From Rhodopseudomonas sp. (GTDB lineage Bacteria; Pseudomonadota; Alphaproteobacteria; Rhizobiales; Xanthobacteraceae): 64,000 nt of DNA. Position numbers and translations under genes: made by a program. The stretch covers positions 62,001-126,000 of the forward strand of contig WGNB01000007.1 of NCBI GenBank assembly GCA_016124795.1, given 5' to 3'. Each line of letters starts with the position of its first letter. The stretch's first letter is position 1. Positions 1 to 64,000 of this stretch are shown piece after piece. The notes under the pieces are model-generated. The model was given only the letters and a program-made list of their open reading frames with translations. It was not told the DNA's origin and ran no database searches.

Positions 1-1
1 T

Positions 2-445
2 GGTTATGCGGCCGAGGCGCGCGACAGGCCGCGTCGCGCGGCCCGCGGCGCACCGCCGTCCCAGATCCATGCCCGGCCAATGGGCACGTCGGTGCCGGCT
101 GCGACCGCCGCGATCCCGGCGCGCCCTGTCGCCAGTGTCGAACCCGTTTCATACACCGAGCGCTTTACGCCGGCGCTCTCCGGCGGCTTCGGCCGCGCCG
201 ACAGCCCCTGGCTGCGCGCGGCCATGCTGACACCGAGCGTCACCGGCGCGATGACCGCGACGCCGCTCACTCGGCCGCACATGGAACCGCTCGCCGCCAT
301 GCTGGTGAAGCCGGCGCAATCACTGGTGATGACGTTCTCGGACGACCCGCATCTCGGCATGGTCGCCAGCCGTTTTTCTGGTCCGGCGGTAACCTTCCTG
401 GCAACCGCGACCTTTATCCATCAGCAGACGGCGTCGCTGAAATAG
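2..445 (+). CDS. 3' end of an unrecognised protein, cut by the left window edge
   Basis: The frame is open from the first bases of the window to a TAG at 443-445, so this is the C-terminal part of a longer gene. The visible protein starts very Arg/Ala/Pro-rich and ends with a hydrophobic, Thr/Ala-rich stretch in which Met residues are frequent. I see no catalytic motif and do not recognise a family. An internal ATG at 80 would give 121 residues, but the frame has no stop upstream of it. It lies tail to tail with the minus-strand gapR gene. Confidence 0.5.
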   Translation, partial: GYAAEARDRPRRAARGAPPSQIHARPMGTSVPAATAAIPARPVASVEPVSYTERFTPALSGGFGRADSPWLRAAMLTPSVTGAMTATPLTRPHMEPLAAMLVKPAQSLVMTFSDDPHLGMVASRFSGPAVTFLATATFIHQQTASLK

Positions 446-504
446 TCTTCCAACGTCGCGTTCTTGCCATCTCTCAGCTCGGAAACGACCGGAACGCGCG
501 CGCC

Positions 505-780
505 TTACTGAAGCATCCCGAGGGCGTGCATATAGGTTTCCAGGATCTCTTCCTGTTCGCGGCGCTCATCGGAGTCCATCTTGCGCATCCGCACGATGGC
601 GCGCAGCGCCTTGGCGTCGAATCCGTTGCCCTTGGCCTCGGCATAGACGTCGCGGATATCGTCCGAGGTCGCCTTTTTCTCTTCCTCAAGCCGCTCGATA
701 CGCTCGATGATCGCCTTGAGTTGATCCTTGGCGAAGCGGTGAGAGGCTTCTTCTTTTTCAGCCGCTGCGGGCATCGACAT
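505..780 (-). CDS. gapR: GapR-type DUF2312 nucleoid-associated protein
   Basis: This protein of about 91 residues matches the DUF2312/GapR family. A charged N-terminal helix (Phe-Ala-Lys-Asp-Gln-Leu) is followed by a coiled-coil core rich in Glu and Lys, then the family-typical segment around Asp-Val-Tyr-Ala-Glu-Ala-Lys and Gly-Phe-Asp. Known family role: Caulobacter GapR is a small DNA-binding protein that clamps overtwisted DNA and stimulates type II topoisomerases. The start at 780 is chosen because AGGAG lies 8 bases upstream; the frame could extend to 822 but without such a site. It is monocistronic, with DUF1244 upstream on the same strand. Confidence 0.85.
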
Positions 781-971
781 ATCCAGAACTCCTAAATTTC
801 GCGAATTTCGCGCGGCAGCCAAAGCCGCCAGCTCAGCCTTGGAGCTTTCGGAATTAAGCCGGGCCGGGTCAAGACAATCGGGCCGTCATCCACGTTGTTC
901 ACAAGGACGATTATATTTTTCGAGGGGCGGACTTGCCGAACCGCGGTTCCGGAACCGGCCGGAAAACCGGC

Positions 972-1268
972 TTAGTGGCCGGGATTGGCCTTGGCGAAAG
1001 CGGCCTTTTGCTCCGCCGTCGCTTCCTTCTGGTGCTTGGCGCGCCACTGCTCATAGGGCTCGCCATAGACGATCTCGCGGCTCTCGTCCTTGGAGAGCGG
1101 CAGGCCCTTTGCGTCAGCGGCGTCCTTCATCCAGTTCGACAGGCAATTGCGGCAGAAACCGGCAAGGTTCATCAAATCGATGTTCTGAACATCGGTGCGC
1201 TCGCGCAAATGCGCGACCAGCCGGCGGTAAACGGCGGCTTCCAGCTCGGTGCGGGTCTTGTCGTCCAT
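972..1268 (-). CDS. DUF1244 domain protein
   Basis: This 98-residue cytosolic protein has the DUF1244 signature: an N-terminal helix, then the segment GFCRNCLSNW with its two cysteines near residues 39-42, then a Lys/Glu-rich tail. The length matches the family, which is widespread in Alphaproteobacteria and has no assigned function. The Cys-x-x-Cys pair could bind metal or form a disulfide, but this is inference. It sits between gapR and the IorAB genes without overlap, so it is probably transcribed alone. Confidence 0.8.
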   Translation of the reverse strand: MDDKTRTELEAAVYRRLVAHLRERTDVQNIDLMNLAGFCRNCLSNWMKDAADAKGLPLSKDESREIVYGEPYEQWRAKHQKEATAEQKAAFAKANPGH

Positions 1269-1409
1269 GGCTTTCTTCTCCAGGCGTCACACCCCGCGCT
1301 TGTCGCGGGCATCCACGCGCTTGTCCACGGTAATGTAAAGCCGCGAATGGCCGGGACAAGAGGCCGTTGACCGCCATAGTCGACGGACCAGCCCCCCACC
1401 CTTCAAATG

Positions 1410-1444
1410 AAAAACCCGCCGCGTCCGGTTAAGGACGCGGCGGG
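1410..1444 (-). terminator. Intrinsic terminator of the IorAB operon
   Basis: A 12-bp perfect stem (1415-1426 with 1433-1444) and a 6-base loop are followed, on the minus strand, by five T residues (A run at 1410-1414). It lies 24 bases after the stop of the molybdopterin subunit at 1468, in the right orientation to end that transcript. Confidence 0.85.
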
Positions 1445-1467
1445 CCTGACGTGACCTTCAAAAAAGA

Positions 1468-3660
1468 TCAGCCGAGCGCCTGCTTGACGCGGTCCGGCGT
1501 CATCGGCAGGTGCCTCAGCCGCTTGCCGGTCAGCTTGGCGACCGCGTTAGCGATCGCTGGCGCGACGACCGGAACGCCGGCTTCGCCGATCCCGGTCGGC
1601 TCGTTGGCGTTCGAGATCACCTTCACCGTCATCTCCGGCACATCGGACATGCGCATGACCTGATAGGTGTCGAAGTTGCGCTCCTGCACCACACCATTTT
1701 CGATGTGGATCTGTTCGCGCAACGCGGCGCCAAGGCCGAAGGTCATCGCACCGCGCATCTGCGCCTCGATGTTCTTCGGCTGAACCGCCATGCCGGCATC
1801 GACCGCGGCCCAGACATGATGGACCTTGATCGCCCCGGTCTTGTCGTCGACAGAGACTTCGACCACCGCCGCGGTATGGCTGTTCAGCGCGTCGGAATAG
1901 GCCAGGCCAAGCGCCCGGCCATCGGGCCGCTTCTCGGTCCACTTCGCCATGTCGGCCACCGCCTGGACCACCGCCGCCGAACGCGGATCGTCCTTCAGCA
2001 AAGACAACCGGTATTGCAGCGGGTCCATTTTCTTGTTGGCGGCCAGTTCGTCGATCAGGGTTTCAATCGCGAACTTGGTGTAGCCGGCCGCGATGCCACG
2101 CCAGGCGCCTACGTCAACTCCGCGCGCGGCCCGCGCCCATTCGACGCGATGGTTGCCGACGGCGTAGTTCATCTCGCCGCCGCCACCCGATACCACGTCG
2201 TGCATACCGATCGCCTTAAACACCGGCGGAGGCAGCACGCGACCGAGATAGGTCTCGTTGACGATGCGATGCCGCCAGCCAACGATGTCACCCTTGGCGT
2301 CGAGACCGATCTCCAACCGCTGCACGGTCAGCGGCCGGAATTTGTCGTTCATCATGTCGTCGCTGCGGTTCCAGATCAGCTTGACCGGATGACCGTCGGC
2401 CGCCTTGGCCAACATGGTGGCGTGCATGACGTCGTCGCCATCCGAGCGCCGGCCGAAACCGCCGCCGAGCAACATGGTGTTTACGGTGACATTGTCCGGC
2501 TTGGTGCCGGCGGCGATCGACGCCAGAATCTGCATGACCGCCGGCGCCTGATTGCCGGACCAGACCTGAACCTTGTCGCCCTGAACCCAAGCCGTGGCAT
2601 TAAGCGGCTCCATGCAGACATGCGAGACGTGTTCGGAGTAATACTCCGCCGTCAGCACCTTGGCGGCGCCTTTAAGCGCGGCATCGGCATCACCCTTCTT
2701 GACCATAGTAATGCCGGGCTTCGACCAGTCGGCGGCAATGGTGCGATAATCGGCGAGCACGCGATCCTGCGTATAGGTCTGCCCCGGCGCGGTTTTGCTC
2801 CAGGTGACTTTCAACGCTTCCTTGGCCCGCATCGCGCCTTCGACGGTATTGGCGATTACGCCGACGCCGACCGGCAAGGTCACGATCTTGACCACACCCG
2901 GCACCTTCTTGGCTTCGCTGTCGTCGACCGTCAGCACCTTTTCATGCTGAACTTCCGGATAGCGGATCGAGCCGTACAACATGCCGGGCAATTGCACGTC
3001 CATGCCGTATTCCGCCGTGCCATTGACCTTGGACGGCACATCGACCCGCGGCGTGTCCTTGCCAATCAGGCGGAACTGCGAGGCCGGCTTGAGATCGGCC
3101 TTGGTCACCTGCGGCAGCGGGTCCGGCACCTTTGCGGTCTTGGCAATCTCGCCATAGCCGATTTTCCGTTTCGACTTGGCATGCACCACCATGCCGGGCT
3201 CGGTGGTCAGCTCCGCGACCGGCACCTTCAAGGTCTCGGCGGCGTTGGCGAGCAGCACCTGGCGCGCCTGTGCGCCAGCGAGCCGCATCGTCAGATAATA
3301 GCCGGTGACCGAATAGCTGCCGACGGTCTGTTGCTGGTGGTTGAACTTCGGGTTGCCGTAGAGCTTGTTGCTGGCGCCGGCCTGCACGACCCGCACCTTG
3401 CTCCAGTCGGCGTCGAGATCTTCGGCCAGCATTAGGGGCACGGCAGTCTTGGTGCCCTGGCCCATTTCGGACACCGGGGAAATCAGCGTCACGATGCCAT
3501 CGTCGCCGATCTTGATCCAGGTGCCGATGGTCTGGCTGGCGGCCGCCTCGGCTTCGCCCGTGCCGGACGCGGTGCCGAACATCACGGCGATCGCGGTGGC
3601 GCCGGTGCCGACCACGAAACCACGACGAGTCAAAGCGAGCTTTTCAAAATGCTTGGTCAT
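1468..3660 (-). CDS. Exported molybdopterin-binding oxidoreductase subunit (IorB-like)
   Basis: This 730-residue protein belongs to the xanthine dehydrogenase superfamily, in the isoquinoline 1-oxidoreductase beta-subunit branch. The N-terminus carries a twin-arginine signal (TRRGFVVG near residues 11-18, then an Ala/Gly-rich hydrophobic stretch to about residue 40), so a folded cofactor-loaded enzyme is probably exported by Tat. Conserved stretches include GGGFGRR near 400, a molybdopterin-contact region, and GIGEAGVP near 690. It would hydroxylate an aldehyde or N-heterocycle; the substrate is unknown. It follows the 2Fe-2S subunit by three bases. The family often pairs with a membrane cytochrome c subunit, which is absent here. 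Confidence 0.88.
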   Translation of the reverse strand: MTKHFEKLALTRRGFVVGTGATAIAVMFGTASGTGEAEAAASQTIGTWIKIGDDGIVTLISPVSEMGQGTKTAVPLMLAEDLDADWSKVRVVQAGASNKLYGNPKFNHQQQTVGSYSVTGYYLTMRLAGAQARQVLLANAAETLKVPVAELTTEPGMVVHAKSKRKIGYGEIAKTAKVPDPLPQVTKADLKPASQFRLIGKDTPRVDVPSKVNGTAEYGMDVQLPGMLYGSIRYPEVQHEKVLTVDDSEAKKVPGVVKIVTLPVGVGVIANTVEGAMRAKEALKVTWSKTAPGQTYTQDRVLADYRTIAADWSKPGITMVKKGDADAALKGAAKVLTAEYYSEHVSHVCMEPLNATAWVQGDKVQVWSGNQAPAVMQILASIAAGTKPDNVTVNTMLLGGGFGRRSDGDDVMHATMLAKAADGHPVKLIWNRSDDMMNDKFRPLTVQRLEIGLDAKGDIVGWRHRIVNETYLGRVLPPPVFKAIGMHDVVSGGGGEMNYAVGNHRVEWARAARGVDVGAWRGIAAGYTKFAIETLIDELAANKKMDPLQYRLSLLKDDPRSAAVVQAVADMAKWTEKRPDGRALGLAYSDALNSHTAAVVEVSVDDKTGAIKVHHVWAAVDAGMAVQPKNIEAQMRGAMTFGLGAALREQIHIENGVVQERNFDTYQVMRMSDVPEMTVKVISNANEPTGIGEAGVPVVAPAIANAVAKLTGKRLRHLPMTPDRVKQALG

Positions 3661-3663
3661 GGC

Positions 3664-4119
3664 TTAACCCTTCGCTGCGGTCTGGATGGCGGCAATGATC
3701 TGAGGATAGGTACCGCAACGGCAGATATTGCCGTCCATATGGGTGACGATCTCCTCGCGCGACGGGTTCTTGTTCTTGGCCAGCAATTCGGCGGCCTGCA
3801 TGATCTGGCCGGACTGGCAGTAGCCGCATTGCGGCACCTGCTCGGCCACCCAGGCCTTTTGCAGCGGATGATCGGCGTTCGCCGAAAGGCCTTCGATGGT
3901 GGTAACCTTGCGGCCCTTCACCTCGGACACCTGCGTCTGGCAGGATCGCACCGCCTTGCCGTCGAGATGAACCGTACAGGCACCGCACAAGCCGGCGCCG
4001 CAACCGAATTTGGTGCCGGTGAGCTTGAGATGCTCGCGCACCACCCATAACAACGGCGTATCGGCTTCCGCCGTCACCGTTGTCGATTTGCCATTGATCG
4101 TAAATGTGAATGAAGACAT
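3664..4119 (-). CDS. (2Fe-2S)-binding subunit of the molybdenum hydroxylase (IorA-like)
   Basis: This 151-residue protein has the two-domain layout of the small subunit of molybdenum hydroxylases. An N-terminal plant-type ferredoxin fold has the cluster motif [15 protein letters not shown] and a further Cys near residue 60. A C-terminal helical domain has CGYCQSG and CRCGTYP. Two 2Fe-2S clusters would pass electrons from the molybdopterin subunit encoded directly downstream. The start at 4119 is chosen over the longer frame (4185) because GGGAGG lies 5 bases upstream. It has no signal peptide; the IorA/IorB family is usually exported as a complex through the Tat signal on the large subunit. 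Confidence 0.92.
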
Positions 4120-4362
4120 TCGTCCCTCCCCAGGGATACTGTTGTCGCGCGGTTTTTCCCGCGTTGTCGAACGCTCTGCTTGCATCCTTCTGTATGCTTG
4201 CCCGCCATCGCGGTTGGGCGCAGAAAGAGTCGAGCACAGGCCATCGCCGCGATCGTCGTGTTGTTCGGCAAGCGAACAACTCGCAGGGCGCCACGGCTGG
4301 CCTGCCTTGACTGGAATAATTATAGTCTGATTTTCGCTGCCTTGTGCAGCCGGGACGAGAAA

Positions 4363-5652
4363 ATGGCAGATCCTTTGCGTTCATTTCTCCGCGATTTGTT
4401 TCGCACTGCGGTAGACGCTGCCCATCCGGCAACATCGTTGCCGGCTCTGTTGCCCGCACCGCCGCGCGGCCGCATCATCGTGCTCGCCGCTGGCAAAGCC
4501 GCCGGCTCAATGGCCGAAGTCGCGGAAGACTTCTATCTCGACCGTCAGAAACTGCCGGCGGAGCGGTTATGCGGCGTGGCGGTCGCGCGCCACGGCTATG
4601 GCCGCCCGACGCGAATCATCGACATGATCGAAGCCGGCCATCCGGTGCCCGATGCCGCCGGCCTGGCGGCGGCGATGACCGCGCTCGACCTCGCCGATGG
4701 TGCGGACACCGACGATTTGGTGCTGGTACTGATGTCGGGCGGCGCTTCGGCGAACTGGATCGCTCCGGCTTCGGGTATCTCGTTTGCCGACAAACAAGCG
4801 GTGACGCGCGCGCTGCTACGCTCCGGCGCGCATATCGGCGAGATCAACACGCTGCGCAAACACCTGTCGCGCATCAAAGGCGGCCGGCTAGCGCGGCACG
4901 CCTTTCCGGCGCAACTCGTTACCATTGCCATTTCCGACGTTCCGGGCGACGACCCTTCGGCGATCGGTTCGGGACCGACGGTACCCGATCCGACCACGCT
5001 GGCGGATGCCCGGGCGATTGTCGCCAAATACAAGCTCGATCTGCCAGACACTGTCACACGCGCGCTCAACGATCCTGCTAACGAATCGCCGAAGCCCGGT
5101 GACGCCGCGTTCCAGAGCTCGACTTTCGCTTTATCGGCTCGCCCGATCGATTCGCTGTTGGCGGCGGAGAAGAAAGTGCGTGACGCAGGCTACGACTGCA
5201 TATCCCTTGGGCCCGATGTCGAGGGCGAGGCCCGCGAAGTCGCGCTTGCCCACGCCAAGCTGGCGCGCGACTTACGCGCCCAGGGCAAGCGGGCAGTGAT
5301 TCTGTCGGGCGGCGAATTGACCGTCACCATGCGCGGCCAAGGCCGCGGCGGCCCCAACCAGGAATACGCCCTGGCACTGGTCGAGGCTTTGGCCGGCATG
5401 ACGAATGTCGCCGCGCTGGCCGGCGACACCGACGGCACGGACGGCGGCGGGGGCCTCGCTACCGACCCGGCCGGCGCGCTGGTCGACGGCACCAGTGCCG
5501 CGCGCGCCAAGGCGCTTGGCCTCGATCCTGCCGCGTTTCTCGGCGACAATAACTCCACCGAATTTTTCGCACGTATGGGCGATTTGCTCGAACCGGGCCC
5601 GACCTATACCAATGTGAATGATTTTCGCGCCATCGCCATCGATAACCCATGA
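4363..5652 (+). CDS. Glycerate 2-kinase (MOFRL family)
   Basis: This 429-residue protein of the GckA/TtuD type phosphorylates D-glycerate to 2-phosphoglycerate with ATP. The N-terminal domain carries AAGKAAGSM near residue 44 and [10 protein letters not shown] near 123. The C-terminal MOFRL domain has [21 protein letters not shown] and [11 protein letters not shown]. Start 4363 is chosen because homologues begin with [13 protein letters not shown]; the frame extends to 4180 but that part overlaps the divergent IorA leader. It is followed by DUF1036 and pyruvate kinase, so glycerate would enter glycolysis two steps above pyruvate. The family also serves glyoxylate and hydroxypyruvate assimilation. 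Confidence 0.92.
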
Positions 5653-6295
5653 TGGCAAACCCACCTCGCCCAAGCCCCGATTTATCGACGCCGTGACCGC
5701 ATCGCCTGCACCTATCGACAATCATTCTCTGCCGCGCAGCTTCGGCCAGTCGCACGCGCGCCGTCCCCTTGCCCGATTCCCGCGACAGCTGTTGCAGGCC
5801 GTTTTGCCGGCTTTGCTGCTCATCACGACGCTTAGTCCGGCGCTGGCCGATTTTCGTCTCTGCAACAACACCGGCAGCCGGGTGGGCGTCGCCATCGGCT
5901 ACAAGGACGCCGAAGGCTGGACCACCGAAGGCTGGTGGAACATCGTGCCGCGCACCTGCGATACGCTGCTGCGCGGCGCGCTGGTGGCGCGCTACTATTA
6001 TATCTATGCCGTCGACTACGACCGCGGCGGCGAATGGTCCGGCCACGCCTTCATGTGCTCGCGCGAAAAGGAATTCACCATTCGCGGCACTGAAAACTGC
6101 TTGGCGCGCGGCTTCGACCGGACCGGCTTCTTCGAAGTCGACACCACCGAGCAACGGTCCTGGACCGTTCAGTTGACCGACACCGCCGAGCAAGCGCCCG
6201 GCAAGCCGTTAGCGCCGCGCGCGCCGAGCGGACCCACGCGGCAGCCCTCCACCGCGCCCCTGACCGCCCCTTCAGACGATGGACGAAAACAATGA
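5618..6295 (+). CDS. DUF1036 exported protein
   Basis: After a hydrophobic signal-like segment (about residues 57-77, ending near ALA-DF) comes the DUF1036 core: LCNNTGSRVGVAIGY, a Trp-rich stretch (GWTTEGWW), conserved Cys residues and YYIYAVDYDRGGEWSG. The tail is Pro-rich. The function is unknown; the family is common beside pyruvate kinase in Hyphomicrobiales. The start is uncertain. The ATG at 5618 overlaps the glycerate kinase end by 35 bases and has no clear ribosome site; a GTG at 5693 would give 200 residues with a more normal signal peptide. The stop overlaps the pyk start as ATGA, so the two are coupled. Confidence 0.8.
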   Translation: MIFAPSPSITHDGKPTSPKPRFIDAVTASPAPIDNHSLPRSFGQSHARRPLARFPRQLLQAVLPALLLITTLSPALADFRLCNNTGSRVGVAIGYKDAEGWTTEGWWNIVPRTCDTLLRGALVARYYYIYAVDYDRGGEWSGHAFMCSREKEFTIRGTENCLARGFDRTGFFEVDTTEQRSWTVQLTDTAEQAPGKPLAPRAPSGPTRQPSTAPLTAPSDDGRKQ

Positions 6296-7725
6296 GACGG
6301 CTGCGCCGCGCCAAGATCGTCGCGACTTTGGGACCGGCCTCCTCCAACCTGGAGATGATCGGCAAGCTGTTCGCCGCTGGCGCCGATGTCTTCCGCATCA
6401 ATATGAGCCACACCAACCACGAGCGCATGCGCGAACTGGTTGGCATGATCCGCGACGTTGAAAAGGACACCGGCCGACCGATCGGCATTCTGGTCGACCT
6501 GCAGGGACCGAAGTTGCGGCTCGGCACCATCGCTGGCGGATCGATAGTCGTGAAGAACGGCGACACCGTCGTGCTCGACCAAAACCCGGCGATCGGCGGC
6601 GCCGACCGCATTTATCTGCCGCATCCGGAAATCTTTGCCGCGGTCGAACCGGGCCATACCCTGCTGATCGACGACGGCAAAGTGCGCCTGACGGTGACCG
6701 AAGCCGAACCCACCCGCATGGTGACGCGCGTCATCGTCGGCGGCAAACTGTCCGACCGCAAAGGTGTCAGCGTTCCGGACTCGACCATTCCGTTTTCCGC
6801 GCTCGCCGACAAGGACCGCTCCGATCTGGAAGCCGCGCTCGAGACCGGCATCGACTGGATCGCGCTATCTTTCATCCAGCGTCCGGAAGATATCGCCGAG
6901 GCCCGCAAGATCACGCGCGGCCGCGCGCTGATCATGGCCAAGATCGAGAAACCGCAAGCCGTGCATCGACTGGCCGAAATTCTCGAGGCCGCCGACGCGC
7001 TGATGGTGGCGCGCGGCGATCTTGGCGTCGAGATGCCGCTGGAGAAAGTCCCCGGCGTACAGAAGCAGATGACACGACTGGGCCGCGCTACCGGCAAGCC
7101 GGTCGTGGTGGCGACCCAGATGCTGGAGTCGATGATTTCATCGCCGGTGCCGACACGCGCCGAAGTCTCCGACGTCGCCACCGCTATTTACGAAGGCGCA
7201 GACGCGGTGATGCTGTCGGCGGAATCGGCGGCCGGCCAGTATCCCGCTGAAGCAGTCGCGACCATGAGCCGGATCGCGGAAGAAACCGAGAAGGACCCGC
7301 TCTATCGCGGTATCCTCGACGCGCAGCGCACCACGCCGGAAGCCACCGGCGCCGACGCCATCGCCGGCGCGGCCCGCAACATCGCCGATACGCTCGATCT
7401 CGCCGCCGTCATCTGCTGGACTTCCTCGGGCTCGACTGGCTTACGGATGGCGCGCGAGCGGCCGCGCCCACCGATCGTCGCACTGACGCCGAAAGTCGCC
7501 ACCGCACGGCGGCTCGCCGTGGTCTGGGGCGTGCACAGCGTCATCACCGAAGACGCCCATGACCAGGACGACATGGTCGAACGCGCCTGCCGCATCGCCT
7601 TCAAGGAAGGTTTCGCCAAAGCAGGACAGCGCGTCATCGTGGTCGCCGGCGTCCCGCTCGGCACGCCCGGCGCGACCAACATGCTGCGCATCGCTTACGT
7701 CGGCGGCCAGTCTGCTGATGACTAG
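6292..7725 (+). CDS. pyk: Pyruvate kinase
   Basis: This 477-residue cytosolic enzyme converts phosphoenolpyruvate and ADP to pyruvate and ATP. Visible motifs are KIVATLGPAS at the N-terminus, RINMSH near residue 35, the B-domain segment around LDQNP, the catalytic Lys in MAKIEKPQAV near 220, GDLGVEMP, and the switch region MLESMI through PTRAEVSDVA to VMLSAESA. The C-domain ends near residue 470. The length is normal for bacterial Pyk. It is the last gene of the glycerate kinase - DUF1036 - pyk operon. Confidence 0.97.
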   Translation: MRRLRRAKIVATLGPASSNLEMIGKLFAAGADVFRINMSHTNHERMRELVGMIRDVEKDTGRPIGILVDLQGPKLRLGTIAGGSIVVKNGDTVVLDQNPAIGGADRIYLPHPEIFAAVEPGHTLLIDDGKVRLTVTEAEPTRMVTRVIVGGKLSDRKGVSVPDSTIPFSALADKDRSDLEAALETGIDWIALSFIQRPEDIAEARKITRGRALIMAKIEKPQAVHRLAEILEAADALMVARGDLGVEMPLEKVPGVQKQMTRLGRATGKPVVVATQMLESMISSPVPTRAEVSDVATAIYEGADAVMLSAESAAGQYPAEAVATMSRIAEETEKDPLYRGILDAQRTTPEATGADAIAGAARNIADTLDLAAVICWTSSGSTGLRMARERPRPPIVALTPKVATARRLAVVWGVHSVITEDAHDQDDMVERACRIAFKEGFAKAGQRVIVVAGVPLGTPGATNMLRIAYVGGQSADD

Positions 7726-7804
7726 CCCCCGCGTCTAAGCCGGCCCGCCGGGGTTCTCGGATCGGCCACCGATCCGCTCCGGCGGTAACGATTGATCAAA
7801 AATG

Positions 7805-7818
7805 ATGATGTAGATCAA
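7805..7818 (+). promoter_or_regulatory. FNR/FixK-type box upstream of the phosphorylase operon
   Basis: The 14 bases read ATGAT-GTAG-ATCAA, one mismatch from the FNR/FixK consensus TTGAT-N4-ATCAA. The centre is at 7811.5. A -10-like TAGTCT lies at 7841-7846, which would put the transcript start near 7853, i.e. the box at about -41.5, the class II activator position. The start codon follows at 7877. An extra half palindrome (TTGATCAA, 7792-7799) lies just upstream. Confidence 0.6.
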
Positions 7819-7876
7819 CGGCATCCCGGCCGTTCTTGCTTAGTCTGGCCGCCATGTCCGCCGCAGGCCCGACCGC

Positions 7877-9415
7877 ATGAACGCCGCCAATCGACCGCGC
7901 CCGCAGCTGAAAATCCGCCGCATCAATCTCGACACTGGTCGCGAAAACGTCGTGGTCATATCGAGCCGCTCAACAGCGTTGCGGCCGGAGGTATTTCGCG
8001 GTTTCAGCCGGGTCGAGCTGCGCCGCGACTCCAAGGTGCTGCTGGCGACCTTGCTGCTGACCGATGACGGACTGGTCGGGGTCGACGAGATCGGCTTGTC
8101 CGAGCCGGCCTTCCGCCGGTTCGGCGAAGCCGCCGGCAGCCTCGCCGAAGTGACGCCCGCGGCGCGCCCGGTCAGCCTCGATTCAGTGCGTGCCAAGATT
8201 CAAGGTCATACCCTAACCGCGCCGCAAATCGCCGCGATCATCGAAGACGTCACACACTATCGATATTCCGATATGGAAATCGCCGCCTTTCTGGTCGGCT
8301 CCGCCAGCTTTATGTCGAACGGCGAACTGTTGGCGATGGCGCAAGCCATGGCGCAGGCCGGTACGCGACTGACCTGGGACCGGCCGATCGTCGTCGACAA
8401 ACATTGCATCGGCGGCATCCCCGGCAATCGTACCTCAATGGTCGTAGTGCCGATCGTCGCCGCCCACGGGTTGATGATTCCCAAGACCTCGTCGCGCGCC
8501 ATCACCTCGCCGGCCGGCACAGCCGACACCATGGAGGTGCTGGCCCGCGTCGATCTCGGCGTCAACGAAATGCGCGAGGTGGTCAACGCCTGTCATGGCT
8601 GCCTGGTCTGGGGCGGCCATGTCAATCTGTCGCCGGCCGACGACATTTTGATCTCGGTCGAACGTGCGCTCAGCCTCGACACCCGCGAGCAAATGGTCGC
8701 GTCGATCATGTCGAAGAAGCTGGCGGCGGGCTCCACCCATCTGCTGCTCGACCTGCCGGTCGGACCGTCGGCCAAGCTGACCAGCGCGATGGAAGCGCTG
8801 CGGCTGCGCAAGCTGTTCGAATTCGTCGGCGATCATTTCGGCATCGCGGTCGAGGTCGTGACCAGCGATGGCCGGCAGCCGATCGGCAACGGCATCGGTC
8901 CGGTGCTGGAAGCGCGCGACGTCATGGCCGTGCTCGGCAACGAGCCCGGCGCGCCCGCCGACCTACGCGAGAAGTCGCTGCGGCTGGCGGCGCACCTGCT
9001 CGAATACGATCCGGAATTGCGCGGCGGCGCCGGTTACGCGCGGGCCCGCGAACTGCTCGACAGCGGCGCCGCGCTCAAGCAAATGCAGAAGATCATCGAC
9101 GCCCAGGGGCCGACGGTCTGCCGCAACGAACTCGGCACCCTCGCCACCGATATTTTGGCAAAGCGCGACGGCATCGTCGAAGCCATCGACTGTCTTTGCC
9201 TCAACCGACTGGCACGCTCCGCCGGTGCCCCGATCGACAAAGGCGCCGGCATCAAACTGTTCAAGAAGATCGGCGACCGGGTCGAAAAAGGCGAACCGCT
9301 GTTTCGCATTCACGCCTTCGGCGAGCCGGAGCACGAACTGGCCGTGACCGCCGCCACCGAGGATTCCGGCTACATCGTCGGCTCGCGGGCCGCCAGCGGC
9401 GAGTCGATGCCATGA
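7877..9415 (+). CDS. AMP/thymidine phosphorylase family protein
   Basis: This 512-residue protein is of the long archaeal-type phosphorylase class (AMP phosphorylase and putative thymidine phosphorylase), not the shorter DeoA class. An N-terminal domain of about 100 residues precedes the helical and alpha/beta domains. The core shows [15 protein letters not shown] near residue 174, then [22 protein letters not shown], the phosphate and substrate loops. Family chemistry is phosphorolysis of a nucleoside or nucleoside monophosphate; AMP would give ribose 1,5-bisphosphate. Which substrate applies here cannot be read from sequence. The stop overlaps the PRPP synthetase start (ATGA). Confidence 0.88.
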
Positions 9416-10332
9416 CCAAGGCTGTCGTTCAGTGTCTGCCGGAAGCAGCCAAGCAAGCCGCGCGATTCGCCGAGCGGCTCGACCTGCCGCAGCACGTCAT
9501 CGACGTCCATCGCTTTCCCGACGGCGAGTTGCGCGTCACCGTCGGACCGACGGCGCCGACGACCATCGTCATGACATCGCTCGACCAGCCGAACGACAAA
9601 TTGGTGGCTATCTTGCTTGCCGCCGAAGCCTTGCGGCGCGGCGGCGCCACCCGGCTGGTGCTTGTCGCGCCTTATCTCTGTTACATGCGGCAGGACACCG
9701 CCTTTCATCCCGGCGAAGCCATTAGCCAACGGGTGATCGGCCGATTGATCGCCGGCGCCGCCGATCGGGTGCTGACCGTCGACGCACACTTGCATCGCAC
9801 CAGGAATATCCAGGACGTCTTTCCGGGCATCGCCGCCGACAACCTATCGGCGATGCCGGCCATTGCGGGCCATCTCAACGCCAATGGCTTTGATCCAGCG
9901 ACAATCGTCACCGGCCCCGATGCCGAATCGGAACCGTGGGTGCGCGACCTGGCACGCCGCGTGAACGCCGATTACGCGGTCGCGCAGAAGATCCGTCATG
10001 GCGACCGCTCGGTCGAGCTGGTGTTCGCCGATCCGGCCCGGTTCGCCGGCCGGCCGGTGCTGCTGGTCGACGATATCGTATCGTCGGGCGGCACGATCCT
10101 GACTTGCGCGAAGACGCTGCAAGCGGCCGGCGCGGCATCCATCGACGCCGTCATTACCCATGCATTGTTTCCAGCGGAATTGACCGCCACGTTCCTCGAC
10201 GCCGGCATTCGCTCGATCCAATCGACCGACAGCGTGCCGCATCCCACCAATGCGATCAGACTCGACGCGGTTTTTGCCGAAGCGTTGCGCGAGGAATTAA
10301 ACGGCGTCGGCTCTCAAGGATCGCCATCATGA
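9412..10332 (+). CDS. prs: Ribose-phosphate pyrophosphokinase
   Basis: This 306-residue protein makes phosphoribosyl pyrophosphate from ribose 5-phosphate and ATP. It shows [10 protein letters not shown] near residue 29, the [11 protein letters not shown] segment, the catalytic loop [10 protein letters not shown] near 124, and the PRPP-binding loop [10 protein letters not shown] near 218. It is slightly shorter than the classical PrsA (about 315) and looks like a divergent paralogue. It starts within the stop of the phosphorylase gene (ATGA) and ends within the start of the beta-CASP gene, so the three are translationally coupled. A second housekeeping prs probably exists elsewhere (inference). 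Confidence 0.92.
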
Positions 10333-11927
10333 CTGTGACCGTCCAGTTCTGCGGCGCGGCCCGCACCGTGACCGGCTCGTGCTATCTCTTTCATACGGGC
10401 TCTGCGCGGGTCCTTGTCGATTGCGGACTGTATCAGGGCTCAAAGACGTTAAAGGCGCTGAACTACGGCGCGTTTCCCTTCGATCCGCGCGACATCGACG
10501 CCGTGCTGTTGACCCATGCCCATATCGACCACAGCGGCTTGCTCCCGAAACTCGTCAAGGACGGCTTTACCGGCCGCATTCTGGCCACCCGCGGCACCAT
10601 CGACTTGTGCTCCTATATGCTGCCCGACTCAGGCAGTATCCAGGAATCGGAAGTCGCCGCGCTGAACCGTCGTAACGCGGCACGCGGCCGCGACGCGGTC
10701 ACGCCGATCTACAGCCAGGCCGATGCGGTCGCCGCGATGGAGCGGTTTCATCCGGTGGCCTATGAGGTCTGGACCGATGTTCTGCCCGGCATTCGCGCCC
10801 GCTACTGGAACGCCGGCCACCTGCTGGGCTCGGCTTCGATCGAGATCGAATTTGCCGGCGCGGGCAAGGCCGGCGAGCCGCTGCGCGTGTTGGCTTCCGG
10901 CGACATCGGCCCGGACGCCAAACTGCTACAGCCCGATCCGGAAGCACCGGTCGGATTGGACTATGTCATCTGCGAGTCGACCTATGGCGACGCCGATCGG
11001 CTGCCGGTCACCCCTGAATCCCGTCGCGACCGACTGGCCGAATTTGTCCGCACCGCACAAGCCGCCGACGGTCCGCTGCTGATCCCGGCCTTCGCCGTCG
11101 AACGGACGCAGGAATTGATCGTCGACCTCGTCGACCTGATGGAACGCGGCGACATCCCCGCCGCGCCGATCTTCCTCGACTCACCGCTGGCCATTCGCGC
11201 CACTGAGGTGTTCCGACAGCATGCCGATGCCTTCAACCCCGACATCGACGCCGCCCGCGTGCTGAATTCGCCGCATCTGCGCTTTACCGAAACGGTCGAC
11301 GAAAGCAAGGCGATCGCCAAGCTGACCGGCTTCCATATCATCATCGCGGCCAGCGGCATGTGCGATGCCGGCCGCATCAGGCACCATCTCAAGCGCTGGC
11401 TTTGGCACAAGAAAGCCACCGTCCTGCTCTGCGGCTTTCAGGCGCAAGGTACGCTTGGCCGGTTTCTGGAAGAAGGCGCCAAGGCCGTCCGCATCCAGGG
11501 CGACATGATCAAGGTCGAGGCGCGGATCCTGTCATTCGACGAGTATTCCGGTCACGCCGACGGAGCCGAACTGGCGCGCTGGATCGCCGGACGCCGGCCT
11601 ATCGAACGCGGCCTGTTCCTGATGCACGGCGAGGAGCCGGCGATATCCGGTCTTTCCCAGCGCGTCGCGGAACGGATCGTTCCCGCGGCGAAGATCTACT
11701 GTCCGATCCTCGACGACATCTACGACCTGACCGCCGCCGCGCCGACGCCGCTCAATGGCGGCCATCGCCGCCGGCTGACGCCCGAAGCCGTCGTCAATCT
11801 CGACTGGCACAACGATATGTCGAAACTGATCCTCGACATCAACGACCGGATCGAGGCGGCCGCCGACGACCGCGCCCGCGGCGTCATCATTCGTCAATTG
11901 CGGCGGTCGCTCGACGCCGCCGGTTGA
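10329..11927 (+). CDS. Metallo-beta-lactamase / beta-CASP family RNase-like protein
   Basis: This 532-residue protein has the metallo-beta-lactamase motif THAHIDHSG near residue 57, a second His in AGHLLGSA near 163, then a beta-CASP domain and a C-terminal RMMBL segment with DEYSGHADG and LMHGEE near 435. The family comprises RNA exo- or endonucleases of the CPSF73/YSH1 type, zinc-dependent and cytosolic. Unlike RNase J it lacks the long C-terminal extension. Overlap with prs by ATGA shows co-expression. In other Proteobacteria this trio is also seen together, apparently linked with microaerobic growth. Confidence 0.9.
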   Translation: MTVTVQFCGAARTVTGSCYLFHTGSARVLVDCGLYQGSKTLKALNYGAFPFDPRDIDAVLLTHAHIDHSGLLPKLVKDGFTGRILATRGTIDLCSYMLPDSGSIQESEVAALNRRNAARGRDAVTPIYSQADAVAAMERFHPVAYEVWTDVLPGIRARYWNAGHLLGSASIEIEFAGAGKAGEPLRVLASGDIGPDAKLLQPDPEAPVGLDYVICESTYGDADRLPVTPESRRDRLAEFVRTAQAADGPLLIPAFAVERTQELIVDLVDLMERGDIPAAPIFLDSPLAIRATEVFRQHADAFNPDIDAARVLNSPHLRFTETVDESKAIAKLTGFHIIIAASGMCDAGRIRHHLKRWLWHKKATVLLCGFQAQGTLGRFLEEGAKAVRIQGDMIKVEARILSFDEYSGHADGAELARWIAGRRPIERGLFLMHGEEPAISGLSQRVAERIVPAAKIYCPILDDIYDLTAAAPTPLNGGHRRRLTPEAVVNLDWHNDMSKLILDINDRIEAAADDRARGVIIRQLRRSLDAAG

Positions 11928-11940
11928 CGTCAACCGGCGG
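11917..11940. terminator. Palindrome between convergent genes, possible bidirectional terminator
   Basis: A 24-bp perfect palindrome with 12-base arms, CCGCCGGTTGAC on the left, overlaps the stop codon of the beta-CASP gene and precedes the convergent stop of dctM at 11956. There is no T run on either side, so factor-independent termination is only possible, not clear. Confidence 0.45.
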
Positions 11941-11955
11941 TGCAGTCGGCTTGGC

Positions 11956-13269
11956 TTACAGTAGCATCGTCGCCAGCTGCGGCACCGCCAGCAGCAGCAG
12001 AACCAGCAGCAGCATCGTCAGCGCAAACGGCGCGGCGCCGGCGAAGATGTCGTTCACCGAGATCCGGTCGTCCTGCATGTTGTTCTTGACGACAAAGACC
12101 GCGACGCCGAGCGGCGGCGTCAACAGGCCGATCTCGATCGCCACCACGGTAATGACGCCGAACCAGATCATGTTGACGTCGAGCCCCGACATGATCGGCA
12201 GGATCAAAGGCAGCAGGATCAACATGATCGAGGCCGAATCGAGAATGCAGCCCAGTGCGATAATCACGATCAAGTAGACCGCCATGATGCCGTAGAGGCC
12301 GAGCCCGCTTTCACGCATCCAGGTCCCGAGAAAATCCGGCAGACCGGACAAGGCCAGCATGGTGGCATACAGATGCGCCGCCACCAGCAAGAACAGGATC
12401 GACGCCGTGACGTGGCCGGTTTCGATCAGAATGCCCCACATCGTCTTTAAGGTCAGCGAGCGCCGGGCCAGCGCCAGCAGCAACGCTCCCAAGGCACCGA
12501 CGGCACCCGCTTCGGTCGGCGTAAAGACGCCGCCGTAAATGCCGCCCAGCACGACCACGATCAGCAATGTGATCGGCGACAGCTTGGCCAGCAATACGCC
12601 GGGTGGATGCTCGGTGGCGGCCGGCCTGTCGCCTTCGTTCTGCGCCATCACAAAGCGCGGGAAAAACGTCGCCAGCACCCAGATCATGATCGCGAACATC
12701 ACCGCCAGGACGATGCCCGGCACGATGCCGGCGGTGAACAGATCGCCGATCGAGACTTCGGCAATGATGCCGTAGAGGATCAACAACAGGCTCGGCGGGA
12801 TCAGCATGCCGAGCACCGAACTGCCCGCTACCACGCCGACGGCGAAGCGCGGCGAATAGCCGAGCCGCAACAGTTCGGGCACCGCGATACGGGTAAACAC
12901 CGAGGCCGAGGCAATCGAGGTGCCGTTGACGGCGGCGAATACGGCGTTGGCCATCACCGTCGCCATGCCGAGTCCACCGCGCAGCGGCCGGAACAACTGC
13001 GCCGCGACCTCGAAGGTGTCGCGGCCGACACCGGAAATGCCAACAAACATGCCCATGACGACGAATAGCGGGATCACGCCGAAGGAATAGGACGCCACGC
13101 TCTTGGTCGTCGACAGCGCCAGCAAGCCGCCGGCGATTTCGAAATCGCCCTTGATTGCCCAGACACTGACGAACGACAGCAGCAGCAGCGCGACGGCGAT
13201 GTGCATGCCGGACTGAACCAGCACCAGCATCATGAAAATACTCAGCAGTCCGATCTGAATTTCACTCAT
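11956..13269 (-). CDS. dctM: TRAP transporter large permease DctM
   Basis: This 437-residue, very hydrophobic protein has about twelve membrane spans. It shows DctM-family signatures such as NGTSIASASVFTRIAVPEL near residue 116 and GMLIPPSLLLILYG near 154. It forms the ion-coupled translocation channel of a tripartite TRAP uptake system in the inner membrane. Its start overlaps the end of dctQ (ATGA, 13266-13269). The substrate is probably an organic acid, judging from the adjacent FAH-type hydrolase, but this is inference. Confidence 0.95.
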   Translation of the reverse strand: MSEIQIGLLSIFMMLVLVQSGMHIAVALLLLSFVSVWAIKGDFEIAGGLLALSTTKSVASYSFGVIPLFVVMGMFVGISGVGRDTFEVAAQLFRPLRGGLGMATVMANAVFAAVNGTSIASASVFTRIAVPELLRLGYSPRFAVGVVAGSSVLGMLIPPSLLLILYGIIAEVSIGDLFTAGIVPGIVLAVMFAIMIWVLATFFPRFVMAQNEGDRPAATEHPPGVLLAKLSPITLLIVVVLGGIYGGVFTPTEAGAVGALGALLLALARRSLTLKTMWGILIETGHVTASILFLLVAAHLYATMLALSGLPDFLGTWMRESGLGLYGIMAVYLIVIIALGCILDSASIMLILLPLILPIMSGLDVNMIWFGVITVVAIEIGLLTPPLGVAVFVVKNNMQDDRISVNDIFAGAAPFALTMLLLVLLLLAVPQLATMLL

Positions 13270-13838
13270 ACGACCGCGTCCACATCAGAGGCGAGCGGAA
13301 CCGGCGGCGCCAACAGACCGGCAGCGACGCGAAGGTCACGCAGGAAATGCAGGAAGAACTGAATGGCGGTGACTGCGGCGCCGAGCGTCACCAAAGCGTT
13401 GATCGGCCAGATATAGAAGACGAAAACCCCCTCAGTGCCGAGATATTCGCTTTGCTGCCAGGCATTGATCGTTTCCGGCACGCAGAAATACACCATCAAG
13501 GCCAGCAGAACCGCACCGACAAGGTGATGAAAACCCTGCACGGCATAACCGATGCGAGGGCGGTTCAGCAGCAGGCGGCCAAGCAGGCCGTCCGACCGGA
13601 TGAACCGCTCATAACGCAGCGCATGGCCGAGTTGGAGATAGATGATGCCGACAATCGACATCGACACGATCTCCACCGTTCCGACCAACGGCTTGTCGAA
13701 GAAATAACGTCCGGCAACGTCGGCATTAATCAGCAGCATCAGGAAGAAGATCCAGATGGTGCCGATCGCCCCGAGCCCTTCGGCCAAAAAGCCGAAGGGT
13801 CCGCGACGCGGCGCTGCTTCCGGGTGCCCGGTGCTCAC
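13266..13838 (-). CDS. dctQ: TRAP transporter small permease DctQ
   Basis: This protein of about 190 residues has four hydrophobic membrane segments and the DctQ hallmark NADVAGRYFFDKPLVGTVE near residue 39. It couples the large permease to the periplasmic receptor. The GTG at 13838 is chosen as start because it overlaps the dctP stop as GTGA, the usual coupling in this operon; an ATG four codons further upstream (13850) is the alternative. It lies between dctP and dctM. Confidence 0.93.
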   Translation of the reverse strand: MSTGHPEAAPRRGPFGFLAEGLGAIGTIWIFFLMLLINADVAGRYFFDKPLVGTVEIVSMSIVGIIYLQLGHALRYERFIRSDGLLGRLLLNRPRIGYAVQGFHHLVGAVLLALMVYFCVPETINAWQQSEYLGTEGVFVFYIWPINALVTLGAAVTAIQFFLHFLRDLRVAAGLLAPPVPLASDVDAVV

Positions 13839-14905
13839 TCTTTGTCCCACTCGCGGGCATGCTCGATGCCGGCCTTACGCGACAGGTCCATATAGGTAAC
13901 GAGGGTCTTGGTGCCGGGCTGGCCTTTCTTGTCGAGGCTGGCGGCCCATTCCTTGGCCATGTTCGGCAGCATCTTGGCCAGTTTCTTGCGCTCCTCGGCC
14001 GGCAAGGTCGAAATCTTGGCGCCGTGTGCGGCGGCAAAATCCATGCTGACTTGCGCGGCCTGTTGATAGGCGATAGCGACCTTGGTCTCATACTCCTTGG
14101 CGACGTCGATGAAGATCGTCTGCAGCTCCTTCGGGAATTTCTGCCAGCGGTTGATGTTGACCGTGAGATCGGAGGCCTGCTGGGCGCCAAAATTGATCTT
14201 CGTGATATAAGGCGCCACTTCGTAGAACTTGTACGGCTTGATCGCCGATTCAAACACGATGGTGCCTTCGATCACGCCAGTCTGCATCGAATTGTAATAG
14301 GTCGGCAGCGCGCCTTTCACCGGCACCCAGCCGCTGCCTTCCAGCCAACGCGACGCAAGCCCGGCGGTGCCGAATTTGTGGCCCTTGAAATCGGCGATGG
14401 TCGCGACCGGGAATTTGGTCACCGTATGGTAGGTATCGACGCCGATATTGGCGAGATGAACCTGCTTGTGCTTCTTGAAAGCGGCGTCCATTTCCGGCAT
14501 CGCTGCGCGCAATTGGCGAATGATGCCCATCAGCTTGACGAGATCATCGGTGCCGAACGGCGTGACGTAAGTGACCTGCTCAAGCGGCAACTTGTCGGCC
14601 TCGAACAGCGCCGGCACATAGCCAACATCGCCGATCCCCTTTTCGATCGCTTCCAAAACCTCATTCGGTTTTGCAATCGAGCCGGCGTAAGCCTGCGTCC
14701 ACTGGATCTTGTACTTGCCGCCGGCCGCGGCCAGACGCTTGTCGACCTCCGGAATGAAGAAGTCACGCAGCATCGCGACTCCAAAAGTCGCCGGCGGATG
14801 CCCGGCGACAACCGTCAACTTGATAACTTCCTGGGCCTTAGCCGGGGCCGCCGCAATGCCGACCGCCAGACCGGCGGCAATGGCAAACCGCAAAATCGAT
14901 TTCAT
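13835..14905 (-). CDS. dctP: TRAP transporter substrate-binding protein DctP
   Basis: This 356-residue periplasmic receptor has a signal peptide (basic MKSILRF, then an Ala-rich core, cleavage near AKA-QE at residue 25). The mature part contains the DctP family segments KFGTAGLASRW and the NRWQKFPKELQ C-lobe motif. It captures a carboxylate-type solute and delivers it to DctQM. The start at 14905 is chosen because GGGAGG lies 7 bases upstream; the frame runs on to 14950 without signal-like character. It follows the FAH-type hydrolase by 75 bases. Confidence 0.93.
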   Translation of the reverse strand: MKSILRFAIAAGLAVGIAAAPAKAQEVIKLTVVAGHPPATFGVAMLRDFFIPEVDKRLAAAGGKYKIQWTQAYAGSIAKPNEVLEAIEKGIGDVGYVPALFEADKLPLEQVTYVTPFGTDDLVKLMGIIRQLRAAMPEMDAAFKKHKQVHLANIGVDTYHTVTKFPVATIADFKGHKFGTAGLASRWLEGSGWVPVKGALPTYYNSMQTGVIEGTIVFESAIKPYKFYEVAPYITKINFGAQQASDLTVNINRWQKFPKELQTIFIDVAKEYETKVAIAYQQAAQVSMDFAAAHGAKISTLPAEERKKLAKMLPNMAKEWAASLDKKGQPGTKTLVTYMDLSRKAGIEHAREWDKE

Positions 14906-14980
14906 CTTATGTCCTCCCGTTTTCTCTTCGCCGGCTCGCTCCGGCACCATCGTTATTCCCGGCGCGGGCCGGGCGCGCTG

Positions 14981-15928
14981 TCAGCCCGTCTGCTCGACGA
15001 TTCGGTTACGCAGAACGCCAAGCCCTTCCACTTCCAGCTCCATCACATCGTTGGGTTTGAGGAAGCGGCCCAGCTCCAGGCCGCAGCCGCTGCCGACCGT
15101 GCCCGAACCGAAGAACTCGCCGGCCATCAGCGTTTCCTCATTCGAGGCATGCGCCAGAATGTCTTCAAATTTGTGCTGCATGGCGCCGCTATTGCCACGG
15201 CTCCATTCCTCGCCGTTGACGCGGGCCACCATCGTCAAATTATACGGGTCCGGCAGTTCGTCGGGCGTGACGAGCCAGGGCCCCATCACATTGCCGGTGT
15301 CGAAATCCTTGCCCTTGGCCGGACCAAGCTGGCCCTGCATTTCGCGCAACTGCGCATCCCGCGCGCTGATATCGTTGAAAATGCAGTAGCCGAAAATATG
15401 CTCGCGGGCCTTGTCTCGGCGAATGTTCTTGCCGCCCTTGCCGAGGAAAATGCCAAACTCAAGCTCATAGTCGAGCATCTTCGAGTAGCGCGGCCACAAC
15501 ACATCCTGGCCCGTGCCGATAACGCTGAAGCGGTTGCACTTGTAGTAGACCGGCTGTTCATACCAGACCGTAGGTACATCGATTGTCGCCGGATCGAGCC
15601 GCTCGGTGCCGATGCCGAACAGATAACGGTTGGCGCGCGCCTGCCGTAAATGCTTCTCGAAACAGAGGAAGTCCCGCATCTGGCGCGGTTCCGGAACCGG
15701 CGCCAGCAGCCGCTGTTCGTTCAGCGGTACAACGACAACACCATCGCCGCCCATCGCCAGCTTGCGCGCGCGGTCCAAGGCCACTTCGCCGCCATCGATC
15801 AGCGACAGCATGTCCCGAAACGCCGGTGCTTTGTCGCTTGCGGTGAAATCAACGATCCCGCGGCCATCGGCGGTCAAGGCGCCGATATGCCGCTCTCCGC
15901 CCGTGCTCTCAAACGTCACCAGTTTCAT
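14981..15928 (-). CDS. Fumarylacetoacetate hydrolase family protein
   Basis: This 315-residue cytosolic protein has the FAH C-terminal fold: YELEFGIFLGKGGKNI near residue 150, ISARDAQ near 185, KDFDTGNVMGPWLVTPDEL near 203, and the GSGTVGSGCGLELGR turn near 274. The acidic residues in the first and second segments would hold Mg or Ca. The family cleaves C-C bonds of 1,3-diketones or hydrates/decarboxylates aromatic ring-cleavage products. The substrate is unknown. Placement between a TRAP receptor and a metallo-beta-lactamase fold protein suggests catabolism of the imported compound. Confidence 0.9.
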   Translation of the reverse strand: MKLVTFESTGGERHIGALTADGRGIVDFTASDKAPAFRDMLSLIDGGEVALDRARKLAMGGDGVVVVPLNEQRLLAPVPEPRQMRDFLCFEKHLRQARANRYLFGIGTERLDPATIDVPTVWYEQPVYYKCNRFSVIGTGQDVLWPRYSKMLDYELEFGIFLGKGGKNIRRDKAREHIFGYCIFNDISARDAQLREMQGQLGPAKGKDFDTGNVMGPWLVTPDELPDPYNLTMVARVNGEEWSRGNSGAMQHKFEDILAHASNEETLMAGEFFGSGTVGSGCGLELGRFLKPNDVMELEVEGLGVLRNRIVEQTG

Positions 15929-15957
15929 CGGTCAGGTCCCAGTCGTCCGTTTGCCGT

Positions 15958-16938
15958 TCAGGATGTGTGATTGCGGCCGCAATTGCAGCGGCCTTCCCGA
16001 TGGAAACGGGCCATGTCTTTCCAGAGCTGCGGGCCAAGCGGAGTCTCCGGCGCGCCGAATTCGCGATAGAGATTGGCGACGTTGATGACCAGACGCTCGG
16101 AATCGATCCAGTCCGAATAAGGATCGAGCGCGATCTCGCAGGCGGCGTCGTAATAATTCAGGCCGGCGTCATAACGCTGGCGCGCTTCGCGTTCGATATA
16201 TTCAAGATAGCCCTTGAAATGACGCACTCCGGCCTTGTCGGTGATCGGGCCATGACCGGGCACCACGATATCGACGTCCCAGTCTAGGATGGTGTCACAG
16301 GCCTTGATCCAGTTGCCCACCGGACCGGCCCAGATCACCGGATGGCCGCCGACGAACATCACATCGCCGGCGAAAACGATCTTGTCGTCCGGCACGTAAA
16401 CCAGCGTGTCGCCACGGGTATGCGCCGGACCGACATGCAACAGCTCGACCCGTTTGCCGCCGACATGCAGCGAAAGCCTGTCCTCGAACGTCCGGTTCGG
16501 CATCGTGTAAACGATATCCTCGAACTGGAAATTCTTGCCCATCATCTCGTAAAGGAACTGTGCCCCCTCGCCGATCTTGGCGCGGTCGCGCACAAGTTCG
16601 GCCAGCACCGACGGCGGACGGTCCAGCATCTCCTCGGCGGTGCTTTTGGTGGCGATGATTTCGGCGTCCTTGACCAGCTGGTTGCCGAAGGTGTGGTCGC
16701 CATTGGCGTGGGTATTGACCAGGGTCTTGATGGTCTTCGACGCCGGGACCGCGTCGCGCATCGTATCGAGCATTTCGCGGGTCAGCGGAACGTCGAACAA
16801 GGTATCGACCAGCAGGTTGGCGTCGCCGTCGACGATCAGCCCCGCGTTGCTCCAGCCCCAGCCGCCGTCGGGCTGAAGGTAAGCGTAACAGCCGCGGCCG
16901 AGATCGTGCAGGCCCTTGGTGAATTGCCACTTGCTCAA
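15958..16938 (-). CDS. Metallo-beta-lactamase fold hydrolase
   Basis: This 326-residue protein has the metal motif NTHANGDHTFGN near residue 75 (His-x-Asn-Gly-Asp-His; the first His-x-His pair is changed to His-x-Asn). Further ligand candidates are HVGPAHTRGDTLVY near 167 and VVPGHGPIT near 218. The change at the first ligand pair is seen in several quinoprotein-relay or SoxH-like members of the superfamily. It has no signal peptide. A C-terminal Cys-x-Cys-Gly-Arg-Asn-His tail is notable and may bind metal. It is in the catabolic operon, 29 bases before the FAH-type gene. Confidence 0.88.
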   Translation of the reverse strand: MSKWQFTKGLHDLGRGCYAYLQPDGGWGWSNAGLIVDGDANLLVDTLFDVPLTREMLDTMRDAVPASKTIKTLVNTHANGDHTFGNQLVKDAEIIATKSTAEEMLDRPPSVLAELVRDRAKIGEGAQFLYEMMGKNFQFEDIVYTMPNRTFEDRLSLHVGGKRVELLHVGPAHTRGDTLVYVPDDKIVFAGDVMFVGGHPVIWAGPVGNWIKACDTILDWDVDIVVPGHGPITDKAGVRHFKGYLEYIEREARQRYDAGLNYYDAACEIALDPYSDWIDSERLVINVANLYREFGAPETPLGPQLWKDMARFHREGRCNCGRNHTS

Positions 16939-16987
16939 ACGTCTACTCCCCGAATGCCGCCGGCTTTTGCCGGTCGACCAGCTTGAA

Positions 16988-17683
16988 CTACTTCGTCGCT
17001 TTTCTGGCTTTGGCGACGCGACTGCGCCGCCCGCGCTGCTCGAAGCCGGCGACGATGAACTGAATGGTCTGCTCGATCAGCTCGGAGCGAATCGAAGCGT
17101 TGGCAACGCCTTTCGATATTCGCTTCAGGCGGTTATCCGGCGCGCAGTCCGAAACGATCGTCAGGATCGAGCCCAGCGCCAACGAATAGCGCCACCAGAC
17201 ATCGGCCTCCGACAGATGCGGCGCGGCCTTGTGCAACAGCGACACAGTGCGACGGGCAACGCCGGTGAAATGCCGCGGCCCGACTTCGGGCGCGAGATCG
17301 AGCTTGGCGAGCCGTAGCTGCTGAATGAGATAGATCAGCAACAGGCGCTGATCTTCCTCGCCTTCGACATAAGGCCGCAGCAGCGCGCGGAAGGTTTTTT
17401 CAACCGGCACGGGCTTGCCCTTGGCCGCGCGCTCCAGCGCGTCGTATTCGAGCTGACGGGCGGTGCAGACGTCGCGTGCGACCCGCTCGAAGATTTCATT
17501 CGCCAGGCCCTGCTTGGAGCCAAAATGAAAATTCACCGCGCCCAGGCTGATGCGCGCGTCCTTGACGATATCGCGCATCGTGGTGCGCTCGACGCCATGT
17601 TGCGCGAAACGCCGGCGCGCCGCCTGGGTAATGGCGGTGCGGGTCGCGCTGTCGCTGGCGTTGAACACTCGTTTTGAACGCAT
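16988..17683 (-). CDS. TetR/AcrR family transcriptional regulator
   Basis: This 231-residue regulator has a TetR helix-turn-helix in residues 14-60 (AITQAARRRFAQHGVERTTMRDI and then AVNFHFGSK). The C-terminal ligand domain is helical with Leu-rich stretches. The ATG at 17683 is chosen; the frame can start at a TTG at 17761, but that adds a basic tail unlike the family. It is the first gene of the run leading to MBL, FAH and dctPQM, so it probably controls them. A TTGAAC inverted repeat spans its own start codon, suggesting autorepression. Confidence 0.9.
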   Translation of the reverse strand: MRSKRVFNASDSATRTAITQAARRRFAQHGVERTTMRDIVKDARISLGAVNFHFGSKQGLANEIFERVARDVCTARQLEYDALERAAKGKPVPVEKTFRALLRPYVEGEEDQRLLLIYLIQQLRLAKLDLAPEVGPRHFTGVARRTVSLLHKAAPHLSEADVWWRYSLALGSILTIVSDCAPDNRLKRISKGVANASIRSELIEQTIQFIVAGFEQRGRRSRVAKARKATK

Positions 17684-17689
17684 GTTCAA
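17674..17689. promoter_or_regulatory. Inverted repeat over the tetR start, candidate operator
   Basis: TTGAAC-N4-GTTCAA spans the start codon of the TetR gene, and a third TTGAAC lies 13 bases further inside the gene (17661-17666). A TetR dimer bound here would block its own expression. The identity of the operator is inference. Confidence 0.4.
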
Positions 17690-17878
17690 TTCGTAACGCA
17701 GCCGCTCGCGGCGAGTCAAGACGCGGCGAGGCGCTGGCGGCCAGCGACGCGGATCCAACAATCGTCATGTCTCGATTGGAATGTACCGGCGCGGACCGCG
17801 CTATCGCGGCGCACCATGCAACATGTTCACAGGGGAGAAGACATCAGAGGCGCGAACGAACAGGCCGCGCCAGCCGCT

Positions 17879-18559
17879 TTAAATATCGCGGCCTTCGACC
17901 TTTTCCTGCAACTTCTTCACCAGGTCGGGAATCCGTTGCAGGCGCGGATAGACCGCCAGCGCGCGGCGATAAACTTCAAGCGCCTGCTTGTCGTCGCCGA
18001 TGTCTTGCAGGATCAGGCCCAGCCCCGACAGCGCGCCGAAATGACGCGGCTCGCGCTTGAGCACTTCGCGAATGTCGGCGAGCGCGCGGCCATAATCCTT
18101 CTGCAGATAATAGATCGTCGCGCGCCGGTTCCAGGCTTCGATGTAATCCGGCCTGATCTTGATGATGCCGTCGAGCAGCTTGATCGCCAGGTCGGTTTCC
18201 TTGGCCTCGACCGCAGTCTTGACCCGCAGCATCAGGAGGTTGGCGGTGTCGCTGCGCGACACGACCCAGATGCCCCAGATGCGCTGCTCGATGGCCTTGG
18301 CGGTGTCGTCGTCGGGCGCGGCCTTGAGTGCGCCGAACAGGAAATCGAGATTGTGGAGGCGATCGACCCGCGGCAGCTTCGGCAGAACCTGTGCCTTGGC
18401 GTCGACGCCGGGCTTGGCCGGCGCGGTGCTCTTCGGCGGCTGCGGCGCCGGATTGGCCGACTGGGCCTCGGCCGGTATCGCCAACGCGCCGGTCAGGCCT
18501 CCCGCCATGGCGGAAGCCAGTGCAAGTCGTAAAACGGACGAGCGGAATCGATTGCGCAT
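17879..18559 (-). CDS. Exported TPR-repeat protein
   Basis: This 226-residue protein has an N-terminal signal peptide (Arg-rich start, hydrophobic core, cleavage near AEA-QS at residue 33), a short Pro-rich linker, then tetratricopeptide-like helical pairs in residues about 60-215, with the typical spacing around IKIRPDYIEAWNRRATIYY and REVLKREPRHFGALSGLGLI. It would be a periplasmic scaffold. No catalytic motif is visible. The gene stands alone between the tetR and rpmJ genes. Confidence 0.85.
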   Translation of the reverse strand: MRNRFRSSVLRLALASAMAGGLTGALAIPAEAQSANPAPQPPKSTAPAKPGVDAKAQVLPKLPRVDRLHNLDFLFGALKAAPDDDTAKAIEQRIWGIWVVSRSDTANLLMLRVKTAVEAKETDLAIKLLDGIIKIRPDYIEAWNRRATIYYLQKDYGRALADIREVLKREPRHFGALSGLGLILQDIGDDKQALEVYRRALAVYPRLQRIPDLVKKLQEKVEGRDI

Positions 18560-18684
18560 GGGCGAAGAGTAATCTCTTCGCCGCTTAAGGCAAATCGGCG
18601 GCGTCTGGGCTTAACAAGCGGCGGTAGACAAACCCTACCGGATACACGCAATCAGGCAAAAATCGTCCAAAAAGCGAGCAAAGC

Positions 18685-18810
18685 TCAGCCCTGGCGCGCC
18701 TTAAAGCGGGGATTGGTCTTGTTAATGATGTAAACGCGGCCTTTCCGGCGGACAACCTTGTTGTTCCGGTGCCGGGCGCGCAGCGCTTTCAATGAGTTAC
18801 GAACTTTCAT
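18685..18810 (-). CDS. rpmJ: 50S ribosomal protein L36, cysteine-free form
   Basis: This 41-residue basic protein reads [18 protein letters not shown] and continues [19 protein letters not shown], ending in ARQG, a clear match to the L36 family of Alphaproteobacteria. It is too short for usual length cut-offs. It lacks the Cys-Cys-Cys-His zinc site of the C-plus form, so it is the zinc-free type (like YkgO). A GAGAG ribosome-site-like run lies a few bases upstream of the start. No other ribosomal gene is near. Confidence 0.93.
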
Positions 18811-18963
18811 CACAGTCTCTCAATGCAGGTTTGGACCGGGTTCATAAGGGGCGGAAGGCCAACTGTCAACGTAAAGGCCGCGATTTTGGCCCATTGCCGG
18901 TAGCGGCCCACGTCGGGCTGCCCTAAAGTCCGCCCTCAAAAGAGGCAAGGGAGTACCCCCACC

Positions 18964-20106
18964 ATGCAGCGCAGCACCGACCGCTTTCTCACGACGCATA
19001 CCGGCAGCCTGCCGCGCCCCGAAGACCTCATCAAAATGATGTACGCGAAGGAGGAAGGCGTTCCGGTCGACGCCACGGCCTTGGCGGCCCGGGTCAAGAC
19101 GGCGGTCGAGGAGCTGGTCCGGAAGCAGGCCGAGGCCGGCGTCGATCTGATCAACGACGGCGAAATGTCGAAGCCGAGCTATGCCACCTACGTCAAGGAC
19201 CGGCTCGAGGGCTTCGGCGGCACCGGCAATACCTTCATTTATCAGGACGTCCACGAGTTCCCGATGCTGGAGAAGCGGGTTTTCGGCGATCCCGGCCGCT
19301 CCCGCCGCAAGACCCCGGCCTGCAACGCGCCGATCGGCGTGCGCGACGCGCAGGCTCCGGTGGTCGACGCCGACAACCTCAAGGCCGCGCTGGGAAAAGT
19401 GAAATCGGTCGGCGGCTTCATGAGCGCCGCCTCGCCCGGCGTGGTCTCACTGTTCTTCCGCAATGACTATTACAAGGATTTCGAAACCTACATTTACGCC
19501 ATCGCCGACGCGATGCGGCACGAATACGAGACGGTCGCCAAGGCCGGCTTCGTCTTGCAGATCGACTGCCCGGATCTGGCGATGGGCCGGCATATTCAAT
19601 ACGCCGATCTCGATCTGCCCGCATTCCGCAAACGTGCGCAGCTCCACGTCGAAGCGCTCAATCACGCCGTCGCCAATATCCCGGCCGAGCAACTGCGCAT
19701 GCACGTCTGCTGGGGCAATTACGAAGGCCCGCATCACCGCGACGTGCCGATGGCCGATATCATCGACATCGTGTTCGCCGCCAAGCCCTGCGCGATTTCG
19801 TTCGAAGCCGCCAACCCGCGCCATGCCCACGAATGGGCGCTGTTCGAAACCGTCAAGCTGCCGGCCGGCAAGGTGCTGATCCCCGGCGTGCTGGAATCGA
19901 AATCGAATTTCATCGAGCACCCCGAATTGATCGCGCAGCGCATCGGCCGCTACGCCAAGCTGGTCGGCCGCGAGAACGTCATCGCCGGGTCCGATTGCGG
20001 CTACGGTACCTGGGTCGGCCAGGCCGCCGTCGATCCCGATGTGGTCTTTGCCAAGCTCAAGGCGGCAGCCGACGGCGCGGCGATCGCCAGCAAGCAGTTC
20101 TGGTAA
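18964..20106 (+). CDS. Cobalamin-independent methionine synthase II family protein (MetE C-domain type)
   Basis: This 380-residue single-domain protein resembles only the C-terminal catalytic half of MetE. It starts TTHTGSLPRP, then shows GVDLINDGEMSK near residue 59, the zinc-site segments MHVCWGNYEG near 243 (His-x-Cys) and GSDCGYGTW near 343 (Cys), and a Glu in SFEAANPRH near 280. Related proteins transfer the methyl or alkyl group from or to small thiols; the acceptor here is not known. It lacks the N-terminal half that binds folate polyglutamate in MetE. It stands alone, followed by an AT-rich spacer. Confidence 0.85.
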   Translation: MQRSTDRFLTTHTGSLPRPEDLIKMMYAKEEGVPVDATALAARVKTAVEELVRKQAEAGVDLINDGEMSKPSYATYVKDRLEGFGGTGNTFIYQDVHEFPMLEKRVFGDPGRSRRKTPACNAPIGVRDAQAPVVDADNLKAALGKVKSVGGFMSAASPGVVSLFFRNDYYKDFETYIYAIADAMRHEYETVAKAGFVLQIDCPDLAMGRHIQYADLDLPAFRKRAQLHVEALNHAVANIPAEQLRMHVCWGNYEGPHHRDVPMADIIDIVFAAKPCAISFEAANPRHAHEWALFETVKLPAGKVLIPGVLESKSNFIEHPELIAQRIGRYAKLVGRENVIAGSDCGYGTWVGQAAVDPDVVFAKLKAAADGAAIASKQFW

Positions 20107-20113
20107 TTTAAAT

Positions 20114-20143
20114 TAGGTTGTATTTATTACACTAGACAACCTA
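20114..20143. promoter_or_regulatory. Inverted repeat upstream of the cupredoxin gene
   Basis: Arms TAGGTTGT (20114-20121) and ACAACCTA (20136-20143), separated by 14 bases, lie in an AT-rich spacer 44 bases before the cupredoxin start. It resembles a regulator site or part of the promoter for the copper and molybdenum operon. No matching regulator gene is nearby. There is no T run, so a terminator for the MetE-like gene is less likely. Confidence 0.4.
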
Positions 20144-20187
20144 TGGGTGTTTTGGCATCCTGCCGCGCGTGAGCGTGGGAGGGTGGC

Positions 20188-20544
20188 ATGGCGGAGTGGT
20201 CGATCAAGATCGTCCCGGTAAAAAAGCCCGGACCTAAGCTGCGGGCGAAATTCGTTCCGCAATTGCAGGAGAACGGGCCGACCGGGCTGAATGTCTCCAC
20301 CGGCGACGTCGTCTCCTGGAACAACACGACCAACGACCTTCATCAGCCGATAGCGGCCGACAAAAACTACAAGCCGCTCGGCGTTGCGCCCGGCACGCCG
20401 AATTACCTGTCGAACGACATTCCCAAACATTCGTCGTCGGAACCGGGATGGGTGGCGAATTCAAGCGGCGCTCCTCCGGCCACGATCTACTACGTCTGCG
20501 CCTACCACGACGACGAGCACGGCATCATCACGATCACCGACTGA
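20188..20544 (+). CDS. Cupredoxin-like copper protein without signal peptide
   Basis: This 118-residue protein has a plastocyanin-like layout. His52 (NDLHQPI) and the C-terminal loop YYVCAYHDDEHGII, with Cys104 and His107, match the type 1 copper ligands. The usual axial Met place four residues on is held by His111 instead. The ATG at 20188 has GGGAGGG upstream, so the start is secure and no signal peptide is present. A cytosolic cupredoxin would be unusual; a leaderless partner of the downstream oxidase is possible. It precedes the multicopper oxidase gene by 75 bases. Confidence 0.75.
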   Translation: MAEWSIKIVPVKKPGPKLRAKFVPQLQENGPTGLNVSTGDVVSWNNTTNDLHQPIAADKNYKPLGVAPGTPNYLSNDIPKHSSSEPGWVANSSGAPPATIYYVCAYHDDEHGIITITD

Positions 20545-20619
20545 GCCGACCGCCGGCAATGCCGGAACGCAAAGCTTTTTTGACGCGAGCCTTTTTCAAT
20601 CGATGGAAGGGTCAATGTC

Positions 20620-23106
20620 ATGACGATGTCCGCCGTTGACATGATTGCCGGCCGACGGTCGCGCCGCCAGAACCTGCAAACAAGGTCGCGACCGCAATGC
20701 AAAACCCGACAGGCCGGGTTTGGCTCGGCATGTCTGGCCGTCGCCGCCGTTTGCGCGACAGCCTTGCTGACGACGGCGAACGCATCGGCGCAAACCGCCG
20801 CACCCACCGGCGGTCAATACATCGCTTGCGCGGCATCCGGCCAGCCATTGGTGCGGATTCCCGAGCTTGTGAGCAAGAACGGCAAGCTGCGCGGCGCCAT
20901 CGTGCTGAGCGTCGAAACCAATCGCATGAAAGAGAAGGCGCCAGGCAGCGACAATGATTGTGTGCGCCAATACAACCGGGCCTATCGCGCCGTGAATGGC
21001 ACCCTGCCCGACTATCCCGGCACGACGCCACCCGGCTTTGCCGGATACAAGCCGCCGGCCAACCAGGGCTCCATTCCCTTTAGCGATCCGCTGCCGGGGC
21101 CGACCTTGCGCGCCCATGTCGGCGACCTGATCGAACTGAGCTTCATCAATCAGATCGACACCGGCGTCTTCGTCAATTCGGTCGACCGCGGCGAGCGTTT
21201 CGATCCGTCGCAAGGCTGCGATCTCGGCAACGGCACCGTGAGCTATCCTTACTCCGATCGCTATCCGGACTGTTTCCACGGTTCAAGCACCGGTAACATC
21301 CATTTCCACGGCACCCATACCAATCCGTCGTCCACCGGCGACAACGTTTTCATCGAAGTACGACCGTCACCGCGCAACAAGAACAACCAGCCGACGGTGA
21401 CGCCCGGCAGCGTGCAGGGCGATTTCGCGCAATTCTTCGCCGCCTGCGAGAAGGCCCTGAGCAAGAGCCAGTTGTCGCAATGGCCCTATAGCTGGAATGA
21501 CATGCCGGCGAGCTGGACGAGAAAGCAGAAGGCCCTGCTCCAGCAATACGACGCCAACCCCAACATCAAGAACAAGCTATGGCCGGTCGACGCGGCGCAG
21601 ATCGCGGTCGGCGGCTGGCCGCAATATTACATCGGCGCCTATCCATACTGCTATCGCCTGCCCGCTTATCAAGAGCCGGCCGCGCCGACGATGCCCGCGC
21701 ATGCCGGCATGATCATGCCACCGCCGGAAGTCCTGCATATGGGCCAGGCGCCGGGCACGCACTGGTACCATTCGCACAAGCACGGCTCGACCACGATCAA
21801 CGTCACCAACGGTATGACCGGCGCCTTCATCATCGAAGGAAAGTATGACGAGCAGCTCGACGCCTTCTACGGCAAGGGCTGGATGCGCAAACAGCCGATT
21901 ATCGAGATCCAGGAACTCAACGGTCCGCCCAATCTGTTCGCCGGCGGCAATAGCACGCCCGCCGACAAGATCGATTTCGTCGTCAACGGACTGCCGAAGC
22001 CGACGATCGCCATGCAGCCAGGCGAAGTGCAATTGTGGCGAATTATCAATTCGGCCGCCCGAAGCGGCGCCTATTTCTCGCTGCCCGCCGGTGTACACTG
22101 GCGACAGATCGCCCAGGACGGCGTGCAGTTTTCGCCGGCCAATTACTGGAACAGCGCCGACAAGCCATTCCTGATGGCGGCCGGCAACCGCGCCGACATT
22201 CTGGTACAGGCGCCGACGACCGCCGGCAACGTCGACGTCAAGGTCGTCAAGACTGTCAAGGATACGGAAATCTACGGGCCCAAGCCGAACGCACCGATCA
22301 CCTTGCTGACGATGGCGGTCGGTGGAACGCCGGCAAGCGGACCGCAAAGCCAGTTCGTGCCGCAAAACCAGGCGCCGACATTACCGGCATTTCTCTTCGA
22401 TATCACCGCCGATCAGGTCAAAGGCACCAAACGCATCGTCTTTGAATCGCTGAAGCCGGTACCGACGCCGGAACATCCCGCCCTGCCCGCCGGCCCGCCC
22501 TTCACCCGCCAGACCATCGACGGCAAGGAGTTCGATGGCGAGGTCGGCGAAGTCGTGCTGTTGAACAATATCGAGGAATGGACGATCGCCAACCGTTCGG
22601 TCGGCCCGGTGATCAACCATCCGTTCCACATTCACATCAACCCATTCCAGGTGGTCGAGGTGTTCGATCCGAACGCGCCGTTACGCGACAGCAACGGCAA
22701 CGTCGTGGAAAAGACGGCCGGCGTCGCCGACCCGTTACCGCTTTATATTGTCTCCACCACCTCGCCGGCGACGCCGACGAACCCGGCCGATCCGAAAAAT
22801 CCGCGATTGCTCAAGAACGGCCAATGCTGGGTCAATCCGGACTTCGAGGCGACGTGGCGACCCTGCGGCCAGCAGGCCGGCAGCGACCTCATCTGGTGGG
22901 ATGTCTTCCCGATCCCGGCCGGCACGAAAGGGACCGATACGGCCGGCAAGGCGGTCGTGATCCCCGGCTATTTCAAAATGCGCAGCCGCTTTGTCGACTA
23001 CAAAGGCTTCTACGTTCTGCACTGCCATATCCTCGCGCATGAGGACCGCGGCATGATGACGGTGGTCGAGGTGGTGCCGCGCAAGACCATCTACGCGCAT
23101 CACTGA
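20620..23106 (+). CDS. Multicopper oxidase
   Basis: This 828-residue protein has a long basic N-region, a hydrophobic segment (about 36-58) and probable cleavage near ASA-QT, so it is exported. The four copper motifs are present: HFHGTH near residue 228, HWYHSHKHG near 384, HPFHIHINPFQ near 666 and the type 1/type 3 motif HCHILAHEDRGM near 801, with an axial Met. The enzyme is larger than CueO (about 500) because of insertions in the first domain. It oxidises Cu(I), Fe(II), Mn(II) or phenols in family members; the substrate here is unknown. AAGGG 8 bases before the ATG supports the start. It runs into the methyltransferase with 2 bases between. Confidence 0.9.
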   Translation: MTMSAVDMIAGRRSRRQNLQTRSRPQCKTRQAGFGSACLAVAAVCATALLTTANASAQTAAPTGGQYIACAASGQPLVRIPELVSKNGKLRGAIVLSVETNRMKEKAPGSDNDCVRQYNRAYRAVNGTLPDYPGTTPPGFAGYKPPANQGSIPFSDPLPGPTLRAHVGDLIELSFINQIDTGVFVNSVDRGERFDPSQGCDLGNGTVSYPYSDRYPDCFHGSSTGNIHFHGTHTNPSSTGDNVFIEVRPSPRNKNNQPTVTPGSVQGDFAQFFAACEKALSKSQLSQWPYSWNDMPASWTRKQKALLQQYDANPNIKNKLWPVDAAQIAVGGWPQYYIGAYPYCYRLPAYQEPAAPTMPAHAGMIMPPPEVLHMGQAPGTHWYHSHKHGSTTINVTNGMTGAFIIEGKYDEQLDAFYGKGWMRKQPIIEIQELNGPPNLFAGGNSTPADKIDFVVNGLPKPTIAMQPGEVQLWRIINSAARSGAYFSLPAGVHWRQIAQDGVQFSPANYWNSADKPFLMAAGNRADILVQAPTTAGNVDVKVVKTVKDTEIYGPKPNAPITLLTMAVGGTPASGPQSQFVPQNQAPTLPAFLFDITADQVKGTKRIVFESLKPVPTPEHPALPAGPPFTRQTIDGKEFDGEVGEVVLLNNIEEWTIANRSVGPVINHPFHIHINPFQVVEVFDPNAPLRDSNGNVVEKTAGVADPLPLYIVSTTSPATPTNPADPKNPRLLKNGQCWVNPDFEATWRPCGQQAGSDLIWWDVFPIPAGTKGTDTAGKAVVIPGYFKMRSRFVDYKGFYVLHCHILAHEDRGMMTVVEVVPRKTIYAHH

Positions 23107-23108
23107 CA

Positions 23109-23891
23109 GTGGCCAGCCCGGCGTCTGTCATGTCAAATTTCGACGCCGCGGCCGCCGCGTTCGACCGCCACCGCGCCTTGCCCGAAGACGCGGCACGGGC
23201 GGTGCGGACCGCCGTGTTGCACGCATTGCCGCCACGGCCGCGTTTACTCGATCTCGGTGCAGGCTCGGGCCGGATCGGCTGGCCCTTCATAACGGCCGGC
23301 GACGACTATATCGGACTCGATCTATCACGCGGTATGTTGCAAGCGTTCCGCGCCCGCAGCACGACAGCGCGGCTGGTACAAGCCGACGGTTGCGCCCTGC
23401 CCTTCGCCAATGAAACCTTTGACGGCGTACTGCTCGTGCAGATCTTCGGCGGACTCAGTCAATGGCAGGCCCTGCTCGGTGAAGCCTTGCGCGTGCTACG
23501 TCCGGGCGGCGCTTTGATAATCGGCCGGACACGAACGCCGGACGACGGCGTCGACGCCAGCATGAAGCGTCAACTCAGCGTCATTCTGGGCGAACACGGC
23601 GAGCCGGCGGAAAGCCGGAACAGCCGCGAGCCTACGCAGCGACAGTTGCGCGATCTCGCGGCCACCGACGTCGAAATCGAGGCCGCGCATTGGCAAGCCG
23701 ACCGCAGCCCGCGCGGCTTCATCGACCGCCACGCCAGCGGTGCACGCTTTGCGACCCTGCCGCCAACGCGGCGGTGCGACGCCTTGCGTCAACTGAGCGT
23801 CTGGGCGACCGGCCGCTTCGGCAGTCTCGACGCTCATGTCACCGAAATCCACCGCTTCACGCTACGCATTTTCAAATTCGCGGAAAGGTAA
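23109..23891 (+). CDS. Class I SAM-dependent methyltransferase
   Basis: This 260-residue protein has motif I LLDLGAGSGRIGWPF near residue 46, an acidic residue after YIGLDLS (motif II), and the motif LRVLRPGGALIIGRT near 131, all typical of class I methyltransferases (Methyltransf_11). It starts with GTG at 23109, 2 bases after the multicopper oxidase stop; an ATG at 23130 is the alternative. The 3-base gap to mosB at 23895 makes it part of the operon. The acceptor is unknown. A role in modifying a metal chelator or the storage protein would be speculation. Confidence 0.88.
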   Translation: MASPASVMSNFDAAAAAFDRHRALPEDAARAVRTAVLHALPPRPRLLDLGAGSGRIGWPFITAGDDYIGLDLSRGMLQAFRARSTTARLVQADGCALPFANETFDGVLLVQIFGGLSQWQALLGEALRVLRPGGALIIGRTRTPDDGVDASMKRQLSVILGEHGEPAESRNSREPTQRQLRDLAATDVEIEAAHWQADRSPRGFIDRHASGARFATLPPTRRCDALRQLSVWATGRFGSLDAHVTEIHRFTLRIFKFAER

Positions 23892-23894
23892 CAC

Positions 23895-24740
23895 ATGCCC
23901 AACGCCGACACTTCGCTGCTGACCGAACTCGGGAAAAAGCTCGTCGCCGGATCGCTGAACGACGCCGCCTTGATGAACGCCACCGACGACACGCCCAACA
24001 TCGCCATTCTACCCTGGGCCAATGTCGTCAAGATCGGCGGCCAGTCGATCATGGATCGCGGACGCAGCGCGGTCGGGCCGCTGGTCGATGAGATCGTCGG
24101 CAACCTGCGCAAACACAAGATGATCCTCGGCACCGGGGCCGGCACCCGTGCGCGGCACATCTATAGTCTCGCCATCGACCTCGGTCTGCCGACTGGCGTC
24201 CTGACCGTGCTGGGCACCGCGGTCGCGTGGCAGAACGCCCAGATGCTGCAATACCTGCTAGCGCGCCACGGCATCGCTTTTCTGGAGCCGGAGAGCTTTC
24301 CGTCGTTGCCGCATTACCTGATGGAGCGCGGCGCGGTCATCTGTCAGGGCATGCCGCCTTATAAATTATGGGAAAGCAACCCGGCGGTCGGCCGCATCCC
24401 GCCGCAGCGCACCGACACCGGCTGTTTCCTGATCGCCGAGGTCTATGGCGCGCGCAAGATGATCTACGTCAAGGACGAGGACGGTCTCTATACCGCCGAT
24501 CCGAAGAAGGACGCCAAGGCAAAGCACATTCCGCGCATCAGCCTGCAGGAATTGCTCGAACGGGATCAGGACGACCTGGTGGTCGAGCGCGCGGTGCTCG
24601 ATCTGATGCTGACGGCCCGCCACATTCGCGAAATCCAGTTTGTCAACGGCCTGCGACCCGGCCATCTGAGCGCCGCGCTCGACGGCAAACCGGTTGGCAC
24701 GGTCATTTACAACGCCGCATTCAAGGGTGCCACGCAATGA
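23895..24740 (+). CDS. mosB: Molybdenum storage protein subunit beta (MosB-like)
   Basis: This 281-residue amino-acid-kinase-fold protein closely resembles the Azotobacter MoSto beta subunit. It has VVKIGGQSIMDRGR near residue 43, GTGAGTRARHIYS near 78, QGMPPYKLW near 152, IPPQRTDTGCFL near 169 and YVKDEDGLYTADPKKD near 192. MoSto is a cytosolic heterohexamer that hydrolyses ATP to deposit polyoxomolybdate or tungstate clusters in its cavity. It differs from UMP kinase by these segments and by its length. It overlaps mosA by ATGA. The copper-oxidase operon context is unusual. Confidence 0.9.
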   Translation: MPNADTSLLTELGKKLVAGSLNDAALMNATDDTPNIAILPWANVVKIGGQSIMDRGRSAVGPLVDEIVGNLRKHKMILGTGAGTRARHIYSLAIDLGLPTGVLTVLGTAVAWQNAQMLQYLLARHGIAFLEPESFPSLPHYLMERGAVICQGMPPYKLWESNPAVGRIPPQRTDTGCFLIAEVYGARKMIYVKDEDGLYTADPKKDAKAKHIPRISLQELLERDQDDLVVERAVLDLMLTARHIREIQFVNGLRPGHLSAALDGKPVGTVIYNAAFKGATQ

Positions 24741-25552
24741 ACGTCATTCCCGGCGCCCAACACGTCGTCTCGAAGCTCATGCGCGAATCGCTGGTCGACC
24801 GGCACGTTATCGCCGGGTCGGAAGCACCGACCCGCGCCATTCTGCCAAACCTTAATGTCATTCAGATCGGCGGACTGTCGATCATGGATCGGGGCCAGAC
24901 GGCAGTGATGCCGCTGCTGGATGAAATCGTCGCCTGTCAGGATGACCACACCCAGGTCATCGGTGTCGGACCCGGCGTGCGGGCGCGCCATATTCTGTCG
25001 GTCGGACTCGATCTCGGCATGCCAACCGGAGCGCTCGCCGTGCTCGCCGGCAAATCCTCGGCGCAGAACGCCTATATGGTGTCGTGCTTGCTCGCCAATC
25101 ACGGCTTCGTCTATCTCGAAGCCCCGTTCATCGTGCAATTGCTGCCGGCGATGCTGGCGGCGGCACGCGGCGCGGTGTTCAACGGCATTCCGCCTTACGA
25201 CCTGTGGGAGCACCCGCCCGCTATCGGCAAGATCCCGCCGCATGGCAGCGATGCCGGTTCCTATCTGGTCGGCGAGGTTTTCGGCGCGCGCTCGATCATT
25301 CTGCTGAAGGATGTCGACGGTCTGTACAGCGCCGATCCCAAAACCAACCCCGACGCCGAATTCATTCCGGAAATCAGCGCCGCCGATTTGATCGCGCGCA
25401 GACTGCCGACCCTGCCGATCGAACCGGTGGTGCTGGAACTTCTGACGCGGGCGCGGCTCGCCAAGAGCATCCGCATCGTCAACGGCCTAAAGCCCGGCAA
25501 CCTGACCCGCGCGCTCAATGGCGAGGCGATCGGCACCGTGATCCATCGCTAA
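24737..25552 (+). CDS. mosA: Molybdenum storage protein subunit alpha (MosA-like)
   Basis: This 271-residue paralogue of MosB has IQIGGLSIMDRGQ near residue 43, VGPGVRARHILSVGLDLGMPTG near 79, NGIPPYDLWEHPP near 152, IPPHGSDAGSYL near 169 and LLKDVDGLYSADPKT near 191. It is the likely alpha partner: it keeps the PPH segment that in MoSto-alpha contributes a His to molybdate binding, and the SVGLDLG segment of that subunit. It starts in the mosB stop (ATGA). It ends 4 bases before the convergent stop of the VTT gene. Confidence 0.88.
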   Translation: MNVIPGAQHVVSKLMRESLVDRHVIAGSEAPTRAILPNLNVIQIGGLSIMDRGQTAVMPLLDEIVACQDDHTQVIGVGPGVRARHILSVGLDLGMPTGALAVLAGKSSAQNAYMVSCLLANHGFVYLEAPFIVQLLPAMLAAARGAVFNGIPPYDLWEHPPAIGKIPPHGSDAGSYLVGEVFGARSIILLKDVDGLYSADPKTNPDAEFIPEISAADLIARRLPTLPIEPVVLELLTRARLAKSIRIVNGLKPGNLTRALNGEAIGTVIHR

Positions 25553-25556
25553 CAGG

Positions 25557-26225
25557 TCAAACGTCGGGACTGGGCGTGCGCAAGCGCTTGTAAATTCGCG
25601 GCGCCATGATGACGATCGCGATCAGCGCCAAAGCGCCGAGCGCATAGCGAATGTTATTGGTATCGCCGGCGACCGCCTGGCCGCCCGCATAACCCATCCA
25701 TGTATAGGCAATGGTCGACGGCAGCATGAAGATCACCGTCGCGAGCATGTAGTGCACGAAAGAGATGCCGGTCACGCCGAGCAGATAATTGACAATCGTA
25801 TAGGGAAAGATCGGCACCAGACGCACGAAGGCGACAAAGCGCCAGCCATCGGCCTTGACGCTCTTGACGACCTTCTGCACGCGCGGACCTGCACGGCGCT
25901 CAACCCAATCGCCGGCCAGATAACGCGCGATCAGAAAGCCGCCTGCTGCCCCCAGCGACGCACCAGCGAGATTGCAAAAGCTGCCGAGGATTGGTCCGAA
26001 CAACACGCCACCGGCAAGGTCGAAAATACCGCCGGGAATCAGCGCCACAGTGGCGACCGCATAAATCACGACAAAGGCAACCGGCGCCCAAACGCCGAGA
26101 CTGGCAATGCGGGCCTGAATGCCGTCGATGCTGGTAACGCCGTCAAATACCCACGCCAAGGCCAAGCCGCCGGCAACGATCAGCAGAACCAGCAGCGCGA
26201 TAAACCAGCGTCGTGAATTCGTCAT
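25557..26225 (-). CDS. TVP38/TMEM64 (VTT domain) membrane protein
   Basis: This protein of about 222 residues has an N-terminal membrane anchor (residues 8-28), two hydrophobic hairpin segments, and the VTT signature: GGIFDLAGGVLFGPILGSF near residue 61, then GASLGAAGGFLIARYL, VRLVPIFPYTIVNYLLGVTGI near 134 and a C-terminal span. DedA/TMEM64 relatives are inner-membrane proteins linked to lipid transport and proton motive force. The ATG at 26225 is chosen; a TTG at 26258 extends the frame. It is convergent with mosA. Confidence 0.9.
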   Translation of the reverse strand: MTNSRRWFIALLVLLIVAGGLALAWVFDGVTSIDGIQARIASLGVWAPVAFVVIYAVATVALIPGGIFDLAGGVLFGPILGSFCNLAGASLGAAGGFLIARYLAGDWVERRAGPRVQKVVKSVKADGWRFVAFVRLVPIFPYTIVNYLLGVTGISFVHYMLATVIFMLPSTIAYTWMGYAGGQAVAGDTNNIRYALGALALIAIVIMAPRIYKRLRTPSPDV

Positions 26226-26363
26226 TGCCCGGCAATCGGTGGCGACAAATGGGCTCAAGCTCAGCCGACGGAGGCCAGGCGCGGATATGGCAAGCCAACC
26301 ATGCTCGCCGACAACCCATTGAGTTACCGCGCGGCTTCTAAAGAAAACCGGCCGGAAGTCAAG

Positions 26364-28370
26364 TTAACCGGCCCCGGCAGCCGACCCGTGCAACGCGACA
26401 TCGATATGATCGGGCGGCAGGCCGTCGCGATGCCGACTCATCATGGCTTCGAAGGCGAATTCGAGATCGTGGGTATAACGCGCGGTATCGAATAATGGCT
26501 TGGCCGGCCGGTCGCTGGCCAATCGCTGTCTCAGCGCCATAAGCGCGGTGCGGTCGTTATAAAGACCCACCGCCCGCTCGATATAAGCCTGCGGCGTCGT
26601 CACGATCAGTTCCGACAGTCCGGCCGCACTCAGCAGGCTGGCCGCCACCCGGCCGGCAAAGGTTTCACCGATCAAAGTCAGAACCGGCAAGCCGGCCCAG
26701 AGCGCATCGTTGGCGGTGGCATGGGCGTTGTAAGGCAGCGTATCGAGGAACAGATCGGCCAAGGCGAGCCGCGCCAGATGGTCGGCATTGTCCGGCACAC
26801 GTTTGGCGAATATCAGCCGCGAAGGATCGACGCCTTTCGCCTCGGCCTGCCGCCGCAAATTCGCGGTCGCGGTGGCATTGCCTTCCGATAACCACAGCAC
26901 GCTGCCGTCGCATTGCTTCAGGATGTCCATCCAGCGATCGAAGCTCGCCGGATTGATCTTGTAATTGTTGTTGAAACAACAGAACACGAAACTGTCCGCC
27001 GGCAAACCGAAGGCGGCGCGGTCGATCGGTTTATCGGCAATCGCGCGCCGCGAATCGTTCGGCATATAGCTGTTCGGCAGGGTAACGATCTTCTCGGCGT
27101 AGTGCCGATGCCGCTCGGGCGGGATCAATACCGGGTCGCCGATCAGGTAATCGATGTAATCGGCGCCGAGCGTGCCGGCATAACCGAGATAGTTGACCTG
27201 AATGGGTGCCGGACGGTGCGCCAAGATGCCGGGACTGGCGCCGGCGGTGTAGCCCATCAGATCGACGGCGATATCGACATCAAGGTCGCGCAGCATCCGC
27301 ACCACTTCGCCGTCGCCGCGGGTGCCGACATCGACGAAACGATCGAAAGCCTTTTCAAGCCGGACACGCATCGCGCCCGTGTCGCGCGGACCGAACGAGA
27401 CAGCGACGGTTTCGAACCGCGCCCGGTCGTGCCGTTCGAACACGCCCGCCAGCAGATAAGCCACCGGATGGTCGCGCAAGTCTCCCGACAGATAGGCAAC
27501 ACGAATGCGCGGCCGATCATGACGCTGCCCGGTCCACACCGCGGACTCCGGCGGCGCATAGTTTTCCTTGTTGAAGGCCCTGGCGTAACGCAACTGCTCT
27601 TCGGGCGAACACGGCAACGACAACAGCGTGAACGGGTCGGCCGCCAGGCGATCGGCGATCGAGGCCAGAAGATGCGCGCAATCGGCGTCATAGTCGCGCC
27701 AGTCGCACAGGTTCATCTTGCTGAACAGCCGTGCGCCTTCGACGCCGGCCAATGTCGGGTTCAGCGCCAGCGCCCTGGCATAGGCGTCGAAAGCTTCGTC
27801 ATGACGACGCTGCTCGTTGAAGATATTGCCGCGTCCGAGCCAGGCTTCGGCCGAATTCGGATCGACCGCAATCGCTTTGTCGAAATCGGCAAGCGCCTCT
27901 TCGTAACGCTTGAGCTTGCTCAAGGACTTTCCGCGATTAACCAGCGGCCCGGCGATTTCCGGATTGAGCGCGATGGCGCGGCTGAAATCGGCAATCGCCT
28001 CGTCGTGGCGCTGCAACGTGCTCAGGACCGTGCCGCGATTATTCCAGCTCTCGGAAACATTGGGATTGAGTTCAAGCGCCTTGCCAAACTGCACCAGGGC
28101 CTGTTGCGGCTTGTTGAGGTGCTTCGAAATCAGACCGTAATTATAGAACGACACGTCCGAGCTTTGATGCAGCATGACCGCCTTGGCGACGAAGCGCTCG
28201 GCCTCGGCGAAACGTTGCTGGCTCATCAAGACAACGGTCAACAGATTGAGCGCCGCGATATGCCCGGGCTGCTTGTCGAGAACCCGCCGGAACAATTTCT
28301 CGGCCTTGTCGAACTGGCGACCGTTAAGCGCCGCGATGGCGTCGGACATTAATTTATCGGGCAAGCTCAT
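26364..28370 (-). CDS. TPR-containing O-linked N-acetylglucosamine transferase, SPINDLY family
   Basis: This 668-residue protein has an N-terminal TPR superhelix (roughly residues 1-210, seen as repeated patterns such as SWNNRGTVLSTLQRHDEAIAD), then a Glyco_transf_41 domain. Segments include RIRVAYLSGDLRDHPVAYL near 284, GYTAGASPGILAHRPAPIQVNYLGY near 365, CCFNNNYKINP near 460 and LFLDTLPYNAHATANDALWAGLP near 540. The family transfers GlcNAc from UDP-GlcNAc to Ser/Thr. The target is unknown; no flagellin or adhesin gene is adjacent. The ATG at 28370 is chosen rather than the TTG at 28457. Confidence 0.92.
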   Translation of the reverse strand: MSLPDKLMSDAIAALNGRQFDKAEKLFRRVLDKQPGHIAALNLLTVVLMSQQRFAEAERFVAKAVMLHQSSDVSFYNYGLISKHLNKPQQALVQFGKALELNPNVSESWNNRGTVLSTLQRHDEAIADFSRAIALNPEIAGPLVNRGKSLSKLKRYEEALADFDKAIAVDPNSAEAWLGRGNIFNEQRRHDEAFDAYARALALNPTLAGVEGARLFSKMNLCDWRDYDADCAHLLASIADRLAADPFTLLSLPCSPEEQLRYARAFNKENYAPPESAVWTGQRHDRPRIRVAYLSGDLRDHPVAYLLAGVFERHDRARFETVAVSFGPRDTGAMRVRLEKAFDRFVDVGTRGDGEVVRMLRDLDVDIAVDLMGYTAGASPGILAHRPAPIQVNYLGYAGTLGADYIDYLIGDPVLIPPERHRHYAEKIVTLPNSYMPNDSRRAIADKPIDRAAFGLPADSFVFCCFNNNYKINPASFDRWMDILKQCDGSVLWLSEGNATATANLRRQAEAKGVDPSRLIFAKRVPDNADHLARLALADLFLDTLPYNAHATANDALWAGLPVLTLIGETFAGRVAASLLSAAGLSELIVTTPQAYIERAVGLYNDRTALMALRQRLASDRPAKPLFDTARYTHDLEFAFEAMMSRHRDGLPPDHIDVALHGSAAGAG

Positions 28371-28616
28371 GATGCAGGTGAACTTTCGGACGAAACAGAC
28401 GACCCGCTCAATATCGCGCGGGCGCTTCCGAAATCCAAAGGTCCTAATCCGCCGCAAAAGTCAAAATCGAGCGGGACGGCGCGGCTCAATGGGCCGAATC
28501 GATAATCGTCCTGACGGATCGCGTCCTGTCCTGCGCGGGGAGCCTTGCGCAAAAGCATCTGCGCGGCTTGCGGCAAGGTCGCCCCATTGACCGGCGGCAC
28601 CCGCCGACCGGATACC

Positions 28617-28639
28617 AAAAACCCGGGCATTGCCCGGGT
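28617..28639 (-). terminator. Intrinsic terminator after tRNA-Val
   Basis: The stem of nine bases (ACCCGGGCA with TGCCCGGGT, around 28621-28639) is followed, on the minus strand, by a T run (A run at 28617-28621). It lies 25 bases beyond the tRNA 3' end and in its direction. Confidence 0.85.
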
Positions 28640-28664
28640 CCAGCATCGATCAAAGACTTAAAGG

Positions 28665-28739
28665 TGGTGGGCGCGACAGGGATCGAACCTGTGACCCCTA
28701 CCATGTCAAGGTAGTGCTCTCCCGCTGAGCTACGCGCCC
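28665..28739 (-). tRNA. tRNA-Val, anticodon GAC
   Basis: The minus strand folds as a cloverleaf. The acceptor stem is GGGCGCG paired with CGCGCCC. The D arm carries AGCTCAGCGGGAGAGC. The anticodon arm is CTACC-TTGACAT-GGTAG with GAC at the anticodon, and the T loop is GTTCGATC. CCA is encoded at 28665-28667. A terminator follows. It is a single-copy tRNA gene here, not near an integrase. Confidence 0.97.
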
Positions 28740-28987
28740 TTTAGTCCGCAAACCTCTAACGGCTCCCCGGCGGGGTGGCAAGGCCGTTGTCGCGAAGTCC
28801 CGGGCCAAATCCAGGCGGTAATCGGCCCGGGCTGCCGTCTCAGGCCGCGGCATGTCCGCCAGAACGACAAAAATCACCGCCCCGGCTGCAAACCGCAACA
28901 ATGGATATCGATCCGGCGTCAGGTCAGCGCGCCAGCAGGCGGACGTGCCAGCCGGTCGCCGACACCGAGCCCGGTCCCAAGGCGGCC

Positions 28988-29347
28988 TCAGGCCGCGAGC
29001 ATCTTGTGAACTTCGTTAACCAGATCGCGCAAATGAATCGGTTTCGACAGCACCTTGGCCTGCTTCGGCGCGGTTGAATCGGCATTCAGCGCCACGGCGG
29101 CAAAGCCGGTGATGAACATGATCTTGATATCGGGGTCGAGTTCGGCGGCCCGGCGGGCCAGCTCGATGCCGTCCATTTCCGGCATCACGATATCGGTCAG
29201 GAGCAGTTCGAACGGTTCCTCGCGCAGCCGCTGATAGGCCGACAGGCCGTTGTCGTAGGACGTCACCTCAAATCCGGCGTTTTGCAGGGCTTTCACCAGA
29301 AAGCGCCGCATATCGGTATCGTCTTCGGCCAGCAGGATTTTCGACAT
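28988..29347 (-). CDS. cpdR: CpdR-type single-domain response regulator
   Basis: This 119-residue receiver domain carries acidic residues DD near 9-10, the phospho-acceptor Asp52 in LLTDIVMPEMDG, a Thr near 80 and Lys in SKPIHLRDLVNEV near 103. The length, lack of an output domain and sequence match CpdR, which in Caulobacter delivers CtrA to ClpXP in its unphosphorylated state, under the CckA-ChpT phosphorelay. The start at 29347 is chosen, with a GAGG motif just upstream; an ATG at 29356 in the same frame is possible. It stands alone. Confidence 0.9.
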   Translation of the reverse strand: MSKILLAEDDTDMRRFLVKALQNAGFEVTSYDNGLSAYQRLREEPFELLLTDIVMPEMDGIELARRAAELDPDIKIMFITGFAAVALNADSTAPKQAKVLSKPIHLRDLVNEVHKMLAA

Positions 29348-29551
29348 CGTCCTCATTTACCCCGTACGCGCCAGCCCAAGTGCCGGCCCCAGCCCTCCCA
29401 TAAGACTTATGCCGGGTAAATAACGGGTGAAGCCAAAGCTTCCCTTGGCTTTATCGCAAAGCGCATGGACAATAGACGGTGTAATGGACCCAAAACGGCC
29501 TTATCTCGAGGTTATCCGGGGAACCCTGCCCTCACATGACAGCCGCCTTTC

Positions 29552-30442
29552 ATGAGTGACCTCCGCGACGAACTCGACCCGCCGTTCGACATCATCGAGC
29601 CGGCTGTCTGCCGCGCCCCGGCCTTGTTCAATTCGCCGCATTCCGGATCGACCTACCCGCAGGCTTTTTTGAGCCAGACCCGCCTCGACGTCACCACCTT
29701 GCGCCGGTCCGAGGACAGTTTTGTTGACGAATTGATGGCCGGCGTCGTCGGCCACGGCTATCCGCTGATGCGGGCGCATTTCCCGCGCTGCTTCGTTGAC
29801 GTCAATCGCGAGCCCTATGAGCTGGACCCGCGGATGTTCGACGGTCGGCTGCCGTCCTTCGCCAATACGAGGTCCATGCGGGTCGCCGGCGGCCTCGGCA
29901 CCGTGGCCCGGGTGGTCGGCGATGCCCAGGAAATCTACGACCACCGAATCCCGATAGACGACGCGCTCAACCGAATCGAAAGCCTGTACAAGCCCTATCA
30001 TCGCGCCTTGCGGAAGCTTTTCACCAAGCTACACCGCGATTTTGGCGCCGCGATCCTTGTCGACTGCCATTCCATGCCGTCCTCGGCCGGGCACAAAGAC
30101 GAACGCCCACGGCCGGAGTTCGTTATCGGCGACCGCTACGGCACCAGTTGCATCGGTATGGTGGCCGAAGTGACCGAACAAACCCTGCGCGGCATGGGCT
30201 ACACGGTCAGCCGGAACAAACCTTACGCCGGCGGCTTTATCACTGAGCATTACGGCAACCCGGCCGCCGGGCTTCACGCCATCCAGATCGAGATCAATCG
30301 CGGCCTCTATATGGATGAGCGGCGCTACCAGAAGTCGGTTGGGTTCGACCGATTGGCAGCCGATCTCGAGGTTCTTGCCCGGCGTCTGGGCGAAATTCCT
30401 CTCGAAATCCTGCGGCCCTACCGGGCGGCGGCGGCTGAATAG
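29552..30442 (+). CDS. N-formylglutamate amidohydrolase family protein
   Basis: This 296-residue protein has the FGase fold. It shows NSPHSGSTYP near residue 27 (His as metal ligand), a Glu-Asp pair in RRSEDSFVDEL near 52, RCFVDVNREPYELDPRMF near 85, LVDCHSMPS near 168 and TEHYG near 230. It hydrolyses N-formyl-L-glutamate to formate and glutamate, the last step of one histidine degradation route. The rest of the hut pathway is not seen here, so the true substrate is open. It is unlinked to its neighbours. Confidence 0.88.
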   Translation: MSDLRDELDPPFDIIEPAVCRAPALFNSPHSGSTYPQAFLSQTRLDVTTLRRSEDSFVDELMAGVVGHGYPLMRAHFPRCFVDVNREPYELDPRMFDGRLPSFANTRSMRVAGGLGTVARVVGDAQEIYDHRIPIDDALNRIESLYKPYHRALRKLFTKLHRDFGAAILVDCHSMPSSAGHKDERPRPEFVIGDRYGTSCIGMVAEVTEQTLRGMGYTVSRNKPYAGGFITEHYGNPAAGLHAIQIEINRGLYMDERRYQKSVGFDRLAADLEVLARRLGEIPLEILRPYRAAAAE

Positions 30443-30533
30443 GCCGAACAAGGCCGGCTATTGCGGTTTTGCGAAAGCGCAGTGCTGATTCCGGCTCAAC
30501 CGGGCCGGACAAGTTTCGCGATAACCGCGGTAC

Positions 30534-30617
30534 AAAAAAAAGGGCCGCTCACGTAGAGCGGCCCAAGTCTAGGGAGGAAACGCCCAAGGAGGGCAACAGT
30601 AGCAATCGCTACCGCAT
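30534..30617 (-). ncRNA. Candidate small RNA with two C-rich anti-Shine-Dalgarno motifs
   Basis: On the minus strand a promoter-like pair, TTGATT (30646-30651) and TAGATT (30624-30629) with 16 bases between, would start a transcript of about 84 bases near 30617. It folds as a 5-bp hairpin (30599-30603 with 30608-30612), a GCCC/GGGC hairpin (30582-30585 with 30591-30594) whose loop region reads CCTCCTT, a single-stranded CCTCCC (30572-30577) and a 9-bp GC stem (30542-30550 with 30556-30564) ending in eight T residues. The design matches the CCUCC-loop small RNAs of Alphaproteobacteria. No protein of convincing length is in this region. Confidence 0.75.
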
Positions 30618-30931
30618 TGCAATAATCTACACCGCAGCGCACAAAAATCAAGTTCAAGAACGCGAATTTCCATGCATTTTTGCATAGCTGAATGCTGAAT
30701 TCGAAGCTTACAATTTTACCCATGCGGAAGGGTGCGAGCGTCGAAATTGCACCGCAGAATTGTACGGGCCGGCATTGGCTTTAAAGCGCACCGCCTGCCC
30801 GAGCGGCCCGCAAACACCCACTGGTGTCAGGCCGCTGTTGCCGCCAGCACATCTCTCCGATAGTCCGTTGCGGCCTTATCGAAGGTTTTGAACCGCGCGG
30901 AAACAGCGCAAACGGCAGGCAAGGGGCGTCC

Positions 30932-31714
30932 ATGACGGCGATCGATTTCACCAGTTTCGTCGATAAACTCGCTTCGGCTTCGGGCGATACCATCCTGCCC
31001 TTCTTCCGGACCGCGTTGGCTGTCGAAAACAAGCTCTCCGGCGGCTTCGATCCGGTGACTGCCGCCGACCGCGCCGCCGAAAACACGATGCGCAGTCTGA
31101 TTCGCACGAATTTTCCGGAACACGGCGTTCTCGGCGAGGAATACGGCTCGGAACGCACCGACGCCGAATATGTCTGGGTGCTGGACCCGATCGACGGCAC
31201 CAAATCCTTCATCTCCGGCATGGTCGCCTGGGGCACGCTGATCGGCCTGATGCGATTCGGTGAACCGGTGTTCGGCATGATGCACCAGCCCTTCACCAAG
31301 GAACGCTTCACCGGCGATGGCGGCGCGGCATCTTATCGCGGCCCCGCCGGCGACCGCGACCTGCATGTCCGGAAATGCGCTGGCTTGAGCGATGCGGTGC
31401 TGTTTACCACCAGCCCGCTGCTAATGAACGAGGCCGACCGTGCCTCATTCCGCAAGGTCGAGAATGTCGTGAAGCTGTCACGCTACGGTGGCGACTGTTA
31501 CGCCTATTGCATGCTCGCGGCCGGCCAGATCGACCTGGTGATCGAGACCGAGATCAAACCCTACGACATCGTGCCGTTGATCCCGATCATCCTCGGCGCC
31601 GGCGGCATCGTCACCACCTGGGAAAACGGCCCGGCACGAGGCGGCGGTCGCATCGTTGCCGCCGGCGACGCTCGCACGCACAAGGCCGCGCTCGAGATGC
31701 TGGCCAACGGCTAG
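30932..31714 (+). CDS. hisN: Histidinol-phosphatase, inositol-monophosphatase-type (HisN)
   Basis: This 260-residue protein has the IMPase metal motifs: GVLGEEYGSE near residue 66 with the Glu pair, LDPIDGTKSFISG near 86 and the C-terminal KPYDIVPLIPII near 208. The KPYDI form, instead of Trp-Asp, points to HisN (histidinol-phosphate to histidinol, histidine biosynthesis) rather than inositol phosphatase. The start at 30932 is supported by AAGGGG upstream; the open frame to 30824 has no ribosome site. It is Mg-dependent and cytosolic, and not linked to other his genes here. Confidence 0.88.
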   Translation: MTAIDFTSFVDKLASASGDTILPFFRTALAVENKLSGGFDPVTAADRAAENTMRSLIRTNFPEHGVLGEEYGSERTDAEYVWVLDPIDGTKSFISGMVAWGTLIGLMRFGEPVFGMMHQPFTKERFTGDGGAASYRGPAGDRDLHVRKCAGLSDAVLFTTSPLLMNEADRASFRKVENVVKLSRYGGDCYAYCMLAAGQIDLVIETEIKPYDIVPLIPIILGAGGIVTTWENGPARGGGRIVAAGDARTHKAALEMLANG

Positions 31715-31829
31715 GCCGTCACGCTCCCTATCGCCAGCATCGAGCTAGCTTCTACTTCGCCTAACCGAGTCATCCAAAACCACCGGCCAACCGTATCCCG
31801 TTCAGGCTCGTTCAAACGGGAGACCACAA

Positions 31830-32228
31830 GTGCCGGCTCGGCTCCTTGGAATTACCCTTGTGTCCTTTGCCGCAGCGGGACACATGGCGATTGCCGGTCC
31901 TTCCAACGGCATTATGGGGATTTGGCAGCGTGGCGACGGTGCCGCGCGCATCCGAATGGATCCGTGCGGCGACAAAATCTGTGCCACCAACATCTGGATT
32001 CGCAATCCTGCTCGACAGAATGAGCACGTTGGCGACAAACTAATTTTCAGGATCAAGCCCAACGGCAACGACTGGATCGGCGAGGCCTACGATCCGCAAC
32101 GTCACCTGAGCATGTCAGCCAAGCTCATGCCTTCCGGCGACACCATGATCTCAACCGGTTGCGTTCTTGGCGGAATTATCTGTCGCAGCTCGCGTTGGGC
32201 CCGAATCGAAACCGCTCCCCAACGATAG
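31830..32228 (+). CDS. DUF2147 exported protein
   Basis: This 132-residue protein starts with GTG, with GGGAG upstream. It has a short signal peptide (cleavage near IAG-PS at residue 23) and the DUF2147 core: GIWQRGDGAARIRMDPCG near residue 30, GDKLIFRIK, DWIGEAYDPQR near 80, and four Cys residues that may form disulfides. The function is unknown. The domain is widespread in Alphaproteobacteria and predicted periplasmic. It stands alone, not close to the DHFR-like gene downstream. Confidence 0.8.
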   Translation: MPARLLGITLVSFAAAGHMAIAGPSNGIMGIWQRGDGAARIRMDPCGDKICATNIWIRNPARQNEHVGDKLIFRIKPNGNDWIGEAYDPQRHLSMSAKLMPSGDTMISTGCVLGGIICRSSRWARIETAPQR

Positions 32229-32501
32229 ACGTTGACGGCTTGTTACGATGAAGAACTGAATACGGCTCATTACCGGATCTTTATCTCCAAACCACCGAAA
32301 CGGCCACAATTAAAATGGCCTTGCGCGCATCATCCGGGATGCGTGCGGATCTCCATTTACGTACTCTCGATAGGACCACCATCGCCTTTTCACGGTCAAC
32401 GCCGGCCAGTGATCCAACCCGGCAGGGCAAGCGTATCAAAGACAAGCCCGGCCGCGCGCTGAAGTTCGGAAACCCAAAATTTCAATAGCTCATTCAACAC
32501 T

Positions 32502-33080
32502 ATGGCGCTCTTTATCGAAGGCTTCGCGATCGTTTCGAACAATGGAATGGTCGCAGATGAAAGCGGCGTCATGCCGCCCAGCCTCATCATAACGGCCGAC
32601 CAGGAGTTTCTATCCCAAGCGCTCGATCGCGCGGTTATCATCGTACACGGCCGCAATTCACACGAACGACAGGCGAACTCTGCTCTCCGCCGCCGCCTGA
32701 TTGCAACGAACAGCGTCAAAACCACCGCTCCAACGTCCGATTACCCGCTCGCCCGGCTATGGAACCCGGACGGCGCATCTCTTGCCGATGCTGCCGCCGA
32801 GCTCGGCGTCAAAGAGGGAACTGCCGCCATTCTAGGAGGAACCAGGCTATATGAAGCCTTCCTGCCTCTTTATGATGTCTTCAATCTTTCTCGCATCACA
32901 ACGCTCGATATTCCCGACGGTCGCCCGGTGTTCCCGCTAGCGCCGAACGAATCACCAGAGCACCACTTGATCCAAAGCGGACTTTGCGCCGAGAAATATC
33001 GTGTCATTGACGCACCGCGCGGCGTGACCATGACGACATGGCGACGCCAATTCGGCATCAACCGCCCGACCTCGCCTTGA
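32502..33080 (+). CDS. Dihydrofolate reductase-like (RibD C-terminal fold) protein
   Basis: This 192-residue protein has a DHFR/RibD-C Rossmann-like layout: IEGFAIVSNNGMVAD at the N-terminus, VIIVHGRNSHE near 47, and AILGGTRLYEAFLPLYDVFNLSRI near 107. The last stretch, with the Gly pair, is the NADPH-binding loop of this superfamily. It lacks the catalytic acid pattern of classical FolA, so it may reduce another pterin or flavin precursor. The nearest gene downstream is folE, 97 bases away, and then a BLUF protein, which suggests a pterin-related role. Confidence 0.7.
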   Translation: MALFIEGFAIVSNNGMVADESGVMPPSLIITADQEFLSQALDRAVIIVHGRNSHERQANSALRRRLIATNSVKTTAPTSDYPLARLWNPDGASLADAAAELGVKEGTAAILGGTRLYEAFLPLYDVFNLSRITTLDIPDGRPVFPLAPNESPEHHLIQSGLCAEKYRVIDAPRGVTMTTWRRQFGINRPTSP

Positions 33081-33177
33081 CCGACCAGCCCAACGCTCAC
33101 CCCGAACGTCGGGTTTCGCTCACGTCATCCGACACCAACCGGTTTGCAACCAGCGCCTTAAATAGCCGCCCGACATT

Positions 33178-33891
33178 ATGACCACGAACAAAAGCGGAAA
33201 CAGCGAACTCACTCAAATTCCGGTGTCGGCACGAATCCGGCGCAGGCTGCAGGAAATGGGACATAGATACCGCGCGAACGATAACATTTCCGAATCTATA
33301 GCGCCCGGCGAACTTGACGAATTGTTTGATGAAGTCGCCGCCAAAATGCGCGGCGTTCTTGAAAGCCTCGTGATCGACGTGCAGCACGACCATAACACCC
33401 ACGACACGGCGCGCCGCGTCGCCAAAATGTATCTGACCGAGGTGTTTCGCGGCCGCTACCTGCCGCCGCCGCCGGTTACCGAATTTCCAAATGCGGCCAG
33501 CCTTAATGAACTGATGATCGTAGGCCCGATTACGATACGGAGCGCTTGCAGTCACCATTTCTGCCCAATCATGGGGCGGCTCTGGATCGGCATCATGCCC
33601 AACCAGCACTCCAACCTCATCGGCCTTTCGAAATACGCCCGTCTGGCCGAATGGATCATGTCCCGCCCACAGATACAGGAGGAAGCCATCACCCAACTGG
33701 CAGACCTGCTGATGGACAAGGTCAAGCCCGATGGCCTGGCCGTGGTCATGGAGGCGGATCACTTCTGCATGCACTGGCGCGGCGTCAAGGATACCGCATC
33801 AAAAATGGTGAACAGCATCATGCGCGGCTCGCTGCTCAAGGACGCCACGCTGCGTCGCGAATTTTTGTCCCTTATCAATCTGAAAGGCTAG
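33178..33891 (+). CDS. folE: GTP cyclohydrolase I
   Basis: This 237-residue enzyme converts GTP to dihydroneopterin triphosphate, the first step of folate and pterin synthesis. Zinc and active-site residues are seen: Cys124 with the following His pair in SACSHHFC, and His195/Cys197 in DHFCMHWRG. Other family segments are THDTARRVAKM near 80, NLIGLSKYARL near 145 and RPQIQEEAITQLA near 163. The C-terminal part around MRGSLLKD differs from the classical TSxxxG motif, so it is a divergent paralogue. It is followed after 7 bases by the BLUF gene. Confidence 0.9.
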   Translation: MTTNKSGNSELTQIPVSARIRRRLQEMGHRYRANDNISESIAPGELDELFDEVAAKMRGVLESLVIDVQHDHNTHDTARRVAKMYLTEVFRGRYLPPPPVTEFPNAASLNELMIVGPITIRSACSHHFCPIMGRLWIGIMPNQHSNLIGLSKYARLAEWIMSRPQIQEEAITQLADLLMDKVKPDGLAVVMEADHFCMHWRGVKDTASKMVNSIMRGSLLKDATLRREFLSLINLKG

Positions 33892-33898
33892 GTACGAA

Positions 33899-34327
33899 AT
33901 GCTCGTTCGCTGCCTCTACGCCAGCCGCGCACGCTCCCCGATCGATGCCACCACGCTTGACGCAATCTTGCGACAATCACGCGAAAACAATACGCCGCGT
34001 GGCATAACCGGCCTGCTCTGTATTGCCGCCGACGTCTTCATTCAAGTCATTGAAGGCGGACGCACCCCCGTAAGTGAACTGCTCAAATCAATCTTCGACG
34101 ACGACCGCCATAGCGATATTCGGCTCCTCAGCTACGAAGAAATATCCGAACGGCGGTTCCATGACTGGGCGATGGGGCAAGTGAACATGAACAAGATCAA
34201 CCCGGCCATGCTGCTGAAATATTCCGAAAAGGCCGAAATAAATCCATTTGACAATTCGGGGTCGACAACCATGGCTCTTATCAACGAGCTGTTGGCGACG
34301 GGCGCCATCGTCAACCGCGCGAATTGA
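33899..34327 (+). CDS. BLUF domain blue-light photoreceptor
   Basis: This 142-residue protein is a short single-domain BLUF sensor. All signature residues are at the spacing of AppA: Tyr7 (LYAS), Asn31 (NNTPRGITGLL), Gln49 (FIQVIEGG) and Trp90 with Met92 (HDWAMG). It binds FAD and undergoes the hydrogen-bond switch on blue light. There is no fused output domain; after the BLUF core come about 40 residues that may form the C-terminal helices. The gene follows folE by 7 bases, so it is part of a pterin-related operon. A partner protein must transmit the signal. Confidence 0.92.
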   Translation: MLVRCLYASRARSPIDATTLDAILRQSRENNTPRGITGLLCIAADVFIQVIEGGRTPVSELLKSIFDDDRHSDIRLLSYEEISERRFHDWAMGQVNMNKINPAMLLKYSEKAEINPFDNSGSTTMALINELLATGAIVNRAN

Positions 34328-34379
34328 CTTTCGCCGCGGCCGATCCAGCCCTTACCGAATTACCAGACTCCATCTGCCC

Positions 34380-34901
34380 CTAATGCGGATCGGGTATCAC
34401 CAGCAACTCGCCATACTGCAATTTGGTGTTTGTACTCACACGGTTGACGGCCGCGATAGCGCCAATGTCGCTGTGATAGCGTCGCGAGATGGAATACAGC
34501 GTCTCGTGCGGCGCGATCGTATGTACGACGTAGCGCCGGTTGCCGACAGGCGTCGCGGCTGCGTAAGCCGACCGCGTCGGCGGAATCGACGCCGTCACGT
34601 CGCGCCGGTCATAACGTGTCCTTGGCTCACAACTGGCAGCCTGGCGACTGGCAACCTGCCGACGCAGCTTCGGCGGCGGCGCATACGAAGCGGCGCGCGC
34701 AGCCGGCACAATTGCCGGTGGCTGGATCGTCGGCGGCAACTGAGCACCGCGTGGCTCGCTGACCTGCGTCCTTGAAATCGATCCCGTGGTTTCCGGCGGC
34801 GGCGGCGACGAACTGCAAGCACTGACCAGACAAGAAAGCACCAGCACCATCGCCACGCTCGCCGTCAGATATTCGCTCGTCCGAGCAATCGTAGATGCCA
34901 T
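34380..34901 (-). CDS. LysM domain lipoprotein
   Basis: This 173-residue protein has a lipoprotein signal: hydrophobic segment and lipobox VSAC at about residues 27-30. A Pro/Ala/Arg-rich linker follows, then a C-terminal LysM fold (RYVVHTIAPHETLYSISRRYHSD near 122, ending in QYGELLVIPDP). LysM binds peptidoglycan. It has no catalytic domain, unlike NlpD-type amidase activators with an M23 domain. The start at 34901 is supported by GGAGG 7 bases upstream. It faces the BLUF gene with the stops close together. Confidence 0.9.
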   Translation of the reverse strand: MASTIARTSEYLTASVAMVLVLSCLVSACSSSPPPPETTGSISRTQVSEPRGAQLPPTIQPPAIVPAARAASYAPPPKLRRQVASRQAASCEPRTRYDRRDVTASIPPTRSAYAAATPVGNRRYVVHTIAPHETLYSISRRYHSDIGAIAAVNRVSTNTKLQYGELLVIPDPH

Positions 34902-35311
34902 TGTGCTGCCTCCACGCAATTGACCACGCTGCATTGCTAGGGCACCGCGCGATACGAAGGCAACCCCGCTTGTTGGCTTAAGCTTATCCTCATGAACGGT
35001 CCGCTAAATTTACGGATGACCGCACAGACACGATCGGTCCAACATCAATAAATGCCTGCGGCACAGGGGCAATCGATCCATCGGCCGATGTATTGCCGCA
35101 TTGCGGCACGCCGCAAAATTAACCGAGGAAAACAGCGACTTTATAATTCGTCATCGCGCGGAGAGAACAGCAAACTTAAATACTTAAAAATTTAAAGGGA
35201 TTTTTACCTCGGGCAAATTTAGCACATGTTTTAGAGGTTATTTTTACTCTATTTGCCGATGCTGCCTTAAACGCGCCCAGGACGGGTGGCGTGAACATGG
35301 GGTAAGGCAAC
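34902..35311. other. AT-rich intergenic region, no gene recognised
   Basis: This 410-base region lies between the LysM gene start and the response regulator start. Its right part, around 35155-35260, is much richer in A and T than the surroundings and contains three TTAA tetramers at 8-base intervals around 35177-35196. I find no good ORF, no tRNA, and no terminator. It probably holds divergent promoters. Confidence 0.4.
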
Positions 35312-35737
35312 ATGACAAAACCATCCGAACTCACTTTGGTGATGGTCGACGACAATGCCGACGAAATCTTTCTCACGCGGCGTCAAGTCCGGCAAGACGG
35401 CATCGTCAACAATTTCGTTTCGGAGCGCAAGCCTGAACGACTCATCGAAGCGCTCGGCGAACTGTCGAAAGCCGGCATCGACAAGAACAAGGTACTTATT
35501 CTGCTCGACATCAACATGCCACGCGCCAACGGCTTCGAGGCCCTCGGCGTTCTGCGCGCCCATCCGCAGTACAAGGACATCCCGGTCATCATGCTGTCGG
35601 CGTCCGATGACGAAGCCGACATGTTCGAGGCCTTCGACCTGGGCGCCAATGGCTACGTGGTCAAGCCGTTCAAGTCGGACGAGTTCTTTGCCGCTCTGAG
35701 CAACATCCCGAGCGTCAAACATCAGCTCGTACAATAG
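35312..35737 (+). CDS. Single-domain response regulator
   Basis: This 141-residue receiver has the acidic pair DDNAD near 13-17, the phospho-acceptor Asp in LILLDINMPRANG near 66, a Ser at VIMLSAS near 97, and the Lys in VVKPFKSDEF near 119. It has no output domain. The sequence is of the Rcp1 type (short regulators that pair with phytochrome or other kinases). TAAGG precedes the start. It precedes the PAS kinase gene by about 257 bases, with a strong hairpin in between. Confidence 0.92.
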   Translation: MTKPSELTLVMVDDNADEIFLTRRQVRQDGIVNNFVSERKPERLIEALGELSKAGIDKNKVLILLDINMPRANGFEALGVLRAHPQYKDIPVIMLSASDDEADMFEAFDLGANGYVVKPFKSDEFFAALSNIPSVKHQLVQ

Positions 35738-35796
35738 GCGACGCCATCACACGCAAGGCGGCGCTAAACGGTCCCCGCATACCATTCCGACATCGG

Positions 35797-35826
35797 TTGA
35801 CGCAGCGATCACAATCGCTGCGTCAA
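35797..35826. repeat. 13-bp perfect hairpin between two signalling genes
   Basis: TTGACGCAGCGAT (35797-35809) and its exact complement (35814-35826) enclose the 4-base loop CACA. It lies 59 bases after the response regulator stop. There is no T run on either strand, so it may be a rho-independent terminator of weak type, a processing site or an operator. Confidence 0.5.
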
Positions 35827-35994
35827 AACGTCTGAGGTGCATTTTACGGTAGCCAATTACAGATGTCGCCGCGGACCAAGCGACGTGATGAACGTTTATT
35901 AAAACGTTTGTGCTGTAATTACTCACTCATCAAGTGCAAGCTATAAGCGTTGCTCTCTGATTCGGCGCGATCGTGGATAAACAAGGTTGATCCA

Positions 35995-37155
35995 ATGATT
36001 GGTATCGCTACGAATACTGCCGCGGTGGATGTTGTCTGGCGCAACCTTATGGGAGCGGTGCCAGATGCGGTGATCGTTAGCGACGCCAGTGGCCAGATCG
36101 TCTACGTCAACACCGCTGTTACACGCTTCTTCGGATACCAGCCGACGGACTTGCTCGGACAGCCGGTCGAGATCCTTGTGCCGCGCACCGTTCGCGGCCA
36201 GCATAAATCCCACCGAGCCGCCTATCACAGCGAACCGCGCCGGCGCTTCATGGGCTTCGGTTCCGATTTACGGGCGGTGCGCGCCGACGGTTCTGAATTC
36301 CCGGTCGCGATCAGCCTGGGCTATACGACGAGCCCGAGCGGCAATCTGGTCATCGCCATTGTGCAGGACCTCAGCGACCTGCGCGAACGCGATCGCTCGA
36401 TTGAAAATCTCACGCAACGGATGGTGCGCGACACCAAGCTCGAGGAAGTCAACAAGGAACTCGAAGCGTTCAGCTTTTCGGTATCCCATGACCTTCGCGC
36501 ACCGTTGCGCGTCGTCGATGGCTTCAGTCAGGTTCTGAAAGAGGACTACTTCGACAAGCTCGACGATTACGGCCGGGACTGCATCAATCGCATCCGGACC
36601 GCGGCACAGCGGATGGGCCAACTGATCGATGATCTCCTGAATTTATCACGCATCACCAGGAGTGATATGGTCACAACCGACGTCGACCTCAGCGCCATGA
36701 CGCGCGAGATCGTCGAAATGATGATGGCCGCCTATCCAGACCAGAAGGTCGAGCTTGCCATCGAGGAAGGCATGGTCGCACACGGCGACGCCCGGCTCCT
36801 GCGAATAGCCCTCGAGAACCTGCTGAGCAACGCCTGGAAGTTCTCTTCAGGCCAGCCGACCGCGCGCATTGAAATCGGGCGCTCCAAAAGCACCCGGGGC
36901 GAAACCTACTTTGTGCGCGACAACGGCGCCGGCTTCGATATGGCCTACGCCGATAAATTATTCGGCGCGTTTCAGAGAATGCATAACGCCCAGGCCTTCC
37001 CCGGAACCGGCATCGGTCTGGCGACGGTCCAGCGAATCATCAACCGCCATAGCGGCCGCGTATGGGCGACTTCAGAGATTAACAAGGGGGCAACGTTCTA
37101 TTTCACCCTATTTCAGGAGGCTGGCAATGGCATCCAGTACAATCCTACTGGCTGA
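35995..37155 (+). CDS. PAS domain sensor histidine kinase
   Basis: This 386-residue kinase has one N-terminal PAS domain (about 12-125; RFFGYQPTDLLGQPVEILVP) and a HisKA box with the phospho-acceptor His in FSVSHDLRAPLRVVDGF near 163. The HATPase domain shows the N box ALENLLSNAWKF near 273, a G1 box in DNGAGFD near 311, and G2 in GTGIGLATVQ near 340. No membrane segment is predicted, so it is cytosolic. The ATG at 35995 follows AAGG. It overlaps the next response regulator gene by 29 bases. The PAS lacks the LOV cysteine motif. Confidence 0.92.
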   Translation: MIGIATNTAAVDVVWRNLMGAVPDAVIVSDASGQIVYVNTAVTRFFGYQPTDLLGQPVEILVPRTVRGQHKSHRAAYHSEPRRRFMGFGSDLRAVRADGSEFPVAISLGYTTSPSGNLVIAIVQDLSDLRERDRSIENLTQRMVRDTKLEEVNKELEAFSFSVSHDLRAPLRVVDGFSQVLKEDYFDKLDDYGRDCINRIRTAAQRMGQLIDDLLNLSRITRSDMVTTDVDLSAMTREIVEMMMAAYPDQKVELAIEEGMVAHGDARLLRIALENLLSNAWKFSSGQPTARIEIGRSKSTRGETYFVRDNGAGFDMAYADKLFGAFQRMHNAQAFPGTGIGLATVQRIINRHSGRVWATSEINKGATFYFTLFQEAGNGIQYNPTG

Positions 37156-37579
37156 AGACAACTACGACGACGAGTTGTTAACGGTTCGCGCACTCAACAA
37201 GCAATTGGACGGCATCAATATTGTCGTGGCGCATAATGGCGTGGAGGTCATGGACTATCTGTGCGCCACCGGCCCCCACGAAGGCCGCAACCGCAACGAT
37301 CTGCCGAAAGTTCTGTTGCTCGACCTCAAGATGCCCATGATGGACGGGCTGGCGACCTTGCAAAAGATCCGCGGCACCGACCATACCCGCTTGCTCCCGG
37401 TTGTTATCCTCACGTCTTCGGACGAAGAAACCGATCAGATCGCATCTTATCAGCTGGGTGCGAACAGCTATGTCCGCAAACCGGTGAAGTTCGACGACTT
37501 CCTTGAGGCAACGGCGAAGCTGGGCGCCTATTGGCTCGAAGTCAATCAGACAGCACCATACGTGCGGGCCACCGCCTAA
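37127..37579 (+). CDS. Rcp1-type single-domain response regulator
   Basis: This 150-residue receiver domain has AEDNYDDELL near 8, the Asp in LLLDLKMPMMDG near 64, a Thr in VVILTSSDEE near 91 and RKPVKFDDF near 115. The insert between helix 2 and the Asp strand (CATGPHEGRNRND) is typical of Rcp1-like partners of phytochrome kinases. The start at 37127 has AGGAGG 7 bases upstream. It overlaps the PAS kinase gene, so the two are coupled and the regulator is the likely target of that kinase. Confidence 0.92.
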   Translation: MASSTILLAEDNYDDELLTVRALNKQLDGINIVVAHNGVEVMDYLCATGPHEGRNRNDLPKVLLLDLKMPMMDGLATLQKIRGTDHTRLLPVVILTSSDEETDQIASYQLGANSYVRKPVKFDDFLEATAKLGAYWLEVNQTAPYVRATA

Positions 37580-37636
37580 CAATGCGACGAGCGAGGGCGC
37601 GGGCAAATCGGACGGCATGCGAAGGGGCGCTGACGA

Positions 37637-38746
37637 TTGCGAAAGAAACTCAACGTTCTCCTGGTTGAAGACAGCTACGACGACCTGGAATTGCTGCTGC
37701 GAATGCTGCAGCGCGCCGGTTACGATCCTAATTATAAATGCGTCGATAGCGCCGAGAAGCTGACCGAAGCGCTGACTTACGAAACTTGGGATATTGTTTT
37801 GACCGATTGCCACCTGCCGCAATTTAGCGGCGCACGGGCGATCGGTTTAATCCGTGAAACTCTAGGCTTGGACCTCCCTATTATCGTCGTCTCCGGCGCC
37901 ATCGGCGAAGAAACGGCGGTGAGGCTGATCAAAGCCGGGGCGCAGGATTATGTGCTCAAGGACAAGCTGGCGCGGCTTCCGGTCGCAATTGAGCGCGAAA
38001 TCAGAGCCGCAGAGACCCGAAGGGCCAAGAAAGAATCCGAAGCCCAGATGGTGCTTGAACGAGCGAATTTCATTTCGATCGTCGCCCACGACTTGCGTGC
38101 ACCCATTCAACGCATTGAGACCATGGTGCAGCTCCTGCGGTCGGATTACGAAGACAAGTTCGACGAAGACGGCAAAGACATCGTGTTTCGCGTCGAACGG
38201 TCGGCGGCCCGCCTGCGCCTGATGCTGGCATCGCTGCTGGCTTACTCGCGCTACGGCCGTGACGCGACGAACGGAAAAGTAGCCTCACTCAAGAGCACGA
38301 TCGACGAAGTTCTGGAAAATGTCGGCATAGACCGGACCACGGCCGACCTTGAAGTCGAACTCGGATCGGTCGACTGGATTAAAGGCGACTCGGTACTGAT
38401 CGGCCATGTCATCCTCAACCTGGTGAGCAACGCGCTCAAGTTTCGAAGGAAAGATGTCAGGTTCGGGATTTCCTTCAAGGCCCAGCATATTGGCAACGGC
38501 AATATACAGGTGTCGGTGACCGATAACGGCATCGGAATCGAACCGCGTTTTGCCGACAAGGTGTTCGACATCTTCTATCGTCTGCACGACGAGGACGAAT
38601 ATGAAGGCACCGGCATAGGCCTTGCGATCTGCAAGAAGATTATTACCGACCACGGCGGGACAATCTGGGTCGACAAGAATTATTCCGACGGCGCGTCGAT
38701 CAATTTTACGCTGAACAGCATTGACGAGAAACGCCAGTCGGCGTGA
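37637..38746 (+). CDS. Response regulator - histidine kinase fusion
   Basis: This 369-residue protein has an N-terminal receiver (1-130; EDSYDD near 11, VLTDCHLPQFSG near 57, Lys in YVLKDKL near 106), then a HisKA box with His in VAHDLRAPIQ near 154, and a HATPase domain (NLVSNALKF near 262, DNGIGIE near 296, GTGIGLAICKK near 326). The receiver-then-kinase order makes it an internal relay kinase, cytosolic. The TTG start is chosen since it preserves the receiver, with AAGGGG upstream. It is 57 bases downstream of the Rcp1-type regulator gene. Confidence 0.9.
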   Translation: MRKKLNVLLVEDSYDDLELLLRMLQRAGYDPNYKCVDSAEKLTEALTYETWDIVLTDCHLPQFSGARAIGLIRETLGLDLPIIVVSGAIGEETAVRLIKAGAQDYVLKDKLARLPVAIEREIRAAETRRAKKESEAQMVLERANFISIVAHDLRAPIQRIETMVQLLRSDYEDKFDEDGKDIVFRVERSAARLRLMLASLLAYSRYGRDATNGKVASLKSTIDEVLENVGIDRTTADLEVELGSVDWIKGDSVLIGHVILNLVSNALKFRRKDVRFGISFKAQHIGNGNIQVSVTDNGIGIEPRFADKVFDIFYRLHDEDEYEGTGIGLAICKKIITDHGGTIWVDKNYSDGASINFTLNSIDEKRQSA

Positions 38747-39071
38747 TGTCGCTCTGTCCGTGACCGCGCGGATCAGAGCATTGTCAACACGAGACGAACG
38801 AGAAAGCCCGGACGAAGGCCGCACCTGGGCCTGCGTCGGCGCGAGTTCCTCACCAGAGCGAAGCTGATGGCAATGGGCGCGCGGCTGGCCCATGCCGTCA
38901 TATCCGATCATCGGGGATGGGGTCTGCCGCATCACTGTGCGCTGCTCCTCGATATTTGAACGCCCGACGCCAAAGCGCTGTCGGGCTCGTGCTTACCCGA
39001 GCGACTTGACGCCTGTGGGACCGATAATCTATGAATCTTAAATAATCGATGATTTAAGACGGACCGATTAT
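38747..39071. other. Intergenic region with no recognised gene
   Basis: Between the receiver-kinase stop and the short ORF at 39072. Both strands hold only short frames without ribosome sites or family motifs. The right end carries an 8-base inverted repeat and a repeated GACCGAT motif, described separately. Confidence 0.4.
39036..39059. promoter_or_regulatory. AT-rich inverted repeat upstream of the CMD/TTT operon
   Basis: TCTTAAAT (39036-39043) and ATTTAAGA (39052-39059) are separated by 8 bases. Copies of GACCGATAAT/GACCGATTAT flank it on both sides. It lies just before the short ORF that may be a GntR remnant. It looks like a regulator operator. Confidence 0.4.
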
Positions 39072-39365
39072 TTGACGCGAGAAGCAATAAGTCGGGAACC
39101 GGTCATGGAAGGCAGCGGCGCGACCCGACCGCACGGGCTGTCGAAGCGGCTGCGTCGAGCGATCGTCAGCGGACGCCTTAAAGCGAATGAAGACAAGCGG
39201 ATGGCCGATCCGCCCCTGGCACAGCATCTTGCCGCCAATTTCGAACAGCGAAACTTGCATATCGACCACGCCGGCGAATACGTCCGGCTGGATTTGGCCG
39301 CGAAAAGGCACAGCCAATCAAGTGCCCGGATATTGGACGAGACAACGGAGAACATGAAACGATGA
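39072..39365 (+). pseudogene. Short ORF, possible remnant of a GntR-type regulator
   Basis: The 97-residue frame starts with TTG. Residues 23-41 (LSKRLRRAIVSGRLKANE) look like the beginning of a GntR winged helix, but the rest of the DNA-binding domain is missing. The final part (RHSQSSARILDETTENMKR) could be the end of a GntR ligand domain. The stop overlaps the next gene start as ATGA, which supports a true 3' end of an operon gene. I cannot exclude a small unknown protein or a chance frame. Confidence 0.35.
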
Positions 39366-39742
39366 GCCGCCCCACCCGCACGATCGAAGAATTCGAGCAA
39401 CGCTATAAGGATATGCTCGGCTTCACGCCGCCGAAAATCGCCAAGCGTCTAAAGCTCGGCATGCGCACCGATCCCGAGCTGCTCGGCGCGCTCGAGGATT
39501 GGCGACTGGCGGCGCTGACGCCTGAGGCGCTCGACCAGAAAACCGTTCAGCTGATGTGCTTTGCGATTTTGCTGGCGCAAACCTCGGAAGCCGCCGCCAA
39601 CCACGCGCGTGCCGCAGTCAAAGCCGGCGCTTCGCGTCAGGAACTGCACGCCACCGCCGGCCTTGCCGCGCTGTTTCGCGGTCTCGCCGCTTTCAACATG
39701 GCCGGCGAAATCATCAACGAGCTGTTTCCCGAAACGCCTTAG
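39362..39742 (+). CDS. Carboxymuconolactone decarboxylase family protein
   Basis: This 126-residue, mostly helical protein matches the CMD/AhpD-like fold: MLGFTPPKIAKRL near 18, then LMCFAILLAQTSEAAANHARAAVKAGASRQEL near 65 and GLAAFNMAGE near 107. The Cys-x-x-Cys redox pair of AhpD is absent, so it is of the CMD type without peroxidase chemistry. The substrate is unknown. It is followed by a TTT solute receptor and a PEP-mutase-type enzyme; the set may serve catabolism of an aromatic or dicarboxylic acid. Confidence 0.82.
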   Translation: MSRPTRTIEEFEQRYKDMLGFTPPKIAKRLKLGMRTDPELLGALEDWRLAALTPEALDQKTVQLMCFAILLAQTSEAAANHARAAVKAGASRQELHATAGLAALFRGLAAFNMAGEIINELFPETP

Positions 39743-39792
39743 AAGCTCGCCCAATCCTCACACACGTCCAACAAAAACAAAGGGAGCAAACA

Positions 39793-40824
39793 ATGACGAA
39801 AAAATTGACCGCGCTCGGCGCGCTCACCGCGCTCGGCGCGCTCACCGCGCTCGGCGCGCTCACCGCGCTTGGCGCTCTCGGCCTGCTCGCGGCCGCGCCT
39901 CAGCCAGCTTCCGCCCAGTCCAAATTCCCCGATCATCCGATCCGTCTGATCGTCGGCTTTGGCGCCGGCGGCGCCAGCGATGTCGCGGCCCGCATCGTCG
40001 CGAAATCGATGTCCGATGAATTGCATCAGTCGGTGATCGTCGAGAACAAGCCGGGCGCCAGCACGTCGATTGCCGGCGATACCGTCGCCAAGTCCGCGCC
40101 AGACGGCTACACGCTGTTCATGGCCGGCAACGCCAATGCGGTCAACGCCGTCTCAAAGCCATTGCCGCCATTCGACGTTCTCACCGCCTTTACTCCGATC
40201 GGCGTGGTGGTGCGCTCCCCCAGCATTCTGGTGTCGGCGCCGTCAGTCGGCATCAAGTCGGTCGCCGAAATCGTCGACAAGGCCAAGGCGCAGCCGAACC
40301 AGATCAGCTACGCTTCGTCGGGCGTCGCCGCGACGTCGCATCTGGCCGGCGTGCTGTTTGCAAGCGCCGAGAAGATCAAGCTGGTGCATGTGCCCTATAA
40401 AGGCAGTTCCCAGGCCATGAACGACGTGCTGGCCGGCCGCGTCTCGATGATGTTCGCGCCGATCTCGACCGCTCTGCCACTGGTGAAGGCGGGTACGCTG
40501 GTCGCACTGGCAACCACGTCCGACGAGCGTGAAAAAGATCTGCCAAATGTTCCGACGCTGTCCGAGCTGGGCATCAAGGGCATCGATCTCGACATCTGGT
40601 CGGGCTTTGTCGCGCCAACCGGCACGCCGGCCGATCGCATCGCCATTCTCGCGAATGCGATGCAGACCGCGCTCAAGAACAAGGACGTGCAAACCCAGTT
40701 CGAAAATCGCGGCATGAAGGCGGTCGTTGGCGCTGGCGCCGACGAATTCACCCGCCACATGAAGGCCGACATCACCAAGCTGAAAGGCATGGTTGCCGAC
40801 GGCACCATGACCTTCGGTCACTGA
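39793..40824 (+). CDS. Tripartite tricarboxylate transporter (TTT) substrate-binding protein
   Basis: This 343-residue Bug/TctC-type periplasmic receptor starts with a signal peptide that is a four-times repeated six-residue unit (LTALGA). After cleavage near ASA-QS come family motifs: FPDHPIRLIVGFGAGGASDVAAR near 44, VENKPGASTSIAGD near 81, HVPYKGSSQAMNDVLAGRV near 199 and the closing FEN/GMKAV segment. AGGGAG lies just upstream of the ATG. The matching permeases TctA/TctB are not here, as is common for Bug receptors, which are often orphans. It captures a carboxylate for uptake. Confidence 0.92.
   Translation: MTKKLTALGALTALGALTALGALTALGALGLLAAAPQPASAQSKFPDHPIRLIVGFGAGGASDVAARIVAKSMSDELHQSVIVENKPGASTSIAGDTVAKSAPDGYTLFMAGNANAVNAVSKPLPPFDVLTAFTPIGVVVRSPSILVSAPSVGIKSVAEIVDKAKAQPNQISYASSGVAATSHLAGVLFASAEKIKLVHVPYKGSSQAMNDVLAGRVSMMFAPISTALPLVKAGTLVALATTSDEREKDLPNVPTLSELGIKGIDLDIWSGFVAPTGTPADRIAILANAMQTALKNKDVQTQFENRGMKAVVGAGADEFTRHMKADITKLKGMVADGTMTFGH
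39805..39876 (+). repeat. Four tandem 18-bp repeats in the signal peptide of the TTT receptor
   Basis: Four copies of an 18-base unit (consensus CTCACCGCGCTCGGCGCG) run without a gap; copies two and three are identical. They encode LTALGA four times within the hydrophobic core of the signal peptide. Loss or gain of a unit keeps the frame and changes the core by six residues. Confidence 0.95.
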
Positions 40825-40925
40825 GGATTATCCGGTGCCGGCGAAACCGCCGGCGCCGGGCTCGATCAACCGCTTCACGACGCGACGCCGTAGATTTTGC
40901 CACAAGTCTCGCCAAAGGATTTGCA

Positions 40926-41792
40926 ATGAAGACGCTCAAGGAACTCATTCAGACCCGCGACCTGGTGGTCGCCCCGGTCGCGTTGAACCCGATCATGGCG
41001 CGAATGGCCGAGGATGCCGGTTTCGAGGCCGTCTATTTATCGGGCGGTTCGCTGGGCTGGCTGAAGTGCGTCACCGAAGCCAATCTCAGCCTGACCGATA
41101 TGGTCGAAGTCGGCATCGACATTCGCGGCGCGACGAAGATTCCGATCGTACTCGACGCCGGCGGCGGCTGGGGCGAGCCGGTGCATATCCACCGCACCGT
41201 CGCGATGTCGGAAGTCGCCGGCTTTGCCGCCATCGAAATCGAGGACCAGTATTTGCCGCGCCGGGTCATGCATCATATCGGCGAGGAAAACCTGATTCCG
41301 CCGGAAGCCATGGTCTACAAGATCCAGGAAGCGGTGGCGGCACGCACCGATCCCAACCTCATCATCATCGGCCGCACCAATGCGCAGCGCCTGCATGGTC
41401 TCGACGAAGCGCTGCGGCGCGGCGAGATGTATCACCGTGCCGGCGCGGATATGCTGTTCATTCATTCGCGCAAGCCCGAGGAATTGCGACGTATCGGCGA
41501 ACGTCTGCCCGGCCCGCTGATGATGTTCGCGCCGGAAGACGGCTTCTCGACCTTCGAAATGACCAAGGCGGAATTATCGACGCTTGGCTTCAAGTTGGCG
41601 GCGTCGTCCGGCTCGGCTTTCGCGGCGATGTATAAAGCGGTGCGACAGTCTTACGAATGTCTGGCGCAGGATCAGCTCGATCCCTTCCTGGGCGCCGGCG
41701 GCGCGGTCAAGGAAATGAAGCGCGCCCACGCCACCACCGGTCTGGCGCGTCTCCTGGAAATCGAGAAGCGCACCACCGAGCGCGTCGGCTAG
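40926..41792 (+). CDS. Isocitrate lyase / PEP mutase superfamily protein
   Basis: This 288-residue barrel protein has YLSGGSLGW near 38 and VLDAGGGWGEPVHIHR near 76, then the metal-site acid in AAIEIEDQYLPRR near 101, VAARTDPNLIIIGRTNAQ near 138 and a C-terminal SGSAFAAMYKAV segment. The Lys-x-Cys-Gly-His catalytic loop of isocitrate and methylisocitrate lyases is absent (the equivalent reads RRVMHH), so a lyase role like ICL is unlikely. Relatives cleave or decarboxylate oxaloacetate, dimethylmalate or similar 2-oxo or malate derivatives. It is the third gene of the CMD-TTT cluster. Confidence 0.8.
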   Translation: MKTLKELIQTRDLVVAPVALNPIMARMAEDAGFEAVYLSGGSLGWLKCVTEANLSLTDMVEVGIDIRGATKIPIVLDAGGGWGEPVHIHRTVAMSEVAGFAAIEIEDQYLPRRVMHHIGEENLIPPEAMVYKIQEAVAARTDPNLIIIGRTNAQRLHGLDEALRRGEMYHRAGADMLFIHSRKPEELRRIGERLPGPLMMFAPEDGFSTFEMTKAELSTLGFKLAASSGSAFAAMYKAVRQSYECLAQDQLDPFLGAGGAVKEMKRAHATTGLARLLEIEKRTTERVG

Positions 41793-41810
41793 AGCCGTGC
41801 CACGCCGCGG

Positions 41811-42755
41811 TTAATACCGCGGCGTTCCCGGCACGAAAGCATCGAAAGCCGCCCAGAACTGGCTTCGCATTTGATCCTGCTCCTGCAAGATTTCGTGCTT
41901 GGCGCCAGGCAAGATGAGGTGCCGTCCGGCCAGCAGATACATACCGAAATTCTCGATGGCCGGCGTCGATACGACTTCGTCGCATCCGGCCGCCACCAGC
42001 AACATCGGCTGCCGGATATGCGCCGGATAAGACGGCGCACCAAACTCTTTCATCAGATGCAGAGCGGAATCGACCCAGGCAATCGTCGGCGGACCGATGC
42101 CAAGCGCCGGCTCCTGCTCGAGAAGCGCCGAGTTGCGAGCAAAACGGACCGGGTCGGAGGTCAGGACGTTGCCGAGAAAATCCTCCGAGCCGATCGGCTC
42201 GGCATGGTTGGTCGGTACGTAGGCCGATCCACGCCCCACCATCCGCATCAACCGGGCCAACGGACCGGCGGCGCGCGTTAACGGACTGGGCCGCAGCGCA
42301 ATCATCGGCGCCGACAACACCACCCGTTCAAACCAGCGACTACCATCGTGACAAGCCTTGATCACGATCGCGCCGCCCATCGAATGGCCGAGCGCATAAT
42401 AAGGCGGCGGACAATCGGGCAGCACCACCTGATGCATGAAAGCTTCCAGGTCGGTGACGTATTGCGAGAAACTCCGGACATGGCCTTTCTGCGGGTCGGA
42501 CAAAGCCCGGTCCGACAGGCCCTGGCCCCGCCAGTCGAGGGTCGCAACGGCGAAACCGCGCGAGCGCAGGTCGCGGACGGTCTCGAAATATTTCTCGATG
42601 TACTCGGCCCGGCCTTGCAGCACGACCACTGTGCCCTTGCGTGCCGCCGGCGGCTCCCAGCGGCCGATCCGCAGATTCACCCCGTCGGAGGTTTTGATGG
42701 TGCCGGCGATCCCATGATCGGGCACCGGATTGGCGGGACTGGCAATGAATTTCAT
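41811..42755 (-). CDS. Alpha/beta hydrolase (lysophospholipase / monoacylglycerol lipase type)
   Basis: This 314-residue hydrolase has the nucleophile elbow GHSMGG near residue 125 (Ser), the oxyanion area VVLQGRAEYIEKY near 42, DWRGQGLSDR near 73, and a C-terminal His in GAKHEIL near 289. This pattern is PldB/monoacylglycerol lipase-like. No signal peptide is seen. The ATG at 42755 is chosen because the family start is MKFIASPAN; an ATG at 42806 extends it by 17 residues with AGGG upstream. It is convergent with the PEP-mutase-type gene. Confidence 0.85.
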   Translation of the reverse strand: MKFIASPANPVPDHGIAGTIKTSDGVNLRIGRWEPPAARKGTVVVLQGRAEYIEKYFETVRDLRSRGFAVATLDWRGQGLSDRALSDPQKGHVRSFSQYVTDLEAFMHQVVLPDCPPPYYALGHSMGGAIVIKACHDGSRWFERVVLSAPMIALRPSPLTRAAGPLARLMRMVGRGSAYVPTNHAEPIGSEDFLGNVLTSDPVRFARNSALLEQEPALGIGPPTIAWVDSALHLMKEFGAPSYPAHIRQPMLLVAAGCDEVVSTPAIENFGMYLLAGRHLILPGAKHEILQEQDQMRSQFWAAFDAFVPGTPRY

Positions 42756-42925
42756 GACGCCATCAATAAGCCGGAGGCAATTGGCCGAACCGGCCTTATA
42801 GGCCATGACGCCCTAAAGTGTGAAACCGAATGTACCTTTTCCGCCGCCGGGCGCCGCCGCCAGTCCCGGACAGGGCGATTATAAAAGATAACAAAATCAA
42901 TAGTTTATGGAAATATTATCGCCCC

Positions 42926-42955
42926 CTTGCGAGGCCAAAAAGCGATGCCCATATC
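42926..42955 (+). promoter_or_regulatory. RpoH (sigma-32) type promoter of the Hsp20 gene
   Basis: CTTGCG (42926-42931) and CCCATATC (42948-42955) match the heat-shock consensus CTTGAAA / CCCATNT with the right spacing. The transcript would start near 42962, leaving an 89-base leader. Confidence 0.75.
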
Positions 42956-42961
42956 TCTCTT

Positions 42962-43050
42962 GCGCAGGCCGCTGTCGGCTGCGCACGGGCTTTAAGGTTC
43001 GGCCATTCGGCGGACTGCCCGCATGTCGCTCAACTCAAGGAGGACTTGCT
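42962..43050 (+). promoter_or_regulatory. ROSE-type RNA thermometer in the Hsp20 leader
   Basis: The leader folds into several hairpins, with a TGCGCA stem at 42961-42966/42980-42985, and the 3' hairpin holds the hallmark of ROSE elements: TCGCT at 43026-43030 (UYGCU) facing the ribosome site AGGAGG at 43038-43043. In Bradyrhizobium such leaders mask the ribosome site at low temperature and melt upon heat. The sequence features are visible; the folding is inferred. Confidence 0.75.
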
Positions 43051-43512
43051 ATGCGTACATTCGATCTTTCCCCGCTTTACCGTTCGACCGTCGGTTTCGA
43101 CCGGCTGTTTTCGATGATGAACGGTGCCGAAGCCGCTCCGGGCTATCCGCCCTACAATATCGAGCGCACCGGCGATAACGATTATCGCGTCACCGTCGCG
43201 GTCGCCGGCTTTGGCGAAAACGACCTTTCGATCGAATCGAAAGAAAACACCCTGACCATCAAGGGGTCCAAGCAGACGCAGACCGAGCAGACCGGCGAAG
43301 TGCTCTATCAGGGCATCGCGGCGCGCGCCTTCGAGCGCGTGTTCCAGCTCGCCGACTACGTACAGGTCAAGAACGCCGTCCTCGAAAACGGCCTGCTGCA
43401 TGTCGATCTGGTGCGCGAGATCCCGGAGGCCAAGAAGCCCCGTCAGATCCCGATCGGCAGCGCCAACGGCAACAGCCCGCCGCAGGTGGTTGAGAGCAAA
43501 GTCGCCGCCTAA
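43051..43512 (+). CDS. Small heat-shock protein, Hsp20 family
   Basis: This 153-residue alpha-crystallin protein begins MRTFDLSPLYRSTVGFDR, the class A rhizobial Hsp20 form. The crystallin domain (about 35-130) shows YRVTVAVAGF, IESKENTLTIKGSK, AFERVFQLADYVQVKNAVLENGLL and HVDLVREIPE. It is an ATP-independent holdase that keeps unfolded proteins soluble. AGGAGG 7 bases before the ATG, in the ROSE hairpin, fixes the start. It is transcribed alone and ends at a strong terminator. Confidence 0.96.
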   Translation: MRTFDLSPLYRSTVGFDRLFSMMNGAEAAPGYPPYNIERTGDNDYRVTVAVAGFGENDLSIESKENTLTIKGSKQTQTEQTGEVLYQGIAARAFERVFQLADYVQVKNAVLENGLLHVDLVREIPEAKKPRQIPIGSANGNSPPQVVESKVAA

Positions 43513-43567
43513 CCGGCCGCGCGACCGGCGCTCCGCGCCAGAGAAGCAGTGTCCCATCAAATGCGAA

Positions 43568-43595
43568 ACGCCCCGGAAATCCGGGGCGTTTTTTT
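43568..43595 (+). terminator. Intrinsic terminator of the Hsp20 gene
   Basis: A 9-bp stem, ACGCCCCGG with its complement (43568-43576 and 43581-43589), loop AAAT, is followed by seven T residues. It overlaps the stop codon region of the convergent gene. Confidence 0.92.
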
Positions 43596-44310
43596 ATTGG
43601 GCCTGCGATTCTTGAAGCTTGGGGTCCTGAGCTTCCGTAGCCGGGGGCTTGGGAGCCTGAGGCTTCTCATCCGGGGTCGAAGACTTCGTATCCGCGACTG
43701 GAGACTTGGCATCGACGGCCGGAGCTTTGACATCGGCGCTCGAAGCCGTTGCGTCGGGGGCCGGCCGGACCGTTGTCGGCGGTGCTGGTTCTGACATAGC
43801 CGGCGAAGGCGATGCCCCCGCAGCGGCAGGCTGGACCTCGGCGGGTCGGGCCGCGGCAGGCGGCACGGTTGCAGTGATGTCGGCCGGTCCCGGACTTTGA
43901 ACTTTTTCCGGCTGCGCCGCCTTGCCGACTTCTGACGGAACCAATGGAGCCGACTGACTTGGTGTCGAAGCTCCCAAACCGGCCCGTTCCGGGGTCAAAA
44001 TCGCGGGTTTTTGGCGCGGCAAAGGCGTCTTGGGGCCGTGCCGGAGATGACGGCTGGAGACACGCGAAACATGCCGATGAATGATAACGGCCTGAGTATT
44101 GGCGGCCCCTAGGCTGCCCCGCTCCGTCGCCTCGCCCCGCTGCGGTACATGAATAATGCGCGGTTCGCGCACATAAATTGGCACAAAGTCCGGAGTGACG
44201 CTGACGCAGACATTGACCGCCGGTTCACTTCGGGCATTGCTCGTGGCAGCCACCCCCAAGGTGGCCATCATCACGGTCACCGCCCGACTGATGGTCAATC
44301 CGTATCGCAC
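43594..44310 (-). CDS. Exported Pro/Ala-rich protein, unrecognised
   Basis: This 238-residue protein starts with a signal-like segment (about 8-27, cleavage near SNA-RS). A short conserved-looking part (VSVTPDFVPIYVREPRI) precedes about 150 residues of low-complexity sequence rich in Pro, Ala, Ser and Lys, with degenerate repeats such as AKSPVADTKSSTPDEKPQAP. Such tails occur in periplasmic or surface linkers. I see no domain of known function. It is convergent with Hsp20 and ends in the shared terminator. Confidence 0.6.
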   Translation of the reverse strand: MRYGLTISRAVTVMMATLGVAATSNARSEPAVNVCVSVTPDFVPIYVREPRIIHVPQRGEATERGSLGAANTQAVIIHRHVSRVSSRHLRHGPKTPLPRQKPAILTPERAGLGASTPSQSAPLVPSEVGKAAQPEKVQSPGPADITATVPPAAARPAEVQPAAAGASPSPAMSEPAPPTTVRPAPDATASSADVKAPAVDAKSPVADTKSSTPDEKPQAPKPPATEAQDPKLQESQAQ

Positions 44311-44655
44311 GCGCCGTTGTTCCTCGCCCGCTTCAAACTCACCTGCGGGACGCGGACGTCACCGCACCCGCTTCCCCTGTTGCCACACCATAACCAACCG
44401 GCGGAGGCGCGCCGCTGTTTCTCGAATCCACGGTTAAACGGTTAACCGGCAACCATCACCCGCGACACGGCCACCACCCGACACGGACGCGCCTGACGCT
44501 CCACAATGTCGACACAAGCGCAACGGCATTGCGTAAAATGCCGGCCCGTGGTCCTGTTCTTGCTTGGCGGGAAGGCACTGCCGCAACAAAGCAAAAAGCG
44601 CCGGCCAAATCTGGCGTGGACCCGTCTTGTGCGGCGGGGCAAAATTTGGCATGGT

Positions 44656-44684
44656 CTATTAGGACAGCAATGCTGTCCTAATAG
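44656..44684. promoter_or_regulatory. Near-perfect palindrome upstream of gltB, candidate operator
   Basis: CTATTAGGACAGCA (44656-44669), one central base, then its exact complement (44671-44684). There is no T run after it, so it is not an ordinary terminator. It lies about 240 bases before gltB and is likely a regulator site. I do not know which regulator. Confidence 0.55.
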
Positions 44685-44824
44685 CGGTGGCCACGGTGCG
44701 GGCCTTGCTGGTGGGAAATTTGCCGGTTGGGGCAAACATCGGTGGCGCCTCAAGGGGCGGCCGGCGGTGCGGCCAAGAATACGGCGACCCGGGCAAGGCT
44801 GCCTTCTTGAAGATCGGTTACGCT

Positions 44825-44853
44825 TTGACTGCGGTGCCCAGAGCGCATGAAAT
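44825..44853 (+). promoter_or_regulatory. Possible sigma-70 promoter of gltBD
   Basis: TTGACT (44825-44830) and TGAAAT (44848-44853) are 17 bases apart. The -35 is a near match; the -10 is weak (four of six). The start would be near 44860, about 65 bases before the gltB ATG. Confidence 0.35.
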
Positions 44854-44924
44854 CATGGCGCTTGTAAGAATGGGTCTGCGGAAATGGCGGAGTACGCCGG
44901 CCACGCCGGTGAGGCAGGACGACA

Positions 44925-47900
44925 ATGAGCGAACGAAAAGTCAGCCCAGAATTTCCCAACATGGCCAGCAGCTATGTCAGCAAGGCTGCGCCCAGCGACG
45001 ACGCGCCGTTTCTCGGCTCGACCGCCGATCCTGGCACCCCGCCGGCTCAGGGTCTGTATAACCCGGCGCTCGACAAGGACGCCTGCGGCGTCGGTTTCGT
45101 CGCCGACATCAAAGGCCGCAAGTCGCACAAGATCGTCGAGGACGGTCTGAACATCCTGTGCAACCTCGAACATCGCGGCGCCACCGGGGCCGATCCGCGC
45201 ATGGGCGACGGCGCCGGCATCCTGGTTCAGATCCCGCACAAATTCTTCGTCAAGGAAGCGGCCAAGCTCGGCTTCACCCTGCCGGAACCGGGGCAATATG
45301 CCGTCGGCCAATTGTTCATGCCGGACGAAGCCAACTGGCAGCAGATTATCCGCGACATCTATGCCGATGTGATCGCGCGCGAAGGCTTGAGCCTGATCGG
45401 CTGGCGCGACGTGCCGAAGGACAACTCGTCGCTCGGCGAATCCGTCAAGCCGACCGAACCGCAGCACATGCAGGTCTTCATCGGCCGCGGCCAGAAGAAC
45501 ATTAGCGAGGACGAGTTCGAGCGCCGGCTCTATATCCTGCGCAAGTCGATCTCGAACGCGATTTATCGCCGCCGCGAGCGGCGTACGTCGAGCTATTACC
45601 CGGTGTCGATCTCGTGCCGGACGGTGGTTTACAAGGGCATGTTCCTGGCCGATCAGCTCGGCAAGTATTATCCGGACCTGAGCGATCCGGATTTCGAAAG
45701 CGCGATCGCGCTGGTGCACCAGCGTTTTTCGACCAACACCTTCCCGGCCTGGTCGTTGGCGCACCCCTACCGAATGGTCGCCCATAACGGCGAAATCAAC
45801 ACGCTACGCGGCAACGTCAACTGGATGGCGGCGCGCCAGGCGTCGGTATCCTCGCCGCTGTTCGGCAAGGACATCAAGAAGCTTTGGCCGATCTCCTATG
45901 AAGGCCAGTCCGACACCGCCTGCTTCGACAACGCGCTCGAGTTCCTGACCCAGGGCGGCTACTCGCTCGCCCACGCCATGATGATGCTGATCCCGGAAGC
46001 CTGGGCCGGCAATCCGCTGATGGATGAGGAACGCCGCGCGTTCTACGAATACAACGCCGCGCTGATGGAGCCGTGGGACGGCCCGGCCGCGATCGCCTTC
46101 ACCAACGGCCGCCAGATCGGCGCGACGCTCGACCGCAACGGCCTGCGGCCGGCGCGCTATCTCCTGACCCGCGATGACCGCATCGTCATGGCGTCAGAAA
46201 TGGGCGTGTTGCAAATTCCGGAAAAGGACATCGTCAAGAAGTGGCGTCTCCAGCCGGGCAAGATGCTGCTGGTCGATCTCGACGAAGGCCGGCTCATTCC
46301 CGACGAGGAACTCAAGTCGACGCTGGCCAAGAGCCACCCTTATCGCGACTGGCTGACACGCACGCAGATCGTGCTGGAAGAACTGCCCGGCGCCGCCAAC
46401 GGTTCGCCGCAGTCCAACCTGTCGCTGCTCGATCGTCAGCAGTTGTTCGGTTACACCCAGGAAGACCTCAAGCTCCTGATGACGCCGATGGGCTCGACCG
46501 GCGAGGAAGCCATTGGCTCGATGGGCAACGACACGCCGATCTCGGCGCTGTCGGACAAGCCGAAGCCGCTGTTCACTTATTTCAAGCAGAACTTCGCTCA
46601 GGTGACCAACCCGCCGATCGATCCGATCCGCGAAGAGCTGGTCATGAGCCTGGTCTCGATCATCGGACCGCGCCCGAACCTGCTCGACCACGAGGGCATG
46701 TCGAACACCAAGCGGCTCGAAGTTCGTCAGCCGATCCTGAGCAACGCCGATCTCGAAAAGATTCGCTCGATCTCGGAGATGACCGGCGATCATTTCAAAT
46801 CGCTGACCTTTGACATCACCTTCCCCGCCGAACACGGCGCCGACGGTATGGACTGGGCCATCGACGAGCTTTGCGTGCGCGCCGAGGAAGAAGTCAACGG
46901 CGGCTGCAACATCATCATTCTGTCGGACCGCCGCGCCGGCGCCGAGCGCATCCCGATTCCGGCGCTGCTCGCCTGCGCCGCCGTGCATCATCACCTGATC
47001 CGCAAGGGTCTGCGCACCTCGGTCGGCCTCGTGCTTGAAACCGCCGAGCCGCGCGAAGTGCATCACTTCGCGTGCCTTGCCGGCTATGGCGCCGAGGCGA
47101 TCAACCCCTATCTCGCCTTCGAAACGCTGACGGCGATGAAGGACCAGTTGCCGCAGAAGGTCGACGACTACGAAGTCGTCAAGCGCTACATCAAGGCGAT
47201 CGACAAGGGCCTGTTGAAGGTCATGTCGAAGATGGGCATCTCGACCTATCAGTCCTATTGCGGCGCGCAAATTTTCGACGCGGTCGGCCTGCGGCAGGAT
47301 TTCATCGACAAGTACTTCACCGGCACCCATACCCAGATCGAGGGCGTGGGTCTCGCTGAAATCGCCGAAGAAACCGTCCGCCGGCACCGCATGGCCTTCG
47401 GCGACGCGCCGATCTACCGCACCATGCTCGACGTTGGCGGCGATTACGCCGTGCGCGTTCGCGGCGAGGACCATGTCTGGACCGCGACCACCGTCCAGCA
47501 GCTCCAGCACGCGGTGCGCGGCAACTCGCAGGATAACTATCGCGCCTTCGCCAAGATCGTGAACGATCAGAACGAACACCTGCTGACCATTCGCGGACTG
47601 TTCGACATCAAGACCGCCGAACAGGTCGGCCGCAAGCCGGTGCCGCTCGACGAAGTCGAACCCGCCAAGGACATCGTGCATCGGTTCTCGACCGGCGCCA
47701 TGTCCTATGGCTCGATCTCGCGCGAGGCCCACACCACGCTTGCCATTGCCATGAACCGCATCGGTGGCAAGTCGAACACCGGTGAAGGCGGCGAAGAATC
47801 GGATCGCTTCAAGCCGATGCCAAATGGCGATTCGATGCGTTCGTCGATCAAGCAGGTCGCATCCGGCCGGTTCGGCGTTACGACCGAATACCTCGTCAAT

Positions 47901-49664
47901 TCGGACATGATGCAGATCAAGATGGCGCAGGGGGCCAAACCCGGCGAAGGCGGTCAGTTGCCGGGCCATAAGGTCGACAAAACCATCGCCGCCGTGCGCT
48001 ATTCGACGCCCGGTGTCGGCCTGATTTCGCCGCCGCCGCATCACGACATTTATTCGATCGAAGACCTCGCGCAGTTGATCTTCGACCTGAAGAACGTCAA
48101 CCCGACCGGCGATGTCTCGGTCAAACTGGTCTCGGAGATCGGCGTCGGCACCGTGGCCGCCGGCGTTTCCAAGGCACGCGCCGACCATGTCACGATTTCC
48201 GGCTACGAAGGCGGCACCGGCGCCTCGCCGTTGACCTCGCTCAAACATGCTGGCAGCCCTTGGGAAATCGGCTTGGCCGAGACCCATCAGACGCTGGTCA
48301 TTAACAAGCTGCGCAGCCGTATCGCCGTCCAGGTCGATGGCGGCATTCGCACCGGCCGTGACGTCGTCATTGGCGCGCTGCTCGGCGCCGACGAGTTCGG
48401 CTTTGCCACCGCGCCGCTGATCGCTGCCGGCTGCATCATGATGCGCAAGTGTCATCTCAACACCTGCCCGGTTGGCATCGCGACGCAGGACCCGCGCCTA
48501 CGCAAGCGCTTTGTCGGCCAGCCCGAACACGTCATCAACTACTTCTTCTTCGTCGCCGAGGAAGTTCGCGAGCTGATGGCCGAACTCGGCTATCGCAAGT
48601 TCGACGAGATGGTCGGCCAGATGCAGATGCTCGACCGCCGCAAGCTGGTGGAGCACTGGAAGGCCAAGGGCCTCGACTTCTCCAAGCTGTTCCAGAAGCC
48701 GGAAGCCGACGCCAAGACGGCGATCTTCCACTGCGAGAAGCAGGATCATCACCTCGAATCGATCCTCGACCGTAAACTGATCGCGGAATCGCAGAACGCG
48801 CTCGACCGCGGCGCGCCGGTGCGGCTGCAAACCGCCATCAACTCGACCAACCGCACCTGTGGCGCGATGCTGTCGGGCGAGGTCGCCAAGCGCTATGGCC
48901 ATACCGGCCTGCCGGACTCGACCATTCACGTCCGCTTCAACGGCACCGCCGGTCAGGCCTTCGGCGCCTGGCTGTCGCGCGGCGTCACCTTCGAGCTCGA
49001 AGGCGAAGCCAATGACTATGTCGGCAAGGGTCTGTCGGGCGGCCGCATCGTCATCAAGCCGCCGGCCGATTCCGGCATCGTACCGGAAGAATCGATTATC
49101 GTCGGCAATACCGTACTCTATGGCGCCATCTCGGGCGAATGCTATTTCCGGGGTATTGCCGGCGAGCGCTTCGCCGTGCGCAACTCCGGCGCCACCGTGG
49201 TCGTCGAAGGCACCGGCGACCATGGCTGCGAATACATGACTGGCGGCATCGTCGTCGTGCTCGGTCAGACCGGCCGCAACTTCGCCGCCGGCATGTCTGG
49301 CGGCATCGCCTATGTCATCGATGAGGACGGCAGCTTCGCCTCGCGCTGCAATATGGCGATGGTGTCGCTCGAACCGGTGCCCGAAGAAGAGGCAATCGCC
49401 GAAAGCGAATATCACGAGAAAAACGACCTTCAGTCGCACGGCATGGTCGACGTCATGTCGGATCTCACCACCCGGGACGCCGAGCGCTTGCGCAAGCTGA
49501 TCGCCGACCACGCGCGCTACACCGACTCGAAGCGCGCCCAGGCGATCCTGGCCGACTGGAATCATTATCGTCCGCTGTTCAAGAAAGTGATGCCGGTCGA
49601 ATACGCCCGCGCGCTCGCTGAGATGGCAAAGGAAAAGGCCGCCACGATGCAGGCGGCGGAGTAA
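44925..49664 (+). CDS. gltB: Glutamate synthase (NADPH) large subunit
   Basis: This 1579-residue protein of the bacterial GltB type makes two glutamates from glutamine and 2-oxoglutarate. An N-terminal propeptide ends before Cys54 (KDACGVGF), the nucleophile of the glutaminase domain (55-430). Then come the central domain, the FMN synthase domain (about 850-1210), the 3Fe-4S cysteines in [19 protein letters not shown] near 1170, and the C-terminal GXGXG beta-helix (about 1290-1520). AGGA lies upstream of the ATG. gltD follows at once. It is essential for ammonium assimilation with glutamine synthetase. Confidence 0.97.
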
Positions 49665-49665
49665 C

Positions 49666-51108
49666 ATGGGCAAGATCACCGGTTTTCTCGAGTTCGAACG
49701 TCACGACCGCAAGTACGCGCCGGTCGAGGATCGTATTAAGAACTATCAAGAGTTCGTCCTGCCGCTGTCCGAAAAGGACGTGCGCGAGCAGGCGTCGCGT
49801 TGCATGGATTGCGGCGTGCCTTATTGCCACGGCACCAACCGCGTCACCAACGCGCCGACCGGCTGCCCGGTCAACAACCAGATTCCGGACTGGAACGACC
49901 TGGTCTATCGCGGCAACTGGGACGAAGCCGCGCGCAACCTGCATTCGACCAACAACTTCCCGGAGTTTACCGGCCGCGTCTGCCCGGCGCCGTGCGAAGC
50001 GTCCTGCACGCTCAACATCGATGACAATCCGGTCACCATCAAAACCATCGAATGCGAGATCGCCGACCGTGCGATCGCACAGGGCCTGAAGCCGGAAACG
50101 ACTTTGCCCAAGACCAGCAAGAAGGTCGCGATCGTCGGTTCGGGACCGGCGGGTTTGGCTTGCGCGCAGCAACTGGCGCGCGCCGGTCACGACGTCCATG
50201 TCTATGAACGCTGGGCTAAGGCCGGCGGCCTGCTGCGCTACGGCATTCCCGACTTCAAGATGGAAAAGATCCACGTCGACCGCCGCATCGAGCAGATGAA
50301 GGCTGAAGGCATCCATTTCCATTACGGCGTCCACGTCGGCGTCGATCTGCCGGTCGAGAAACTGATCGGCGGCTATGACGCCATCGTGCTCGCGGGCGGC
50401 TCGGAAAAGCCGCGCGACCTGCCGATCCCCGGCCGCGAGCTGAAGGGCATCCACTTCGCGATGGACTTCCTGCCGCAGCAGAACCGTCGCGTCGGCAACG
50501 AGCCGCTCGGCGACCGCGAACCGATCCTGGCGACCGGCAAGAAAGTCGTCGTCATCGGCGGCGGCGACACCGGTTCGGACTGCATCGGCACCTCGATCCG
50601 TCAGGGCGCGGTCTCGGTCGCCAATTTCGAGATCATGCCGCAGCCGCCGGCCATGGAAAACAAGCTGCTGACCTGGCCGGATTGGCCGCTCAAGCTGCGC
50701 ACCTCGTCGAGCCACCAGGAAGGCGTCGAACGCGATTTCGCGGTCGGCACCCAGAGCTTCTCCGGCGAGAACGGCCAGGTGAAGAAGCTGCATTGCGCCC
50801 GGCTCGACGCCAAGTTCAAGCCAATCCCCGGCACCGAGTTCGACATCGAAGCCGACCTCGTGCTGCTGGCGATGGGCTTCGTGCATCCGGTGCACGAAGG
50901 CATGCTCAAGTCCTTCGACGTCGCCCTCGATGGCCGCGGCAATGTCTCGGCCGACACCGACGCTTATCTGACGTCGGTTCCGAAAGTGTTCGCCGCCGGC
51001 GACATGCGGCGCGGCCAGTCGCTGGTTGTCTGGGCGATCCGCGAAGGCCGACAGTGCGCCCACGCGGTCGACAAGTACCTGATGGGCAAGACCAGCCTGC
51101 CGCGTTAA
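49666..51108 (+). CDS. gltD: Glutamate synthase small subunit
   Basis: This 480-residue flavoprotein passes electrons from NADPH to GltB. N-terminal iron-sulfur cysteines are in CMDCGVPYC near 46 and CPAPCEASC near 106. An FAD-binding loop [16 protein letters not shown] lies near 149 and an NADPH-binding loop [13 protein letters not shown] near 291. It starts one base after the gltB stop and shares a GGAG ribosome site with the end of gltB. The length and order are typical. The GltBD complex is cytosolic. Confidence 0.97.
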
Positions 51109-51134
51109 GCCGCACAAGACGGCTTACACTTCGT

Positions 51135-51168
51135 TTCGCATGTCCCGGTCAAATCCGGGACATGCGAA
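51135..51168. terminator. Bidirectional terminator between gltD and the porin gene
   Basis: A 12-bp perfect stem (51137-51148 with 51155-51166) with a 6-base loop, extended by two A-T pairs, lies between the convergent gltD and porin stops. T-rich bases flank it on both sides. Confidence 0.75.
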
Positions 51169-51197
51169 TAATCCATCGTCGATGAGATGCGGTCCGA

Positions 51198-52493
51198 TCA
51201 GGGCACGAAGTTGCGCTGTGCGCGAATCATGCCCTGCCAGGCCGACTGGTCCGAATTCGCCGTTGTGGCGACGTTGGCCGTGGTGACCTGCGCGGTGCCG
51301 AGCTTGCTGTACATCACCTCGACGCTGAGATCGAGATTGGCAACCGGCGTCCAGATCGTACGCGAGCCGATCTGACCGTAGTTCCAGTCGGCCCCGGCTG
51401 GCGAGAAGCTGCCGTAATTGATCTCGCCATAAGCGCCATACAACGACGTTTTCCAGTTGGCGTTCCAGGAGTGCTGATAGCCGGCGACAGCGCTCCAACC
51501 GGTCGTCAACTGCATCGCATTGCCGACGACCACCGTATCCGCGACGTTGCCGACGCCGGTCGACCCACCATGGGCGATAGCGAAGTTGCCTAGACCGTAT
51601 CCAACATAACCGATCGCGCCTTCAGCGTAATCGACTTCGGCCATCAGACTGTCGCCCTTACCGAGCATCGGCAGGTTGAACTTCAGACCGCCGCCGATCG
51701 CCCAGCCATAGGTATCGCCGGCATAAGTCACGCTCGCCGGCGTACCCTGCACCGCGACGCTATGCACCGCACCCATGATCTGCGCCGAACCCCAGGCCTG
51801 ATCGAGGCGCAAATTGCCGACAAAATCCGGAATCATCGGACCGGCAATATAGGTGTCGCCGATAATGCCCTTCTGACGCGCCTGACCGTCTTCGACCGAG
51901 ACGGTCGCCGACAGGCCGTTGCCGAGCTGCGCGGTATAGGCAGCGACGAAATCGCCGGTGCCGCCGGTATCCGCCGCCCAGACGGCCGTGAGATTCGAAT
52001 AAGCCGGCGTCACATAGAAGTCGTAGAATGACGACGCCTTGCCGACCGTGAAGCCGCCAAGCTGAATGAAACCGCGCGGCACATAGACAGCATCGGCCGC
52101 GCTGGCGCCGATGCCGGTCGTCGCATTGGTCGTGCTCTGCCAGCCACTGGCGACATAGGAACGCAGCGTGCCGTATTCGGTCTGGCTGCGCACATCGAAT
52201 GTCGCCAGCGCACGCGCGCGGATGGTGTTGTCGGCGGTCGCGCGGGTGAACGCGCTGCTCTTGATCGGATTGAACGAACCGCCGGCATTGAGGTTGTATT
52301 CGGCGCGCGCCCAGCCGCTGATCTTGATGCAGGTATCCGTGCCCGGAATGTAATAATAGCCGGGGCCATACAGGCTGCAGATCTTTACATACTGGACCGG
52401 TCTCGCCTTGACCGGCAGATCGGCGGCCTGCGCCCCGGTTATCGCAGCAAAACCCGCTGCGGTGGCCAGAAACAGGCCTTTCAACACTGTCAT
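51198..52493 (-). CDS. Porin (Rhizobiales porin_2 family)
   Basis: This 431-residue outer-membrane barrel has a signal peptide (MTVLKGLFLATAAGF..., cleavage near AQA-AD at residue 23). It has the family mark CSLYGPGYYYIPGTDTCIKISG near 39 with its Cys pair, alternating beta strands, and a C-terminal Phe-Val-Pro end. This is the Omp2b-type porin of Hyphomicrobiales for small hydrophilic solutes. The start at 52493 is chosen since GGAG lies 9 bases upstream and the signal begins there; the frame extends to 52610. It is monocistronic with a long AT-containing leader. Confidence 0.93.
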   Translation of the reverse strand: MTVLKGLFLATAAGFAAITGAQAADLPVKARPVQYVKICSLYGPGYYYIPGTDTCIKISGWARAEYNLNAGGSFNPIKSSAFTRATADNTIRARALATFDVRSQTEYGTLRSYVASGWQSTTNATTGIGASAADAVYVPRGFIQLGGFTVGKASSFYDFYVTPAYSNLTAVWAADTGGTGDFVAAYTAQLGNGLSATVSVEDGQARQKGIIGDTYIAGPMIPDFVGNLRLDQAWGSAQIMGAVHSVAVQGTPASVTYAGDTYGWAIGGGLKFNLPMLGKGDSLMAEVDYAEGAIGYVGYGLGNFAIAHGGSTGVGNVADTVVVGNAMQLTTGWSAVAGYQHSWNANWKTSLYGAYGEINYGSFSPAGADWNYGQIGSRTIWTPVANLDLSVEVMYSKLGTAQVTTANVATTANSDQSAWQGMIRAQRNFVP

Positions 52494-52661
52494 TTCGTTA
52501 TTCTCCAGCACATCATTCGTCATAAAGCCGCTCGGAATCCGACCGGCGCGGTCATCGCGATTTTCCCGCTGTTGCAGGAGTATGATCGACGAAAAACGTC
52601 GCGACACCACGACTTAAATCAACGACGGCCAAAAGTCGGTGGTGGTGAGAATCTTAACGTC

Positions 52662-52676
52662 GTACGATTGTCGTAC
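52662..52676. promoter_or_regulatory. Small palindrome upstream of the porin gene
   Basis: GTACGA-TTG-TCGTAC (6+3+6) lies between the DUF459 gene end and the porin start, about 170 bases before the porin ATG. It may be an operator. Weak support. Confidence 0.3.
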
Positions 52677-52698
52677 AGCACCGTAATCCGGTTTGACG

Positions 52699-54405
52699 CT
52701 ATCGCATCCAGCCGAACGGACCGTTGGCGCCGAACAATCCGTCGGACGAACGACGCGCGGGACGCGGTGCGGATTCGATCTGACGACGCGGCTTTTCCGC
52801 GACGGATTTCGCCGGCTTCTCTGCCGCCGGTTTCGCTCCGACGGCCGGCTCGGACTTCGCGACACCCGGTTCGGGCGCGATGATCGCATCCGGTGCCGCA
52901 ATCTCAGGCGCGGCGGCCGGCTTCGACGTCGCTATCGATTTTTCCGGTCGAGGTTGACTGGACGACGAGTGAGCCGGCGCCGACGGCTTCGGTGCCGGGG
53001 GCGTCGGCACCGCAGGCTTTACCGTGGCCTTATCGGCGGCGGCCTTGCCCGGACCCGTCTTGTCGTCCGCGGCTTTCGCGCCGCTGCCCAGCGGCCAGGC
53101 AAAGTCGTCAGCGCGCCCCATCGGCGCGATCACCGGATCGCCTTTAACCAGAACCTTCGCGGCGCTCGCGTCGTCACGAATCTGGGCTCCGCCACCACCC
53201 GCCAGCGATTCATCGCTGTTGCCGGGTGTCGCGGTCAACGGCACCACCGGCCCGGCCAGTGGCCGGGCCACCGGGCCGTCGGCCGGAACCGGTCCCATCG
53301 GTCCCGAAGGCAAAGCGATCGGCCCGCGGTTGTTCATGTAGCGTCGGATTTCGCGCTCGACGTAATGCGCCAGTTTTCGCGCGCCGTATTTTGTGAAGAA
53401 CACGCCGTCACCGGAGCGCAGGCGACGCACCTGACCTTCATAGTCGGGGCCGTAGGTCGTGTACTTGCCGTCTTCATCGACGAAGCCGTCCCAGACATCG
53501 ATATAGACCGCGCCGGCGCGCTCGACCCGCGCCCGATAAAGCTCGTTGAGATAAACCGCGTCGGCGGTCGAGCGGGTGCCGCGGATCGACGGCAAACCGA
53601 CCCAGAACACTGGCACGCCCTGACTCTTGAGTGCGGCCACCGTCTCGTCGATCCGTCGGGAATATACTTTTTCCCATTGGTCGGAGCGAAACTCGACAAT
53701 GCCATTGGCCTTCTTTGCAGAAGGCGGCTCGGGCGCGATGATGGCGTCCGGCCCCTGGTCTTCGCCATCTTTCTTCGCCTGGTCCGACGCAGCGCCAGGC
53801 TTGTCAGGCTGTTTCGCCGGCTCCTTGATGTCCTTTTCACGGATGTTCTGGCGATCACTCACCCCCAGCATCATCACGACATAATTCGGCTTGTCCGCCG
53901 TCACCGCGTCACGCGCGACGTGCCACCAGTCGAGGTCGCCTTTGGCATCGTAATGCAGAAGGCCGGAATGAGCCTTGCTCTTGCGAATAATCGCGATTTC
54001 AGGCGCGTCGGAAAAAGCGTCTTCCAGGCCATAGGCCAGCCAGTCGGCCATGCCGTCGCCCATGACCATGATCGACGTCGTCGGGGTCACCGGCTCGGCT
54101 TTCGGGTCCGGCTTGCGTGGCGCCGGTGCCCGCGAATAATCGGTGGGTGCCTGCTCCCGGCTCCGGTCGCGATCGTCGTACCGCTGTAACGGCGAGATGC
54201 CGAATAGCTGCTGAAAAAAGCCGCCGCCTCCGCTGTTCCGACGCTGCCTGCTCTGGGCTTGCGCCGGATCGCTCGCGACAACCTGAATGGCCGCGATACA
54301 GGCGCATTCGGCGACCGCCAGAATGATCGCGCCGGCCAGCCACCTCGTAAACCGGGCTTTATGGCCGGTCTTATGGTCTGGCTTGTGATCTTTCGTGCGA
54401 TCCAT
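52699..54405 (-). CDS. DUF459 (SGNH hydrolase-like) membrane-anchored protein
   Basis: This 568-residue protein has a basic start, a membrane anchor or uncleaved signal (about 21-45), then an SGNH/DUF459 domain with VMGDGMADWLAYGLEDAF near 113 (GDS-like block), MMLGVSDRQNI near 178, and VGLPSIRGTRSTADAVYLNEL near 268. The last 190 residues are Pro/Ala-rich linker. The motif DAIIAPEP occurs twice, at about 218 and 517. The enzyme may trim or modify envelope sugars. The start at 54405 is uncertain; an ATG at 54459 is also in frame. It lies between the porin and a lytic transglycosylase. Confidence 0.85.
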   Translation of the reverse strand: MDRTKDHKPDHKTGHKARFTRWLAGAIILAVAECACIAAIQVVASDPAQAQSRQRRNSGGGGFFQQLFGISPLQRYDDRDRSREQAPTDYSRAPAPRKPDPKAEPVTPTTSIMVMGDGMADWLAYGLEDAFSDAPEIAIIRKSKAHSGLLHYDAKGDLDWWHVARDAVTADKPNYVVMMLGVSDRQNIREKDIKEPAKQPDKPGAASDQAKKDGEDQGPDAIIAPEPPSAKKANGIVEFRSDQWEKVYSRRIDETVAALKSQGVPVFWVGLPSIRGTRSTADAVYLNELYRARVERAGAVYIDVWDGFVDEDGKYTTYGPDYEGQVRRLRSGDGVFFTKYGARKLAHYVEREIRRYMNNRGPIALPSGPMGPVPADGPVARPLAGPVVPLTATPGNSDESLAGGGGAQIRDDASAAKVLVKGDPVIAPMGRADDFAWPLGSGAKAADDKTGPGKAAADKATVKPAVPTPPAPKPSAPAHSSSSQPRPEKSIATSKPAAAPEIAAPDAIIAPEPGVAKSEPAVGAKPAAEKPAKSVAEKPRRQIESAPRPARRSSDGLFGANGPFGWMR

Positions 54406-54536
54406 AGCGAAGGTCCGAGTTTCTGGCGCGCGGCCGGCTGAATACGACCCTGCCCACATGCATGGACCAATAGCCGACCAAAAATGTCAACTCGAAGATG
54501 GCTCACGACCCGTCGTTGACGGCCGCCATGCAGCGG

Positions 54537-55865
54537 TCAGCGACGACGCAGCCGTTCCAGTACTCCGGCGGACGCAAAGCCGTCCGGGACGCGGCCTATC
54601 CTGGCCTGGAAATCGCGCAGCGCCTCGCGGGTTTTGGCGCCAAGGCGTCCGTCCGGCTCACCAACGTCGAAGCCGTGGCGTTCGAGCAGTTGCTGGAGCT
54701 CCAGCCGCTCGTCGCGGGTCAGCACCCGCTCGTAACGCGGCCAGTGCTGGACGAAGGCGCCGCCGCCCCGCAGCCGGTCGGCCAGATGCCCGATTGCCAG
54801 CGCATAGGCTTCCGCCGGGTTGTAACGCATGATGGCTCGAAAATTGGGCAGCATCAAAAAGCCCGGCCCCTGGATACCGGCCGGCACCAGCAGAAAAGCC
54901 TTATCTCCGGGCCGGGGAAACGCCTTGCCGCCGGCCCGGACAATGCCGTAACGCTCCCAGTCCGCGACCGTCATGGTCCGGCGATGCTCGGCCAGCATGA
55001 AATTGAAGTTGGCCGGCACGACGACCTCATAACCCCAGGTCTCGCCGCTGCGCCAACCGGCCTTCTTGAGGTTGTTGGCGGTCGAAGCGATCAAATCGGG
55101 CATCGAATCGATCACGTCGCGATGACCGTCATGATCGAAATCGACCGCATAGCGCTGGAACGCCGTCGGCATGAACTGAGTCGGTCCGAAGGCACCGGCC
55201 CAGGAACCGACGAACCGTTCCGGCCGGACGTCGCCACGATTGAGAATGTCGACTGCCGCCACAAACTCATCGCGGAAATAGCGCTGGCGTCGACCGACAC
55301 AAGCCAGCGTCGCCGTTGAGCGCAGCACCGGACGATCGCCGGCGATTGTCCCATAATTGGTCTCGACACCCCAAATCGCCGTAATCACATACCGATCGAC
55401 GCCATAGACCTTTTCGGCGGCGTCAAAGACGTGGCGATATTTCGCAAGCAGGCGTTGGCCGGCGGCAATCCGCTCGTCGGTCACCAACACGTCAAGGTAG
55501 TCCCAAACCGCCTTGGTGAACTCCGGCTGGCTGTCGAGCAAATCCATGATGCGCAAATCCGGCGTCAGCCGCGCCGTCATGCGCTGATAGGCCGCATACG
55601 ATACACCGCGCCGGGCTACCAACGGCGCCAGACGCCGCAGACAATCGTGAAACTGCGCTGCCGCCTGACGAATGGCGACCGCCGTCATCAAGGGATGACC
55701 GGACGCGCCGTCGCGGCCGCTCCAGCCGCCATAATCCGCGCGATCCGCCGGCAGGTTCGATTTGATCGAACCGGTGCGGTCACCGTCGTCGCGAGCCGGC
55801 GCGGCGGTCCCGATAAAGACCAGCAAGAGCGCGGCCATGACGGTTGTTACAGGGATCTTTCGCAT
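54537..55865 (-). CDS. Lytic murein transglycosylase (MltB-type, SLT_2) with PG-binding domain
   Basis: This 442-residue protein has a signal peptide (residues 1-24), then an SLT_2 domain with the catalytic Glu in AIWGVETNYG near 165, SWAGAFGPTQFMPTAF near 221 and the Ca-like DHDGHRDVIDS near 245. A C-terminal PG_binding_1 domain (about 382-440, GFDVGEPDGRLGAKTREALRDFQ) completes it. The enzyme cleaves glycan strands to 1,6-anhydromuramyl ends in the periplasm. It has no lipobox, so it is a soluble MltB type. It is divergent from galU. Confidence 0.94.
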   Translation of the reverse strand: MRKIPVTTVMAALLLVFIGTAAPARDDGDRTGSIKSNLPADRADYGGWSGRDGASGHPLMTAVAIRQAAAQFHDCLRRLAPLVARRGVSYAAYQRMTARLTPDLRIMDLLDSQPEFTKAVWDYLDVLVTDERIAAGQRLLAKYRHVFDAAEKVYGVDRYVITAIWGVETNYGTIAGDRPVLRSTATLACVGRRQRYFRDEFVAAVDILNRGDVRPERFVGSWAGAFGPTQFMPTAFQRYAVDFDHDGHRDVIDSMPDLIASTANNLKKAGWRSGETWGYEVVVPANFNFMLAEHRRTMTVADWERYGIVRAGGKAFPRPGDKAFLLVPAGIQGPGFLMLPNFRAIMRYNPAEAYALAIGHLADRLRGGGAFVQHWPRYERVLTRDERLELQQLLERHGFDVGEPDGRLGAKTREALRDFQARIGRVPDGFASAGVLERLRRR

Positions 55866-55915
55866 CGCTATCGCCTTATCCCTTCATGCAACCCATGAAA
55901 TCTATCCAGACGCCG

Positions 55916-55944
55916 ATCGGGCACCCTCAATGGGTGCCCCGATT
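55916..55944. terminator. Hairpin in the galU upstream region, function unclear
   Basis: ATCGGGCACCC pairs with GGGTGCCCCGAT (one bulge), loop TCAAT. It is followed by TTTCGTTT on the plus strand. It lies between divergent genes, upstream of galU, so it may be an attenuator-like leader element rather than a normal terminator. Confidence 0.35.
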
Positions 55945-56085
55945 TCGTTTCAGCGGCGTTAATAGTCTATGATTATTGGCAGGATGAGGCTGGGTTCCGC
56001 CTCAATCTGGACCTTTCGTCGCGGCTATGTCTTCTCTGTTCACCTCGCGATCCGCGCCCCACTTTTGAGAGATGGCTACTACCCC

Positions 56086-56973
56086 ATGACCCGTCCCCGC
56101 ATTCGCAAAGCCATATTCCCGGTCGCCGGCCTCGGCACCCGCTTCCTGCCCGCGACCAAAGCCATGCCGAAGGAAATGCTGCCGGTCGTCGACCGCCCGC
56201 TGATCCAGCATGTCGTCGACGAGGCGCGTCAGGCCGGCATCGAGCACTGCATTTTCGTCACCGGCCGCAACAAGAGCGTGATCGAGGATCACTTCGACCG
56301 CCAGTTCGAACTCGAAGTGACCTTGGTCGAACGCGGCAAGAAGGCCGACCTGGCTTCACTTTCACAGGACCTGCCGGAGGCCGGCGGCACCAGCTTCACC
56401 CGTCAGCAGTCGCCGCTGGGCCTTGGTCATGCGGTATGGTGCGCGCGCGAGCTGGTCGGTGGCGAGCCCTTCGCTGTAATCCTGCCGGACGTCCTGGTGC
56501 AGCACCCGCGCGGCTGTCTGGCGCAAATGATCGACGCCAGTTCGGACCTCGACGCGAAAGCCAATGTCATCGCCGTCGAGGAAGTCCCAATGGAACGGGT
56601 CCATATGTACGGCGTGGTCGGCGTCGGCAAACCGGTCGGCAAGGCTTTCGCTATCACCCAGATGGTCGAAAAGCCGAAAGCCGCTGACGCGCCGTCCAAT
56701 CTATCCATCACCGGACGCTATATTCTACAGCCGGAGATTTTCGACCTGCTCGGCAAACAGGCAGCCGGCGCCGGCGGCGAAATCCAACTCACCGACGCGA
56801 TGGTCGCGCTGGCCAAAACGCAGCCATTCTATGGCCTCAAATTTGAAGGCCGCAGTTACGACTGCGGCTCCAAGATCGGCTTTCTCACCGCCAATGTCGC
56901 CTATGGCCTCGAGCGGCCCGACCTCGGCCCGGAACTCCGCGCCGAACTGACACGGATGCTGGCGGCCAAATAG
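56086..56973 (+). CDS. galU: UTP--glucose-1-phosphate uridylyltransferase
   Basis: This 295-residue enzyme makes UDP-glucose for surface polysaccharides. It shows the nucleotide loop FPVAGLGTRFLPATKAMPKEMLPVVDRPLIQ near 9, the lid around QSPLGLGHAV near 105, EKPKAADAPSNL near 195 and YDCGSKIGFL near 261. The ATG at 56086 is chosen since it gives the normal length of about 290; the frame extends to 55969. It ends 44 bases before the convergent macB-type permease stop, with a hairpin between. Confidence 0.96.
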   Translation: MTRPRIRKAIFPVAGLGTRFLPATKAMPKEMLPVVDRPLIQHVVDEARQAGIEHCIFVTGRNKSVIEDHFDRQFELEVTLVERGKKADLASLSQDLPEAGGTSFTRQQSPLGLGHAVWCARELVGGEPFAVILPDVLVQHPRGCLAQMIDASSDLDAKANVIAVEEVPMERVHMYGVVGVGKPVGKAFAITQMVEKPKAADAPSNLSITGRYILQPEIFDLLGKQAAGAGGEIQLTDAMVALAKTQPFYGLKFEGRSYDCGSKIGFLTANVAYGLERPDLGPELRAELTRMLAAK

Positions 56974-56980
56974 CCGCGAT

Positions 56981-57015
56981 CGCCGGGCCGCCGCATCGGG
57001 ACAAGCGGTCCGGCG
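56981..57015. terminator. Hairpin between galU and the ABC permease, probable bidirectional terminator
   Basis: An 11-base stem with one G-T pair (56981-56991 with 57005-57015) lies between the convergent stops of galU (56973) and the permease (57017). There is no T run. Confidence 0.5.
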
Positions 57016-57016
57016 G

Positions 57017-58222
57017 CTACTCGTGGCGCAGCGCCTCGATCGGATCGAGACGCGCGGCGCGGCGTGCCGGAAAATATCCAAACACAATGCCGACGACGGC
57101 CGAGAACAGGAACGCGACGACAATAATCGTCGGGTCGACCATGAACGGCACATGCAACATATTGGTCGCCATCAGCGCGAGTCCCAGACCGAGCATTATG
57201 CCGGCCAATCCCCCGAACAGCGATAATACGACCGCCTCGACAAGAAACTGCGACAGCACCTGCCGTTCCAGGGCGCCGATCGCCAGACGTATGCCGATCT
57301 CTCGGGTCCGTTCGGTCACCGACACCAGCATGATATTCATGATCCCGATGCCGCCCACCAGCAAACTGACGGCCGCCACCGCACCGAGCAGCCCGGTCAA
57401 CATGGCGGTCGTGCCGGCCATGGTTTGAACGAGTTGCTTCATGTCACGCACGGAGAAATCGTCCTCCTTGCCGCGCCCGATATTACGACGTTCGCGCAAG
57501 ATGCGTTCGATATCGGCCTGCACCTTGCTCGTTTCGACATCGTCCTTGGCCGACACCATGATGCGATTGATGTCGGTATTGCCGGCCAAGCGCCGGTGAA
57601 ATGTGCGGATCGGCATCAGCACGATATCATCCTGATCCGAGCCGAAGCTCGATTGTCCTTTGGACTCGAGCACACCGACCACCTCGCAGGACACCTTATC
57701 GACCCGAATATTGCGCCCGATCGGACTGGCGCGGCCGAACAGCTTGTCCGCAACGGTGGTGCCGATAATGCAGGCCGCGCGGCCGGCGCGAATTTCCCCA
57801 TCGAGAAATTGACGCCCCAAGCTCAAGCCCCAGTCCTGGCTGATGAAGTAATCATCGTCCGTTCCGGTGACCGTTGTGATGCGATTTTCGGTACCGTAAA
57901 CGACCGTAACCGATTTTTGCGCGACCGGCGCCACCGCCTTGACGCCGTTAAGCTGGGTTCGCATCGCTTCGATATCGCGCGAGTTAAAGGCCTTGGCGTC
58001 AGAACTCGCCCGTCCGGGACCAAATTGGCCCGGACTCACCGACAAGAGATTCGACCCGAGCTTGGACAAATCCGCCGTCACCTTGGCGGTCGTTCCGTTA
58101 CCGATCGTCACCATCGCGATCACTGCGCCGACGCCAATGACCACACCCAACACGGTCAGGAACGAGCGCAGTGCGTTGCGCCTAATCGCTTGCAGAGCCA
58201 ACCTGAAGGCTTCAAACAGCAT
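57017..58222 (-). CDS. macB: MacB-type ABC transporter permease (FtsX domain)
   Basis: This 401-residue protein has one N-terminal membrane span (about 18-40; FLTVLGVVIGVGAVIAMVTIG), a large periplasmic MacB_PCD domain with the TADLSKLGSNLLSVSPG segment, and three C-terminal spans (FtsX) around 270-390. It is the permease of a MacAB-like tripartite exporter. Its ATG overlaps the ATPase stop by one base (TGATG). It lacks a fused ATPase, so it is the split MacB type. The substrate class is unknown: peptides, siderophores or heme are known for relatives. Confidence 0.92.
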   Translation of the reverse strand: MLFEAFRLALQAIRRNALRSFLTVLGVVIGVGAVIAMVTIGNGTTAKVTADLSKLGSNLLSVSPGQFGPGRASSDAKAFNSRDIEAMRTQLNGVKAVAPVAQKSVTVVYGTENRITTVTGTDDDYFISQDWGLSLGRQFLDGEIRAGRAACIIGTTVADKLFGRASPIGRNIRVDKVSCEVVGVLESKGQSSFGSDQDDIVLMPIRTFHRRLAGNTDINRIMVSAKDDVETSKVQADIERILRERRNIGRGKEDDFSVRDMKQLVQTMAGTTAMLTGLLGAVAAVSLLVGGIGIMNIMLVSVTERTREIGIRLAIGALERQVLSQFLVEAVVLSLFGGLAGIMLGLGLALMATNMLHVPFMVDPTIIVVAFLFSAVVGIVFGYFPARRAARLDPIEALRHE

Positions 58223-58938
58223 CAGGCGGCCTCGCGGTTGAGAACGTCGCTCTCGATTCGTCCATCGACAAACCGGATCATCCGCTTCGCGTAGGCGGCG
58301 ATGTCGGTCTCGTGCGTCACCATCACCACCGTCATGCCCTGTTCGACATTGAGGCTTGTCACAAGGTCCATGATCTCGCGGCTGGTCTTGGTATCGAGGT
58401 TGCCGGTCGGCTCGTCGGCCAGAAGCAATTGCGGATCGGTGACAATGGCGCGCGCGATCGCGACGCGCTGTTGTTGCCCACCGGACAGTTCGTTCGACGT
58501 ATGATGGCCGCGACCCGCAAGGCCGACCCGTTCCAGCGCCCGAGCGGCAAGTTGCTGCCGTTCCGCCACCGGCATCCCGCGATAGATTAACGGCAGTTCG
58601 ACATTCTCGAGCGCTGTCGTGCGGGCCAGCAGGTTGAAGCCCTGAAACACGAAACCGAGCATATGGCGGCGGATCAGAGCGCGCTGGTTCTGCGGCAAAC
58701 GCCCCACTTCGATTCCCTGGAAACGATAATCGCCGGAGGTTGGCGTATCCAGACAGCCGAGAATATTCATGGCGGTCGATTTGCCTGACCCGGACGGCCC
58801 CATGATCGATACAAACTCACCGTCGGCGATGGTCAAATCAACGTCGCTGAGCGCATGCACGGCCGCCGCGCCGCTGCCATAGACCTTGCAGACGGATCTA
58901 AATTCGATCAGCGGCGACGCGGTCTTGGCATCGGTCAC
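58222..58938 (-). CDS. MacB/LolD-type ABC transporter ATP-binding protein
   Basis: This 238-residue ATPase has the Walker [13 protein letters not shown] near 43, Q-loop FVFQGFNLL, signature [15 protein letters not shown] near 152, Walker [13 protein letters not shown] near 169 and the switch His in VMVTHETD near 204. It would power the exporter formed with the permease and the adaptor encoded on either side. It is cytosolic. The reading frame starts [16 protein letters not shown], with the adaptor stop 16 bases upstream. Confidence 0.95.
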
Positions 58939-58954
58939 GGCGTGGGTCCCGCTG

Positions 58955-60232
58955 CTACTTCTTCGTCGACTGATCGACGATCAAGATTTGACCGGCGCTT
59001 AGATCGCCGCTCACGACTTCGGTGTTCTTGCCGTCGCTCGAGCCGACAACGACCCGCACCGGTTTCGGCCGGCCATTGTCCAGTATCCAAACCGTTCGCC
59101 CGTTACCGGATTCCTCTCGCGACGTTACAGCGCTGGGGCGTGGCGGCCTCGGCATCAAGCGGCTCAAAAAGCTGCCGTTCGATGTCTTCTCGGTGGCCGG
59201 CGGCGCATAGCGAAGCGCGGCATTCGGAACCAGCAGGGCATTACGAACTTCGGTGACTTTGATCTCCGCCGTCGCCGTCATGCCCGGCCGCAACAGCAAT
59301 TCAGAATTGTCGATGTTCAACACCGCCTTGTAAGTCACGACGCCCTGGATCGTCTCGGAGGCGAAGCGCACCTCTCGAATGGTCGCCGGGAAATTGCGGT
59401 TTGGAAATGCGTCGACTGTGAAGGTGGCGCTCTGTCCCGCCGTGACCTTGCCGACATCGGCTTCGTCGACATTGACCTGCAATTCCATCTGCTTGAGATC
59501 TTCAGCGATCGAGAACAGGACCGGCGCCTGCAACGAGGACGCAACGGTCTGGCCCGGATCGACATTGCGCGTCAGTACGACGCCGTCGATCGGCGAGGTG
59601 ATCGAGGCCTTGGCGAGATTGGTTTCGCCGAGTTCCACATCCGCCGCGGCAACATCGACATCGGCCCGAGCGCTCGCCAGGGAGGTCACCGCCCGGTCAT
59701 AAGCCGCCTGGGCCTGATCGTGATCGCGGGCCGAAACGGCCTGTGTCGTCGCCAGCATTTTGTTGCGCGCGAGATCGCGCTGCTTTTCGCCGACGGTGAC
59801 CTGCGCTTCCGCCACTTTCGCCTGAGCGGCAACCAGCTTTGCCCGTGAGCTGTTAAGGGTCGCCACCAGCTTGTCAGTATCGAGCGTGGCCAGCACCTGC
59901 CCGGCCTTCACCGGCGAATTGTAGTCGACCAGAACCTTGCGGATCGTGCCCGACAATTCGCTCGAAACGTCCACCTTATTGGTCGGCTGGACCGAGCCGG
60001 TCGCACTCACGACAACGACAAGATTGCCACGGGTCGCGGACGCGGTGACATAGCTCACGGCGCCCGAATTGCCGCCAAACAGCCAAAATGCCGCCAACAG
60101 CGCGACGCCGGAAATGACAAGCCCGACGGCGATGGGCTTGCGCCATCGCCGCCACGGCGACGCCGTCGCCGCCCCCAGGCCGAGAATGGCATGAATATCG
60201 ACGCGTTCCTGCGGCTCGATGGGTTTGTTCAT
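58955..60232 (-). CDS. macA: HlyD/MacA-type periplasmic adaptor
   Basis: This 425-residue protein has an N-terminal cytosolic tail and one membrane anchor (about 32-53; IAVGLVISGVALLAAFWLF). A lipoyl half motif (VVSATGSVQPTNKVDVSSELSG near 76), a coiled coil (about 120-200) and a second lipoyl half (KASITSPIDGVVLTRNVDPG) follow, then beta-barrel and membrane-proximal domains. The adaptor links the inner-membrane ABC pump to an outer-membrane channel. It is the first gene of the operon. A perfect FNR/FixK box lies 59 bases upstream. No TolC is adjacent. Confidence 0.93.
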   Translation of the reverse strand: MNKPIEPQERVDIHAILGLGAATASPWRRWRKPIAVGLVISGVALLAAFWLFGGNSGAVSYVTASATRGNLVVVVSATGSVQPTNKVDVSSELSGTIRKVLVDYNSPVKAGQVLATLDTDKLVATLNSSRAKLVAAQAKVAEAQVTVGEKQRDLARNKMLATTQAVSARDHDQAQAAYDRAVTSLASARADVDVAAADVELGETNLAKASITSPIDGVVLTRNVDPGQTVASSLQAPVLFSIAEDLKQMELQVNVDEADVGKVTAGQSATFTVDAFPNRNFPATIREVRFASETIQGVVTYKAVLNIDNSELLLRPGMTATAEIKVTEVRNALLVPNAALRYAPPATEKTSNGSFLSRLMPRPPRPSAVTSREESGNGRTVWILDNGRPKPVRVVVGSSDGKNTEVVSGDLSAGQILIVDQSTKK

Positions 60233-60291
60233 CGCTCAAGGTCCAAAGCGGCGGTTCGAACCTATAAGCCGGCCAAATGGCCAATTTGACC

Positions 60292-60305
60292 TTGATCTCA
60301 ATCAA
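60292..60305 (-). promoter_or_regulatory. Perfect FNR/FixK box upstream of the MacAB operon
   Basis: TTGAT-CTCA-ATCAA is an exact match to the FNR/FixK palindrome. Its centre is at 60298.5. A -10-like TTATAG lies at 60262-60267 on the minus strand; the start would be near 60255-60257, which puts the box at about -41.5 (class II activator position). The adaptor ATG is at 60232. The outer-membrane barrel gene upstream ends at 60337 on the same strand, so only the exporter operon fits as target. Confidence 0.75.
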
Positions 60306-60336
60306 GTTTTGCCGGTTCCGGACGCCGCCCGCGCCT

Positions 60337-61995
60337 CTAGCGCTGGACCCGGACGCCGAGCATGAAGACGCTGGCGGTATAATCATTGCCGGCAATATTC
60401 GAGCGCAGCCAGTCCTGCCGGAAGTCGCCCTTGAGCGACACCGTCCGGTTGAGCTTGTAGGTCAGGCCGAAGCCGGCCGAATAGCGATTATCCTCGCGCG
60501 ACGTACCCTCGTAGTCGTCGAGCCCGATGCCGAGCTTGATGCTGCCGATCAGCCAGCGCCGGAACGCATGATCCACTTCAACCCCGGCGTCCCGATACAG
60601 GATGCCCGAGGCGCCGGCGATGGTGGTTTCGCCGACCGACGATGCGGCGGTGATCTTGACGGTGGTCAGCGCACTAGCGGTCCAGACCAGCGACGCATCG
60701 CCGATCAGACCGGTGAGGGAATCGAGCCTCGCGTCGTCGTAATCGCGCCGGGTCATGCCGGCCGATATCTCGCCCGTCAGTTGGCGCGTCAGCTCGAAGG
60801 TCGTGCCGAACTTGCCGGTGACGCCTTTTGAATCGCGGCGATAGCCGGACGAGTCCACCGGTTCGTCATGGGTGCGGGTATCGTAACGGCCCTCGACAAA
60901 GGCCGTCACTCCCGGCGTCAATTCATAACCGCCGCGCAAGGTCACGCCGTATTGATCGTAATTGCGATCCTTGTTGCTGGCGGTCGTACCGTCGACGAGC
61001 GTCGAGTCCTGATAGGACGTCCGTTCGACGTCACCCTTGACCGACAGATCGACGCGGTTGAACTTGCGGCCAAGCCCAACCGAACCGCCAACCGTCGAAT
61101 AGATCGGCAACTTGGCAAGGCCCGCCTGCAAATTTGGACTGCCCGGATTGTCCGTCGACACCAGCACGCGACCGCCGAGATCGACACGGGTCGTTTTGGT
61201 GACGTCGATCCGGCCATCGACCTTGCCGTTGACATTGGGCCGGCTCAACGTCGGCTCGGCGTCCGGACTATAGCCCGTGTAACTGCCGCGCAGTTCTGCC
61301 TTCAATTCGTGCCGCGACCAGTTCGATTGCGCCTTGAGTTCGGGGGCGATGGTGTAAATTGACGCGCCCTTTGGATCGGCGGTTTGCTGCGGATTGGTCG
61401 CATAGCCGCCGCTAAGCTCGACCGCCGGAAACAGCGTAAAGGCGCCGGCACGCACGCCGAGCGGCGCATAGGGATCGTCCGACCCGTCGGCTGCTTTGCG
61501 CCGGAGACGGTTTTTGCGGTTGCGGAGATCGGTGGCGTCCGGCGTCGCCTGCGGCGGGACGACAGTGCCGCCGACCGTCTCGCGATAAGGCATCTGATAG
61601 GGCGACACAGTTGCGGCAATCGGCGTGCGATCCGCTGACGCCTCGGCCGACTGGCGGCGCGCCCCGCTTTTCAGGCGCGCCTTGGCTTTGGCCCGCCGGC
61701 TATTGGTCGCATCGTAGCCGGTATCGCCAGCGGCCGAAGGCGGCGGCGTGAAATTGCTCGGCGGCCCAAGTTCGACCAGTTCCGAGCGGCCGAAGCGCTG
61801 AAATCGTGGCGGCTTGCGCGGGTCGGTCGACAGTTTCGGCGCCAGCGGATCGAGGTATTCAGGGACTGTCTGCGCCAGTGCCGGGCGCGCCGTCGAGGCC
61901 GTTCCAATCGCCATAGCCAGCGCAAGCGCGCTCACGGACCATAGCGGCCCGGCGCACCGTCGTTCGGCGCAAAAGGAGCGGCAAAGACGCGGCAC
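60337..61995 (-). CDS. Outer-membrane beta-barrel protein
   Basis: This 552-residue protein starts with GTG and has a signal peptide (cleavage near ALA-QT at residue 42). A basic, Pro-rich part of about 100 residues (KAKARLKSGARRQSAEASAD) follows, then a large barrel domain (about 190-552) with alternating strands such as AVELSGGYATNPQQT and LRGGYELTPGVTAFVEGRYDTR, ending in Val-Arg-Val-Gln-Arg. This is the OMP_b-brl_2 type found in Bradyrhizobium-like genomes, often near polysaccharide genes. Its role is unknown. An internal start is possible but would lose the signal. Confidence 0.85.
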   Translation of the reverse strand: MPRLCRSFCAERRCAGPLWSVSALALAMAIGTASTARPALAQTVPEYLDPLAPKLSTDPRKPPRFQRFGRSELVELGPPSNFTPPPSAAGDTGYDATNSRRAKAKARLKSGARRQSAEASADRTPIAATVSPYQMPYRETVGGTVVPPQATPDATDLRNRKNRLRRKAADGSDDPYAPLGVRAGAFTLFPAVELSGGYATNPQQTADPKGASIYTIAPELKAQSNWSRHELKAELRGSYTGYSPDAEPTLSRPNVNGKVDGRIDVTKTTRVDLGGRVLVSTDNPGSPNLQAGLAKLPIYSTVGGSVGLGRKFNRVDLSVKGDVERTSYQDSTLVDGTTASNKDRNYDQYGVTLRGGYELTPGVTAFVEGRYDTRTHDEPVDSSGYRRDSKGVTGKFGTTFELTRQLTGEISAGMTRRDYDDARLDSLTGLIGDASLVWTASALTTVKITAASSVGETTIAGASGILYRDAGVEVDHAFRRWLIGSIKLGIGLDDYEGTSREDNRYSAGFGLTYKLNRTVSLKGDFRQDWLRSNIAGNDYTASVFMLGVRVQR

Positions 61996-62151
61996 TGTCA
62001 GCGCTCAAGCCTCCTGGTTCCGGCGCGCGACAACGCGCACCCGCCCGCGGAGCCCGCGGGAAGTGGTTAACGGACGCTAAAGCGCTATGGTTAACGGGGC
62101 GTTGATGCGGCTTTGGGGTACCGAGGCACCCGCGCCGCGCGGGCGCGGAGG

Positions 62152-63213
62152 TCAGACCCAGCCTTGCAACTCGCGGGTCACGACGTCCTCGATCACCGAA
62201 ATACCACCGGGACTGTCATTGAGGCACGGAATGGCCGCGAAGTTCTCGCCACCCGCGTGGTGAAAGATTTCGGCGTTTTCCATCGCGATTTCTTCCAGCG
62301 TCTCCAGACAATCGGAGGAGAAACCCGGCGTGATGACGGCGAGATTTTTTACGCCGCGTTCGGCTAGCGCCTTGACGGTCTCGTCGGTGTAGGGCTTGAG
62401 CCATTCCGCCGGCCCAAAGCGCGACTGAAACGTCATCATCAGTTGCTTATCGTCAAGCTTGAGCCTGTCGCGCAACAGCCGCGTCGTCGCGGCGCATTGG
62501 CAGTAATAAGGGTCGCCTTTCTCAAGGTATTCCTGCGGCATGCCATGAAACGAGGCGATGACAACTTCGGGCTTGAAACTGAGCGCAGCAAGGCCCTGTT
62601 CAAGCGATGTCGCCAATGCCTCGATATAAGCCGGACGGTCGAAATAAGCGGGCGCGATCCGGATCGACGGCTGCCAGCGCGTCTGCGCCAAAGCCTCGAA
62701 TGCCTTGTCGCAAACGGTGGCCGAGGTCGCGGCGGCGTATTGCGGATAAAGCGGCACAATCAGGATGCGGTCGCAGCCTTGCGCCTGCATGGCATCGAGC
62801 CGCGACTTGATCGACGGATTGCCATAACGCATCGCCCAATCGACCAGAATGCGCGCGTCTTTAGCCAGCGCTTCGCCGATCTTGTCGGATTGCGAGCGCG
62901 TGATCGTCTTGAGGAACGACTCGTTACGCTCCTTGTTCCAGATCTTGTCGTAATCGCGACCTTTGCGGCCCGGCCGCACGGTCAGGATGATCAGGTTGAG
63001 GACCAGCCACCATTTCAGGCGGTTTTCCTCAATGACGCGACGATCCGACAGAAATTCCTTGAGGTAGCGCCGCATCGACCAATAGTCGGTGGCGTCGGGT
63101 GTTCCGAGATTGACCAGCAGCACGCCGATCCGGCGGCGCGGTATTGACGGATGGCCCGCCGGGAGGCGGTCAGACGATGCGGCCGTGGCCGACGGTTCTT
63201 GAATCGGGTTCAT
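62152..63213 (-). CDS. hemH: Ferrochelatase
   Basis: This 353-residue enzyme inserts Fe(II) into protoporphyrin IX, the last step of heme synthesis. It has RIGVLLVNLGTPD near 27, the catalytic His in ASFHGMPQEYLEKGDPYYCQC near 214, TFQSRFGPAEWLKPYTDETV near 255, and a Glu-rich loop SSDCLETLEEI near 297. The ATG at 63213 is chosen; the frame extends to a TTG at 63234. Bacterial HemH is peripheral to the inner membrane. It lies downstream of a TRAP receptor without a shared transcript being clear. Confidence 0.96.
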   Translation of the reverse strand: MNPIQEPSATAASSDRLPAGHPSIPRRRIGVLLVNLGTPDATDYWSMRRYLKEFLSDRRVIEENRLKWWLVLNLIILTVRPGRKGRDYDKIWNKERNESFLKTITRSQSDKIGEALAKDARILVDWAMRYGNPSIKSRLDAMQAQGCDRILIVPLYPQYAAATSATVCDKAFEALAQTRWQPSIRIAPAYFDRPAYIEALATSLEQGLAALSFKPEVVIASFHGMPQEYLEKGDPYYCQCAATTRLLRDRLKLDDKQLMMTFQSRFGPAEWLKPYTDETVKALAERGVKNLAVITPGFSSDCLETLEEIAMENAEIFHHAGGENFAAIPCLNDSPGGISVIEDVVTRELQGWV

Positions 63214-63235
63214 GCCGCAAAGATATAGCGACAAC

Positions 63236-63261
63236 GGCGCCCGGCCGTAAGCCCGGGCGCC
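63236..63261 (-). terminator. GC hairpin downstream of the second TRAP receptor
   Basis: A 9-bp stem (63236-63244 with 63253-63261) lies between the TRAP receptor stop and the hemH start. There is no T run, so it is a weak terminator candidate. Confidence 0.4.
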
Positions 63262-63280
63262 GCCATTCCACGGTCGGAGA

Positions 63281-64000
63281 TCAATCCGCCATCAATTCCT
63301 TCAGCTTCGCGCCATATTGCGGGCTGGCGGCAAGGATAGCGGCCCAGCCGGCATCATTCGCGGTCTTGACGAATTTTGCGGCCTCGGCCGACGGCAAGGT
63401 ATAGGTCTCAATTCCCGCCTTGGCCTGACGCGCCTTCTCGGCGGCTTCCTCGGCCGGATATTCCTGGGCGATGCCTTCGAGCCAGGCCATCTGTTGCTTC
63501 ATGAATGCCTTCTGGTCGGCGTCAAGCTTGCTCCAGGTGTCGAGGCTCATGTAGATGCCCTGCTCGACAGAATAGAAGCCCGGATCGACACGAACCTTGG
63601 TGCGATCCTGCCAACCCATGTCGAAGACACCGCCAACCGGCCAGCCATAACCGTCGATCACGCCGCGCTCGAGCGCGGTGAAAACGTCACCCGGCGCGAT
63701 CTGCATCGGATTGGCGCCGAGCGCCTTGAAGAAAGCCTGATAGACCGGCACCGAACGCAAGCGCAGGCCCTTGAAGTCGTCGCCATTCGGCTTCTTCGAC
63801 AGATAGAGATGATATTGCATGCCCTGCGCATCGCGGCCGAGCCAGTAAATTTTCGCCTTCTCCTGATGCAGCTTGTTCATCAGATCGTAGGCGCCGTTCT
63901 TGCGCAGTTCCGACATCGGCTTGTTGGTCAAGGTCAACGCCACGGCCTCAGGCACCAGATTGGCGTGGAAGACGCCGGTCGTATTGGCGAGGTCCAGCAC
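63281..64000 (-). CDS. TRAP transporter substrate-binding protein, C-terminal part, cut by the right edge
   Basis: The 239 visible residues are the C-terminal two thirds of a DctP-type periplasmic receptor; the frame is open to the window end, so the N-terminus with signal peptide lies beyond it. Segments such as LRLRSVPVYQAFFKALGANPMQIAPGDVFTALERGVIDGYGWPV are typical of the family. It would bind an organic acid. No permease genes are seen downstream. The protein differs from the first DctP (13835-14905), so the organism has several TRAP systems. Confidence 0.9.
   Translation of the reverse strand: MLDLANTTGVFHANLVPEAVALTLTNKPMSELRKNGAYDLMNKLHQEKAKIYWLGRDAQGMQYHLYLSKKPNGDDFKGLRLRSVPVYQAFFKALGANPMQIAPGDVFTALERGVIDGYGWPVGGVFDMGWQDRTKVRVDPGFYSVEQGIYMSLDTWSKLDADQKAFMKQQMAWLEGIAQEYPAEEAAEKARQAKAGIETYTLPSAEAAKFVKTANDAGWAAILAASPQYGAKLKELMAD

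Follow-up and report, generated by a model that had tools for sequence, protein, structure and literature searches.

Why genes resembling those of a molybdenum storage protein should stand in one row with genes for copper proteins is the question raised by a locus of Rhodopseudomonas sp., in which five genes occupy 20188..25552 of a 64,000-nt stretch of contig WGNB01000007.1, the whole of which is referred to here as the window. The molybdenum storage protein (MoSto) is an (alpha-beta)3 cage, in which ATP hydrolysis loads molybdenum or tungsten oxide clusters, and serves as a model for protein-made polyoxometalate clusters.

Gene organisation and sequence context

All five genes lie on the plus strand. 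The first (20188..20544) encodes a cupredoxin-like protein of 118 aa with no leader and with a His/Cys/His motif, and is followed by the gene of a laccase-like multicopper oxidase of 828 aa (20620..23106), where the four copper motifs are intact and export is probable, and by that of a class I SAM-dependent methyltransferase of 260 aa with a GTG start (23109..23891). The last two encode a MosB-like subunit of 281 aa (23895..24740), placed by tree in a MoSto-related clade, and a MosA-like subunit of 271 aa (24737..25552). The preliminary description gave the order and spacing correctly: 75, 2 and 3 bases separate the first four genes in turn, and mosB and mosA share a four-base ATGA overlap. 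Pfam matches above the cut-off are PF07731 and PF07732 in the oxidase, PF08241 and PF13649 in the methyltransferase, and PF00696 in both 'mos' proteins.

No sigma-70-like promoter was found in 19900-25800 by a simple consensus scan, and no Rfam family, such as the Moco riboswitch, in 19000-26500 of the window at E up to 1, while 17 fetched homologous loci contain just two tRNAs, suhB and Acido-Lenti-1 at the Rfam gathering threshold. The GC content ranges from 0.585 to 0.650 across 14-32 kb and does not change visibly at either edge of the operon, thus base composition gives no sign of recent transfer.

Conservation and joint inheritance of the gene set

A species-level genome collection scanned with the MosB-like protein yielded 22 loci from four phyla by label, which could be three, as two labels disagree with the tree, in which L021 (labelled Gammaproteobacteria) falls among acidobacterial loci and the neighbours of L017 (Solirubrobacterales) are Pseudomonadota loci; both may be binning errors. 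Together with the window, these loci make up a group of 23, termed the third clade here, which includes the oxidase-less Isosphaeraceae. The methyltransferase gene is located upstream of mosB in 20 of the 22 fetched loci, the exceptions being L027, which starts within mosB, and L024, where an ABC exporter, cut by the contig end, takes the methyltransferase position. The multicopper oxidase is linked in 18/22 and absent from L024-L027. Rare retention of the oxidase had been named beforehand as the observation that would speak against the set; at 18/22, the oxidase is instead commonly kept beside mosBA in homologous loci, and the claim that the copper oxidase and the mosBA-like genes form one conserved gene set holds across these 18 loci and the four phylum labels. 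The oxidase gene immediately precedes that of the methyltransferase in 13 of the 18, an exporter lies in between in L021, and the oxidase is located elsewhere or on the opposite strand in L016, L017, L019 and L020, where it is still linked, so that the link outlives rearrangement. The start of mosA overlaps the stop of mosB by four bases (NTGA) in 21/21 measured loci, a count which includes the window and leaves out L024 and L027.

Presence and absence across genomes follow the same pattern. Among 60 relatives (host included), MosB is found in five and the oxidase (E < 1e-60) in the same five, and one further genome gives a short generic oxidase match only (1.3e-12). Of 200 Acetobacteraceae, the three genomes with third-clade MosB (over 500 bits) are also the three with the oxidase (E < 1e-50); three others with MosBA of other clades show no oxidase match at 1e-10, and three with oxidase matches of 4.6e-11 to 1.1e-14 show no MosBA at 1e-40. 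The Fisher p values, with kinship ignored, are 1.8e-7 and 7.6e-7, respectively. As four of the five positive relatives and all three positive Acetobacteraceae are genomes of fetched loci, both samples depend in part on the 22 loci, and their counts contribute absences and no fresh presences. Nine of 13 genomes searched have the oxidase, each at the mos locus (one carries an extra oxidase piece on another contig, which is probably the remainder of the same gene), while three Isosphaeraceae and one Bryobacterales genome possess the cage genes with no oxidase match, thus the cage does not need the oxidase. The genes are rare: MosB is present in 1/398 of the Pseudomonadota sample, namely the host itself, and any MosBA clade at 1e-40 in 7/347 of the sample around Acidobacteriaceae G457 and 3/246 of that around Isosphaeraceae G463, where G457 and G463 themselves are counted.

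Over the 16 complete loci, the distances of the oxidase, the methyltransferase and the Mos proteins correlate (Mantel r 0.63-0.78, 0/5000 permutations), which is the pattern that joint inheritance or joint transfer of the set would give, with mean identities of 80% for MosB and 79% for MosA versus 46% for the oxidase and 49% for the methyltransferase.

Relationship of the MosB-like and MosA-like proteins to MoSto

The preliminary description took mosB-mosA for a molybdenum storage protein, of which the kinship stands and the identity does not. MoSto is the closest relative, as its beta chain is the best PDB match of both the MosB-like (6e-86) and the MosA-like protein (1.6e-68), and the MosB-like protein of the window shares 55% identity with Azotobacter MosB. 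The MosA-like protein, however, is nearer to Azotobacter MosB (46.7%) than to MosA (42.9%), and both fall outside the Azotobacter clades. In a midpoint-rooted tree of 69 subunits, the third-clade alpha-like and beta-like proteins, whose genes are paired in all 23 loci, each form their own 23-row clade (support 100/99 each), while true MoSto is represented by the Azotobacter proteins, L073, L085 and L086. A second clade comprises L070, L071, L072, L080 and L081, from the Acidobacteriota and Planctomycetota samples, and the divergent L084 from the Acetobacteraceae sample; L074 and L075, on long branches, are assigned to none of the clades. In the beta part of this tree, the second clade joins the third (99/94), but in the alpha part it joins true MosA instead (98/95, long branches). 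The two parts thus conflict on the branching order, and the second and third clades are not called sisters.

The third-clade alpha-like proteins retain the equivalent of Glu129 of MoSto alpha in 23/23, while the equivalent of His156 is Asp, Ala or Ser (His in 0/23) and that of His140, which we take to be the threefold-axis W3 ligand, is Met or Ile in 23/23. Glu129 and His156 are described as the covalent Mo8-cluster ligands of MoSto alpha in a review (PMC4504029), which also mentions three symmetry-related histidines without a residue number. In the second clade, Glu129 is replaced by Pro in 6/6, and the equivalents of Glu129, His140 and His156 are all absent in 6/6. In the corresponding stretches, the third clade carries nearly invariant residues specific to it, namely K106, Y113, C117 and Q134 in alpha, and E133, H140 (21/23), C150 (21/23) and Q171 in beta.

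As judged from these alignments and trees, the third clade is related to MoSto, yet is no member of it by clade or by ligands. Like MoSto (MosA/MosB; PDB 2ogx, 4f6t), it has two paralogous AA-kinase-fold subunits encoded by adjacent genes and the alpha Glu129 equivalent. Unlike MoSto, it forms a separate clade lacking the His140 and His156 equivalents, has a cupredoxin-like protein, a multicopper oxidase and a methyltransferase as partners, and occurs in hosts without nifH over the cut-off; at the true-MoSto loci L073, L085 and L086, no such partner was detected.

Multicopper oxidase and cupredoxin-like protein

The four copper motifs of the oxidase, including HCHxxxHxxxGM, are intact in the window protein and, wherever the contig covers the motif, in all aligned relatives; Met-Met follows the last of them. 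Laccases make up the best four PDB matches, and one of the four bears the name of Thermus thermophilus. Most of the 18 oxidase N termini resemble signal peptides when read by eye, and the enzyme is probably exported. It shares the four copper motifs and the Met-Met after the last one with bacterial laccases and with oxidases of the CueO/PhsA type, but differs from them in its length of 828 aa and in scoring far under the NCBIfam cut-offs for CueO (47.7 versus 525 bits), PhsA and CopA (19.5 versus 478.95). A copper-resistance operon of the CueO/CopA type is thus not supported. No oxidase was seen at 11 loci of other MosBA clades, and plasmids gave zero matches to it at 1e-30.

The 118-aa product of the first gene had been named a cupredoxin, a name which holds weakly for the fold and is doubtful for a conserved copper carrier. 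The protein has no Pfam match, and its best E value in a single-sequence PDB search is 0.066, while a profile of 11 homologues places amicyanins and plastocyanins on top (best E 5.4e-4). The first 23 of the 30 rows listed for this profile are cupredoxins or copper nitrite reductase, and spectrin chains appear from 0.45 on; the cupredoxin fold is thus weakly supported. Likeness to small cupredoxins such as amicyanin and plastocyanin consists of this profile similarity and the His/Cys/His motif of the window protein, while the differences are that the window protein has no leader and that its homologues frequently have Glu near the usual axial Met position. By an eye count, His/Cys/His is complete in 12/18 homologues (window included) and incomplete in 6/18.

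The partnership with the oxidase is stricter than the motif. The cupredoxin-like gene was found by profile search directly upstream of that of the oxidase in 16/16 fetched loci where this side is visible, plus the window, with L009 and L017 left out as contig-end cuts; seven of the matches (E 1.4e-23 to 2.2e-9) were to sequences not used to build the profile, and L022 carries two cupredoxin-like/oxidase pairs in tandem. At E up to 0.01, the profile matched nothing in the 11 loci that hold other MosBA clades. Since a third of the homologues (6/18) have an incomplete motif, the protein is regarded as a strict partner of the oxidase gene and as probably not a conserved copper electron carrier. 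The frame before its ATG in the window is open for five codons only, which makes an in-frame leader impossible there. Residues ahead of the domain number up to 18 in 10/18 homologues and 22-70 in 8/18, and the latter eight may possess a leader. The pairing of a leaderless cupredoxin-like protein with an adjoining oxidase bearing an export signal is odd.

Methyltransferase, exporters and the molybdenum link

The closest solved relative of the methyltransferase is TTHA0223 (2yqz; 5.8e-30). The second clade, which is the closest to the third by MosB identity (58-67%), resembles it in having a methyltransferase gene directly before mosB in 5/6 loci, and the methyltransferase is for this reason assigned to the cage module, the enzymes of the two clades sharing about 26-31% identity. 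The second clade differs from the third in that no oxidase or cupredoxin-like gene was detected, in the Glu129 to Pro replacement, and in modABC, which adjoins methyltransferase-MosBA in 4/6 loci (L070, L071, L080 and L081), where ModA, ModB and ModC of L080 exceed the NCBIfam cut-offs. Exporters are found in both clades: one ABC-exporter family lies directly before the methyltransferase gene in L019, L020 and L021 and before mosB in L024, its sole classified member (L020) being MsbA-like, while an ABC-2 exporter is present in the second-clade loci L070, L071 and L080, and in L070 stands on one strand with methyltransferase-MosBA-modABC.

Within the third clade, modAB lies divergent from the cassette in L021, the sole one of the 23 loci, and no mod genes were found in the available flanks of the other 21 fetched loci and the window. 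Elsewhere in the family, L074 has modABC beside its mos pair, and the true-MoSto genes of L086 adjoin those of a WtpA-like binding protein (below the cut-off) and a fused permease-ATPase. The modA gene, the only one considered among transporter families, exceeds the cut-off in 14/23 third-clade genomes, host included. The mod genes beside these relatives point to molybdate or tungstate as the most probable cargo of the family; in the oxidase clade, the same cargo would be likeliest by analogy, on the basis of one locus (L021) and homology. The coupling of copper chemistry with molybdenum proposed in the preliminary description would have indirect support from modABC beside the second clade and modAB at L021.

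In the 22 genomes of the fetched loci, several of which are drafts or MAGs, nifH exceeds the cut-off in none and gives weak matches in 18, and the host genome has two weak Fer4_NifH matches of 27 bits. As nifH shows weak matches only in these hosts, a nitrogenase link is not supported, and nitrogenase supply is, given the incomplete genomes, probably not the purpose of the genes.

Proposed function

The explanation preferred here, tentatively, is a two-module metal-handling cassette, where extracytoplasmic copper-oxidase chemistry would feed an ATP-driven metal-oxyanion cage. The first module would comprise the cupredoxin-like protein and the oxidase with its export signal and work outside the cytoplasm, where the substrate of the oxidase would most likely be an organic ligand or a reduced form in which the metal is held. 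Once freed, the oxyanion (molybdate or tungstate being the likeliest) would enter by ordinary ABC uptake, and the second module, formed by the methyltransferase and the MosB-like and MosA-like proteins, would use ATP to pack it into a MoSto-like cage with inner ligands other than those of Azotobacter MoSto. The methyltransferase probably methylates a small molecule or a ligand of the system. Export and substrate of the oxidase, cargo, substrate and role of the methyltransferase, direction of flow and the step from oxidase to cage are all what we infer. Catechol-like compounds are substrates of laccase-type enzymes and, as ligands in soils, bind molybdate; no open-access papers on such binding in soils were found. 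In a bolder form, which is rather unlikely, the genes would encode a second MoSto-related metal-oxide cage with new inner ligands, loaded, in bacteria that lack nitrogenase, with the help of a dedicated exported copper oxidase, and the set would move between phyla as a unit; the oxidase would then strip metal from organic ligands or shift its redox state.

A possible, if doubtful, alternative is that the cage has been re-tooled for a cargo other than molybdate, namely another oxyanion, or a metal handled through copper chemistry, which the oxidase would convert outside the cell before uptake. The loss of the His140 and His156 equivalents, the clade-specific near-invariant alpha and beta residues, and the scarcity of mod neighbours in the third clade agree with such a change, as do the tight conservation of MosBA (a mean identity of about 80% over 16 loci, versus 46% for the oxidase) and the restriction of the oxidase to this clade, it being unseen at the 11 other-clade loci and in the three other-clade genomes. 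Glu129 is, however, kept in 23/23 and modAB adjoins L021, and the second clade, devoid of these histidines and of Glu129, still lies mostly beside modABC, so that the loss of His or Glu alone does not exclude molybdenum.

The two-module cassette and the re-tooled cage both presuppose metal storage, while an improbable third explanation dispenses with it: MosBA would simply be a UMP-kinase-fold enzyme that phosphorylates small molecules, and a methylated, oxidised small molecule would be made and exported by the cassette. Methyltransferases and oxidases are common tailoring enzymes, and both the kinase fold of PF00696 and the exporters (the ABC family in L019, L020, L021 and L024, and ABC-2 in L070, L071 and L080) point the same way; but MoSto subunits are nearest by far (6e-86 versus 3.7e-8 for the first kinase), alpha-like and beta-like genes are paired in 23/23 loci, the second clade has modABC, and the set contains no recurring scaffold-building gene. 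That the oxidase and mosBA are accidental neighbours with no shared role is very improbable, and was rejected on the linkage in 18/22 loci and the genome-by-genome co-occurrence, since, although the oxidase is missing from 4/22 loci and order or orientation varies in L016, L017, L019 and L020, the link persists through rearrangement and is found under several phylum labels, the two samples show exact co-occurrence, and the oxidase is seen nowhere else in the nine genomes carrying it.

Relation to published work and plasmid-borne relatives

Among open-access papers, none was found with both 'molybdenum storage protein' and 'multicopper oxidase', and nothing on the five-gene set appeared among the matches listed. 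A 2019 study still calls MoSto rather unique and without known homologues in protein databases (PMC6448029). The present loci add two further MosBA clades with altered residues at the ligand positions, one tied mostly to molybdate transporters and the other to a dedicated copper oxidase. The occurrence of the oxidase-tied clade in hosts with no detected nifH raises the question of why a non-diazotroph would need such a cage. Through these five genes, the contents of the cage and the meeting point of copper and molybdenum metabolism become approachable, and the set hints at a new way to gather and hoard a scarce metal.

Some homologues of MoSto are annotated in plasmid records. MosB relatives are located on 10 Azospirillum plasmids at 1e-30, and in the three of these plasmid regions that were examined, the oxidase and the cupredoxin are not listed in the gene table, which is incomplete. 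In one Azospirillum plasmid region (L087), a methyltransferase/glycosyltransferase is listed, divergent from mosB.

MosBA genes in other loci

Four loci of the second MosBA clade, L070 (4903-11704), L071 (6103-12959), L080 (3094-10032) and L081 (368-5609), contain a methyltransferase-MosB-MosA set together with modABC, to which an ABC-2 exporter is added in L070, L071 and L080. Among the matches listed, no description of this arrangement was found in the open-access literature. L074 (4797-10858), a locus from the Acidobacteriota sample, encodes modABC followed by a mosA-like/mosB-like pair in reverse order, which is very divergent and forms long branches without placement in the subunit tree. 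In the Azospirillum plasmid regions L087 and L088, the 'molybdenum storage protein subunit alpha' is adjoined by genes labelled 'uridine kinase' or 'uridine monophosphate kinase', which are probably mosB under a wrong annotation.

Neighbourhood of the oxidase cassettes

A MetE-like protein (Meth_synt_2; window 18964-20106) is encoded directly upstream of the window cassette on the same strand and may share one transcript with it; homologues are also present in L007, L008 and L011, which belong to the window's own MosBA clade. Further upstream, the minus strand (window 13835-17761) encodes a TRAP-type binding protein, an FAA hydrolase, a metallo-beta-lactamase-fold protein and a TetR regulator, a group which looks like a catabolic cluster of ordinary kind. 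L022, from the same clade as the window, contains two cupredoxin-like/oxidase pairs in tandem (1850-7106). As judged by eye, the leader of its first oxidase is twin-arginine-like, while those of the other oxidases are Sec-type in appearance.
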